Positions 1-44,343 of a DNA stretch of 44,343 bases are shown one piece after another (position 1 is the stretch's first letter; each line of letters begins with the position of its first letter). Under the pieces are notes generated by a model. It did no database searches, was not told the origin of the DNA, and saw only the letters and a program-made list of their open reading frames with translations. The DNA is from Chloroflexota bacterium. Lineage in GTDB: Bacteria > Chloroflexota > Anaerolineae > J102. The translations under genes and the position numbers were made by a program. The DNA lies in assembly GCA_013152585.1 (NCBI GenBank), contig JAADGC010000097.1, forward strand, positions 1-44,343, in the 5' to 3' direction.

Positions 1-1407
1 GCCGATACTGATTATGATTTGATTGTGATCGGTAGCGGGGCCGGCGGCATGGCGGCGGCTATCAGGGCCGCTGAAGCTGGCAATCAGACTGCCATCATCG
101 AGGCGGGCACATTGGGTGGCACCTGCGTCAACATTGGCTGCGTGCCCTCCAAAACGCTTATCCGCGCCGCCGAACAAGCCCATCGCGCCGCACATAGCCC
201 CTTTGCCGGGGTGCTCACGCAGGCTACGGGGCTCGATTGGTCGGCCATACGGCGCCAGAAGGACGAACTGGTTGCCAGTTTGCGCCAGAGCAAGTATGCC
301 GACGTATTGGCAGCTTATCCCCACCATATTACGCTCATCCGAGGCCGGGCGCGGCTCACTGCCAGCAACGAAGTCGAGGTGAACGGCCGGCGACTCACGG
401 CGCCGGGCATCGTGCTGGCCACGGGCGCCCGCCCGCAGCGGCTGCCCCTCCCGGGCAGCGAAAGCGTCGAGCTCCTCGACAGCACATCGGCCATGGCCCT
501 GGAGACGCTGCCGGCATCGATGATCGTGCTGGGTGGACGTTCGGTGGCCCTGGAGCTGGGGCAGATGTTCTCGCGGCTGGGCGTGGAAGTGACGCTGTTG
601 CAACGCAGCGCCCGTCTTCTCCCTGAGCACGAACCGCAGATAGCCGAGGCGCTGGCGGGGTATTTGCGCCAGGAAGGCATGGCCATCCACACCAACACTC
701 GGTTGGTGTCTATGCGCCAGGAAGGGCATGAGAAGGTGGTGGTGGCCGAACTGCGGGGACAGCGCCATGAATTCCGGGCCGAGCAAATTCTGATGGCGGT
801 GGGGCGCACGCCTAACAGTGATGATTTGGGCCTGGAAGCTGTGGGGGTTCAACTCGACCGCCGGGGCTTTGTGCCGGTGGATGCGCATCTGCGAACATCG
901 GTGGCGGGTATTTTTGCCGTAGGCGACGTGACGACCCTCCCCAAATTCGTGTACACGGCTGCTGCCGCGGGGGGTGTGGCGGCTGAGAATGCTTTGGGCC
1001 TGTCGGAGCGAAAGTTCGAGCTAAACGGCCTGCCGGCGGTGGTGTTTACCGATCCGGCCGTGGCGACCGTGGGACTGAATGAGCGGGAAGCCATGCGCCA
1101 GGGCTATGCGGTGCAAGCCAGCACGCTGACCATGGACTATGTGCCGCGGGCACTGGCTGCCCGCGATACCCGGGGGCTGATCAAGTTAATCGCCGATGTG
1201 AACAGCGACCGTCTGCTGGGCGCCCACATCCTGGCACCGGAAGCCGGCGAGATGATTCAGCCCGCTGTCCTGGCGATCCGGCACGGCATCACGCTCACGG
1301 CCTTACGCCACACATTTTTCCCCTATCTCACCCTGGTGGAAGGGATCAAACTGACGGCATTGGCCTTTGACAAAGATCCGGCGATGTTGAGCTGCTGCGC
1401 GGGGTGA
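1..1407 (+). CDS. merA: Mercuric reductase MerA, 5'-truncated by window edge
   Basis: Flavoprotein disulfide reductase that reduces Hg(II) to Hg(0) with NADPH in the cytoplasm. The frame is open from base 1, so the true start and any N-terminal HMA domain lie outside the window. Counting from the TTG at 19, the FAD-binding GSGAGG is at residues 5-10 and the redox pair C36/C41 sits in GGTCVNIGCVPSK. A second dinucleotide-binding region follows in mid-protein, then the FAD motif FAVGDV. The C-terminus has the MerA-specific FPYLTLVEGIKL segment and ends in LSCCAG, the vicinal cysteine pair that hands Hg(II) to the active site. That tail separates MerA from dihydrolipoamide dehydrogenase and glutathione reductase. 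No merR, merT or merP is seen downstream, so any mer operon must extend upstream. Confidence 0.93.
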   Translation, partial: ADTDYDLIVIGSGAGGMAAAIRAAEAGNQTAIIEAGTLGGTCVNIGCVPSKTLIRAAEQAHRAAHSPFAGVLTQATGLDWSAIRRQKDELVASLRQSKYADVLAAYPHHITLIRGRARLTASNEVEVNGRRLTAPGIVLATGARPQRLPLPGSESVELLDSTSAMALETLPASMIVLGGRSVALELGQMFSRLGVEVTLLQRSARLLPEHEPQIAEALAGYLRQEGMAIHTNTRLVSMRQEGHEKVVVAELRGQRHEFRAEQILMAVGRTPNSDDLGLEAVGVQLDRRGFVPVDAHLRTSVAGIFAVGDVTTLPKFVYTAAAAGGVAAENALGLSERKFELNGLPAVVFTDPAVATVGLNEREAMRQGYAVQASTLTMDYVPRALAARDTRGLIKLIADVNSDRLLGAHILAPEAGEMIQPAVLAIRHGITLTALRHTFFPYLTLVEGIKLTALAFDKDPAMLSCCAG

Positions 1408-1459
1408 CGGAATCGGGCAAATCTGAATCGAATAACGGTCGGCTAAAGAGGCTTCTGGC

Positions 1460-1536
1460 TGTTTTGGATTTCGTGGGAGTCGCCATTCAGACCTCCGGGA
1501 GGTGGCCAAAAACACTCTGTTTGGGTAAAAATGTGC
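1460..1536 (+). repeat. Dispersed ~75-bp repeat, copy A
   Basis: Matches 17118-17193 over its length with few substitutions and single-base gaps. Shared blocks include TTTTGGATTTCGTGG, GACCTCCGGGAGG and AAACACTCTGT. The core ACCTCC-G-GGAGGT is palindromic. There are no terminal repeats or a reading frame conserved between the two copies. Confidence 0.75.
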
Positions 1537-1552
1537 TGGCCACCTCCTGGAG
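1493..1552. repeat. Inverted repeat, 16-bp arms
   Basis: Left arm CTCCGGGAGGTGGCCA (1493-1508) pairs with TGGCCACCTCCTGGAG (1537-1552). All positions pair, one as G-U, around a 28-base loop. It lies 85 bases after the merA stop and could end that transcript. There is no T-run after it, so it is not a classical intrinsic terminator. Confidence 0.6.
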
Positions 1553-1702
1553 ATCACAGTGCGCCCTCCTGCGCTGCGATTGAACCAGGTTTCTGAGAGT
1601 TTGTGCTCAATGATCGGGAACCTTTTTAGGCGCTATCCCGTATCAAAAAGCCGATTATTTACGTCTCATTATCTGGAACCGCTTTTCGCGGCTCATCGTG
1701 CA

Positions 1703-1714
1703 TGTCGGCCGACA
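1703..1714. promoter_or_regulatory. 12-bp perfect palindrome TGTCGGCCGACA
   Basis: Self-complementary 12-mer about 120 bases upstream of the secreted protein start. It has the size and symmetry of a dimeric repressor site, but no regulator can be named and chance occurrence is possible. Confidence 0.25.
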
Positions 1715-1832
1715 CCAATGGTTCTTGGGGCATATGGATGCCAGCAAAAACGCGACATGTCTCAATGTGCTGCTGCTGTATTTTCCTGTACCTTCCATCG
1801 AACTTCACTTTGCAAACAGGAGGAGATAACAC

Positions 1833-3890
1833 ATGTTTACCAAAACCAAACTCAGATGGTCTCTACTGATTTTTGTTTTGCTGCTTTTGATGCCCGGGCT
1901 GGTACTGGCGCAGGGCAGCCCACCCCTTGTCGAAGAATCAGGTGTTGCCCCACTGCCAGAAACCCGTGAAGCGTCGCTGCCATCGGCCACAACTTCTACC
2001 GATGCCTATGCCGTATCAGTCGCCTGGGACAGTGGTTGGGTGAATCTGGCGCCGGGACAGGCCTTGCAGTTGCAGCACGATCTGGGTGGGGATATCGATG
2101 ATTATGTGGTGGATATGCAATATCGTAATCGCAGCAATGGGGTGAATCAACGCTATTATGGCGGTACCGATTTTGGTACGCAGGCGGCGCCCGGTGCCAG
2201 CGTCAATGATCGGGTTGGCGCCTACTGGCGCAGCCTGACCACTTCTACCATCACCGTGTACCGTCGGCCTGAAGACCTCTACGCCGACGCCGTGCGCATT
2301 CGCATCTGGGGCGACGCCCATCCCGATTACGACAGCGGTTGGCTCAGCCTCACGCCAGGTGCTGCCGCCACCACGCTCAACCATAATTTGGGCGGCAATG
2401 CGGACGACTATGTGGTGGATATGCAGTATCGTAATGTCAGTAGCGGCGTCAATCAACGCTTTTATGGCGGCGCCGATTTTGGGGCTACATCCTTTAGCGG
2501 CGCTCGCAATGATGATCGGGTGGGCCTGTACTGGCGCAGCCTGACCAACGCCAGCATTACTCTGTTTCGGCGGGCCGAAGATAATTATGCCGCCAATGTG
2601 CGCATCCGTATCTGGCAAAGGCCCAGCCCCACGTACGACAGCGGCTGGGTGAACATCAACCCTGATACCGCTGTGACACTGCTGCACCGCATCGGCGGCA
2701 ATGCCGATGATTATGTGGTGGATATGCAGTATCGCAGTGGCAGTAGCGGTGTGAACCAGCGTTATTACGGGGGTACCGATTTTGGTAGCCATCCTCCCAG
2801 TGGTATGAACGAGAACGACCGCGTGGGCGCCTACTGGCGGTCGTTGAACAAGAACAGCATCACAGTCTACCGCCGCCCCGAAGATATTTATGCCCCCGAA
2901 GTGCGTATCCGCATCTGGCATTTCTGGCAGCCCACAGCGCCGAATTATGACAGCGGCTGGGTAGCATTGGGGGCTGGTGGTCCAGTCCGTACCCTCACCC
3001 ACAACCTGGGCGGCGACAGCGATCACTATCTGGTCGATACCCAGTATCTGGGGTCAAGCGGCAATGGCGTGAATCTGCGCTATTATGGCGGCGCCGACTT
3101 TGGCACTCATCCGGCGCCGGGCCACGCCGCCGATGATCGCGTGGCCGCCTACTGGCGTAGTCTCACCAATACCAGCATCACCCTGTTCCGCCGGGCCGAA
3201 GATAACTACGCCGCTCGCATCCGCATTCGTATCTGGAAAATGCCTAAGCCCGATTACGATAGCGGCTGGGTGGCCATCAGCCAAAACCAGGCCAAGACCC
3301 TTACCCACAATCTGGGGAACGACACCGGTGGCTCTCTCATTGATCTGGAATATCGCAGCGGGGGCAGCGGCATCAACCAACGCTACTTCGGTGGTGCCGA
3401 TTTCGGCAGCCATCCTCCCGGTGGTATGAACGAGAACGATCGCGTGGGTGCCTACTGGCGCAGTCTTTCGACGAGCACGATTACCGTTTATCGTCGCCCC
3501 GAAGATGTCTATGCCCCTGAGGTGCGGGTGCGCATCTGGCGCATGGCCAGACCCAGCTATAATGGCATCTGGCGCTCCGTCGGCCAGGGCACCGCTCTTA
3601 CACTGACCCACAACCTGTACGGTGATCCCGCCAATTATTTCATGACCACGTGGCAACTCGATAGTGGCAGCAACGGTATTAATCTGCGTCATTTTGGCGG
3701 CGCTGATTTTGGGTCCAATCCCCCCGGCGGCTATGCCGCAAACGACCGGGTGGGCGCCTATTGGCGAAGCCTGACCAACACTTCGCTGACGCTGTATCGC
3801 CGCCCCGAAGATGGGTTCGCCGATTTCGTGCGCGTGCGCATCTGGGACACCAACCAGAATGTGTACTTGCCGGCGGTAATGAGGGAGTAG
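1833..3890 (+). CDS. Secreted protein of six ~100-residue tandem repeats
   Basis: 685 residues. A Sec signal peptide spans residues 1-26 (hydrophobic run LLIFVLLLLM, likely cleavage after VLA). After a short spacer, six repeats run from about residue 65 to 675. Each begins with a DSGW-like motif, has a THNLGG-like segment and DDYVVDMQYR, then GVNQRYYGGADFG, DRVGAYWRSL, and ends ITVYRRPED..A..VRIRIW. Repeat 6 is the most diverged (YNGIW at its start). The protein ends NVYLPAVMRE. I do not recognise the repeat as a named domain; the opening DSGW and His-Asn-Leu strand pattern recalls H-type lectin or phage-fibre beta-sandwiches, which is only a resemblance. AGGAGGA at 1818-1824 sets the ATG. 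Probably extracellular, in carbohydrate or surface binding (inference). Confidence 0.85.
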   Translation: MFTKTKLRWSLLIFVLLLLMPGLVLAQGSPPLVEESGVAPLPETREASLPSATTSTDAYAVSVAWDSGWVNLAPGQALQLQHDLGGDIDDYVVDMQYRNRSNGVNQRYYGGTDFGTQAAPGASVNDRVGAYWRSLTTSTITVYRRPEDLYADAVRIRIWGDAHPDYDSGWLSLTPGAAATTLNHNLGGNADDYVVDMQYRNVSSGVNQRFYGGADFGATSFSGARNDDRVGLYWRSLTNASITLFRRAEDNYAANVRIRIWQRPSPTYDSGWVNINPDTAVTLLHRIGGNADDYVVDMQYRSGSSGVNQRYYGGTDFGSHPPSGMNENDRVGAYWRSLNKNSITVYRRPEDIYAPEVRIRIWHFWQPTAPNYDSGWVALGAGGPVRTLTHNLGGDSDHYLVDTQYLGSSGNGVNLRYYGGADFGTHPAPGHAADDRVAAYWRSLTNTSITLFRRAEDNYAARIRIRIWKMPKPDYDSGWVAISQNQAKTLTHNLGNDTGGSLIDLEYRSGGSGINQRYFGGADFGSHPPGGMNENDRVGAYWRSLSTSTITVYRRPEDVYAPEVRVRIWRMARPSYNGIWRSVGQGTALTLTHNLYGDPANYFMTTWQLDSGSNGINLRHFGGADFGSNPPGGYAANDRVGAYWRSLTNTSLTLYRRPEDGFADFVRVRIWDTNQNVYLPAVMRE
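2021..3860 (+). repeat. Six tandem ~300-bp coding repeats
   Basis: Units begin near 2021, 2327, 2632, 2942, 3252 and 3558, at each codon run for (Y/W)DSGW or its variant. The DNA is clearly diverged between units, so duplication is old. They are in-frame protein repeats, not a CRISPR array. Confidence 0.8.
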
Positions 3891-3931
3891 GTTGGTTGCA
3901 CGGTAGATTAATCAATTTGACATTCTTATCG

Positions 3932-3949
3932 GGCGAATCGTGATTCGCC
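3932..3949. repeat. Palindrome GGCGAATC-gt-GATTCGCC
   Basis: Perfect 8-bp stem with a 2-base loop in the short gap between the two secreted protein genes, 30 bases upstream of the next start. It looks like a REP-type unit. With no T-run it is a poor terminator. Confidence 0.5.
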
Positions 3950-3978
3950 TCTACGCGCTTGTCTGTTAGGAGGTCGCA

Positions 3979-6900
3979 ATGTTTCGTAAATTCTCATTCT
4001 TGCTCTTGCTCGCCTTGGTGCTGTTGCTGCCAGGGCAAGCGCAGTCGGTTATGGCTCAGCCCCAGGCTCTTTCTGCTCCCCAAACCGCAACCACCGCCCT
4101 CCCGGTGGTCATCAACGAGGTCATGCCCAAGCCCGAGACGCAGGATGGTGCCTGGGTAGAGTTGTTTGTGGGGCAACAGGTGCAACAACTCTTTTTACCC
4201 ACGGTCTCGCAGTCAGGCGTCATGACGGCGCAGACCGGCATCTTGCCGTCGGGCCAGCATCCGACCCGAATCACACTCAGCCTGGCGGGTTGGCAGATCA
4301 GTAACGAGTGGGGACCAACCTATACCCTTCCCCAGCAAATCGGCTCAGTACCCAACAACACCTATGTGCTTATCCTGTTCGATGGCCAGGGAGCGGCTGC
4401 GAACGACTATGACGCTTCCGACGGCCAGATCACACTCCACACCCCACCCGGACTTTTTGATATCTTTTCTGATGATATGGGGCAGGTGGCACTGTACCGG
4501 CCCGGCGCACATACACCCCAAACCATTGTCGATTTCGTGGCCTGGAGCGGTTTCCAGGAAGCACCCAGCACCAATGCCGTGGCTGCTGGCATCTGGCCCT
4601 CTGGTCAGGCGGTCAGCTTCGAAAACGGCTTTGGCGACACCAATAGTGCCGACGTGATGGAACGCAACGAATCTATCGGCCGCTATCCGGGGGCGCATGG
4701 GAGCGGCGTACACCTCTGGACCAATTATCCGTCGCAGAGTACTTCGCCAGGACGTCCCAATCCCGTACAGCCGTCTACGTTCATTACCCCTGAAAACGGT
4801 GCCCGCGTCGACACGGCCACGCTCTCGCTCAGTTGGCGGGCTGCTGCCGGTGCCAGCGCCTACCTCTTCCAACTGGATGACAGCTCCGATTTCAACACGC
4901 CCCTCATCATCGCCATCACCCCCAACACCTTCTTCAAACCCCAGCCCGCACTGAGCCCGGGCGTGTATTACTGGCGCATCAACCCCCTGCAAAATGGCAC
5001 GCGTACGGCCTGGACGCCGACCTTCCAGATCGAAGTCGTGGATTTTGGTTTGCCGGCGGCCAGCGTCACGGGCGAGAAAGTGTTGGGCATCCGCCGTGTG
5101 CGCCAGAACAAAGACAGCTATTTGCTGGGCCTGGATGGGGCGCCCGAAGGCGACCCCACCACCAACACACCCGAAGATGCCTGGGATTCACCCGCCCCCT
5201 GCACCGCACCCCCCTGCGCCGATTACACCAAGTTCACCCACGGCCGCCAATACTGCGTGCGTGCCTCCATCCGCATGATGGCCAGTTGGTACAATGGCGG
5301 CCGCGTCCTCAGCATGGATCGCATCAGCTATCACGTGCTGGAAGAATGGACCGGCAACACCCATCCCGGTGCCAACGATGACAACCCCGACAACGATCTG
5401 GGCTACGACCGCGGCATGTATTATCCCGACGAAGAGGACCAGGGCATCTCGTGGGCGCTGAACACCACCATCAACACGCCCGGCGGCAAGCCCTCGTTTG
5501 CTAATATCAAATCCTGGATCGACGCCAATCGTCCCATTATGTTCCGCCGGCCCGGGCACATGATGGTGATCGACGGCTATCGTGAGGTCGACGGCGATCA
5601 ATACATCCATGTGCTCGACCCCGACCAGCCCCCTGATCTCCAGCGCTGGCAAGATTACAGCACGCAGACCATCGACGGTTATTGGGTGGGGCCGGCCGGC
5701 GGCACGGGCCGCCGCGACGAAACCAGTGTCAGCACCGATAGCGATGGCGATGGCATCATGAACTTCGACGAAGTCAAGCGCTTCAATTTGGACCCCAACG
5801 ACCCGGACACCGACGACGACTGGGTGCCGGATAAAAAGGACATGCGCGAATATGTGTTCGACAGCGCCGGTAATTACAGCAAGCGCGCCAGCGATCAGGA
5901 TGCCGACGGTCTGCGCAAGGAGCGTGACCCCGACAACGACAACGACGGCTCGCCCGACGGCTGCGAGGACACCAACTATAACGGCAAATATGAGCCCGGT
6001 TCCGGCGAGACCAACAATTTCAGCGCTGCCAGCTCGCAGGCTTGCATACCGATCTTCAACATCCTCTATCCCCTGAAGACCGAGCCCGAAAACGCCGGCG
6101 ATCCGGCCGCACCCGACAAAATCCTGGTGCAGGTGAGCACGGCCGTGCCTGCTGGCTGGCCTCTGAGCCTGACAGCCGGTGACTTCGACGTGCGCATTGG
6201 TGGCGACGTCGCCAACGTGCTCTCGGTCTATCCCTCGGCCGATACCACTTTCCTGGTGGTAGACCCACCTCCAAAAGGCGCCCCCGCCTTCTACGAGCTG
6301 GAAGTGACCCTCTCCGGCACCAACACAGATAGCGAGCCCAATGCGGTTTACTATCTGGAGAAAGCGCCCAGCGACGAGGTCATCGTCCTGGATCGTTCCG
6401 GCAGCATGGCCAGCGACGGCAAGATCGGCGCCGCCCAGAACGCAGCCAGCGCCTTTGTTGATTTCCTGAATGACGGCGATGCCATCGGTGTCACCAGTTT
6501 TGCCTCCAGTGCCAGCACCGACTACCCTCTGACCGAGATCACGGTCCCCAGTGTGCGTACCGATGCTATCAACGCCATCGATTTGCTCAGCGCCTCGGGC
6601 ACGACGGCCCTGGGGCAGGGGGCACAACAGGGCTACGGCGAGCTGACCACTCATGGCGATCCCACGCATGATTGGTCGATGGTGCTGCTCAGCGATGGTT
6701 GGGAAAACGAGGCCCCCTATTGGGCCGATGTGGAGGGCAGCATTACCGATGCCGTGGTGCATACCGTGGCCCTGGGCGAGGACGCCGATAAAGCCCTGTT
6801 ACAGAGCATTGCCGGCGCCAAACATGGCCAGTATTTCTATGTGGATGTGAATCCACCCACCGCCCTGGCCGCCCAGGGATCACAGGCCGCCCCCTCTCTT

Positions 6901-8247
6901 GGCATCCCCAACACCCTGGCCAACCGTCTGGTCGACACCTACGTGGCCGTGGGCGAGCTCACACATCGCTATCAGCGGCTGGCAGAGTACACTGGCCCGG
7001 CCGTCGAGCAACGGCAGATCGACATCCCGGTGCTGGTGCCCGAGGGCCTATCCCAGGCGGTGTTCAGCCTCAATTGGGATGCCCCTACGGGACATCTGCG
7101 CATGCAGTTGCGTGACCCCAGCGGTGCCGTGGTGCCCCCCGATGCCGAGCGCCTGGATACCACACATCAGGTGCTGGTGGTGCGCAGACCCCGTTCGGGG
7201 CAATGGCGGGTGTTCATTACTATACTTAAACCTACCACCGAATATCACTTCATGCTCTCGGGCAAGACCATCACGACCTTAATAGCGGCAGTGGGCGGCG
7301 ATCCCGAACAACGTACCGTGGGTGTGCCCGTGCCCATCTACGGCATTCTCACCGACCATAAACCCATCGCCGAGGCCGAGGTCTACGCCTTTGTCAGCGG
7401 CCCCGGTTTGGGCCCCGACGTGCAGGCACAATCGCCACAGAGCCGCATCCTGCAACTGTTCGACGACGGGCATCATGGTGACGGCCAGGCCGGCGATGGT
7501 CTCTACGCCAATCTACTGACCAACACCACCCAGGCGGGCGGTTACACGGTCAAACTCGTGGCTATGGGACAGAACAATGCCGGCGAACCCTTTGTACGCT
7601 ACGCCAGTGTGGGCTTTAACGTGCGCCCGCGCGCCGTGTATTTGTGGAATGACGATCTGGACACGGCTCTCGACTATCAGGCGTTGTTGCAAGCTAACGG
7701 CTGGGTGGTAGATCTGCTTCGCCTCGATAATGTGCCCAAATATGACTTCCGCCCCTACGACTTGATTATTGTCGGCCACGAAACCGGTTATCGGTATAAC
7801 TTCGATGATTCGGCGGCGGCCCAGACGCTGATGCAGTGGGACAAGCCCTTCCTGGGCCTGGGCCTGGGTGGGGCCGCCCTCTTCGCCGAGTTCGATCTCT
7901 ACGTGAGTTACGGCCATACCTGGTGGTCGAACAACAACAACGTACTCCCCGTGGCGCCGGAATCAGTGTTCTGGAACAAACCGTTAACCGTCTTCATCGA
8001 CCGCAAGAATCCCCTGGTGGCACTATACCCCAGCCGTGTCCTCGAGGTGGGCGTGTACCTGCCAAAAACCAGAAAGGATGTGATCCCGGTGGCGAGCGAA
8101 GAACGCAGTCAAATACATTACCCGGTGATAGTGGAAACGCGTAGTACCCAGGGATTCGGGTTCTGGGGCTACAATGACGGGCCCAGCGCCATGACTGAAA
8201 ACGGCCGAAAATTGCTGGTCAACCTCAGCTACTATTTGCGGCGTTGA
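3979..8247 (+). CDS. Secreted lamin-tail / papain-like peptidase / VWA multidomain protein
   Basis: 1,422 residues, signal peptide in residues 1-26. In order: a lamin-tail domain (INEVMP near residue 45; LAGWQISN; IVDFVAWS); a fibronectin/Ig-like module (about 265-355); a C39/papain-like domain with likely catalytic C426 (QYCVRAS), H527 (GHMMVIDGY) and D547; calcium-binding DxDxDG repeats (about 585-690); a VWA domain with intact MIDAS D805-x-S807-x-S809, T875/T876 and D906; a module with the DDGHHGDGQAGDGLY pattern; and from about 1220 a C-terminal region like a class I glutamine amidotransferase fold (YDLIIVGHE). LFLPTV near residue 70 resembles the Y-x-P-L motif of the other secreted proteins. 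AGGAGGT precedes the ATG. Probably a calcium-dependent extracellular protease or adhesin; the substrate is unknown. Confidence 0.85.
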   Translation: MFRKFSFLLLLALVLLLPGQAQSVMAQPQALSAPQTATTALPVVINEVMPKPETQDGAWVELFVGQQVQQLFLPTVSQSGVMTAQTGILPSGQHPTRITLSLAGWQISNEWGPTYTLPQQIGSVPNNTYVLILFDGQGAAANDYDASDGQITLHTPPGLFDIFSDDMGQVALYRPGAHTPQTIVDFVAWSGFQEAPSTNAVAAGIWPSGQAVSFENGFGDTNSADVMERNESIGRYPGAHGSGVHLWTNYPSQSTSPGRPNPVQPSTFITPENGARVDTATLSLSWRAAAGASAYLFQLDDSSDFNTPLIIAITPNTFFKPQPALSPGVYYWRINPLQNGTRTAWTPTFQIEVVDFGLPAASVTGEKVLGIRRVRQNKDSYLLGLDGAPEGDPTTNTPEDAWDSPAPCTAPPCADYTKFTHGRQYCVRASIRMMASWYNGGRVLSMDRISYHVLEEWTGNTHPGANDDNPDNDLGYDRGMYYPDEEDQGISWALNTTINTPGGKPSFANIKSWIDANRPIMFRRPGHMMVIDGYREVDGDQYIHVLDPDQPPDLQRWQDYSTQTIDGYWVGPAGGTGRRDETSVSTDSDGDGIMNFDEVKRFNLDPNDPDTDDDWVPDKKDMREYVFDSAGNYSKRASDQDADGLRKERDPDNDNDGSPDGCEDTNYNGKYEPGSGETNNFSAASSQACIPIFNILYPLKTEPENAGDPAAPDKILVQVSTAVPAGWPLSLTAGDFDVRIGGDVANVLSVYPSADTTFLVVDPPPKGAPAFYELEVTLSGTNTDSEPNAVYYLEKAPSDEVIVLDRSGSMASDGKIGAAQNAASAFVDFLNDGDAIGVTSFASSASTDYPLTEITVPSVRTDAINAIDLLSASGTTALGQGAQQGYGELTTHGDPTHDWSMVLLSDGWENEAPYWADVEGSITDAVVHTVALGEDADKALLQSIAGAKHGQYFYVDVNPPTALAAQGSQAAPSLGIPNTLANRLVDTYVAVGELTHRYQRLAEYTGPAVEQRQIDIPVLVPEGLSQAVFSLNWDAPTGHLRMQLRDPSGAVVPPDAERLDTTHQVLVVRRPRSGQWRVFITILKPTTEYHFMLSGKTITTLIAAVGGDPEQRTVGVPVPIYGILTDHKPIAEAEVYAFVSGPGLGPDVQAQSPQSRILQLFDDGHHGDGQAGDGLYANLLTNTTQAGGYTVKLVAMGQNNAGEPFVRYASVGFNVRPRAVYLWNDDLDTALDYQALLQANGWVVDLLRLDNVPKYDFRPYDLIIVGHETGYRYNFDDSAAAQTLMQWDKPFLGLGLGGAALFAEFDLYVSYGHTWWSNNNNVLPVAPESVFWNKPLTVFIDRKNPLVALYPSRVLEVGVYLPKTRKDVIPVASEERSQIHYPVIVETRSTQGFGFWGYNDGPSAMTENGRKLLVNLSYYLRR

Positions 8248-8300
8248 GGGCCTTTCCCCCGACCCCTTCCCTGCTTCCCGACCAGCGCCAGCCATAAGCA

Positions 8301-8332
8301 GGTGCGACGCACTTTCCGGAGTGCGTCGCACC
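8301..8332. terminator. 13-bp perfect hairpin after the VWA protein
   Basis: GGTGCGACGCACT (8301-8313), loop TTCCGG, AGTGCGTCGCACC (8320-8332). It starts 54 bases after the stop of the large secreted protein and ends 40 bases before the next start. The stem is strong but lacks a T-run, so it may be a dispersed palindromic element acting as a weak terminator. TGCGACGCACT also occurs near 32093. Confidence 0.5.
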
Positions 8333-8372
8333 GCCACCAACAGACGCCTGGCCTGCGACAAAAGAACGCCTC

Positions 8373-9395
8373 ATGCCTCCACACAAAACCGTTTTTACCA
8401 CCGATCGGGGTCGCCGCCATCAGCAAGACGCACTGGCCGCGGCCCCGCCTGAACTCGACGTCGTCATGCTACGCCGGCCCGACCGCCATACGCTGCAACA
8501 GGCCCTGGCCAACGCCGAATATCTCATCTCCGAGCGCACGGGCACCATCGACGCCGAGCTCCTCCGGGCCGCCCCCGGGCTCAAGCTCATCCTGCGTCTG
8601 GGCTCCCTCACGCACGACATCGACACCGCCGCCGCCCACAGCGCCGGCATCCTCGTCTGCCGCTGGCCCGTGGCCAGTGTGATCCGTGTGGCCGAGCATG
8701 TGATGATGCAAATGCTGGCCCTGGGCAAGCATCTGGGCCGGGTGCAGACGATTGCCCGGACGGCAGAATCACGCTGGGGACCCAGTCGTCGCACCGATGA
8801 AGACACTTTTGCGTTTAACTGGTCGCGACAAAGCGATCTGCAATGCCTGTGGCGTAGAAGCATCGGCATCATCGGCTTTGGTGAGATCGGCGCCGAACTG
8901 GCCCGTCGCCTGCAAGGCTGGGACGCCGATGTGTTGTACAACAAACGCCGGCGTCTGCCGGCAGCGACGGAAGCCGCGCTGGGCATCGCCTACGTGGATG
9001 AAGACACGCTCTTCCGCCGTAGCGACTTCGTGGTCGTACTCCTGCCCTATTCGCAGGAGACCGACCTCAAAATCGACCGCAGGGTCTTCGAGTGCATGAA
9101 ACCGGGAGCCTACATTGTTGGGTGCGGCAGCGGTAGCGTGATCCACGAGGCGCATTTGGCGGCAGCGCTGCGCAGCGGGCATCTGGCCGGTGCGGCGTTG
9201 GATACGTTTGAATGGGAGCCCATCCGTGGCGGCAACCCGTTGATTGCGCTGGCACGGGCCGGCGCCAACGTGCTGCTGACGCCGCACATTGCCGCCGCCG
9301 GTAACGATGCCAGTGCCATCGACCTGCGACGAGCCGATTACACCAACATCCTCCGCCACCTGCAGGGGCGGCCACTGCTGTACCGGGTGGGATAG
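8373..9395 (+). CDS. D-2-hydroxyacid dehydrogenase family protein, atypical active site
   Basis: 340 residues, close to the usual 310-340 of the family. Substrate-binding domain at both ends; Rossmann domain in the middle with GFGEIG at about residues 168-173 following GII. The substrate-domain motif DIDTAAAHSAGILVCRWP and the helix VAEHVMMQMLAL are typical. The catalytic His is H305 (TPHIAA) and the Glu is present in DTFEWEP. The expected Arg of the NxxRG motif aligns with S253 in CGSGS, so one of three catalytic residues seems missing. Its reaction therefore cannot be assumed. No clear ribosome binding site precedes the ATG; it follows the 8301-8332 hairpin and looks like a single-gene unit. 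Confidence 0.82.
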   Translation: MPPHKTVFTTDRGRRHQQDALAAAPPELDVVMLRRPDRHTLQQALANAEYLISERTGTIDAELLRAAPGLKLILRLGSLTHDIDTAAAHSAGILVCRWPVASVIRVAEHVMMQMLALGKHLGRVQTIARTAESRWGPSRRTDEDTFAFNWSRQSDLQCLWRRSIGIIGFGEIGAELARRLQGWDADVLYNKRRRLPAATEAALGIAYVDEDTLFRRSDFVVVLLPYSQETDLKIDRRVFECMKPGAYIVGCGSGSVIHEAHLAAALRSGHLAGAALDTFEWEPIRGGNPLIALARAGANVLLTPHIAAAGNDASAIDLRRADYTNILRHLQGRPLLYRVG

Positions 9396-9442
9396 GGGAT
9401 GCGGGGGGGCATCGCCGGGCGGTTACGAGCACTGTTTGCTGA

Positions 9443-9976
9443 TCAGGGCGCCAGCTTGAGGATGGGGCCCCCGCTGACGCGCATTTCGGCCATCCAACCT
9501 TGCTGGCCCTGCCAACGTACCCGCCACCACACGAGTTCGTCGGCGCTGGCCGGGCCGGCGAGTATCTCGACGCGGGCACCCTCCGGTACCAGGGCAATGC
9601 GGTCACTGGCCGCTTTGTCGCGATAGCCGGGCGTGCGCCGCAGGTTCACGGGGCCATCATTGACGTTGATGGCGATGTCGCCCACGTGGAATGTGGCGTC
9701 GACAGGGGCTGCCGGCGCCGGGGTGGGGCTGGTGGTGGGAAGCAGATCGGGGCTGGGCGTGGGGGTCGGCCTCGGTGCTACGGGCGTGGCTGTTGGGGGC
9801 GACCAGCGCGGCCCGGTTACGCCGGCAATGTTGATCTGACGGCTGAGGGCAGGGATGAACCATAAGGTCAGGGTGCAGAGCGTGAGCCCGAACAGCAATA
9901 AGCCAGCGGTGAGCCCAGTCAGCACCGGGTGGGGGGGGCCGGAATCGGGACGGGGAGTTGTGTCATCGTTTGACAT
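9443..9976 (-). CDS. Membrane-anchored bacterial SH3-like domain protein
   Basis: 177 residues. A short cytoplasmic N-terminus, one transmembrane helix at about residues 20-44 (LTAGLLLFGLTLCTLTLWF), a proline/threonine-rich linker (TPVAPRPTPTPSPD and on, about 60-90), then an extracytoplasmic domain with VNLRRTPG, GARVEILAGP and WWRVRWQGQQGWM. Those are the hallmark strands of bacterial SH3 domains, often peptidoglycan or peptide binding. It starts 24 bases after the PstS-like lipoprotein stop, so the two are probably co-transcribed and may work together at the cell surface. Confidence 0.8.
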   Translation of the reverse strand: MSNDDTTPRPDSGPPHPVLTGLTAGLLLFGLTLCTLTLWFIPALSRQINIAGVTGPRWSPPTATPVAPRPTPTPSPDLLPTTSPTPAPAAPVDATFHVGDIAINVNDGPVNLRRTPGYRDKAASDRIALVPEGARVEILAGPASADELVWWRVRWQGQQGWMAEMRVSGGPILKLAP

Positions 9977-10000
9977 AAGATTTTAGTAAGAAAGGGGTGC

Positions 10001-10804
10001 TCAGCGAGTAAGTGGAAAAGTGGCGGTGATGATGGCCTGGGCCGGGGCCGAGAGCAACCAATCGCGCCACTGTTGGGCCAGCGGTGTGGGCTGCAACGGC
10101 AAGACCAGCAGTAATTGATAGCGGAAGGGGTAGTCGGGAAGCCGGGGTGATAGACCGTCGATGGGGATGGGTGGGAGTGCGGGGTCGAGGGCGGCCAGGC
10201 TGGCAAAACCCACGGCGCCGGGGTGAGTGCTCACCCAGGTGGCGATGGCGTCATCATCGGGGAGGACGCGGGCGGCCAGTGTGATGGGACGTTGGGGCAG
10301 GAAGTGCCGGGTGAGCAGAGCATAAGCCCCGCTATCTCTATCACGTATCACCAGGCGAATTGGTTCCGCTGCCAGCCCTAATTGGCGGGCATTTTGCAGG
10401 CTGCCGTCCAGAATGCCTTGTATCTGGGCGGTGGAGATGCTGTGCAGGCCCAGGCCAGGATGGGCGATGAGGGCGAGGGCATCGGAGGCAATGGGCAGGC
10501 TGCGCCATTGCGGCAGGGGTTGCGGCGCCGCGGCATCCGTGATCATGGCATAATCAAGTTGACCGGCCTCCAGCTCGCGCAGGGCCTGTGCCGAAGGCAA
10601 GAGGGTCCAGTCCCAGCGGATGGTGTCGGGTTGGGGGCTGAAACCTTGCGATAGCCGGGGCCAAACGTGGCCCAAGATGGGGCTGCCGGCCCCGCGCAGG
10701 GGTTGAGGGTCGGGTGTGGGCGTGACCGGTGGCGCTGCGCAGGCTACGGCGATGGCCATGAGCAGTAGCACTGCCAGACCCGGGCGCAGGCACCGATCCC
10801 TCAT
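10001..10804 (-). CDS. PstS-like substrate-binding lipoprotein
   Basis: 267 residues. Signal peptide with lipobox ending AVAC, lipidated Cys at residue 22. The mature part has features of the phosphate-type periplasmic binding family (PBP-like domain 2): an opening LRGAGSPI, a DYAMITDA strand, LALIAHPGLGLHSIST and IQGILDGSL, RDRDSGAYALLTRHFL, and GAVGFASLAAL. No permease or ATPase genes are adjacent, so it may be a sensor or orphan binding protein rather than part of a Pst transporter. The SH3-domain protein follows immediately. Confidence 0.8.
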   Translation of the reverse strand: MRDRCLRPGLAVLLLMAIAVACAAPPVTPTPDPQPLRGAGSPILGHVWPRLSQGFSPQPDTIRWDWTLLPSAQALRELEAGQLDYAMITDAAAPQPLPQWRSLPIASDALALIAHPGLGLHSISTAQIQGILDGSLQNARQLGLAAEPIRLVIRDRDSGAYALLTRHFLPQRPITLAARVLPDDDAIATWVSTHPGAVGFASLAALDPALPPIPIDGLSPRLPDYPFRYQLLLVLPLQPTPLAQQWRDWLLSAPAQAIITATFPLTR

Positions 10805-10894
10805 ATCGCCACCATCATCAGGCCCTGGATGAGACCTGAGATAAGTGTCTGTAGAGTTGACATAAAGTTAAGTTCTTCGTCAGATGCCGGGGGA

Positions 10895-12067
10895 TCAGGT
10901 GGTGGGAGGGTTTTGCAGCAGGCGGCAGGTGATGTCGGCCAATAGGGCGGCGCCGGTCACCAGGGTCGATTCGTCGATGTCGAAAATGGGGGTGTGGTGG
11001 GGCCGGGAGATGTCGTCGGCTTTTGCGCCCAGCAGGAACATGGCGCCAGGCGTTTGGCGGGTCATGTAGCCGAAGTCTTCGGCGCCCATGCCCAGGCCGG
11101 ACGGGATCAGGTCGGCTGCATCCAAGAGGGCGCGCACCGCATCTTCCATGACCCCCGCCACCTCTGGGTGGTTGATCATGGCGGCGTAACCGGGGGTGAT
11201 CTTGAGTTCGAAATCGCCGCCGAGGGCACGGGCCACTTCCAGGGCCTGGGCCAATTCCTGGCGCAGTTGCTGGCGCACGTCATCATCAAAGCTGCGCATG
11301 GTGCCGCGCAGGCGGACCGTGCTGGGGATGACATTGGTGGTATTGCCGGCATGGATGGCGCCGATCGAGATCACGCCGGCTTTGGTGGGATCGATGCGAC
11401 GGGCGCGGATACCGTTGATGACGTTGAGCACCTGGGCCAGGATGAAGATGGGGTCGACGCCCTGGTGGGGATAGGCGCCGTGGCCGCCATCGCCGCTAAG
11501 ACGAATGCGGAAGGAATCTTCGTTGGCCGAGGCGGGGCCTGCCTGCACCATGATCTGATTCGTGGGCAGCAGACTGTTCACGTGCAGAGCAATGACGGCG
11601 TCGACCCCTTCCAGGGCGCCGTCTTCGATCATGCGCACGGCCCCGGATTTGTTTTCGGCGTCGGAGTCTTCTTCGCTGGGTTGGAACAGGAACCGAATCT
11701 GACCCGGCGGGCGATCAGGCATCTGACTGAGCAGGCGCGCCACGCCCAGGAGGATGGCGGTGTGGGCGTCGTGCCCGCAGGCGTGCATCACGCCCGGTGT
11801 CTGCGAGGCATAGGGGACGTCGTTTTCTTCCTGGATGGGCAGGGCGTCCATGTCGGCGCGCAGACCAATCACAGGTTCCCCGGCGCCCAGATAACCGACA
11901 ACACCTGTCTTACCCACACCGGTGCGGGTGGAGATGCCCATGGCTGCGAGTTCTTTTGCCACAAGGCGGGCAGTGCGCGTTTCCTGGAAGCTAAGTTCCG
12001 GGTGCATGTGGATGTCACGGCGCCAGGCAATGAGTTGTTCGGCGATGCCTTGGGCTTTGGCGAGCAT
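10895..12067 (-). CDS. M20-family metal-dependent amidohydrolase
   Basis: 390 residues, the usual size. Hydrolyses N-acyl or amide bonds of amino acid derivatives (hippurate, IAA-amino acid or N-acetyl-diaminopimelate hydrolase group); the exact substrate is not readable. Metal ligands and catalytic residues are present: LRADMDALPI, ACGHDAHTA, QPSEED, and late HHTPIFDIDE. The dimerisation domain lies between. The ATG at 12067 is chosen because AAGGAAG lies just upstream and MLAKAQG begins the family N-terminus; an upstream in-frame extension to 12205 would overlap the rhomboid gene and is low complexity. The gene follows the rhomboid gene by 40 bases and probably shares its transcript. Confidence 0.9.
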   Translation of the reverse strand: MLAKAQGIAEQLIAWRRDIHMHPELSFQETRTARLVAKELAAMGISTRTGVGKTGVVGYLGAGEPVIGLRADMDALPIQEENDVPYASQTPGVMHACGHDAHTAILLGVARLLSQMPDRPPGQIRFLFQPSEEDSDAENKSGAVRMIEDGALEGVDAVIALHVNSLLPTNQIMVQAGPASANEDSFRIRLSGDGGHGAYPHQGVDPIFILAQVLNVINGIRARRIDPTKAGVISIGAIHAGNTTNVIPSTVRLRGTMRSFDDDVRQQLRQELAQALEVARALGGDFELKITPGYAAMINHPEVAGVMEDAVRALLDAADLIPSGLGMGAEDFGYMTRQTPGAMFLLGAKADDISRPHHTPIFDIDESTLVTGAALLADITCRLLQNPPTT

Positions 12068-12107
12068 GGGGGGCTTCCTTAAGATGAAATGATGTAGGGG
12101 GTGGGCA

Positions 12108-12842
12108 TTAGAGTTGGGTGAGGAGGATGGCAATGAGTAGCACGCTGATGATGGCGGCGGCCCGGATGGCATCGACGGCAGGGCGTTTATCGAACAAGCG
12201 CACATGCGGCGGCAGGCCCAGACGCATGATCCGCGGTCCGCTCATGATGGCGAAGGCTGTACCGCCAAGGATGCCGCCCAGGTGGCCCCAGTTATCGATG
12301 CCTGGCGCCAGACCAATGATGAAATTGACGACGGCCACCAGGATGATATTCGTGAGGCTGGAGCGGGCCATGCTGCCAAAAAGCACCCGATTGTGATAAA
12401 TAAAGACGCCATAAGCGCCCAGGAGGCCGAAGATGGCGGTGGAGGAGCCCAGGGAGGGATGGGGGGAGAAAATAAAGGAGGACATGTTGCCGCTGATGCC
12501 GGCGAGCAGGTAAAGGAGGATGAATTGCCAGCGCCCGTAAAAACGCTCCAGGTTGGGGCCGAGCACATACAGGGCGTACATGTTGAAGCCGATGTGAAGG
12601 GGGGAGCCGTGTAAAAAGACCGGTGTCAGCAGCCGCCAATATTCACCATGGATGATGGCGCTGTTGACTTTGCTGCCATACACAGCCAGAATGTCGACCC
12701 CCAGCAGGGATTGCCCGGCCATCTGGCCCAGATACACGAGCACCGTCAGTGCGATGAGTGTATAGCTGACCATGGGGCGGGTGAATGGTTTGATTTCCCG
12801 CAAATGCGGCGCTGTGAGATCGTGGTAGAGGGGTGTTTCCAT
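12108..12842 (-). CDS. Rhomboid family intramembrane serine protease
   Basis: About 244 residues with at least six hydrophobic helices. Rhomboid signatures: WRLLTPVFLHGSPLHIGFNM (helix 2 His/Asn), the Ser motif GSSTAIFGLLGA where GASG is usual, and the catalytic His in NWGHLGGILGG. It cleaves transmembrane substrates within the bilayer. The ATG at 12842 (METPLYHDL) is preferred; a GTG at 12884 would add 14 residues that look non-coding, and neither has a good ribosome binding site. It is divergent from yqhQ across a 198-base region. Confidence 0.87.
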   Translation of the reverse strand: METPLYHDLTAPHLREIKPFTRPMVSYTLIALTVLVYLGQMAGQSLLGVDILAVYGSKVNSAIIHGEYWRLLTPVFLHGSPLHIGFNMYALYVLGPNLERFYGRWQFILLYLLAGISGNMSSFIFSPHPSLGSSTAIFGLLGAYGVFIYHNRVLFGSMARSSLTNIILVAVVNFIIGLAPGIDNWGHLGGILGGTAFAIMSGPRIMRLGLPPHVRLFDKRPAVDAIRAAAIISVLLIAILLTQL

Positions 12843-12953
12843 GGTGGGGTCTGCGGAGAAGGGGATGAGGATGAAAAGGAGCACCTGTGGCCTTGGGTGC
12901 AGGCTAACTCTGGCATTATGCCCTGAATGCTGGCTGACTGCAAAAGTTGCCCA

Positions 12954-12975
12954 ATCGTAGTTCTAGTGCTACGAT
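12954..12975. promoter_or_regulatory. Inverted repeat between divergent rhomboid and yqhQ genes
   Basis: ATCGTAG (12954-12960), 8-base spacer, CTACGAT (12969-12975). The 7-bp arms are perfect. Its place between two divergent starts fits an operator, but no regulator can be named. Confidence 0.3.
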
Positions 12976-13040
12976 CAGATTCTCACCCCCCCCAACTTTT
13001 GTCCTCTTTCCGTATTTCCGGGGAGAACGGTTGGCACCCA

Positions 13041-14024
13041 ATGCACGGAGACAGTATTTTGACAGAGTTTTATTATGGCGGTCAGGCCGTGATCGATGGC
13101 GTGATGATGCGTGGTCAGCGCCGAGCGGCAATTGCCGTCCGCGATCCTCAAGGTCATATTGTGGTTCATGAAGAAGATTTACCCCCCAGCGTGTATCAGG
13201 GCAGCATCATGCGCCGTCCCTTTTTGCGGGGATTGGTGCTGCTGTGGGATGCTCTGGTGCTAGGCACACGGGCGCTGATGTGGTCGGCGGATGTGGCCAT
13301 CGGCGAAGGGGAAGATAGCAAAGGATTTTCGGGCCCCATGGCCTGGGGCACGATAGCGGTCTCACTGCTGCTGGGGGTGGGGCTGTTCTTCTTGCTGCCC
13401 ACGGCGGTCAGTCAGTGGTTGGAGAACGTGCTGTCGCTCAGCAAGTCGGCCAGCAGCCTGCTGGAAGGTCTGCTGCGCATATTGCTTTTTGTGGGCTATT
13501 TGCTGGCAATCAGCCGCATGGAAGACGTGCGCCGCGTGTTTTCGTTTCATGGCGCCGAGCACAAAACCATCAACGCTTACGAGGCGGGCGCCCCCCTGAC
13601 GCCCGAGAGCGTGGCCCGTTTTTCGACCGTGCACACGCGCTGTGGCACCAGTTTTCTGCTTTTCGTGCTGGTCATCAGTGTCCTGTTGTTCGTTCCCCTG
13701 CAGTTTGATACCTGGTACTGGCGCATGGCCTCTCGTCTGCCGCTGATCCCGGTAGTCGCCAGTCTGGCTTACGAATTATTGCGTTTTAGCACCCGGCATC
13801 AACGTCGGCCCCTGATGCGAGCTCTGATTGCCCCGGGGTTGGCCATGCAGCGTCTGACCACACGCCAGCCTGATCTCGACATGTTAGAAGTGGCAATCGC
13901 CGCCCTCAAACCCGTATTGCTGGCCGATGGTCTGGCAGTGCCCGACCCCTCTCCGCTCCCCACCCTGGTGCCTGTGCCCGTGACCGAAGCTGCCAGCCCG
14001 GCAGTATCTCCATCTAATCTTTGA
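13041..14024 (+). CDS. yqhQ: YqhQ-type (DUF1385) integral membrane protein
   Basis: 327 residues. Family signature is strong: [15 protein letters not shown] at the N-terminus, [15 protein letters not shown] in the middle, and [12 protein letters not shown]. There are four or five hydrophobic segments (about 105-128, 148-166, 205-225, 235-255). Its function is unknown; the conserved His/Glu/Cys residues suggest metal binding (inference). Start at ATG 13041 is chosen because conserved sequence begins there; an in-frame start at 12927 would add 38 residues unlike the family. The tail is proline-rich and poorly conserved. Confidence 0.88.
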
Positions 14025-14115
14025 CAACCCCCGACAGAGCTTTTCCCTCACCCCAGGGCGTTTTGTCGTTCCCCTTTCATCCTACTCACCCTCAATTATG
14101 CTATGGAGTGTCAAT

Positions 14116-15105
14116 ATGAATGATCCTATCCGAGTGACTGTGACCGGCGCTGCTGGTCAAATTGGCTACAGCCTTCTGTTCCGCATTGCCAATGGCGATG
14201 TTTTTGGTCCCAAGCAACCCGTTATCCTGCAGATGTTGGAGATCCCGCCCGTTATGGCCGCCCTGGAGGGCACCGCTATGGAGCTGGAAGACTGTGCGTT
14301 CCCCCTGTTGCACGGTATGGTGCTCACTGACGATGCCATGGTTGGCTTCGACGGCACGAACTGGGCTTTTCTGGTCGGCGCCTTTCCGCGCAAGGCCGGT
14401 ATGGAACGCAGCGATCTGATCAGTCGCAATGGCCCCATCTTTGTGGGCCAGGGCAAGGCAATGAACGCTGTGGCTGCGGACGACCTGCGGGTGCTGGTGG
14501 TAGGCAATCCGGCCAACACCAATGCCCTGATTGCCATGAGCAACGCCCCTGACGTGCCCAAAGATCGATTTTCGGCCATGACCCGACTGGATCACAACCG
14601 GGCGCTGAATCAATTGGCCAAGAAAATGGATGTGAACGTGGCCGATTTCCGGCATATGGTTATTTGGGGCAATCACTCCAGCACCATGGTGCCCGACATT
14701 ACCCATGTGCGCGTAGGCCGCAGAAAGGCGATCAATGCCGTCGGCAAGCGCTGGTACAAAAAAGAATTCATGCCCACCGTGGCCAGGCGCGGCAGTGCCA
14801 TTATTCAGGCACGTGGTGCTTCGTCCGCAGCCTCGGCTGCCAATGCGGCTATCGGTCATATCCACGATTGGGCCCAGGGCACCCGCAAAGGCGATTGGGT
14901 GTCGATGTCGGTGTACAGCGATGGCACGCATTATGGTGCTCCCAAAGGCGTTATTTTCTCGTTCCCCTGCGTGTGCCCGGGCGATGGCAGCTATCAGATC
15001 GTCGAAGACCTGGAACTGCAGGACGAGATCAAAACCCGGATTCAGGTTAGCGGCGAAGAACTGCTCAAAGAGCGGGCAGTGGTCGCCGATCTATTGAACG
15101 GTTAA
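14116..15105 (+). CDS. mdh: Malate dehydrogenase
   Basis: Catalyses NAD-dependent malate/oxaloacetate interconversion in the TCA cycle. 329 residues. NAD-binding [17 protein letters not shown] at the N-terminus, the adenine-loop [24 protein letters not shown], catalytic [14 protein letters not shown] and [12 protein letters not shown] with the catalytic His. These place it in the type 2 (cytosolic/Thermus-like) group rather than the LDH-like MDH of Chloroflexus. ATG 14116 is preferred over an in-frame ATG 18 bases upstream because GGAG lies at 14105-14108. A strong intrinsic terminator follows at 15134-15182. Confidence 0.95.
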
Positions 15106-15133
15106 GTCCTCCCCAGCCTGATGCCTGATCCTG

Positions 15134-15182
15134 AGACGAAGCGATCTCCTCCGCCCATGCCGGCCGGAGATTGCTTCGTTTT
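15134..15182 (+). terminator. Intrinsic terminator after mdh
   Basis: GACGAAGCGATCTCC (15135-15149) pairs with GGAGATTGCTTCGTT (15166-15180) with only G-U wobbles, extended by A15134-T15181, around a 16-base loop. A TTTT run (15179-15182) follows. It lies 29 bases after the mdh stop and separates mdh from era. Confidence 0.8.
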
Positions 15183-15229
15183 GCAGTCGGCCTTCGTCTC
15201 CCCTCACCCCCTTCTCCTGCCAGGTGATC

Positions 15230-16183
15230 ATGTCTGATTCCAGCCCGCCCCCCGGTGACTTTATGCCCGTGGCCAACGACCTGCCAGACTTCGATCCCAG
15301 CCATCATTCTGGCTTTGTGGTGGTGGTGGGCCGCCCCAATGTGGGCAAATCGACTTTGATGAATGCCCTGTTGGGGCAGAAGATCGCCATCGTCTCTCCG
15401 CGGCCGCAAACGACGCGCAATCGTATCACGGGGATTCTCACCCGCGAACAGATGCAGATCGTTTTCATCGATACCCCCGGCATCCACCGGCCCAAGCATG
15501 GTCTGGGCAAGTACATGGTGGCGCAGGCGATGGCCGCTTTGCCCGATGCCGACTTGATTTTGTGGGTGGTGGATGTGAGCAAGGCCCCGCGCGACGATGA
15601 TAAACGGGTGGCGTTGACCCTGAGCCAGCAGCCGTTGCCGGTGCTATTGGTGATGAATAAGATCGATATCGCCACTCCGGAAGCCTTACTGGCCCACAGC
15701 GAAGTCTATCGCAGCCTGGTGCCGGGCATTGTGGATGATCTGGCGCTGAGCGCCTTGAAGCAACGAGGCACCGCTGCCTTGCTCGATCTGCTTTATCGGT
15801 ATTTACCCCCAGGCCCGCGCTACTTCCCGCCCGAGCAGGTCACCGATATCCAGGAACGTTTTTTGGTGGCCGAGCTGATCCGCGAAAAGGCGTTGTTGCA
15901 TTTGCACGCGGAAGTGCCCCACGCCGTGGCCGTGGATATCGAATCCTTTGCAGAACGTTCCGCGGACCTGGTGTATATCGGCGCCCGTATTTTCGTGGAG
16001 CGGGATTCGCAGAAGGGCATTTTGTTGGGCAAGGGCGGGAGCATGCTCAAGCGTATTGGCAGCGAGGCCCGCAGCGAAATCGAGGCCATGCTGGGCCAGC
16101 GGGTGTACCTGGACTTGCGGGTGAAGGTCAAGCCCCGGTGGCGGCGAGATGCGGCGGAGTTAAGGCGTTTGGGCTATGTCTAA
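15230..16183 (+). CDS. era: GTPase Era
   Basis: Essential GTPase that binds 16S rRNA and helps 30S subunit maturation. 317 residues. G1 GRPNVGKST, G2 around TTRNR, G3 DTPG, G4 NKID, then a C-terminal KH domain with ERFLVAELIREK, SQKGILLGKGGSMLKRIG and VKPRWRRD. An extra ~25 residues precede the G domain. The ATG at 15230 has AGGTGA at 15222-15227; a GTG two codons upstream is less likely. It overlaps rnhB by 8 bases, indicating translational coupling. Confidence 0.96.
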   Translation: MSDSSPPPGDFMPVANDLPDFDPSHHSGFVVVVGRPNVGKSTLMNALLGQKIAIVSPRPQTTRNRITGILTREQMQIVFIDTPGIHRPKHGLGKYMVAQAMAALPDADLILWVVDVSKAPRDDDKRVALTLSQQPLPVLLVMNKIDIATPEALLAHSEVYRSLVPGIVDDLALSALKQRGTAALLDLLYRYLPPGPRYFPPEQVTDIQERFLVAELIREKALLHLHAEVPHAVAVDIESFAERSADLVYIGARIFVERDSQKGILLGKGGSMLKRIGSEARSEIEAMLGQRVYLDLRVKVKPRWRRDAAELRRLGYV

Positions 16184-16826
16184 GGCGCATGGCAGCGGCC
16201 CCGGGCTGGAGCGAGAGCAGCATTATTGGCAATCGGGGGTGCAGGTGGCCGGGTTGGACGAAGCGGGTCGCGGGGCCTGGGCGGGGCCGGTGGTAGCGGC
16301 CGCCGTGGTCTTGCCGCCCCGGCCGCAATCATGGCAGGTGCTTTTGGCCGGTGTGGATGATTCCAAGAAGCTATCGCCGCGGCAGCGACAGGCTTTGGAG
16401 CCGGTGATCTGGTCGGTGGCCGGGGTGGGCGTGGGCATGTCGTCGGCAGAGGAGATCGATGCCATGGGCATTGTGCCTGCTACCATGCAGGCGATGCAGC
16501 GGGCGTTGGCGCATTTACCCCAGGCGCCGGGCGGATTACTGATTGATTACATTCCCCGACCTTTGGGCGACTGGCGGCAGGAACGCATCAAGCGGGGCGA
16601 TAGCCAGGTGCTTTCCATTGCTGCGGCCTCGATCGTGGCCAAGGTGGTGCGGGATCGGTGGATGGTGGAAGAGGCCGAGCTGCGCTGGCCGGGCTACGGC
16701 TTTGCCCGGCACAAGGGCTACGGCACGGCCCAGCATCGGGCGGCGCTCGACCGCCTGGGCCCCACCTCTATTCATCGCCGCAGTTGGGCGCCATTGTTGC
16801 AACCGCGCTTGTTTCCTAATTTCTAA
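16176..16826 (+). CDS. rnhB: Ribonuclease HII
   Basis: Removes ribonucleotides and RNA primers from DNA in a metal-dependent reaction. 216 residues. Catalytic motif DEAGRGAWAGPVVAAAV near residue 27, DDSKKLSPRQRQ, the third acidic residue in LLIDYIP, and KRGDSQVLSIAAASIVAKV with RDRWM. The C-terminal GYGFARHKGYGTAQH is typical. The start lies inside the end of era, so both come from one transcript. Confidence 0.95.
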   Translation: MSKAHGSGPGLEREQHYWQSGVQVAGLDEAGRGAWAGPVVAAAVVLPPRPQSWQVLLAGVDDSKKLSPRQRQALEPVIWSVAGVGVGMSSAEEIDAMGIVPATMQAMQRALAHLPQAPGGLLIDYIPRPLGDWRQERIKRGDSQVLSIAAASIVAKVVRDRWMVEEAELRWPGYGFARHKGYGTAQHRAALDRLGPTSIHRRSWAPLLQPRLFPNF

Positions 16827-16868
16827 TATGACAACGAATTAGGGGGATGGAGTGAATGGGTTTTCGGT

Positions 16869-16965
16869 GGGGGCGTGTGTTGGTCGCATCATGGATGTGG
16901 CCAACATACAATAAAGGAAGCGCTCGGCGCATCCGTGATGCGCCGCAGCGCCACCTCCAACCTTA
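16869..16965 (+). repeat. Two-hairpin dispersed repeat, copy 1
   Basis: Matches 32292-32390. Hairpin 1: GTGTGTTGG (16875-16883) with CCAACATAC (16901-16909), one G-U pair, around an inner GCATC/GATGT pair. Hairpin 2 (16919-16952): AGCGCT, then GGCGCATC-CGT-GATGCGCC, then AGCGCC. Both hairpins are kept in copy 2, and differences in stem 1 remain pairable. Confidence 0.75.
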
Positions 16966-17006
16966 CGCCCAAATTCCTGGGACGCGCCCGTCGGCAATGA
17001 CCTCTT

Positions 17007-17035
17007 TTGTTTCAACATAGGGTTCATGCTATACT
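17007..17035 (+). promoter_or_regulatory. Possible sigma70-type promoter
   Basis: TTGTTT (17007-17012), 17-base spacer, TATACT (17030-17035). It would transcribe the repeat region and perhaps the surface protein gene about 390 bases on. Only the -10 is a strong match. Confidence 0.35.
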
Positions 17036-17117
17036 CGTTTGTAATCGTGCTACATCCATCATGAAAATAAGACTCCACCGAGGTGACCTATGATGTTGAT
17101 TCCTTCGACAAAAAGGC

Positions 17118-17193
17118 TCTTTTGGATTTCGTGGAGTCGTAATTCGGACCTCCGGGAGGCGGTCAGAAACACTCTGTGAAGTTGGAATGTGCC
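17118..17193 (+). repeat. Dispersed ~75-bp repeat, copy B
   Basis: Counterpart of 1460-1536, in the same orientation and also upstream of a secreted protein gene. It keeps the GACCTCCGGGAGG core but lacks the distal arm that forms the long inverted repeat in copy A. Confidence 0.75.
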
Positions 17194-17240
17194 CTGGGTT
17201 TCGCCGTGATTAGCGCAAAAAGCAATTTGCCATTACACTA

Positions 17241-17315
17241 AGTTCTGGAGTCTGGCGAAAATCATACTCACGGCTTACCAACGCATTTTTTTGACACGAA
17301 TTACCCGAATTAGAT
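17241..17315 (+). repeat. Upstream repeat shared by the paired surface protein genes, copy 1
   Basis: About 75 bases matching 20642-20716. Shared blocks: CTGGAGTCTGGCGAAAATCA, ACTCACGGCTTA, CAACGCATTT and ACCCGAATTA. The two copies lie about 190 and 200 bases before the starts of paralogous genes, so the upstream DNA was probably duplicated with the genes. Confidence 0.7.
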
Positions 17316-17429
17316 GAATCATGTGCCAAATATTTTGCGAAAATTCATGTCAAAAAGAAAAAATGCCAAAGTCCAGTAAGGTCATAGCGTATCGATTGGT
17401 TTAGCCTGCGTTCAAAAGCAGCAGAGAAG

Positions 17430-20400
17430 ATGGAATCTGATAATACCTATCCCTCAAACAAGCGATGGCGACCGAAAATTTTGCTTTCATCTTTGCCTGC
17501 TTCTTTGTCGGCATGGCAACGTGTTGCGGTGATCGGCCTGAGCTTGGCGTTGCTGTTCTTGCCGGTCGCCTTGCAGCGAGTGCATGCTGGCAATGCTGAT
17601 GCTCCCTTACAGGTGCGCCTATTGGGCCAATGTGCCGATGCCGCTGGCCTGGGCATCTTGCGATTCGGCCTGGGAACCGATGCAACCAGTGTCAATAATG
17701 GCACCTTCGCCGTGTCGGGCATCCCTGTTGCCGCCACCATTGCCGAGGTTTGGCTGTATTGGAATGGCGCCGACACCGGCAGTACGCCAGAGGACAATCC
17801 CCTGCTATTCAATCCCAGCTTGCACGATGGAGACCCGACGCTGACACTCAACGGCAACTCCGTTCCGGCGCCCGTACGCCTGGGAGGGCCGGCTGACTGG
17901 GTGCCCGGCCGTTTTGCCTATGCCTACAAGGCTGAGGTATCCAGCATTGTCACGGGGAACGGCAATTATGTGCTGGGCCAGATGGACAACCTGGATCAAT
18001 ACAACAACGGCGCCGAGCTGGTGGTCCTGTACCGAGATGCGGCTTTGGCCCCTACGTTAATCGGTTTGGCGGAAGGGCTTGATCTGGCAGTCGGGAATAG
18101 CGCTCCCGTCAGTGGACCCGGCACGCAGGTAGTCGTCTATGCGTTCGATGCCGATATCAGCGCCCGCGTGGCCGACCTCAACGTCTTTTTGGGTGCCGCC
18201 GGGGTGAGCGCACAGAATGAGACTGCCCTGTGGACTCAAACAGGAACCGGGACCCCTCCCGCCGGCTCTATCGTCCTTGCTGTTGGCGCTACCGAGGTTC
18301 CCAATCCCTTCTCTGGCCTGGGGAATCAAGGTTACAGCGGTTATTGGGATAGTTTCAGCCAGACCGTGACGGTTCCGGCCGGGGCAACCTGGCTGGCGGT
18401 GCAGGTTGAGTCTAAAGATATTGATGGGCCGCAGTTGGAGTGGGTGGGTGCCACGATAGCTCTTTCTCTGGCGTGTCTGGGTGTCACCAGCACGCCCACA
18501 CCCACACCCACACCCCTGCCCACCAACACGCCTACACCATCGGCTCTGTCTACCAACACGCCCACACCCACGCCCCCGCCCACCAAAACATCCACACCTA
18601 CTCCCACCGCCACGCCCACCAACGGTCTTTGTGTGCCTACGCCGGACCCGTACGAAATCGACGATACCGCCGGACAGGCTACCGCACTCAGCCCCGGTTC
18701 CACTCAGATGCACGCCTTCAATACCGCCGTTGATGAAGACTGGCTGATCGTAGAACTGATCCCGGGCTATCTCTATACATTCCCCATCGAGCTCGTGGGC
18801 GCCGCGGCTGCCGTTCATGTCGAACTGCGCGCCCCTGACGGCATTCAGGTGCTGGCAGCGACGGATGTCACACCGGCCCAACCGCACGGGCTCATCAACT
18901 GGCCGGCCTTGGAACGGGGCTTCTATTTCCTGCGCATGAGTGTCATCGGCACCGCGTATGGGTGTGACACCGGCTACACCGTGGCCATGATCGAGCTTCC
19001 ACCCACGCCTTCATGCCCGCTCCCTGACCCCATGGAACCGAATAACCGCTGGGAGGATGCCATCCCTCTCACCGTCAATGATCCGCCGTTGTCTCTGGCA
19101 TTCGAGGGAGATGGCGACGAGGACTGGTTCAAATTCAGTGCCCAGGCAGGCAGCACCTACACTATCACGACTTCCAATTTAGCGGCTGGTGTGGGGGGCA
19201 ACACAGACACGATTCTGTTCTTATTCCTGCCGCCGCAGTTTGCCGAGGCTGATGCCGTTACTTTCAGTGATGATTTTGACAGCACGTTGGCCAGCCGGAT
19301 CGTCTGGCGGGCAGAGACAAATGGTGTTGCTTACATCAAGGCGCGCGATTATTGGCGCCGCGATAGCTGCCGGAGTTACGACCTCAGCCTCGACGGAGAA
19401 TATCGCAGCTACGTCCCCCTGATCATTTTGCCGGTGACCACGCCTACACCGGTTCCCAACCCTACGCTCATCCCTACCCCGACACCCACCCCTCAGTCCG
19501 GGTCCTTCACCATTATGGGTTTCCCAGACGGTGGCGGGCGTATGCTGAAGGGCGTGGCCGTCAACAGCATCACACATCGTGTATACGCCAGCAGCCGCAA
19601 TACGGATACGGTATTGGTCATGGATGGCATCACCGGACAGCGTCTGGCTGAAATACCCGTGTGCGATCAACCGTTTGGTCTGGAGGTTAACAAACGCACC
19701 AACACAGTCTATGTCGCCTGTTTCGGTGACGCCAACGTGGCCATCATCGACGGCGCCACCAACCAGCTCAACCTCATCCGCCACGTGGGGCCGGAACCGA
19801 CCTTTGTGGCCGTGAACGAGCAAACCAACAAGATCTTTGTTGTCCTGCATGGCATCAACGGTGTGGCCGTGATCAACGGCAATTGGAACAAAGTCGAGCG
19901 TTATCTCGGTGCCGGTCGTGGCGCATTTAGCGTCGCTGTCAACGAAGTTCTGAATCGCATCTACGTCACCAATCGGGACGATGCCTCGGTGTACACATTT
20001 GATGGCAAGACCTGGCATGAACTCGATCAGCAGCGGGTATGGCCCGCTCAACCGGCCAATGTCCCTTTTGCTCTGGGCTTTAACCCGATCACACAGCGCT
20101 TGTATGTCAGCTTTGCCACGAACGGCTTGCTCAAGACCATCGCCGTGTATAAAGCTGCCCTCGATGGTTTGGTGCGGATGGCCACCATCAAGGTGGGCGA
20201 GGGCGGGGGGGACGCCGCCGGACGCTTGGGTGTCAACCCCACGGCCAATCATGTCATCGTTCCCAACACGGCCGATAATACCCTTTCGGTGATCGACGGC
20301 GCTACAAACACGGTCTTGGCCACGGTCCCCGTAGGCAGAGAACCGTTCGGTATCGATGTTGATGCCGTAGTCAATCGCATCTATGTCGGTATGCGCCGGG

Positions 20401-20435
20401 ATCAAAGCCTGTGGGGCATTCCCGACACGTATTGA
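17430..20435 (+). CDS. Secreted surface protein: N-terminal domain, two PPC domains, YVTN propeller
   Basis: 1,001 residues. Long N-region then a hydrophobic signal at about 32-52 ending HAG. N-terminal beta domain (about 55-350; AEVWLYWNGAD, FAYAYKAEVS, GAELVVLY, GLAEGLDLAVG), reminiscent of DUF3344-type surface domains. A Thr-Pro linker (353-398), two bacterial pre-peptidase C-terminal (PPC) domains beginning DPYEIDD (406) and DPMEPNN (533), the motif YVPLII (660), a second Thr-Pro linker, and a YVTN-type beta-propeller from about 708 to the end (VNSITHRVYASSRN, VNEVLNRIYVTNRD). No catalytic domain or cell-wall anchor is visible. It is a paralogue of the next protein at both ends. The ATG has only a weak AGAGAAG site. 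Confidence 0.85.
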   Translation: MESDNTYPSNKRWRPKILLSSLPASLSAWQRVAVIGLSLALLFLPVALQRVHAGNADAPLQVRLLGQCADAAGLGILRFGLGTDATSVNNGTFAVSGIPVAATIAEVWLYWNGADTGSTPEDNPLLFNPSLHDGDPTLTLNGNSVPAPVRLGGPADWVPGRFAYAYKAEVSSIVTGNGNYVLGQMDNLDQYNNGAELVVLYRDAALAPTLIGLAEGLDLAVGNSAPVSGPGTQVVVYAFDADISARVADLNVFLGAAGVSAQNETALWTQTGTGTPPAGSIVLAVGATEVPNPFSGLGNQGYSGYWDSFSQTVTVPAGATWLAVQVESKDIDGPQLEWVGATIALSLACLGVTSTPTPTPTPLPTNTPTPSALSTNTPTPTPPPTKTSTPTPTATPTNGLCVPTPDPYEIDDTAGQATALSPGSTQMHAFNTAVDEDWLIVELIPGYLYTFPIELVGAAAAVHVELRAPDGIQVLAATDVTPAQPHGLINWPALERGFYFLRMSVIGTAYGCDTGYTVAMIELPPTPSCPLPDPMEPNNRWEDAIPLTVNDPPLSLAFEGDGDEDWFKFSAQAGSTYTITTSNLAAGVGGNTDTILFLFLPPQFAEADAVTFSDDFDSTLASRIVWRAETNGVAYIKARDYWRRDSCRSYDLSLDGEYRSYVPLIILPVTTPTPVPNPTLIPTPTPTPQSGSFTIMGFPDGGGRMLKGVAVNSITHRVYASSRNTDTVLVMDGITGQRLAEIPVCDQPFGLEVNKRTNTVYVACFGDANVAIIDGATNQLNLIRHVGPEPTFVAVNEQTNKIFVVLHGINGVAVINGNWNKVERYLGAGRGAFSVAVNEVLNRIYVTNRDDASVYTFDGKTWHELDQQRVWPAQPANVPFALGFNPITQRLYVSFATNGLLKTIAVYKAALDGLVRMATIKVGEGGGDAAGRLGVNPTANHVIVPNTADNTLSVIDGATNTVLATVPVGREPFGIDVDAVVNRIYVGMRRDQSLWGIPDTY
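18487..18625 (+). repeat. Low-complexity Thr-Pro linker coding repeat
   Basis: Short CACACCC/CACGCCC tandem units encode the TPTPTP linker. Similar runs occur at about 19440-19495, 28868-28955 and 29380-29475 in the paralogous pair. Such runs are prone to slippage in replication and assembly. Confidence 0.7.
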
Positions 20436-20590
20436 AGCAGCCTTAACATAAGGCATTTTTAACCACAGATGTTATCGTTTTTTAGGCTGGTTTCCTTTTG
20501 ATTCTGTGAAAATCTGTGCGAATCTGTGGTCGAAATAGAAAACACCAGTGTCCAGTCATGAATTGAGTCGTTACATACCATAACTTTAGT

Positions 20591-20631
20591 GCACAAGTTG
20601 CGTCATCAGTACTGACGCAGGCTTATTGTGC
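20591..20631. repeat. Extended hairpin with nested arms
   Basis: Outer arms GCACAA (20591-20596) and TTGTGC (20626-20631); inner arms TGCGTCA (20599-20605) and TGACGCA (20613-20619). The centre contains TCAGTACTGA, itself a perfect palindrome. No T-run follows; could be an operator or an RNA structure in the leader. Confidence 0.5.
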
Positions 20632-20641
20632 CTTCTACAAA

Positions 20642-20716
20642 ATGACTGGAGTCTGGCGAAAATCAAACTCACGGCTTAGCAACGCATTTCTGACCCGAAT
20701 GACCCGAATTATCGGG
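20642..20716 (+). repeat. Upstream repeat shared by the paired surface protein genes, copy 2
   Basis: Counterpart of 17241-17315, with a direct duplication of GACCCGAAT near its end. CTGGCGAAAATCA also appears on the minus strand at 42072-42084. Confidence 0.7.
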
Positions 20717-20837
20717 CTTGCTGCACTTCTGACCACCTCCCGCATGTCAACAACGGGAACTCATTTTTGGACGTTTCCTTAGCCTCATCTTTCTACGGCC
20801 CAGGGGGCTGCCCGTACCAATATCAGGAGATAGAATA

Positions 20838-23800
20838 ATGAATCAGATATTATCAACTGTTGGTTCACCAGTACCCTTCATCCAGCAGAATCGGCGCCTC
20901 TTGCGATTGCTGACGTTGGCCTCGCTGAGCTTGGTGCTGGCGCTGGTGCTACTCTATACGGCGATCATCACGCCCGTTTGGGCCGGTGATGCGGACAAGC
21001 CTCTGGAAGCCACGATGTATGGCACCTGCCAGGATACAAGTGGTCTGGGCGTGCTCATGGCTGGCACCGGCCTGGATGGTTACGGAACCGTGTCCGGCAC
21101 CGTCAACATCAATGTGCCCGGTACTGTGGTTTCGGCCACGGTGTATTACAACGGCTCCGATGATGATAGCCTCGGTGCAGATACCGATGTGACCTTTAAC
21201 AGTATACCACTCTCTGGCACGCTGGCCGGGGGCCCCGCTTTGTGGGATGTCGGCCAGTGGAGCTATGCTTATAAGATAGATGTGACGGCGCTGGTATCGT
21301 CGGGGCCTGGCACCTACACCCTCGATGGTGTTGAAGCGGCGCTGCAGAGCGGCTTCGCTACCTTCGTAAACGGCTGGGAATTGGTCGTTCTGTATGCCGA
21401 TCCGACCCGCAAACCCTACGCCGTGGGCATCGCCCAGGGGCTGGACCTGGCATTAGGTTCGAACGGTCCGGCCAGCGGGCCCGGCATCGATCCGGTGGTA
21501 TTCCCCTTCAATCCTGCCGCCATCACCCGCACGGCCGACCTCATCTCCGTGGCTGGCGGCGTGACATCCAGCACGAATCCCACAGCGTTGTATTATGAAT
21601 TTGGTTACGGCACGGCGCCTTTCACCTCCACAGACATCTACACCACCGGGACTTTGTTGGCCGACAACCCCTTCCAGGCCACCGATGGCAAATATTGGGA
21701 TACCTATACAGCCACCGTCGATATTCCGCCCGATGTCACCTATCTCATTGTGCAAGCACAATCGAAAGATGATCTGACACCGGCCGCTCTGGAATGGATA
21801 CTGCAATCCCTCGCCCTGCCCGATGCCTGCCCAGAGATCGATGTGCGCAAGGTCCGCACCGCACCTCCGGATGGCATAGCAGGCGTCGGCGATACCATCA
21901 CATTTGATGTCGGCGTCGAGAATATCGGTAATACCGAACTCATTACCGTGCCTCTTGTGGATGACTTCGATCCCGCCTATCTCGACTTTAGCAACAGCAC
22001 ACCGGCGGCGCCTGATGCCCAGGCCAGTGGCGTGCTCACCTGGACCGATATCAGCGGTGCGGGTTCGATGATGCCCAGCGACATCATCACCTACACGCTC
22101 TCCTTTACCGGCACGAACCCCACTGTGCTGGCAACCATTAATACGGCCACCGCCCAGGCCACCGATTTCAATCTCGGACAGACCCCACCTGTCACCGACA
22201 CAGACAGCGTCGAGATCGTTGCCGACATGGTCGTGCGCAAGAAAGCCTCGGCCATTGCCGATCAGGGGAATGGCATCTATCAGGTTGTTTATCAGATCGC
22301 TGTAGTGAACGGCAGTGTTATTTCCCAAACCTATGATTTGACCGACACATTCGGCTTTGATGTTGACTTTACTGTGGTCACCACGCCCACGGTCACTACC
22401 GATGCCGGCGTCACACCGGATTCCACCTTTACCGGCGCGGCGCCCAACACCCATCTCGCCTCGGGTGTGGGCATCTCCGCCGAAGCGACGCATACCTGGA
22501 CGATCACCGTACTGGTTGATGCCAGCGCCGATGCCAGCCCCGCCACGGCAATCGACGCCTGTGATCCCACGGCGCCCACATCTGCGACAGGCCTGTATAA
22601 TCAGACCGACATGGTATCCGGCGGCATTCCGCATAACGCCGACGCCTGTCCATCGGGCGATACATCGGTGGTGTTCAGTAAAGAGGCGGGGGCCATTGCC
22701 GATCATGGCAGCGGCCTGTACAGCACCAAATACGCGATTGTCGTTCATAACACCGGTCTGGCTGCCACGACCTACGATTTATCCGACGCCTTTGATTTCG
22801 ATCTGCAGTTCACTGTAGTCACCACGCCCACCGTCACTACCGACGCCGGGGTCACGCCTGATCCTACCTTTATGGGGAGTGCCCCCAACACCCATCTCGC
22901 CTCGACGGTGAGCATTGGGCCCGGCGCTACGCACACCTGGACCATCGAAGTTCTGATTGATGCCAGTACCGATCCCGATCCCGTCGCCGCGTTCGCGGCC
23001 TGCGATCCATTGCATCCCACGCCCGGTGACGGTCTATTCAATGAAGCCGAGCTCACGGTCAACGGCATTCCCAACACCGAAGATGCCTGCCCATCCGGCG
23101 ACGTGCCGGTCATCATCCGCAAAGAGGGCTCGGCCATCGCTAAACTGGCCAATGGCTACTACCGCGTGTCGTATGACATTGTCGTGCGCAATATCGGCCC
23201 CCTGGCCACCGTGTACGATCTAAGCGATAGCTTTGGCTTTGATCCCAGCTTCAATGTGGTCGGCTCGCCCACGGTCACTACCGACGCTGGGGTGACGCCC
23301 AATCCCGGTTACACCGGATATGTGCCGAACGATGGCCTGGCGACGGCCGTGGGGCTGCCTGTGGGCGGCGTACACACCTGGACTATCTCGGTCGATGTCG
23401 ATATTCAGGGCCAGAGTGGCCGTATTTTCGATTGTACGGTCGATAATCCTGTCAGTGGTCAGGGCTTTTACAACGATGCCTTCGTCACCGTCAACGGCAT
23501 TCCCGTCGACGAACCCGCCTGCCCGGCCAATACCCTGATCTCCAAAGAAGCCTCGGCTATCGCCGATCATGGCAACGGCCTGTACAGCGTGGTATACGAG
23601 ATCAAGGTGCAAAACACCGCGGCGATCTCCACTACCTACAATCTTACCGACACCTTTGACTTCGATGGTGATTTCGCGATCGTGGGCCAGCCGGCCGTCA
23701 GCACCGATGCCGGCGTGACTCCCAATCCCGCCTTCAGCGGTAGCGCCCCCAACGAAGAACTGGCCAGCGGCGTGACGCTTTTGGGCAATACGACCCACAC

Positions 23801-26800
23801 CTGGACTATTAAAGTCCTGGTCGATGCCAGCGTCGATCCTAATCCGCCCGCAGCCATCGACGCTTGTGATCCCGGCAACCCCACCCCTGGTACCGGCCTC
23901 TTCAACCAATCCGAGCTCACAGTGAACGGTGTGCCCACCACGGCCGACGCCTGCCCTTCCGACGGCACCAAGGTGGTGTTCCGCAAGACGGCCGGCCGCA
24001 TCGTCCAGGTGGGGACGGATCAGTATCGGGTGGCATACGACATCGTCATCCAAAACACGGGCACGGTTTCCACCACCTACAATCTCACCGACACCTTCGG
24101 TTTCGAAAGTGTCTTTAGCGTGGTGGGACAACCTGTGGTGACCACCAATGCCGGTGTGACGCCTAATCCGGCATTTACCGGCAGTGCCCCCAACGAAGAG
24201 CTGGCCAGTAATGTCACCATCCTGTCCACCGCCACCCACACCTGGACCATTGCTGTGGTGGTAGATACCAGCAGCGCTGCCGATAAGGTTGGTGTGTGCG
24301 ATCCCAACAATCCTGTGCCCAACACAGGCCTGTACAACGAATCTGAACTCACCGTCAACGGCATTCCCAACACCGAAGACGCCTGCCCGAATGCTGATAC
24401 CGGCGCCATTGGTGACTATCTGTGGTACGATAGCAATGAAGATGGTATTCAGGATATCACCGAATCCGGCATCGCCAATGTCACGCTTGAGTTGTGGCTC
24501 GATAACGACGGCAGTGGCGTGATCAATCCCATTACCGATACCCTGGTGAGCACCACGGCCACCGGCGCCGACGGCGGCTACATCTTTAAAAACCTGTCAT
24601 CGGGTGATTATCTGGTCGATGTCACCGACACGAAGGGCATCCTCGCCGGCTATAACCTCACCAGTGGCCCACAAAGCCAACCCGTTCCCTTTGCCTATTC
24701 CCTGGCTGCGGACGAAATAGTTCGCGACGCCGACTTTGGCTACGTGCTACCCACCGGTCCCGGCACAGCCGTGGTCGGTGACACCGTCTGGTACGATCCC
24801 AACCAGAACGGCGTGCGCGACCCCGGCGAAACAGGGATTCCCGGTGTCACGCTCGCCCTGAAAGATTTCGGCACAGACGGCATTCCCGGCAATGGCGACG
24901 ATAACGTCATCACCATTGATATTAGTGACATCAACGGCAACTACCTCATCGCCAACGTGTCTCCGGGCAACTACTATGTGGATGCCGTGGCCGGTGTGCC
25001 CGGTGGGGTCAGCCCTTCCAGCGGCGCCCCCGATCCCACAGCGCCCTTCAGCGTTGTGGCGGGCGATCAATATCTCGATGCCGACATCGGCTACGTGCTC
25101 GACACGCCCTCCGAGATCGCCGGTACGGTGTGGAACGACACGCCGAACAAGAACGGTATTCTTGACGAAGCGGGTTCCCCCGGGTTCCCCAGCGTCAGCG
25201 TCGATCTGCTCGATAGCGGCGGCAACATCATCGCCACCAACACCACCGATACCAATGGCGATTTCGACTTCCCCGGCTTGCCCGCCGGCACCTATCAAGT
25301 ACAGGTTTCCGATACCCAAAACGTGCTCGATGACTTCGTTCCCACCGTCATCATTGGCGGCACGGCCAATGGCACCAACAAAGCCCAACCCTACACCGTC
25401 GTTCTCCCCTCCAACACCATCAACACCACAGCCGACTTCGGCTATGTGTTCGACGGCCAGACCGGCTACGGCGGCATCATCGGCAACCAGGTCTGGTATG
25501 ATGTGGATGGCAACGGCATCTTCGGGTCCGGCGATGTCGGGATCGAGGGGGTCACGGTTGATCTGCTCGATAGTCTGGGACAGGTCATTACCGGCACCAC
25601 CACCGGCGCTTCTGGAGACTACGTCTTCACCAGTCGGCCCCCTGGCAGCTACCAAGTGCAAGTCACCGATGCGTACAACATCCTCGCTGGCACGATTCCC
25701 ACCATCTACCCGGCCAATCAGACGGCCGACAACAGCAACAAAATCCAGCCCTACAGCATCTCCCTGCCCACCGACGGCATCAACATGACCGCCGACTTTG
25801 GCTACACGCGGCCCGCGGCCATTGGCGACTTTGTGTGGTACGATGCCAATGGCAACGGTATCCAGAATGTAGGGGAGCCCGGCATCGCCAACGTCACCCT
25901 CGATCTGTACACGGTGGGGATCGACGGCTTGATTGGCACCGGCGACGATGTCTTCATCGATTCCACCGCCACCGATGCCGACGGCGGCTATCTCTTCCGG
26001 TATCTGCCTGCCGACGATTATTATGTGGACGTGACCGATCTCAGCGGTCAGTTGAGCACTTACACCCAGATCACAACCAACCAGGCTCAGACGGACCCCA
26101 CCGGCATCATTCCGCTCGCTGTTGGTCGGGTCTTCAAAGATGCCGACTTCGGCTACCGGCAACTGCCACTGGTTCCTGGCAACGCTATTGTCGGCGATAC
26201 AGTGTGGTTCGATGCTGATGTCGACGGCCTGCAGCAGCCCGGCGAGCCCGGCATTCCCGGCGTTACCGTGAACCTGATGGATGTGGGACCTGATGGCATT
26301 GCCGGCACCGGCGATGATGTCCTGGTTGCCATCACGACCACCGATGAGACCGGCAACTATCTCTTTGACACCGTGCCGCCCGGCACTTATGTGGTCGATG
26401 CCATCAGTGGTGTCCCCGGCGGTCTTACGGCGTCACCTGCTGCGCCCGATCCCACCCTATCGTTTATAGTAGCAGCCAATGATCAATATCTGGATGCCGA
26501 CATCGGCTACTACGACACGGCCAATGTGTTAGGCGAAATTGGCGATCTCGTGTTCGAGGATGTCAACCTCAGCAGCCAGTTTGATGTCGGTGACCGGGCT
26601 TTACCTGGCGTGTCCGTCGATCTCATTCGCGATAGCAATGGCAACGGCGCCTGGGATGCTGGCGAGCCGGTCATTGCCACCGACACCACCGACGAAACCG
26701 GCGCCTATCTTTTCACCGGCGTCCCCGCCGACGATTACCTGGTACATATCAGCGACACCAACTCCGTGCTGATCGACTACACCTGGGGCCCTTTGGGCAC

Positions 26801-27170
26801 ACCCGGCGTCAATGATAATTCCCAGGTTGATCCCTATTCCATCCTCAGTTTCGCGGCTGGCGGCAGCAACCTCACCGCCGACTTCGGCTTTGTGCGTGCC
26901 AACCGGGACGACATCGGCGTCATTGGCAACCAGGTGTGGGTCGAATTCGACGGCGACGGCATCTTTGACCCTGCCAACGGCGATGTGGGCCGGGCTGGCG
27001 TCACGGTCGCATTGCTCGATGCGCTGGGACAGCCGATCCACAGCACTACATCCGGTGCTTCCGGCGATTACAGCTTTACCGGGCTGCCCGCCGGGGTTTA
27101 CAGCGTGCAGATAACCGATCTGTTTGGCGTCTTGAGTGCCTTTGGCTCCGCCATCTTCCCCGCCGGGTGA
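20838..27170 (+). CDS. Giant secreted repeat protein, N-terminal part (frameshifted)
   Basis: 2,110 residues up to a TGA in mid-domain. Hydrophobic signal segment at about 20-48. N-terminal domain (about 50-330; SYAYKIDVTALVS, WELVVLYADP, GIAQGLDLALG), clearly paralogous to that of the preceding protein. One DUF11-like domain (335-460), then five ~140-residue repeats (465-1187) each opening like SKEASAIADHGNG and containing TDAGVTP and THTWTI. Then eight SdrD B-like domains (from about 1188; IGDxVWxDxNxxGxxxxGE, LPAGxYxVxV, ADFGY), which bind calcium in family members. The eighth is cut by the stop. The next frame resumes the same domain, so this and 27167-30406 are almost certainly one gene. 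AGGAGATAG precedes the ATG. Likely a surface stalk or adhesin. Confidence 0.85.
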   Translation: MNQILSTVGSPVPFIQQNRRLLRLLTLASLSLVLALVLLYTAIITPVWAGDADKPLEATMYGTCQDTSGLGVLMAGTGLDGYGTVSGTVNINVPGTVVSATVYYNGSDDDSLGADTDVTFNSIPLSGTLAGGPALWDVGQWSYAYKIDVTALVSSGPGTYTLDGVEAALQSGFATFVNGWELVVLYADPTRKPYAVGIAQGLDLALGSNGPASGPGIDPVVFPFNPAAITRTADLISVAGGVTSSTNPTALYYEFGYGTAPFTSTDIYTTGTLLADNPFQATDGKYWDTYTATVDIPPDVTYLIVQAQSKDDLTPAALEWILQSLALPDACPEIDVRKVRTAPPDGIAGVGDTITFDVGVENIGNTELITVPLVDDFDPAYLDFSNSTPAAPDAQASGVLTWTDISGAGSMMPSDIITYTLSFTGTNPTVLATINTATAQATDFNLGQTPPVTDTDSVEIVADMVVRKKASAIADQGNGIYQVVYQIAVVNGSVISQTYDLTDTFGFDVDFTVVTTPTVTTDAGVTPDSTFTGAAPNTHLASGVGISAEATHTWTITVLVDASADASPATAIDACDPTAPTSATGLYNQTDMVSGGIPHNADACPSGDTSVVFSKEAGAIADHGSGLYSTKYAIVVHNTGLAATTYDLSDAFDFDLQFTVVTTPTVTTDAGVTPDPTFMGSAPNTHLASTVSIGPGATHTWTIEVLIDASTDPDPVAAFAACDPLHPTPGDGLFNEAELTVNGIPNTEDACPSGDVPVIIRKEGSAIAKLANGYYRVSYDIVVRNIGPLATVYDLSDSFGFDPSFNVVGSPTVTTDAGVTPNPGYTGYVPNDGLATAVGLPVGGVHTWTISVDVDIQGQSGRIFDCTVDNPVSGQGFYNDAFVTVNGIPVDEPACPANTLISKEASAIADHGNGLYSVVYEIKVQNTAAISTTYNLTDTFDFDGDFAIVGQPAVSTDAGVTPNPAFSGSAPNEELASGVTLLGNTTHTWTIKVLVDASVDPNPPAAIDACDPGNPTPGTGLFNQSELTVNGVPTTADACPSDGTKVVFRKTAGRIVQVGTDQYRVAYDIVIQNTGTVSTTYNLTDTFGFESVFSVVGQPVVTTNAGVTPNPAFTGSAPNEELASNVTILSTATHTWTIAVVVDTSSAADKVGVCDPNNPVPNTGLYNESELTVNGIPNTEDACPNADTGAIGDYLWYDSNEDGIQDITESGIANVTLELWLDNDGSGVINPITDTLVSTTATGADGGYIFKNLSSGDYLVDVTDTKGILAGYNLTSGPQSQPVPFAYSLAADEIVRDADFGYVLPTGPGTAVVGDTVWYDPNQNGVRDPGETGIPGVTLALKDFGTDGIPGNGDDNVITIDISDINGNYLIANVSPGNYYVDAVAGVPGGVSPSSGAPDPTAPFSVVAGDQYLDADIGYVLDTPSEIAGTVWNDTPNKNGILDEAGSPGFPSVSVDLLDSGGNIIATNTTDTNGDFDFPGLPAGTYQVQVSDTQNVLDDFVPTVIIGGTANGTNKAQPYTVVLPSNTINTTADFGYVFDGQTGYGGIIGNQVWYDVDGNGIFGSGDVGIEGVTVDLLDSLGQVITGTTTGASGDYVFTSRPPGSYQVQVTDAYNILAGTIPTIYPANQTADNSNKIQPYSISLPTDGINMTADFGYTRPAAIGDFVWYDANGNGIQNVGEPGIANVTLDLYTVGIDGLIGTGDDVFIDSTATDADGGYLFRYLPADDYYVDVTDLSGQLSTYTQITTNQAQTDPTGIIPLAVGRVFKDADFGYRQLPLVPGNAIVGDTVWFDADVDGLQQPGEPGIPGVTVNLMDVGPDGIAGTGDDVLVAITTTDETGNYLFDTVPPGTYVVDAISGVPGGLTASPAAPDPTLSFIVAANDQYLDADIGYYDTANVLGEIGDLVFEDVNLSSQFDVGDRALPGVSVDLIRDSNGNGAWDAGEPVIATDTTDETGAYLFTGVPADDYLVHISDTNSVLIDYTWGPLGTPGVNDNSQVDPYSILSFAAGGSNLTADFGFVRANRDDIGVIGNQVWVEFDGDGIFDPANGDVGRAGVTVALLDALGQPIHSTTSGASGDYSFTGLPAGVYSVQITDLFGVLSAFGSAIFPAG
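22230..24399 (+). repeat. Five tandem ~430-bp coding repeats
   Basis: Units begin near 22230, 22669, 23107, 23531 and 23969. Blocks such as CACGGTCACTACCGACGC recur almost unchanged between units, indicating recent or homogenised duplication. The DNA identity could also confuse short-read assembly. Confidence 0.75.
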
Positions 27171-27255
27171 GCGACAACAACAACAAGATCCAGCCGTACA
27201 GCATCAGCCTTCCCGCTTCTGCCGCCAATCTGGTTGCCGACTTTGGTTACCAGGC
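24400..27255 (+). repeat. Eight tandem SdrD B-like coding repeats
   Basis: Units start near 24409, 24772, 25117, 25477, 25816, 26188, 26533 and 26920, each encoding an (I/V)GD/GN-x-VW-x-D opening and ending in an A-D-F/I-G-(Y/F) strand. The last unit runs across the frame change at about 27165. Confidence 0.75.
27160..27180 (+). other. Frameshift junction inside the eighth SdrD-like repeat
   Basis: The upstream frame ends GSAIFPAG then TGA (27168-27170). The downstream frame reads VSDNNNKIQPYSISLP from GTG 27167. A sister repeat reads TIYPANQTADNSNKIQPYSI without a break. Adding one G to the GGG at 27165-27167 would restore a single frame. The GTGA overlap could allow re-initiation, but there is no ribosome binding site and no second signal peptide. 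Confidence 0.8.
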
Positions 27256-30200
27256 CGCCATCGATCTACAGATCAGCAAAGATGATGGCGGGGTCAGTGT
27301 ATCTCCGGGTGGCGTTGTCACCTACACATTGCTCTATACCAACACCGGAAACTGGACGACCACCGGCGTCTTCATTACCGACACCATACCCGCCAATGCC
27401 ACCTTTAATGCGGCTGCCAGTACTGCCGGTTGGCTCTGCAGCCCTGATAATACTGCCGGCAGCGTTTGCGGCTTCAACCTCGGTAACCTGCTGGTGGGGG
27501 CGACGGGCTCGGTGGACATCGCCTTTACAGTGGATAACCCCGTTCCCGCCGGCGTCAGCCAAATCGACAATACTGCCTTCCTTCAGGATGACGGCACGCG
27601 TGGCCCCGACAGCACTCCCTCCGATAACCAGGATTCTGATACCACCCCCATCGCTGCCGGTATCGATCTCAGCATCACCAAAGATGATGGCGGCGCCACC
27701 ACCCAGCCGGGCGCTGTAGTGGTATACATGCTCAACTACAACAATGGCGGCACGCAAGCCGCTACTGGCGTCACCATCACCGACACCGTACCGGCCCATA
27801 CCACCTTTAATGCCGCTGCCAGCACACCCGGCTGGGTCTGTGTGCCCAATGCCAACGCCGGCAGCGTGTGTACTTCCACCCTGGGTACAGTTGCTGCGGG
27901 CGTACCCGCCTCGGTCGTCTTTAGCGTCAGAGTCGACAGCTCCGTACCTGCCGGCGTCAACGAGATCAGTAACACCGCCTTCATTCAGGACGACGGCAGC
28001 AGCGGTCCCGATCCCACCCCCGGTAACAATCAGGATAGCGACAACACGCCTCTGAGTGCCGCGCCCGACATGCGCATCGTCAAAAGCGATGGCGGCGCCA
28101 TAACGGCCCCCGGTGGCGTCGTCGTCTATACACTGACATACACCAATGGCGGCAATCAGGGCGCAACCGGCGTGACCATAACAGACACGGTGCCCGCCCA
28201 CTCCACCTTCAGTCCTGGCGCCAGCACCACCGGCTGGAGCTGCACCCCTAACAACAATCCCGGCAGCCTGTGCACCTATACCGTGGGCGCAGTCTCCTCC
28301 GGATCCGGGGGGATTATTGTCTTCTCGGTCGTGGTTGATGACCCCGTGGCGGCCGGGGTAAACCAGATCGACAATACCGCCTTTGTGCAGGACGATGGCA
28401 GCAACGGCCCCGATCCCACCCCCGGCGACAACCATGACAGCGACAGCACACCCGTCAACGTCGCCCCCGATCTGGCCATCACCAAAGATGATGGCGGCGC
28501 CACCGGCACCCCCGGCTCTGTCGTGGCCTACGCCCTCATCTATCAGAACAAGGGCGATCAGGATGCCACGGGTGTGACCATCACCGACACCGTGCCCGCC
28601 CATACAACGTTCAATGCCGGTGCCAGTTCGGCCGGATGGGCATGTGTGCCAAACAACAACGCCGGCAGTGAGTGCACACTGACGATTGGCAATCTGGCGG
28701 TAGGCGTCAGTGCCTCGGCCGCTTTCGCTGTCACCGTCGATGATCCGTTGGTCGGAGTCGGCTTCATAGGCAACACGGCCTGGATCCAGGACGACGGCAG
28801 CAACGGGCCAGATCCCACGCCGGGCGATAATCAGGACACGGACGACACGCCCATTATCCTCGCTACCTCCACGCCAACTCCTATTGTCTCCCTCACACCC
28901 ACGCCGACTTCTACTTCCACACCTACCTCTACCCCCTCCCCTACCCCCACGCCGGGTTCGTGCCAGTCCATCGATCCCTTCGAGCCGAATAACACCTCCA
29001 TGCAGGCGAGTGTCTTGGTCCCGGATGGCAGCACACATCATCTCGATTTCGGGCCTGCCGATGGCGATCAGGACTGGTTCCAGTTCACCGCTGTTGCCGG
29101 CGCCACCTACACCATGACCACCTTCAACCTGGGGGCAGGCACCGACACCATCCTGTTCCTGTTCCAGCCACCCAACTTCAACGAAGGCGGCGCCATTGCT
29201 CTCAACGATGACTTTGGCGGCGGGTTGGGCAGCCAGATCGTATGGACAGCGCCGACGGCCGGAACCTACTACTTCATGATACGCGATTTTGCCAACGTGG
29301 GCGGATGCCACACCTATGATCTGCGCTTCGATCGTGACCACAAACACTACTGGCCGCTGATCATTCGCAATCCCGCCTACACCCCCACGCCCACACCGAC
29401 CCCCACACGCCTGCCTACCTACACACCGACTCGCACCCCCACGCCTTTCGATACACCCACTGTGACGCCTACCCCCAGCGGTCCCTTCATCCTGGAGGTT
29501 CCCGAGCTCTCACATCCCAAGGGTGTGGCGGTCGACAAACATCGTAACATCATTTATGTATCCAGTCGCGACAACAATTCTGTGTACGTAGTGAGCGGCA
29601 CGACGGATCTGGTGATCGACAAAATTCCGGTCTGTAACGAGCCCTTCGGACTGGACGTGAACACCGTCACGCACAAGTTGTATGTGGCCTGTTTCGCCGA
29701 CGGTGTGGTGGATGTGATCAACACCAACATCAACTGGGTGATCGGCACCATTCCGGTCGGGCCCGAACCGAGCTGGGTGGCCGTCAACGAAGTCACCAAC
29801 CGCATCTACGTGACCACCCACGGCAATAACGGCGTGGTGGAGATTCGCGGCGGTGATGACACGCGGCAGCGCATCGAAGGTGTCGGCGCCGGTGTGTTTG
29901 GCATCGCCGTAAACGAGAATCTCAACCGCATCTACGTCACAAGTCGTGACGAAGGCACAGTGAGTACCATCGACGGCCTCACCATGGGCCGCATCGACTC
30001 GCAACGAGTCTATCCGGGCGGTGAGCGGGATCATCCTTATGGTCTGGGCTTCAATCCCGCCAGCAACCGCCTGTACGTGACTTACACCGACAACGGCTTT
30101 CTCACCAAGGTCGGTGTCTATCAGACCACGTCCGGTGGTTTGATCCGCCTGACCACGCTCACGGTGCCCGATGGTGGTAATGATGCCCCAGGCGTGCTGG

Positions 30201-30406
30201 GTGTGAATTCCGTGAAGAACCATATCTTCGTGCCCAACTCGGGCTCCAATTCGCTCACAGTGATCAACGGCGCCAGCAATCACATTATCACCACCCTGAG
30301 TTTCGCTCCCGATTTGTTCGGAATAGACGTCAACCCCTGGACAAATCGGGTCTATGCCGGGTCGCGGGCAGTCAACCAGCTCTGGGTGATCCCCGACTTC
30401 TTCTAG
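27167..30406 (+). CDS. Giant secreted repeat protein, C-terminal part (frameshifted)
   Basis: 1,079 residues, no signal peptide, starting in mid-domain. It finishes the eighth SdrD-like repeat (to about residue 28), then has four DUF11 repeats of about 134 residues (31-563; IDLSITKDDGG, ATGVTITDTVPAHTTF, WVCVPN, GPDPTPG), a Thr-Pro linker, one PPC domain (from 602, DPFEPNN, DQDWFQF, DTILFLFQPP), the motif HYWPLIIRN (725-733), a second Thr-Pro linker, and a YVTN beta-propeller (785-1079). The PPC-linker-propeller tail matches that of the preceding surface protein, which supports joining this with 20838-27170 into one protein of about 3,190 residues. It may be a sequencing error, a phase-variable state or a real mutation. 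Confidence 0.83.
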   Translation: MSDNNNKIQPYSISLPASAANLVADFGYQAAIDLQISKDDGGVSVSPGGVVTYTLLYTNTGNWTTTGVFITDTIPANATFNAAASTAGWLCSPDNTAGSVCGFNLGNLLVGATGSVDIAFTVDNPVPAGVSQIDNTAFLQDDGTRGPDSTPSDNQDSDTTPIAAGIDLSITKDDGGATTQPGAVVVYMLNYNNGGTQAATGVTITDTVPAHTTFNAAASTPGWVCVPNANAGSVCTSTLGTVAAGVPASVVFSVRVDSSVPAGVNEISNTAFIQDDGSSGPDPTPGNNQDSDNTPLSAAPDMRIVKSDGGAITAPGGVVVYTLTYTNGGNQGATGVTITDTVPAHSTFSPGASTTGWSCTPNNNPGSLCTYTVGAVSSGSGGIIVFSVVVDDPVAAGVNQIDNTAFVQDDGSNGPDPTPGDNHDSDSTPVNVAPDLAITKDDGGATGTPGSVVAYALIYQNKGDQDATGVTITDTVPAHTTFNAGASSAGWACVPNNNAGSECTLTIGNLAVGVSASAAFAVTVDDPLVGVGFIGNTAWIQDDGSNGPDPTPGDNQDTDDTPIILATSTPTPIVSLTPTPTSTSTPTSTPSPTPTPGSCQSIDPFEPNNTSMQASVLVPDGSTHHLDFGPADGDQDWFQFTAVAGATYTMTTFNLGAGTDTILFLFQPPNFNEGGAIALNDDFGGGLGSQIVWTAPTAGTYYFMIRDFANVGGCHTYDLRFDRDHKHYWPLIIRNPAYTPTPTPTPTRLPTYTPTRTPTPFDTPTVTPTPSGPFILEVPELSHPKGVAVDKHRNIIYVSSRDNNSVYVVSGTTDLVIDKIPVCNEPFGLDVNTVTHKLYVACFADGVVDVINTNINWVIGTIPVGPEPSWVAVNEVTNRIYVTTHGNNGVVEIRGGDDTRQRIEGVGAGVFGIAVNENLNRIYVTSRDEGTVSTIDGLTMGRIDSQRVYPGGERDHPYGLGFNPASNRLYVTYTDNGFLTKVGVYQTTSGGLIRLTTLTVPDGGNDAPGVLGVNSVKNHIFVPNSGSNSLTVINGASNHIITTLSFAPDLFGIDVNPWTNRVYAGSRAVNQLWVIPDFF
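27258..28855 (+). repeat. Four tandem ~400-bp DUF11 coding repeats
   Basis: Units begin near 27258, 27660, 28065 and 28466. Each encodes (I/L)xITKDDGG at its start and GPDPTPGDNxDSD at its end. Confidence 0.75.
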
Positions 30407-30439
30407 GCCCGGATGCGGTCTAATCCCGCACATCAGCTA

Positions 30440-30476
30440 CAAGACCTCGCAGGTCGGCCAGACCTGCGAGGTCTTG
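30440..30476. terminator. 16-bp perfect hairpin after the giant surface protein
   Basis: CAAGACCTCGCAGGTC (30440-30455), loop GGCCA, GACCTGCGAGGTCTTG (30461-30476). It starts 34 bases after the stop. It has no clear T-run but is very stable; it may be a dispersed palindrome that serves as a terminator. Confidence 0.6.
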
Positions 30477-30634
30477 CTGTGCGCTCTCCCGCCACATGGC
30501 CATGTAACGTCGTCAGCAGTGCCTGCATCTTATGATAATGCCCCACTCCAACCCACGCTCGGGCTGCCAGCCCGGCCGGGTGGGGAATCCATTGGGACAG
30601 TCCATTTTCACACTCCTTCCCCTCGAGGTTCCTC

Positions 30635-31021
30635 ATGAAAATCGCTATTCCCACCGACGACGGCATCCATGTTTCGGCCCACCTGGGACAGGCCCGCTAT
30701 ATGCTGGTCGTAACCCTGGCCGACGGACAGATCGGTGAACGGCAACTGCGGGAAGCCGGAGATGCCCATCAGCAACCTATCGAACTCCACGACGGCGAGC
30801 ATCACCACCATCACCACCATCATCACGCCCGCTTCGAGCGCGTCGAAGATTGCGACATGCTGGTCGGCGGCGGTATGGGCCAGCCCGCCCACCAACGCCT
30901 CACGGACATGGGCTTAGAGGTGATCACCACCGATCTCAAGCTCGTCGAAGATATCCTACAGGCCGCTTTGCAGGGCACGCTCAGCCACAATCCTCGCCGT
31001 ATTCACAAGGCGCATCATTGA
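30635..31021 (+). CDS. NifX/NifB-type dinitrogenase cofactor-binding domain protein, His-rich
   Basis: 128 residues. Starts MKIAIPTDDGIHVSAHLGQA, the usual opening of the FeMo-cofactor-binding (PF02579-like) family, and has the conserved DCDMLVGGGMG and a late helix VEDILQAAL. Between them lies a run of nine His (about residues 56-64), and the C-terminus is also His-rich (HKAHH), so metal binding or delivery is likely. No nif genes are in the window; free-standing members of this family occur in many non-fixing bacteria. GAGGTT precedes the ATG. It is followed closely by a methyltransferase and an OsmC gene in one probable operon. Confidence 0.87.
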   Translation: MKIAIPTDDGIHVSAHLGQARYMLVVTLADGQIGERQLREAGDAHQQPIELHDGEHHHHHHHHHARFERVEDCDMLVGGGMGQPAHQRLTDMGLEVITTDLKLVEDILQAALQGTLSHNPRRIHKAHH

Positions 31022-31046
31022 TGCCTGCCACCAACGTCCCATTCTC

Positions 31047-31652
31047 ATGAAAATAAAACCACGTTACGGTCATTTCAACTGGATGGCCCCCTTTTATGAC
31101 CGCATGTTGGGGCGTATGCACCACACGGCGTTGATAGAACATTTGCAAATGACTCCCGGTCAGTGGATACTGGATATTGGTGGCGGCACCGGTCGCGTGG
31201 CCCAGCACTTGGCTGCCATGCCGGTGCATGTCATCGTGGCGGATGCTTCTCCCAACATGCTTGACGGCAGCCGCCGGAAAGGCCTGTCGGCGGTACGCTC
31301 CCTGGCCGAACAACTTCCCTTTGCATCCGACTCCATCGACCGTATCACTGTGGTCGATGCCTTTCATCACTTTGCCGATCAGCCCCTGGCTGCGGCTGAA
31401 ATGGTGCGAGTCTTACGGCCCGGAGGCCGCCTCATCATCGAAGAGCCCGATCTGCGGCGACGGATGGTCAAGGGCATTGCTCTGGCCGAGAAGCTGGTCT
31501 TGATGCAGAGCCATTTTTACAGCCCACCTGACCTGGCCCGTCTGTTTGAGGCTCAGGGCGCCCATCATCTCAAAACCATCACCGATCGTATCAGCGCCCT
31601 GGTGGTGCTGAGCAAGGTGGTGCCTACACACCCCCCATCGGAGCTATTATGA
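31047..31652 (+). CDS. Class I SAM-dependent methyltransferase
   Basis: 201 residues. SAM-binding motif I WILDIGGGTGRVAQHLA, acidic loop VADASPNML, motif with LPFASDSIDRITVVDAFHHF and MVRVLRPGGRLIIEEPD. This is the UbiE/MenG-like pattern, but the protein is shorter than UbiE and the substrate cannot be told. It starts 25 bases after the NifX-like gene and overlaps the OsmC gene by 4 bases (ATGA), so translation is probably coupled. Confidence 0.88.
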   Translation: MKIKPRYGHFNWMAPFYDRMLGRMHHTALIEHLQMTPGQWILDIGGGTGRVAQHLAAMPVHVIVADASPNMLDGSRRKGLSAVRSLAEQLPFASDSIDRITVVDAFHHFADQPLAAAEMVRVLRPGGRLIIEEPDLRRRMVKGIALAEKLVLMQSHFYSPPDLARLFEAQGAHHLKTITDRISALVVLSKVVPTHPPSELL

Positions 31653-32080
31653 ACGAAACAACCGTGCAATGGATTGATGAAATGACCTTTTCCGCTGCCA
31701 CTGGCAGCGGCCACACCCTGGTGTTAGATGGCGGCGGCAACAAGGATGGCGCAAGTGCCGGTCCCAGCCCCATGGAGCTGATGCTGGTGGGGTTGGCCGG
31801 ATGCACGGCTATCGACGTGGTCATGATCCTACGGCGTCAGCGCCAGCCGCTGGCCGGCCTGAGCGTGACCATCAAAGGCGAGCGGGCGCCGGACCCCCCC
31901 CGCGTCTACACCCATATCACCATTGAATACGTGGTGAGCGGCGATGTTGACGAAAACAAACTGCAACGCGCCATTCAACTCTCCGAAGAAAAATACTGCT
32001 CGGCCTCGGCCATGCTGGAAAAAACAGCCGTCATCGAACATCGCTATCGGCTGCTGAAAACGGACGCCGAGGCAGAATGA
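31649..32080 (+). CDS. OsmC family protein (peroxiredoxin-like)
   Basis: 143 residues. Members reduce organic hydroperoxides or bind small thiol/metal ligands. The two conserved cysteines are present: C52 in GLAGCTAIDV and C117 in EEKYCSAS. SAGPSPMELMLVGLAGC is the usual core helix, closest to the YhfA-type subgroup. GGAG precedes the start, which overlaps the methyltransferase stop. Last gene of the three-gene operon. Confidence 0.92.
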   Translation: MNETTVQWIDEMTFSAATGSGHTLVLDGGGNKDGASAGPSPMELMLVGLAGCTAIDVVMILRRQRQPLAGLSVTIKGERAPDPPRVYTHITIEYVVSGDVDENKLQRAIQLSEEKYCSASAMLEKTAVIEHRYRLLKTDAEAE

Positions 32081-32177
32081 TGGGGTGTGAGCTGCGACGC
32101 ACTCGAGGACAGGCTCGGGCACTTTAGGTGCTTCGCGTCGGAAGTCGGCTTTCGCCGTCCCATCTTCACCTCATGGA

Positions 32178-32197
32178 GAGTCGGCGAAGGCCGACTC
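32178..32197. terminator. 8-bp hairpin with GAAG loop
   Basis: GAGTCGGC-GAAG-GCCGACTC, perfect stem with a tetraloop, about 100 bases after the OsmC stop. It could alternatively pair with 32144-32157. No T-run follows. Confidence 0.4.
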
Positions 32198-32255
32198 CTG
32201 GCCGCAGGCCTGAAGAGCCTGACTTCAGTCAGCGAGAGCAAAACGGATTCGCATT

Positions 32256-32285
32256 GAGACGCACCCTGCACGGCGGGTGCGTCTC
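32256..32285. repeat. 11-bp perfect hairpin and flanking direct repeat
   Basis: GAGACGCACCC (32256-32266), loop TGCACGGC, GGGTGCGTCTC (32275-32285). GAGACGCACCC occurs again at 32404-32414, on the far side of the two-hairpin repeat, so the repeat is bracketed by direct copies. Confidence 0.6.
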
Positions 32286-32291
32286 ATGTTT

Positions 32292-32390
32292 TTGGTGGCG
32301 TGTGTTGGTCGCATCATGGATGCGGTCAACACACGAAAAAATGAAGCGCTCGGCGCATCCGTGATGCGCCGCAGCGCTTCCTCCAACCCA
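32292..32390 (+). repeat. Two-hairpin dispersed repeat, copy 2
   Basis: Matches 16869-16965. Hairpin 1: CGTGTGTTG (32299-32307) with CAACACACG (32327-32335), inner GCATC/GATGC. Hairpin 2 (32345-32378): AGCGCT, GGCGCATC-CGT-GATGCGCC, AGCGCT. Both stems are perfect in this copy. Confidence 0.75.
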
Positions 32391-32429
32391 ATGCCCCCTT
32401 TTTGAGACGCACCCCTGCACAGCAGCATA

Positions 32430-32472
32430 TTGGAAAAAGAGAGTGCTGTGTGTTAGAATATTTATCACACAC
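32430..32472 (+). promoter_or_regulatory. Promoter with overlapping inverted repeat upstream of Crp/Fnr gene
   Basis: TTGGAA (32430-32435), 18-base spacer, TAGAAT (32454-32459). The inverted repeat GTGTGT-N13-ACACAC (32448-32453 and 32467-32472) brackets the -10, as a Crp/Fnr-type dimer site would, so self-repression is possible. Confidence 0.45.
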
Positions 32473-32516
32473 TACACATATCTGTGCGCAGGCACGAAGG
32501 CGGTGCAACTCGAAGT

Positions 32517-33263
32517 ATGGTTCCGACGACCATCGAGCGGCCCAATTATCGATTGGATAAACTACAATGGAACATGGTGCAGGTGGCGCATTCTGTGCCT
32601 CTGTTTCGGGGCCTTTCGGAACAAGAATGGGGCCAGGTAACCCCTTTGCTCAATGGCCACTGCTATCCCAAGGATTCCTATATCTTCTTCCAGGGGGATC
32701 CGCCTACGGCGCTCTACATCATGTGGATGGGTCGGGTAAAACTGGTGCGCCATACCGGCCATGGTCGGGACGTGGTGATGGAAGTGTTGGGGCCAGGGCA
32801 GTTGATTGGTGAAATGGCCATCTTTGACGGTCGCCCCTACTCCATGACCGCCGTCACCTTGGAAGATGTGGCGGTTGTGTCCATTGCCCGCTCCGATTTC
32901 TTCTCTTTACTCGAACGCTATCCTCCCATCAGCATGGGGGTTATTTCCGAACTCAGTCGGCGCCTGCGGGTGACCAACGAACTCGTGCGTAGTCTGGCGG
33001 TGGATCGGGTGGAACAGCGTATTGCCCGCACATTGTTGCGATTGGCGGATCTGGCCGGACGCAGCTACAGCACACATCCCGGCGCCGTCTTAATCGACAT
33101 GGCTTTGACCCGACAGGACATTGCCGAGATGACAGGCACCACGGTCGAGACTGCCATTCGGGTGATGAGTCGTTTTCGTAAAAGCGGCCTTGTCGCCAGC
33201 GTGCGGGGCCGGGTTGTGATCAAAGAGCCTGAGCAATTGCGGGAAGTCGCTACCAGGGGTTGA
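32517..33263 (+). CDS. Crp/Fnr family transcriptional regulator
   Basis: About 248 residues from ATG 32517. N-terminal cyclic-nucleotide-binding-like beta-barrel (VPLFRGLSEQEW, DSYIFFQGDPPTALYIM, GQLIGEMAIFDGRPYSMTAV), a long dimer helix, and a C-terminal winged helix with LTRQDIAEMTGTTVETAIRVMSRF. No N-terminal Fnr-type cysteine cluster is visible, so an iron-sulfur oxygen sensor is unlikely; the effector is unknown. Start choice is uncertain: GTG 32484 and ATG 32574 are also in frame and none has a good ribosome binding site. It converges on the molybdo-hydroxylase operon. Confidence 0.9.
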   Translation: MVPTTIERPNYRLDKLQWNMVQVAHSVPLFRGLSEQEWGQVTPLLNGHCYPKDSYIFFQGDPPTALYIMWMGRVKLVRHTGHGRDVVMEVLGPGQLIGEMAIFDGRPYSMTAVTLEDVAVVSIARSDFFSLLERYPPISMGVISELSRRLRVTNELVRSLAVDRVEQRIARTLLRLADLAGRSYSTHPGAVLIDMALTRQDIAEMTGTTVETAIRVMSRFRKSGLVASVRGRVVIKEPEQLREVATRG

Positions 33264-33342
33264 GTGGCGCCGGTGTAAGAGTATTTTGCCGCGGTGCTGC
33301 TCGCCACTCGTTTTTGGCTTGATCGCAGCGCCTCGCCGCCCG

Positions 33343-35688
33343 TCAGGCGTCCTTATTTTTACTTTGCAACAACTCGAAGAGCCGGTTGGGACTGAGGGGA
33401 ATCTCCAGCACTTCCAGGTCGTACTCTGCCAGGGCATCTTCGACAGCCTGGGCGAAGAGGGGGCCCACGGGAATGGCGCCCGCTTCACCGGTGCCCTTGG
33501 TGCCCAGGGGGTTCAGCGGCGAAGGGGTCGTCTCATGCCCGATATCCAGCGACGGCACCTCCATCGAGGTGGGCAGCAAATAGTCCATGAACGAGGCTGT
33601 GAGAAGCTGGCCGTTGTCGTCGTAGACGATCTTCTCATAAAAAGCATTGCCGATGCCTTGGGCGATACCGCCCTGCACCTGACCATCGACGATCAGCGGA
33701 TTCAGCACGGTGCCGCAATCATGCACGGCCACGTATTTGAGTATCTTGATCATGGCCGTTTCCGGGTCCACTTCCAGGATCATGGCATGAACGCCATTGG
33801 CCGTGACCCCGCGTTCGGGGCCGAAATAATCGGTGGCCTCCAGGCCGGGCTCGGTACCCGGGCGCACGGCCCCCCGCAGGGGGTTGGCCTTGGCGGCCAG
33901 GTCTTTGAGGGCGATGGCGAATTCGGGGTTTTTCTTATCCCGCACAACGCCGTCCACCAGCTCCAGGTCCTCTTCCGGCGCTTCCAGTTCCCGGCTGGCC
34001 ATCGCCAGGATTTTCCTGCGCACGGCAGCAGCAGCGGCGTTGATGGCGTTGCCGGCCACCACGGCCCCCCGGCTGGCGAACGTGCCGGTGCCCCAATGGA
34101 ACTGATCGGTGTCGCCTGTTACCAGATGAACGTCACGCGGGCTCACGCCCAACTGATCGGCTACCACCTGAGCAAAGGAGGTAAAGTGTCCCTGCCCCTG
34201 GGTGCCGATGCCCGTAGAAACGTTGACTTTGCCCGTGCTTTCCACCTGCACCCGGGCGCCTTCATACGGCCCGATACCGGTGCCTTCCACATACGTGACC
34301 ACACCGATGCCCACATGGCGACCCTCGGCACGCAAGCGGGGTTGTTCCTCACTGATGAACTGCTCGTAGCCGATCATCTCCAGGGCTTTATCCAACGCCG
34401 GCTCGTAATTACCACTATCGTAGACCAGGGGTACAAAATCCTGGTAGATAAGCTCGTTGTTGTAGGGGAACTTGTCGGGGGGGATGAAGTTGCGGCGCCG
34501 GATCTCGGCGCGGTCGATACCCAGTTGCCTGGCGGCAATATCGAGCATACGCTCCATCACGAAGACACCGTGCTGCCGCCCTGCCCCCCGATAGGGGGTG
34601 ACAAGCGTCTTGTTGGTAAAGACGACCTTGAATTCAGAGGCATAGTTGGGCACATCGTAACAGCCCAGGAGGGTGCATTGGCTGTTGATGGGCACCGTCA
34701 GGCCGTAGGGATCGTAAGCACCGGTATCATGGATGAACTCATCCTTGAAGCCGAGAACGCGGCCCTCTTTGGTGAGGGCAATCTCGGCCCAGTGAATCTG
34801 GTCACGCTCGTGCGTGGTAGCAAAAAAGTTCTCCCGGCGATCCTCGATCCATTTGATCGGCCGCTGCAACTGCATGGAAGCCCAGGGTAACAGCACTTCT
34901 TCGGGATAAAACATCATGATTTTAGGCCCGAAGCCGCCGCCGATAAAGGGCGCAATCACCCGCACCTGCGACTCGGATAGGCCCAGCATGGCCGCCATGC
35001 CGTTGCGGATGACCACCGGCGCCTGCGTAGTGTCCCACATAGTCAGACGTTGCGTCTTGGCATCCCAGGTGGCGACGATGCCCCGGTTCTCCATGGCCGC
35101 GGCAATGCCATGATCGTAGTAAAGGCGGCGTTTGATAACCACATCGGCCTGAGCCCGGGCGCTTTCGTAGTCGCCCTTTTGCTGGAAGATATAGGCCGCC
35201 AGGTTGGAATCCAGGTCTTCGTGAATGAGAATGGCGTCGGGCGCCAGCGCTTTTTCCAGATCTACCACTGCCGGCAGGGCTTCGATATCCACAAAAACCT
35301 GCTCGACGGCATCTTCGGCGATGTAGCGGCTTTCGGCGACGATCATGACGATGGCTTCGCCCACGTGGCGCACCTTGTCTTTGGCCAGCGGTACCTGCGT
35401 GCGGGCATTGAAGATGGCGCCTTTCACCGGCGGGGGAGAAACCAGGGGCGGGCCGGGCCGCCAGTAGGCGCCCAGGTCGGCGGCCGTGTACACGGCTACC
35501 ACGCCCGGCATTTCTCGGGCATAGCTGGCATCGATGCTGCGAATGCGGCCATGGGCATAGTCGCTGCGTACAAAAGCAACATGCAACATGCCCGGCAGAT
35601 GCACATCATCGGTAAAGAGGGCCTGGCCTGTCAACAGCGCCGGGTCTTCGTTGCGCTTGATCCGTTGGCCAATATAGCGTTTACTCAT
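33343..35688 (-). CDS. Xanthine dehydrogenase/CoxL-type molybdopterin subunit
   Basis: 781 residues, usual size. Large subunit of a Mo-hydroxylase that binds Mo-molybdopterin cytosine dinucleotide and hydroxylates its substrate with water. Features: IGQRIKRNEDPALLTGQALF at the N-terminus, FIGGGFGPK, and the catalytic Glu at about residue 735 in GTKGTGEAG. The active-site loop is PYRGAGR (365-371), not AYxCSFR of form I CO dehydrogenase, so the Cys that carries copper is absent and CO oxidation cannot be assumed. Substrate could be an N-heterocycle or aldehyde. It overlaps the [2Fe-2S] subunit by 4 bases and is last in the operon. Confidence 0.92.
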   Translation of the reverse strand: MSKRYIGQRIKRNEDPALLTGQALFTDDVHLPGMLHVAFVRSDYAHGRIRSIDASYAREMPGVVAVYTAADLGAYWRPGPPLVSPPPVKGAIFNARTQVPLAKDKVRHVGEAIVMIVAESRYIAEDAVEQVFVDIEALPAVVDLEKALAPDAILIHEDLDSNLAAYIFQQKGDYESARAQADVVIKRRLYYDHGIAAAMENRGIVATWDAKTQRLTMWDTTQAPVVIRNGMAAMLGLSESQVRVIAPFIGGGFGPKIMMFYPEEVLLPWASMQLQRPIKWIEDRRENFFATTHERDQIHWAEIALTKEGRVLGFKDEFIHDTGAYDPYGLTVPINSQCTLLGCYDVPNYASEFKVVFTNKTLVTPYRGAGRQHGVFVMERMLDIAARQLGIDRAEIRRRNFIPPDKFPYNNELIYQDFVPLVYDSGNYEPALDKALEMIGYEQFISEEQPRLRAEGRHVGIGVVTYVEGTGIGPYEGARVQVESTGKVNVSTGIGTQGQGHFTSFAQVVADQLGVSPRDVHLVTGDTDQFHWGTGTFASRGAVVAGNAINAAAAAVRRKILAMASRELEAPEEDLELVDGVVRDKKNPEFAIALKDLAAKANPLRGAVRPGTEPGLEATDYFGPERGVTANGVHAMILEVDPETAMIKILKYVAVHDCGTVLNPLIVDGQVQGGIAQGIGNAFYEKIVYDDNGQLLTASFMDYLLPTSMEVPSLDIGHETTPSPLNPLGTKGTGEAGAIPVGPLFAQAVEDALAEYDLEVLEIPLSPNRLFELLQSKNKDA

Positions 35689-36161
35689 GAGGAGCTCTCC
35701 TTCATTTTAGCTGCTGCCAGTTTGACCGCATCCACAATGTGCTCGTATCCGGTGCAACGACAAAGGTTGCCGGAGATGGCCTCCCGGATTTCCTCATCGC
35801 TGGGATCGGGGTTCTGCGCCAGGAAAGGCTTGAGCGTCATCAGAAATCCCGGCGTACAAAAGCCGCATTGCAGGCCGTGGGCCTCCCAGAAGGCTTCCTG
35901 GAGAGCATCCAGGTGTTGGGGATCAGGACTAAGGCCTTCGACTGTCACGATTTCGTGTGCATCCGCCTGCACCGCAAACATCAAGCAGGAGCGCACCGCG
36001 GCGCCGTCAAAAAGGATGGTGCAGGCGCCACAAACGCCATGCTCACAGCCTACGTGGGTGCCGGTGAGCCCCAACTCGTGGCGGATGAAATCGCTCAGGA
36101 GCAGGCGAGGTTCCACGCTGCGCTCGTACAGAACGCCATTGACTGTGACGGATATTTTCAT
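35685..36161 (-). CDS. [2Fe-2S] subunit of Mo-hydroxylase (CoxS-type)
   Basis: 158 residues. Carries two iron-sulfur clusters: a plant-type one in CEHGVCGACTILFDG, and a second in CGFCTPGF plus CRCTGY. It passes electrons from the Mo site to FAD. ATG 36161 is chosen because AAGGTG lies 9 bases upstream; a GTG at 36173 is the alternative. It starts 13 bases after the FAD-subunit stop and its stop overlaps the large-subunit start (ATGA). Confidence 0.93.
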   Translation of the reverse strand: MKISVTVNGVLYERSVEPRLLLSDFIRHELGLTGTHVGCEHGVCGACTILFDGAAVRSCLMFAVQADAHEIVTVEGLSPDPQHLDALQEAFWEAHGLQCGFCTPGFLMTLKPFLAQNPDPSDEEIREAISGNLCRCTGYEHIVDAVKLAAAKMKESSS

Positions 36162-36174
36162 TATTTGGTTCACC

Positions 36175-37059
36175 TTACACCTCCTCGCCGGCGGCGCGGG
36201 CGCAGGCTGCGGTCAGAGCTCGTTTGGCCAGCACATCCACCAGATGCCTACGGTATGCGGATGTGGCATGAACGTCGCTGTGGGGGTCGACATCATCGCT
36301 GGCTGCAATCGCAGCCGCGGCCTCGATCACCTCGGCCGTGGGACGCTGTCCCTGCAGCACCGCGGCGGCGGCGGTGGCCAGCACAGGGCCCTCGCCTACG
36401 CCGCAAAACGCCAGGCGCACATCATCACAGGCGCCATCGGCATCGAGTGTGAGCAGGGCCTCGACGGCCACCAAGGCAAAATCGCCATGGCGCCGCGATA
36501 GTTCTTGCATCGACCATCCGCTGCGCGCCGGCATGGCTGGCAACCGGACTGCCGTGACAATCTCATCGGGCTCGAGGGCAGTGCTAAACAGACCGATGAA
36601 GAAGTCGTCAGCGTCGATCCAGCGCTGCCCGCGCCTGCTTTGGGCCAGAACCTGGCCGCGCACGGCGCGCAGAAAGGCAGGGAGTTCGGCGGCGGGATCG
36701 GCATGGGCGATGGAACCGCCGAACGTGCCGCGGTTGCGGATCTGAGGATGAGCGATGTGTGGCATGGTGGCATGGAGCAGGGGCGCCGTGCGGGCGATGA
36801 GCTCGCTCTGCTCTACCTGCACATGCCGGGTCATAGCCCCCACCAGGGCACCGCCCTCGGCCGTCGGTTGGATGATGCTGAGCTCGGGGATCTTGTTGAG
36901 ATCGATGAGAACGGCCGGGGCAGCCAGGCGGAAATTCATGGTGGCGATCAGGCTCTGGCCGCCGGCCAGTACCTTGGCGCCGTAACCATGCTCCGCCATG
37001 AGCTGCAGAGCTTCGTCAAGCGTCGTGGGAGCGTGGTATGCAAAGGGTGGGGGCTTCAT
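36175..37059 (-). CDS. FAD-binding subunit of Mo-hydroxylase (CoxM-type)
   Basis: 294 residues. Contains the FAD-binding AGGQSLIATMNFRLA and the pyrophosphate-binding GTFGGSIAHADPAAELPA, then the typical C-terminal domain with DDVRLAFCGVGEGP. ATG 37059 (MKPPPFAYHAP) is chosen since AAGGAT lies 7 bases upstream; a longer in-frame start at 37191 would run into the cyclase gene. It begins just 4 bases after the cyclase gene stop. Confidence 0.92.
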   Translation of the reverse strand: MKPPPFAYHAPTTLDEALQLMAEHGYGAKVLAGGQSLIATMNFRLAAPAVLIDLNKIPELSIIQPTAEGGALVGAMTRHVQVEQSELIARTAPLLHATMPHIAHPQIRNRGTFGGSIAHADPAAELPAFLRAVRGQVLAQSRRGQRWIDADDFFIGLFSTALEPDEIVTAVRLPAMPARSGWSMQELSRRHGDFALVAVEALLTLDADGACDDVRLAFCGVGEGPVLATAAAAVLQGQRPTAEVIEAAAAIAASDDVDPHSDVHATSAYRRHLVDVLAKRALTAACARAAGEEV

Positions 37060-37063
37060 ACGT

Positions 37064-38734
37064 TTATCCTTCTTTGATGGCGATAAATCGTCCCCACATG
37101 GAAGCGGTCTCCATTCCCTTGGGCAGGTAGACGCCGAGGTAGTAGCGGCCACTGGGTGTGCGTGCCATATCATTGCCCAGGTTCTCGGCATGGACGATGC
37201 CTTTGGGGAAGAGATTCAGGTGGGTATCCTGGTAGAATTTGTCCAGTGCGAACATCTCATCCCAGTCTTTGCCGAAACGAGCCTTGAGCTTGGCGTTGGC
37301 CTCGGCGAAGGTCTTGGGATGCCAGACACGCTGGATGGTGTTCATGGGATGGTCCTGGCTGACGGCATCGACGCCCAACCACTTGATTTTCTTGCTGATG
37401 ACCCAGGCGGAGAAGTCGGGTGAGGGGCCGGGATGACGCAGCATGTAGCGGAATTCGTCGGAGTCGGGGCTGTTCCAGCCGTATTTGTGGAAGCCGGTCT
37501 TGATGATGAGGATGTCGCCCTCGTGCACATCCACGACGCTCTCGATCATCTCGGGCGAGTACACATCCAGGTCGGACACCATGTCGGAGATGTCGGCGAT
37601 GGCGCCGGGGCCGATCCAGTGCTGCAGCGGCACTTGGCCAATGGTGCGGCCATTGGGCCAGAAGTGTTTCTCGCCGTCCATGTGAGTAGCAAGATGGAAA
37701 CTGGCTTCGCAGAGGGCGGTGTTGCGGCCCAGGCCATAGCCCAGCCCGCCTACACGCTTGACATAATGAACAACAAGCGGTTCGTAATTGGCCCATTGCG
37801 GGGTTTGCACGCTGAAGGGCAGGGTGAAGTCCAGAATTTCGGCATCATCGAGCATCTGGAAGAAGGTTTCTTCGTCCATGCCGGCAGGGGGGCGATAGGC
37901 GACGGGGCGCATCCACGAGCTGGCGACTTCCATGTAGGGCAGGGGCAGCAACATGAACCAGGCGCGTTTGCCGTTGAGTTCGTCGATTTGTCCCACCAGA
38001 GATTCGGCGAAGAGAAGATGGGATTTAGGTACGACCTGATGGGTGAGATGGTAGTATTCCTGCGGTGGGAACATTTCATCCCAGGATTTGCCGTGTTCGG
38101 CCTTGAGCTTGGCTTCGGCCTTTTCGAACTCGCCGGCGTGCATGGTGCGGATGTTGGTGTTCATCGGGTGTTCGGCGATGCCGCAATCTACACCGACGAT
38201 CTTCAGCTCCATGTCCAGCGCCCATTTGTAAAACGACATCGAAGGGCCCGGGTGACGGACGAGGAAGCCGAATTCTTTGCTCTCGACACCGCCCTGCGCT
38301 TCGGGATTGACGACATCGGGTCGATCCCAGGAGTAGCGATGGTAGCCCGTGTTGATGATGAGGATGTCGCCTTTGTGTACATCGGCGCGGCTGGTGATCA
38401 TTTCTGGCGTGTACACGCTGTAATCCGAGACCAGATCGGAGATGTCGACGACGATCCCGCGACCTGTGACAGCGTCGATCGGTACATCGGCCAAGGCCCG
38501 GCCGCCCGAGTTATAAGCGCGTTCGCCCACCAGGTGGGTGCCGGTGGTATTGCTCCAGCGGATGAACTGGCCATTGGCGCCCAGGCCGCCGCCATAAGCG
38601 CCGGTAACGCGCTTGAAGAAGGTGATTTCCAGCGCTTTGTCGCCGGGCCAGGGAGGTGTGAAGATGCTCAGATCTTGTGACAGATCAAAGACTTCGGCAT
38701 TTGCCAGTGTGGAGATAATTGTTTCGCGGTTCAT
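37064..38734 (-). CDS. Tandem-domain cyclase-family metal-dependent hydrolase
   Basis: 556 residues, about twice the usual 210-270. Two cyclase (kynurenine formamidase/isatin hydrolase-type) domains, at about 14-275 and 297-540; both have GDILII(N/K)TG(Y/F)HxYxW and a VGVD/LGVD strand with HPMNT. The HxGTHxDxPxH metal motif is intact in domain 2 (H347, H351, D353, H357) but in domain 1 reads TTGTHLVGERA, keeping only H67. Domain 1 thus probably does not bind metal in the standard way. Family members hydrolyse amides or open rings with Mn or Zn. AGGAG precedes ATG 38734. It lies between DUF1116 and coxM with tight spacing. Confidence 0.88.
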   Translation of the reverse strand: MNRETIISTLANAEVFDLSQDLSIFTPPWPGDKALEITFFKRVTGAYGGGLGANGQFIRWSNTTGTHLVGERAYNSGGRALADVPIDAVTGRGIVVDISDLVSDYSVYTPEMITSRADVHKGDILIINTGYHRYSWDRPDVVNPEAQGGVESKEFGFLVRHPGPSMSFYKWALDMELKIVGVDCGIAEHPMNTNIRTMHAGEFEKAEAKLKAEHGKSWDEMFPPQEYYHLTHQVVPKSHLLFAESLVGQIDELNGKRAWFMLLPLPYMEVASSWMRPVAYRPPAGMDEETFFQMLDDAEILDFTLPFSVQTPQWANYEPLVVHYVKRVGGLGYGLGRNTALCEASFHLATHMDGEKHFWPNGRTIGQVPLQHWIGPGAIADISDMVSDLDVYSPEMIESVVDVHEGDILIIKTGFHKYGWNSPDSDEFRYMLRHPGPSPDFSAWVISKKIKWLGVDAVSQDHPMNTIQRVWHPKTFAEANAKLKARFGKDWDEMFALDKFYQDTHLNLFPKGIVHAENLGNDMARTPSGRYYLGVYLPKGMETASMWGRFIAIKEG

Positions 38735-38772
38735 AAGAAACTCCTGGGAGTAAGAAGTGAGAGGATGCGTTA

Positions 38773-40014
38773 CTAAAAGCCGTATTTTTCGGCATAAGCG
38801 ACGAGGGCTTTTTCAAACAGGGCCATCGGCGGGCGCACAAGGCCGGCGCCGATCTGACCCACGCCGGCATCTTTGTGGGCGATGCCTGTGTTCACCCGCG
38901 GTTCGATGCCGGTCTCGACCACTTTGCGGATGTCGAGGCCGGTCGGTGTGCCGCGGAAGCCCAGCGCCGGAATGGTGAAGTATTTGTGCTCGGTAAAGGT
39001 GATCTCGTACATCTCCAGCGTGGTGTCGATGGCATCTTGGGGCGTGCCGCTGACAAAAGTGACGATGGCCGGAGCGGCCGCCATGGCAAAGCCGCCAATA
39101 CCGGCGGTTTCGGTGATGGTGCTGTCGCCGATGTCGGGGCTACCATCTTCGGCGGTGAAGCCGGGGAAGTAAAGTCCCCTGGGCTGCGGGCAGGGGGCAG
39201 TGAACCATTGATCGCCGAGGCCGCTGACGCGGATGCCAATATCGGTGCCGTTGCGAGCCATGGCCGTGACGATGGTGCTGCCTTCGATGTTGCGCCCGGC
39301 ATCCGCCATGGCTTTGCACGCCGCCATCACCGGATTGAGGACACTGAGGGCATTGTCGCCGATATCTTTGAGAATGGCGGCGGCCACATCGGCATTGGGG
39401 GCTGCCTTGGCCACATGGGGAGCCAGGGCTTTGAGATAGAGGATGGAGCCGGCTTTGTTGCGGTTGTGTCCCTCGTCTCCCATGTGCAGGGCCTCAGCCA
39501 ATAGGGCTTTGATATCGATGCCGCCACCGGCTTCGATGGCGTGGCGCAGGACGGGTGCCATCACATCATTCAGCCAGTGCAGGCGCTTGAGCACGCTGGC
39601 ATCATAGGCGCCGTAGCGCAATACCTTGCCGTAGCCTTCATTCAGGTTGGAATAGGAGAAATTGCCATGAGTCTTGTTTTCCAGGATGTACATCTCCATC
39701 GACGGTGATGTAACGCCCGCCATCGGGCCCACTGCCTGGTGATCATGGCAGGGCTCCAGATCGATTGCCCCCGACTTGACCAGCGCTTCTGCCTCCGCGG
39801 CATTTTGGGCTTTGCCCTCGAAGAGGAGCGCACCAATCAGGGCGCCTCTCATCGGTCCCGAAGCTCTGTCCCAGGTGATGGGGGGGCCGGCGTGCAGTAA
39901 CAGGTTGTGGCGCATGCCGGGAACAACGTCGATGGCTTTGCCCAGGCCCACCAGCACGGGACGAGCTTCCATCATACGTTCCACTGTTTCTGTGTTTGCT
40001 CGATCAATGTCCAT
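38773..40014 (-). CDS. DUF1116 protein (YlbE/AllG-like), FdrA partner
   Basis: 413 residues. Recognised by its family-wide sequence (MRHNLLLHAGPPI, GPMAGVTSPSMEMYI, HMGDEGHNRNKAG, MARNGTDIGIRVSGLG, GIAHKDAGVGQIGAG). In E. coli the homologue sits beside fdrA in the allantoin cluster, and the FdrA/YlbE/YlbF set has been reported as an anaerobic oxamate carbamoyltransferase. That role is inference here. No DUF2877 (YlbF-like) gene is in the window. GAGGTA lies before ATG 40014. There is a 251-base gap to fdrA containing a hairpin. Confidence 0.87.
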   Translation of the reverse strand: MDIDRANTETVERMMEARPVLVGLGKAIDVVPGMRHNLLLHAGPPITWDRASGPMRGALIGALLFEGKAQNAAEAEALVKSGAIDLEPCHDHQAVGPMAGVTSPSMEMYILENKTHGNFSYSNLNEGYGKVLRYGAYDASVLKRLHWLNDVMAPVLRHAIEAGGGIDIKALLAEALHMGDEGHNRNKAGSILYLKALAPHVAKAAPNADVAAAILKDIGDNALSVLNPVMAACKAMADAGRNIEGSTIVTAMARNGTDIGIRVSGLGDQWFTAPCPQPRGLYFPGFTAEDGSPDIGDSTITETAGIGGFAMAAAPAIVTFVSGTPQDAIDTTLEMYEITFTEHKYFTIPALGFRGTPTGLDIRKVVETGIEPRVNTGIAHKDAGVGQIGAGLVRPPMALFEKALVAYAEKYGF

Positions 40015-40162
40015 AAAGTACCTCGTTTGAGTAGAATAGTGGTCTGTGATCAGTCATCGGCCAGGGCAAAGACCCTGCGGGATCTTGGCGCCATGAGCCG
40101 GACGGATTGTGTGGAAAAATAAAGCTTGAGGAGGAAAAATAAAGGGGCGGAGGAAATGAGGA

Positions 40163-40193
40163 GCCGGTGAGACATCGTGATGGGCTCACCGGC
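40163..40193 (-). terminator. Hairpin between fdrA and the DUF1116 gene
   Basis: GCCGGTGAG (40163-40171) pairs with CTCACCGGC (40185-40193), 13-base loop. It lies about 70 bases after the fdrA stop. T-rich sequence follows on the minus strand a little further on (near 40135), so partial termination or attenuation is possible. Confidence 0.4.
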
Positions 40194-40265
40194 GTCCGAA
40201 GTTTGAAGTTGTCAGGGGATCAGTCGCATAGGGAGCGGTACGGCTCCCAGTCTGACGCCGAGCTG

Positions 40266-41975
40266 TCAGCGTTCCCTCATTCGAGCCAGAATGGAGGCCA
40301 GCCGTTCATTACCACCGGCTGAGGGCCGCCACTCGACATGCACGACTTGCGCCTCCTGGGCATGCAAGCTTTCGGCAAATGATTCCAGGCCGACGTTGAT
40401 GGCCGCAAGGGGTGGCTGCACGGTGTCTAAAGAGACCGGCTTCCCGCTGACGATGCCATTCAGGTTGCGCAGTCGTTCGCCTACATAGCGGACACCGCTC
40501 TCATTGCCGAGGGCGACGTGGGCACCGGCTTGCTGCAACTGCTCCATCTGGGCGCTCAAATTCTGGGGGTCTTCATCTGTGCCTACGACGACTGCCACCA
40601 CTTCCAGCGTGCGTCCAGCAGCCTGGGCGGTGGCTCGGGCTGCGGCGATGGCCGGGCCCAGCTCGCTGGCAGGATCGGGATGAGCGCCATAGCCCAGGAC
40701 CACGTCCAGCAGGATGATGGCCACCTGGGGATCGGCCGCCTCTTGTTGCAGGCGGCGGATACGCAGGTCGTTATCCATCATGGGGTGTAGGCGGCCCACG
40801 GTAAACTCGTCTTCGCCCAGATCGATAATCGTGTGTTCCTGGCTGACGAGGGCATTCTGCAGACGGTAGGCCGGCTCCAGCGGCGTGTTAGAGTAGACGG
40901 CCGGCAGGTAGTCTTGCAGAAGTAATAGGGCTTCGTAGGCCAGGGTGCCACCCGAGAAGAGGCCCCGCAAGTAGCGTTGTCCGGCGGCAAAGGGGAGCGC
41001 CGGTGTTTCGGCGGCGATTGGCGGGGCATTGCGGCTCAACGACACGGCCAGCTCGGCTGCGTCATCCAGCGTGTGGGCAAAGTGGATGGTGCCATCCTCG
41101 GCCTGGGGCGCTTGGTAGCCGATAAAATCGACCACAACCGGTTTGCCCGTCGCCCGTGCTGCCCGCAGAAGTCGCCGGGCGACCCGTTCGGCAGGGGGTT
41201 TGGAGATCAGAACGATCACCCGGGTCTCGATATCGCGGCTGAGTATGTCTAATCCCTGCAAAGCTGTCTGTGCCCCCACAGCTTCTGAGAGATCACGGCC
41301 CCCGGTGCCCAGGCCCAGGGTAATGCCACTGCCCAGTTGATGGATACGGGATGTCACCTGTTGCAATCCGGTGCCCGAGGCTGCGACGACGCCGATGGGG
41401 CCTTGCCGCACGCGATTGGCGAAGCCCAGGCCGACGCCGCTGACAAGGGCTGTGCCGCAATCGGGGCCCATCACCAGCAAGCCTTTGTCGGCAGCAATGC
41501 GCTTGAGATCAATTTCGTCTTCGAGCGAAACGTTATCGCTGTAAAGAAATATATGTTTGCCCAACGACAATCCCTGCTTCGCTACGCCCGCCGCGTATTG
41601 GCCTGGCACCGAAACGAGCATCCAGTTGGCCTGTGGCATCATGCGGGCGGCCGCATCGATGGATTTGGGACGGTATGTTTGATTGGCGGCCTGCGTGTGG
41701 CGGCGTTTGAGGAGCTCATCCACCTGGGCGATGGCGGCACCAGCGATGCTTTCATCTTCGGCGCTGACAACGATGATCAGATCGTCAGCTTTGGCCGCGT
41801 TGGCGGCATCCGTGAGGAGACCGCTCTGGGCAAGGATTTCTTTGTTGGCTGTAGTGCCCATCACTACACCGGCGTCCTGGACACCGGGGAGTTCTACCAG
41901 CGCCCGTTGTAACTGCATGAGCACAACGGAATCGTAGTAAGCGCTCCGTCGAATTTCGGCGTTGATAGCTGCCAT
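40266..41975 (-). CDS. fdrA: FdrA family protein (acyl-CoA synthetase-like)
   Basis: 569 residues, near the ~555 of E. coli FdrA. Succinyl-CoA-synthetase-like fold: CoA-binding region with LVMGPDCGTALVSG, IGVVAASGTGLQQVTS, the phosphohistidine-loop-like GLGTGGRDLSEAVG, and a C-terminal ligase domain with ALLLLQDYLPAVYSNTPLE, HTIIDLGEDEFTVGRLHPMMD and VVLGYGAHPDP. With DUF1116 it is thought to move a carbamoyl or acyl group, forming carbamoyl phosphate. Start ATG 41975 has GAG nearby. A good promoter lies at 42031-42060, so it seems to be the first gene of the catabolic operon. Confidence 0.9.
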   Translation of the reverse strand: MAAINAEIRRSAYYDSVVLMQLQRALVELPGVQDAGVVMGTTANKEILAQSGLLTDAANAAKADDLIIVVSAEDESIAGAAIAQVDELLKRRHTQAANQTYRPKSIDAAARMMPQANWMLVSVPGQYAAGVAKQGLSLGKHIFLYSDNVSLEDEIDLKRIAADKGLLVMGPDCGTALVSGVGLGFANRVRQGPIGVVAASGTGLQQVTSRIHQLGSGITLGLGTGGRDLSEAVGAQTALQGLDILSRDIETRVIVLISKPPAERVARRLLRAARATGKPVVVDFIGYQAPQAEDGTIHFAHTLDDAAELAVSLSRNAPPIAAETPALPFAAGQRYLRGLFSGGTLAYEALLLLQDYLPAVYSNTPLEPAYRLQNALVSQEHTIIDLGEDEFTVGRLHPMMDNDLRIRRLQQEAADPQVAIILLDVVLGYGAHPDPASELGPAIAAARATAQAAGRTLEVVAVVVGTDEDPQNLSAQMEQLQQAGAHVALGNESGVRYVGERLRNLNGIVSGKPVSLDTVQPPLAAINVGLESFAESLHAQEAQVVHVEWRPSAGGNERLASILARMRER

Positions 41976-42030
41976 GGTATCTCGCTAGTGATTCAGTTTG
42001 AGTGGAAATGTGAACCGGTCGGCAAAGTGC

Positions 42031-42060
42031 AGTATAGCACACTGTTTTTTGCAGCGTCAA
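42031..42060 (-). promoter_or_regulatory. Sigma70-type promoter of the fdrA operon
   Basis: On the minus strand: TTGACG (42060-42055), 18-base spacer, TATACT (42036-42031), about 56 bases before the fdrA ATG. The -10 is flanked by GTGC and GCAC, giving a small inverted repeat over the promoter that could be an operator. Confidence 0.6.
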
Positions 42061-42102
42061 AACGACGAAATTGATTTTCGCCAGCCCCCCGTTTCATGGT
42101 TG

Positions 42103-42129
42103 GGCATGGCTTCATGGGACGGCCATGCC
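42103..42129 (-). terminator. 8-bp hairpin after the CoxG-like gene
   Basis: GGCATGGC (42103-42110), 11-base loop, GCCATGCC (42122-42129), perfect, starting 2 bases after the CoxG-like stop. No T-run. With the fdrA promoter just beyond, it suggests separate transcription of the two units. Confidence 0.45.
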
Positions 42130-42131
42130 TG

Positions 42132-42815
42132 CTACGAGGAATGACAGAAGAGCTTTCGCAAAAGCCACAGCACCAGGACAACGCTCAGCGTGGCCAGGCC
42201 GCCGACGACATAAGGACGTTGCTCCGCGGGCACGTATTCGGCAAAGATGTCCTGGGCCAAACGCAGGGTGACTTCCAGCTCGCTGGGCGGGTTGATCTCG
42301 GGCGTGGGTGCCGGCTGGGGCGCCGCCGCTCCCGGTGCCTCTGGCGTTGGCTGGGGAGGCGCTGCGGGCTGCTGACGGGCCAGTATGATGCGGTCCAGGC
42401 TTTCCAGTCCCTGGCGCAAAATAGATTTGGCCGAGGTCTCCACCAGGCGCTGTCCCACACTGGCAATACGGCCACCAACGTCCCCGGTTCCCTGATAGCT
42501 GAGCACCGTCTTGGCGTCTTCAACTTCAGTCAGCACCACATCTCCCCCCCCGCGTACAAATCCGGCCGGCCCCCGACCTTCGACTTCCATGCGAAAACTT
42601 TCCTGGTCTTTGAGATCGATCAAGCTTACGACTCCCTTAAATCGGCCCTGCACCGGTCCCACGCGTACGTTCAGCACGCCCTCAAAGCTATTGTCGCCGA
42701 CTTTGTCGAGTCGTTCGGTGCCAGGCAGCATTTTTGCCAGCACTTCCGGGTCCATGAGCGCGTCCCAGACCTCTGTGCGGGGTGCTGCAAAGGTGTAACT
42801 TCCACTTAATTCCAC
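42132..42815 (-). CDS. coxG: CoxG-like SRPBCC protein with C-terminal membrane anchor
   Basis: 227 residues. The N-terminal SRPBCC/START-like fold has the CoxG pattern: SGSYTFAAPRTEVWDALMDP, LAKMLPGTERL, and TVLSYQGTGDVGGRIASVGQRLV. A Pro/Ala linker (about 150-175) follows, then a C-terminal helix VVGGLATLSVVLVLWLLRKLF that would anchor it. CoxG proteins tether CO dehydrogenase-type enzymes to the membrane and are reported to carry quinone for electron transfer. Here it would link the Cox-type enzyme to respiration. GTG start with AGGAG 8 bases upstream. Confidence 0.88.
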   Translation of the reverse strand: MELSGSYTFAAPRTEVWDALMDPEVLAKMLPGTERLDKVGDNSFEGVLNVRVGPVQGRFKGVVSLIDLKDQESFRMEVEGRGPAGFVRGGGDVVLTEVEDAKTVLSYQGTGDVGGRIASVGQRLVETSAKSILRQGLESLDRIILARQQPAAPPQPTPEAPGAAAPQPAPTPEINPPSELEVTLRLAQDIFAEYVPAEQRPYVVGGLATLSVVLVLWLLRKLFCHSS

Positions 42816-42868
42816 GGGTCTACTCCTTTAATGAGAGATGCGTTTGGATCACGAGAAGGTGAGTTTTC

Positions 42869-42897
42869 ATTGTAGCACCCAGGGATTGCCTCGGCAA
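42869..42897 (-). promoter_or_regulatory. Promoter of the CoxG-like gene
   Basis: On the minus strand: TTGCCG (42897-42892), 17-base spacer, TACAAT (42874-42869), about 55 bases before the GTG start. Confidence 0.5.
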
Positions 42898-42923
42898 GTC
42901 TCTGCCAATCGGTGCCGCCAATC

Positions 42924-42953
42924 TTGACACTTTCTGAGTTCACTCCTTATACT
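42924..42953 (+). promoter_or_regulatory. Promoter of the thiolase-like gene
   Basis: TTGACA (42924-42929), 18-base spacer, TATACT (42948-42953), about 56 bases before ATG 43009. The -35 is consensus. It is divergent from the CoxG-like promoter, whose -35 is only 27 bases away, so the two may be co-regulated. Confidence 0.65.
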
Positions 42954-43008
42954 CTTCTCGTTCGGTATTGGTTTCGTTCTTAACACATTGCAGAACTGGA
43001 GACAAGCC

Positions 43009-44154
43009 ATGAGACCTGTTAGCATTGTTGGCACGGGCCGACTCCCGGTCCAAAAAAGCTGTGACAAGTCACTTCGGGAAATGGGCGCAGCGGTCGTGCA
43101 CCTGGCCATGAGGGATGCCGAAGTAACGGAGGTGGATGCGTTGTTCCTGGGCAACATGCTCAGTGACGAATTGCAGGGGCAAAAACATGTTGGGGCTTTG
43201 ATTGCTGATGAGGCCGGGTTGAGAGGGATTGAGGCCCTGGATGTGCGGGCCGCCACCGCCACAGGGGCGGCGGCTCTGCGTCTGGCCTATCTGGCAGTCG
43301 CCAGTGAGCAGGCCGATTTGGCGCTCGCCGTAGGCGTGGAAAGGATGAGCGATGGCGTGCCCACGTCGGTGCTGGCAAAAGCTTTAGACGCCGAGCGGGA
43401 AGTGGTGAACGGGGCCACCCTGATCGGCCAAAATGCGGAGCTGATGCGGCTGTACAGGAAAAAATACCATGTGCCCGCAGATGCCTTTGTCAATTTCAGC
43501 CTGAATGCGCATAACAATGCCCACAATAATCCCTATGCTTTGTTCAAGGACAAAGTTGTCACCCGCGAGGATATACTGAACTCGCGCGTTGTTAGCTATC
43601 CCTTGCGGCTGTTCGACTGCTCGCCCATATGTGATGGTGCTGCTGCCGTTTTACTGGCCCCCACGGCGCAAGCACGCTCATTGAGCCACCATCCTGTGCG
43701 CATTCTGGCTTCCGGCGTCGCCACCGATCGTTTTCGCATGAGTGACCGCAAAGATCCGCTTTTCCTGGCCGCTTCCCATCATTCGGCACTCAAGGCATTC
43801 AGAGCTGCCAACGTGCATCGGGACGACATCGATTTCTTTGAGCTACACGATGCCTTCAGCATTATGGCCTGCATGATCCTGGAGGCGGTGGGCTATGCTT
43901 CGCCGGGGGAGGGCTGGCGACTGGCTGCGGACATGGAGATCAGTCACGCTGGCAAGATTCCCATCACCACACTGGGCGGCCTCAAGGCGCGGGGACATCC
44001 TATCGGCGCGACGGCTCTGTATCAAGCTTGCGAGATCGTGTCGCAGCTCACAGGGTGCGCCGGCCCCAATTCATTGATCTCTCCGGAAATTGCCATGATG
44101 CAGAGTGTCGGTGGCGTCGGCACCACCGTTATCACGCACATTTTCGCGCTTTAA
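43009..44154 (+). CDS. Thiolase-like protein lacking the nucleophilic cysteine
   Basis: 381 residues, closest to SCP-x/archaeal acetoacetyl-CoA thiolase-type proteins. Conserved: LALAVGVERMSD, the HDAF loop in FELHDAFSIMA, GGLKARGHPIGATALYQ, and the final VGGVGTTVITHI. The usual AACASG nucleophile motif reads AATATG, with T83 where Cys is expected and T85 for Ser. The standard acyl-enzyme step would be lost, so it may be a non-catalytic scaffold, act in a different reaction, or be decaying. ATG 43009 follows GGAGA by 6 bases; an upstream TTG (42988) is not needed. No DUF35 Zn-ribbon partner is seen within the window. Confidence 0.85.
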   Translation: MRPVSIVGTGRLPVQKSCDKSLREMGAAVVHLAMRDAEVTEVDALFLGNMLSDELQGQKHVGALIADEAGLRGIEALDVRAATATGAAALRLAYLAVASEQADLALAVGVERMSDGVPTSVLAKALDAEREVVNGATLIGQNAELMRLYRKKYHVPADAFVNFSLNAHNNAHNNPYALFKDKVVTREDILNSRVVSYPLRLFDCSPICDGAAAVLLAPTAQARSLSHHPVRILASGVATDRFRMSDRKDPLFLAASHHSALKAFRAANVHRDDIDFFELHDAFSIMACMILEAVGYASPGEGWRLAADMEISHAGKIPITTLGGLKARGHPIGATALYQACEIVSQLTGCAGPNSLISPEIAMMQSVGGVGTTVITHIFAL

Positions 44155-44343
44155 GGGGGAAGAGAAAGACATGCTCTTCGCGTAGTCAATTGTCTATACA
44201 CATCCGCTATCTCCATTTATCTCAAAAATCCAACAAAACCCTCCCCAACCCCCAACCGTGACACCAAAATAGCCATCGACAAGCCAATTCCAGTAAAAAA
44301 TCCCGCCCTAACGCTTACTATTAACCTTTTAGTGCCGGATAAC
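44155..44343. other. Intergenic tail of the window
   Basis: 189 bases after the thiolase-like gene. AT-richer than the genes; no gene, hairpin or promoter that I can support. Confidence 0.5.

What the first reader, a model, noticed from the sequence alone, without database searches (positions are those of the whole stretch)
37064..38734. Duplicated cyclase with one degenerate metal site
Domain 2 keeps H347, H351, D353 and H357 of HxGTHxDxPxH; domain 1 keeps only H67, with Thr, Val and Ala at the other ligand positions. Both domains are otherwise well conserved, so domain 1 is likely kept for structure, substrate gating or a different chemistry.
Basis: seen in the sequence. Interest (0 to 1): 0.55.

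Follow-up and report, generated by a model that had tools for sequence, protein, structure and literature searches.

The report
Two-domain hydrolase sharing one active site
A bacterial ring-opening enzyme seems to be two copies of an older paired enzyme fused end to end, where one half kept the metal-binding site and the other kept the loop that completes it, so the fused protein probably works as one enzyme with a single active site.

Summary
ORF 37064-38734(-), 556 aa, has two Pfam Cyclase domains. Domain 2 (D2) has H347/H351/D353/H357; domain 1 (D1) has T63/H67/V69/A73. The D1 loss is fixed: in 81 proteins (window plus 80 from a genome scan) position 63 is T/N/S, 69 is V/M/T, 73 is A/S, never a ligand; 3 further doubles agree. 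D1 and D2 each form one clade, so duplication and loss are old. "Only H67" is incomplete: D1 also keeps H232 and E244 in 81 of 81.

Published relatives are dimers in which a hairpin of one subunit lines the other's pocket. Single-domain relatives have both metal site and hairpin. In the double protein these are split: D1 keeps the hairpin (A53, G55, Q56, 81 of 81), D2 keeps the ligands but has R337 in place of A (81 of 81). I read it as a fused pseudo-dimer with one composite active site. Neighbours are AllF, AllG and a Mo-hydroxylase; an intact single-domain relative sits in the same operon elsewhere. Substrate unproven; a cyclic ureide is my guess. Known kind, new variant.

The parts
37064..38734 (-). 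Double-domain cyclase-family amidohydrolase, 556 aa
   Evidence: AlphaFold2 model mean pLDDT 91.6, pTM 0.92
37886..38734 (-). Domain 1 (residues 1-283), metal site degenerate, hairpin intact
38516..38551 (-). D1 degenerate motif, residues 62-73 (N-T-T-G-T-H-L-V-G-E-R-A)
38567..38590 (-). D1 hairpin motif, residues 49-56 (GGLGANGQ), predicted to line D2's pocket
   Evidence: invariant at 49, 50 and 52-56 in 81 rows; partner role inferred from isatin hydrolase and KynB
37064..37885 (-). Domain 2 (residues 284-556 and stop), metal site intact
37664..37696 (-). D2 metal motif, residues 347-357 (HLATHMDGEKH)
37724..37726 (-). D2 R337, which replaces the hairpin Ala found in D1 and in the 29 single-domain relatives compared
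   Evidence: 81 of 81
38773..40014 (-). AllG homologue (PF06545, oxamate carbamoyltransferase subunit)
   Evidence: 308.5 bits, cut-off 27
40266..41975 (-). AllF/FdrA homologue
   Evidence: NF004760 575.4 bits, cut-off 433
42132..42815 (-). CoxG-like protein
   Evidence: PF06240 86.4 bits, cut-off 22.2
36175..37191 (-). FAD subunit of a molybdenum hydroxylase (true start probably near 37059, most homologues align from about residue 45)
35685..36173 (-). 2Fe-2S subunit of the molybdenum hydroxylase
33343..35688 (-). Molybdopterin subunit of the molybdenum hydroxylase
   Evidence: below the cut-offs of CO dehydrogenase models

Best explanation
The protein is a fused pseudo-homodimer with one working active site. 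The ancestor was a single-domain, probably homodimeric cyclase-family amidohydrolase in which each site is composite: metal ligands from one subunit, a hairpin from the other. After duplication and fusion the two halves degenerated reciprocally. D2 keeps the metal ligands and the catalytic His; D1 keeps the hairpin (A53, G55, Q56) that lines D2's pocket and has lost its own ligands. D2's hairpin, which would line the dead D1 pocket, was free to change and carries an invariant Arg (R337), which may fill the emptied site opposite E244. The working site most likely uses a Zn or Mn ion held by H347/H351/D353 (perhaps a second ion with H505/E517) and H357 as base to hydrolyse a ring C-N bond of a hydroxylated N-heterocycle; the ureido product would go to the AllF/AllG carbamoyltransferase encoded next door. 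Shown: sequence, fixation, reciprocal pattern, operon, predicted fold. Inferred: D1-D2 hairpin exchange, single active site, metal, substrate.
For: D1 loss fixed in 81 of 81 plus 3 more. D1 and D2 each monophyletic, 100/100 and 97/100, then 100/100 both in a second tree. Both halves have the isatin hydrolase/KynB fold, Z about 20-22, aligned 206-234 residues, and the model is confident as a whole, pTM 0.92. KynB and isatin hydrolase are dimers in which residues 10 and 8 before the first ligand His line the partner's pocket (passages, section). Those two columns: D1 A53 and G55 81 of 81 and the same letters as at least 95% of the 29 single-domain relatives compared; D2 R337 81 of 81 and a mixed 339 (G37/N30/T10/S3/E1). 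Of 90 sites invariant in those singles, 9 are kept only by D1 and 9 only by D2; the D2-only set holds the ligand/catalytic columns H63/D69/H73 (D1 numbers), the D1-only set holds F40, A53, Q56, N62 of the hairpin segment. Four basal single-domain relatives, 45-52% identical to each half, have both intact; two of them sit with AllG and FAD/FeS/Mo genes, and one of these also with AllF and AllH, as the double does.
Against: No coordinates were available, so the hairpin exchange between D1 and D2 was not seen; part of D2's hairpin is modelled with low confidence. The hairpin enrichment is small in number: Fisher p 0.08 (4 of 9 against 0 of 9) or 0.056 (5 of 22 against 0 of 17), with segment bounds 40-62 chosen after the fact; only the two columns -10 and -8 were named beforehand. 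D1 keeps H67, H232 and E244 in 81 of 81, stricter than a dead pocket needs. Twelve distant singles were left out of the site count; they have V, not A, at the -10 column. The second tree warns of long branches between D1 and D2.
Confidence: 0.66

Rival explanations
1. D1 still holds a metal in an unusual site made of H67, H232 and E244 (two His and one Glu) and does different chemistry or a structural metal job.
For: All three residues are invariant in 81 of 81 doubles and are equivalents of KynB His54, His161 and Glu173.
Against: T/N/S63, V69 and A73 remove the first His, the bridging Asp and the catalytic His in every double. In KynB His54 and His161 bind different ions bridged by the lost Asp. 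D2's R337 falls on the column that lines this pocket.
Confidence: 0.12
2. D1's pocket has become a binding site for substrate, product or an effector that controls D2.
For: Invariant E244, H232, H161, H189 and R337, and a D1-only insertion with Q147, G148, E151 invariant in 81 of 81.
Against: Most of these residues are also invariant in single-domain relatives (37 of 90 singles-invariant sites are kept by both halves), so general fold constraint explains them. No direct sign of a ligand.
Confidence: 0.14
3. D1 is only a folding or stability scaffold and contributes nothing to D2's active site.
For: Loss of ligands with good overall conservation (mean column entropy 0.72 bits in D1, 0.68 in D2).
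Against: The columns that line the partner's pocket in known relatives are the ones D1 keeps and D2 changes.
Confidence: 0.08

Closest known systems
Isatin hydrolase (Labrenzia aggregata IHA/IHB, PDB 5nna, 4j0n, 4m8d)
   Same: Fold of both halves (Z 21.6-21.9), HxG[T/A]HxD ligand motif in D2, hairpin-exchange dimer as the model for D1-D2 (passages of PMC6117287).
   Different: Two domains in one chain, one of them without ligands; no hairpin tryptophans; Glu517 where isatin hydrolases have Gln or Ala; 14-19% identity.
Bacterial kynurenine formamidase KynB (PDB 4co9, 4cob, 4cog)
   Same: Fold (Z 20.3-20.9); D2 has equivalents of His50, His54, Asp56, His60, His161 and Glu173 (section of PMC4243253 read).
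   Different: KynB is a homodimer of about 210-residue chains with two working sites; TIGR03035 scores 57.7 against a cut-off of 223; different gene neighbours.
Single-domain relatives in other bacteria (L149-L152)
   Same: 45-52% identical to each half; in two of four, linked to AllG and FAD/FeS/Mo genes.
   Different: One domain of 270-282 aa with metal motif and hairpin both intact.
Oxamic transcarbamylase AllFGH of Escherichia coli (PMC11326118, abstract read)
   Same: AllF and AllG homologues directly upstream; AllH on another contig of the same genome.
   Different: In E. coli allFGHK form one operon next to allantoin genes; here AllF/AllG are joined to a Mo-hydroxylase and the double cyclase.
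Trypanosoma AdoMetDC with its dead paralogue prozyme (PMC5201418, start of abstract seen in the listing)
   Same: A catalytically dead paralogue is kept as partner of the active one.
   Different: There two separate proteins with allosteric activation; here one fused chain and a proposed shared site.

Membership tests
Pfam PF04199 Cyclase | Score over the curated cut-off | tested here: met
   170.4 bits against 23.1, two stretches; each half alone over the cut-off
Pfam PF04199 Cyclase | HxGTHxD metal motif | tested here: inconclusive
   Met in D2 (H347, H351, D353), not met in D1
Kynurenine formamidase (TIGR03035) | Equivalog model score over the cut-off | tested here: not met
   57.7 bits against 223.05
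Isatin hydrolase | GLQC/GLAS motif and hairpin tryptophans (PMC6117287) | tested here: not met
   D2 has HAENL at that place, and the hairpin columns are A53/G55 and R337/T339
Isatin hydrolase / KynB fold | Swivelling fold with exchanged hairpin | tested here: inconclusive
   Fold matched for each half; the exchange itself could not be seen without coordinates
Oxamic transcarbamylase AllFGH | AllF and AllG subunits present | tested here: met
   NF004760 575.4/433; PF06545 308.5/27
Oxamic transcarbamylase AllFGH | AllH in the same operon | tested here: not met
   AllH is on another contig of this genome; present somewhere in 15 of 20 genomes with a double
Aerobic CO dehydrogenase | Large-subunit model over the cut-off | tested here: not met
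   NF040766 927.1/950 and TIGR02416 588/991; loop reads TPYRGAGR, the CO dehydrogenase loop AYxCSFR being recalled
Metal-dependent amidohydrolase activity | Metal-dependent hydrolysis of a cyclic amide or ureide | not testable with these tools
   needs an assay

The most novel reading that the evidence does not exclude
The double protein is a one-site pseudo-dimer that arose by reciprocal loss of the two halves of a shared active site, and it is the ring-opening enzyme of an undescribed oxidative nucleobase pathway: a Mo-hydroxylase oxidises a pyrimidine (for example uracil to barbiturate), the double cyclase opens the ring to a ureido acid, and AllF/AllG(/AllH) pass the carbamoyl group to phosphate for ATP, with amidase and CoA-transferase genes feeding the remaining acid to CoA. 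R337 of D2 replaces the lost metal in D1.
Probability: 0.18. Interest if true: 0.72.

Novelty: new variant of a known kind. Interest (0 to 1): 0.5.

Why it matters
Many enzymes that work as pairs share active sites across the interface. Here a single-domain relative with everything intact survives in the same kind of operon, so the split of one site between two fused halves can be read residue by residue and tested with few mutants. The operon also links an unassigned cyclase-family hydrolase, a Mo-hydroxylase and the recently identified oxamic transcarbamylase subunits in Anaerolineae and relatives, which makes an unassigned nitrogen-heterocycle pathway testable.

Tried and rejected
CO dehydrogenase operon: the Mo subunit falls below the CO dehydrogenase models' cut-offs, and the neighbours are AllF/AllG, so rejected. 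Kynurenine formamidase or isatin hydrolase as the function: model score and signature motifs not met. Recent or strain-specific decay of D1: rejected by the fixed loss and the two clades. D2 as the degenerate half, or doubles with both sites intact: none seen among 81 plus 3.

Searches that gave nothing: papers with at least two of barbiturase, ureidomalonate, cyclase family protein, DUF1116, uracil dehydrogenase, cyclic ureide: 0; four of Chloroflexi, cyclase, xanthine dehydrogenase, FdrA, oxamate: 0; three of malonamate, barbiturate, oxalurate, ureidomalonic acid, uracil catabolism, transcarbamylase: 0; 8F9X, 8HMO or 'cyclase family protein' (20 of 50 listed) and PF04199 with duplication terms (6 of 6 listed) showed no paper whose title or abstract start describes a double-domain cyclase. 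The library holds open-licence papers only. The fold search gives ranges, not coordinates, so metal-site geometry could not be measured; the second structure job was not used. The + strand ORF 42096-42809 was taken first for a gene; its weak matches run antisense and the minus strand there encodes CoxG.

Rows left out: in the site count, 12 of the 15 'B' singles (L131, L132, L139-L148) were omitted as a distant subgroup; the first tree used 37 of 81 doubles and the second 26. Of 358 relatives found by the scan only the best 80 were kept by the tool, so distant doubles are under-sampled; L063 and L066 are cut by contig ends, and L040 lacks its first residues.

Full report
1. Observation. The minus-strand ORF 37064-38734 encodes 556 aa with two PF04199 Cyclase domains. 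D2 has H347, H351, D353 and H357. D1 has T63, H67, V69 and A73 in the aligned columns. The halves are 39.9% identical over 281 columns.

2. Is the loss fixed? A whole-protein search of 61 genomes gave 11 full-length double proteins, the window's own and ten others 70-91% identical to it. A scan of the GTDB contig collection found 358 relatives and kept 80, all double-domain. Over the 81 (window plus 80), position 63 is T49/N27/S5, 67 is H81, 69 is V79/M1/T1, 73 is A80/S1, while H347, H351, D353 and H357 are 81 of 81. One scan pattern was the D2 motif, so D2's intactness there is partly by construction. Three more full-length doubles from motif-free searches (L014, L015/L178, L137) agree; the script left the ligand positions open. 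Hosts are mostly Anaerolineae and other Chloroflexota, with records titled Acidobacteria, Verrucomicrobia, Candidatus Puniceispirillum and the complete genome of Candidatus Uabimicrobium.

3. What D1 keeps. D1 keeps H67, H161, H189, H199, H232, E244 and E269 in 81 of 81. H232 and E244 have the 12-residue spacing of KynB His161 and Glu173, which bind the second zinc with the bridging Asp56; the link runs through the alignment to 1r61 and the remark on the I(L/I)E motif in PMC6117287. So 'only H67' is too strong. The first ligand His, the bridging Asp and the catalytic His are nevertheless lost in D1.

4. History. With 37 doubles and 22 singles, D1 (100/100) and D2 (97/100) are each one clade. 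With 26 doubles, 22 Chloroflexota singles, 4 'A' singles and 15 'B' singles, both are 100/100, and the A singles and two B singles lie with the doubles beside the fork, weakly supported (76/95) and with a long-branch warning. The A singles (L149-L152, 270-282 aa) are 45-52% identical to each half and have SNHVGTH[MI]DGEIHF (L149: SHHVGTHMDGEIHF) and GANGQ. One duplication and fusion followed by one loss in the D1 stem is the simplest reading.

5. The split site. In isatin hydrolase two residues of one monomer (Trp59, Trp61; ligand His69) line the other monomer's pocket, called a hallmark of the fold (PMC6117287, passages). In KynB the partner residues are Val40 and Val42 (ligand His50) (PMC4243253, section; dimer text). 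Both are 10 and 8 residues before the first ligand. By gapless alignment those columns are A53 and G55 in D1 and R337 and T339 in D2. D1: A 81, G 81. D2: R 81, then G37/N30/T10/S3/E1. Of 90 sites invariant (95% or more) in 29 singles, 37 are kept by both halves, 9 by D1 only (P30, F40, A53, Q56, N62, Y105, D137, G185, P264) and 9 by D2 only (D1 numbers Y32, H63, D69, H73, R156, W179, W198, F236, H242), the other 35 being mixed, partly lost or lost in both. D1 keeps the hairpin part and D2 the metal part. The enrichment of hairpin sites is weak by count (Fisher p 0.08 and 0.056), and the segment limits were drawn afterwards; the two partner columns were named before the count. The 12 omitted distant singles have GVNAQ, so V in place of A.

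6. Structure. AlphaFold2 with the 81-row alignment gave mean pLDDT 91.6 and pTM 0.92; residues 329-331 of D2's hairpin are below 50. Foldseek's first 34 matches are all of this fold; VIA-align gives isatin hydrolase Z 21.6-21.9 over 229-234 residues with rmsd 2.6-2.8, matched to D1 in some rows and D2 in others, and KynB Z 20.3-20.9.

7. Surroundings. On the minus strand, in order: CoxG-like (42815-42132), AllF/FdrA, AllG, the double cyclase, then FAD, 2Fe-2S and Mo subunits. Among the 80 loci, AllG lies within 2.5 kb upstream on the same strand in 63 of the 72 with at least 1.5 kb upstream (53 within 400 bases); AllF upstream in 46 of 58 with 4.5 kb; a Mo-hydroxylase subunit downstream in 50 of 59 with 2.5 kb; the Mo subunit in 35 of 42 with 7.5 kb. 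Nine of the 72 lack AllG there, among them the Uabimicrobium and Acidobacteria loci. Recurrent further neighbours are a CoA-transferase III (18 loci), a carbon-nitrogen hydrolase (15), an NmrA-like protein (36), CoxG (28), a xanthine/uracil permease (15) and a Bmp-type ABC transporter (12 loci for the binding protein). The window's genome has AllH next to a CoA-transferase III, an amidase and a Bmp ABC transporter on contig C245 and a carbamate kinase on C148. AllH occurs in 15 of 20 genomes with a double. In G409 (L152) a single-domain intact relative lies in AllH-AllF-AllG-cyclase-radical SAM-FAD-FeS-Mo order: the same niche filled by an undivided enzyme. Of the other three A singles, L151 also has AllG, FAD, FeS and Mo matches, L149 a FAD match at its side, and L150 none of these.

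8. Function. By family and context I infer hydrolysis of a cyclic amide or ureide made by the Mo-hydroxylase, followed by carbamoyl transfer as in oxamic transcarbamylase (PMC11326118, abstract). Nucleobase permeases support a pyrimidine or purine origin. Uracil, barbiturate, ureidomalonate, malonamate is a coherent sequence with the amidase and CoA-transferase, but it is my proposal; paper searches found nothing on it.

9. Verdict. A real, old and fixed feature. It is a pseudoenzyme domain fused to its active partner, a known kind, here with an unusually clear division of one composite site between two halves and an extant undivided relative.

Noticed in passing
36175-37191 (-): The listed ORF of the FAD subunit overlaps the cyclase by 128 bases; most homologues align from about residue 45 (Met, about 37059), so the start is probably there.
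   Followed up: partly
42096-42815: The + strand ORF 42096-42809 has no family; the minus strand (42132-42815) encodes a CoxG-like protein that belongs to the operon.
   Followed up: yes
L117 (own genome, contig C245): AllH lies between a CoA-transferase III and an amidase, divergent from a Bmp-type ABC transporter; AllF and AllG are in the window instead.
   Followed up: partly
window 38282-38308 (-), residues 143-151 of the cyclase: Insertion present only in D1, with Q147, G148, E151 invariant in 81 of 81; absent in D2 and singles. Role unknown.
   Followed up: no
L152:7176-8612 (-): A radical SAM protein with a B12-binding domain sits between the single-domain cyclase and the FAD subunit.
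   Followed up: no
L055, L059, L071, L072, L080, L100, L103: A second, single-domain cyclase with an intact site lies in the same locus as the double one in 7 of 80 loci.
   Followed up: partly
20838-27170 and 27167-30406 (+): Two large, probably surface or secreted repeat proteins (SdrD_B-like and DUF11 domains).
   Followed up: no
32484-33263 (+): A Crp/Fnr-type regulator lies just beyond the 3' end of the operon.
   Followed up: no
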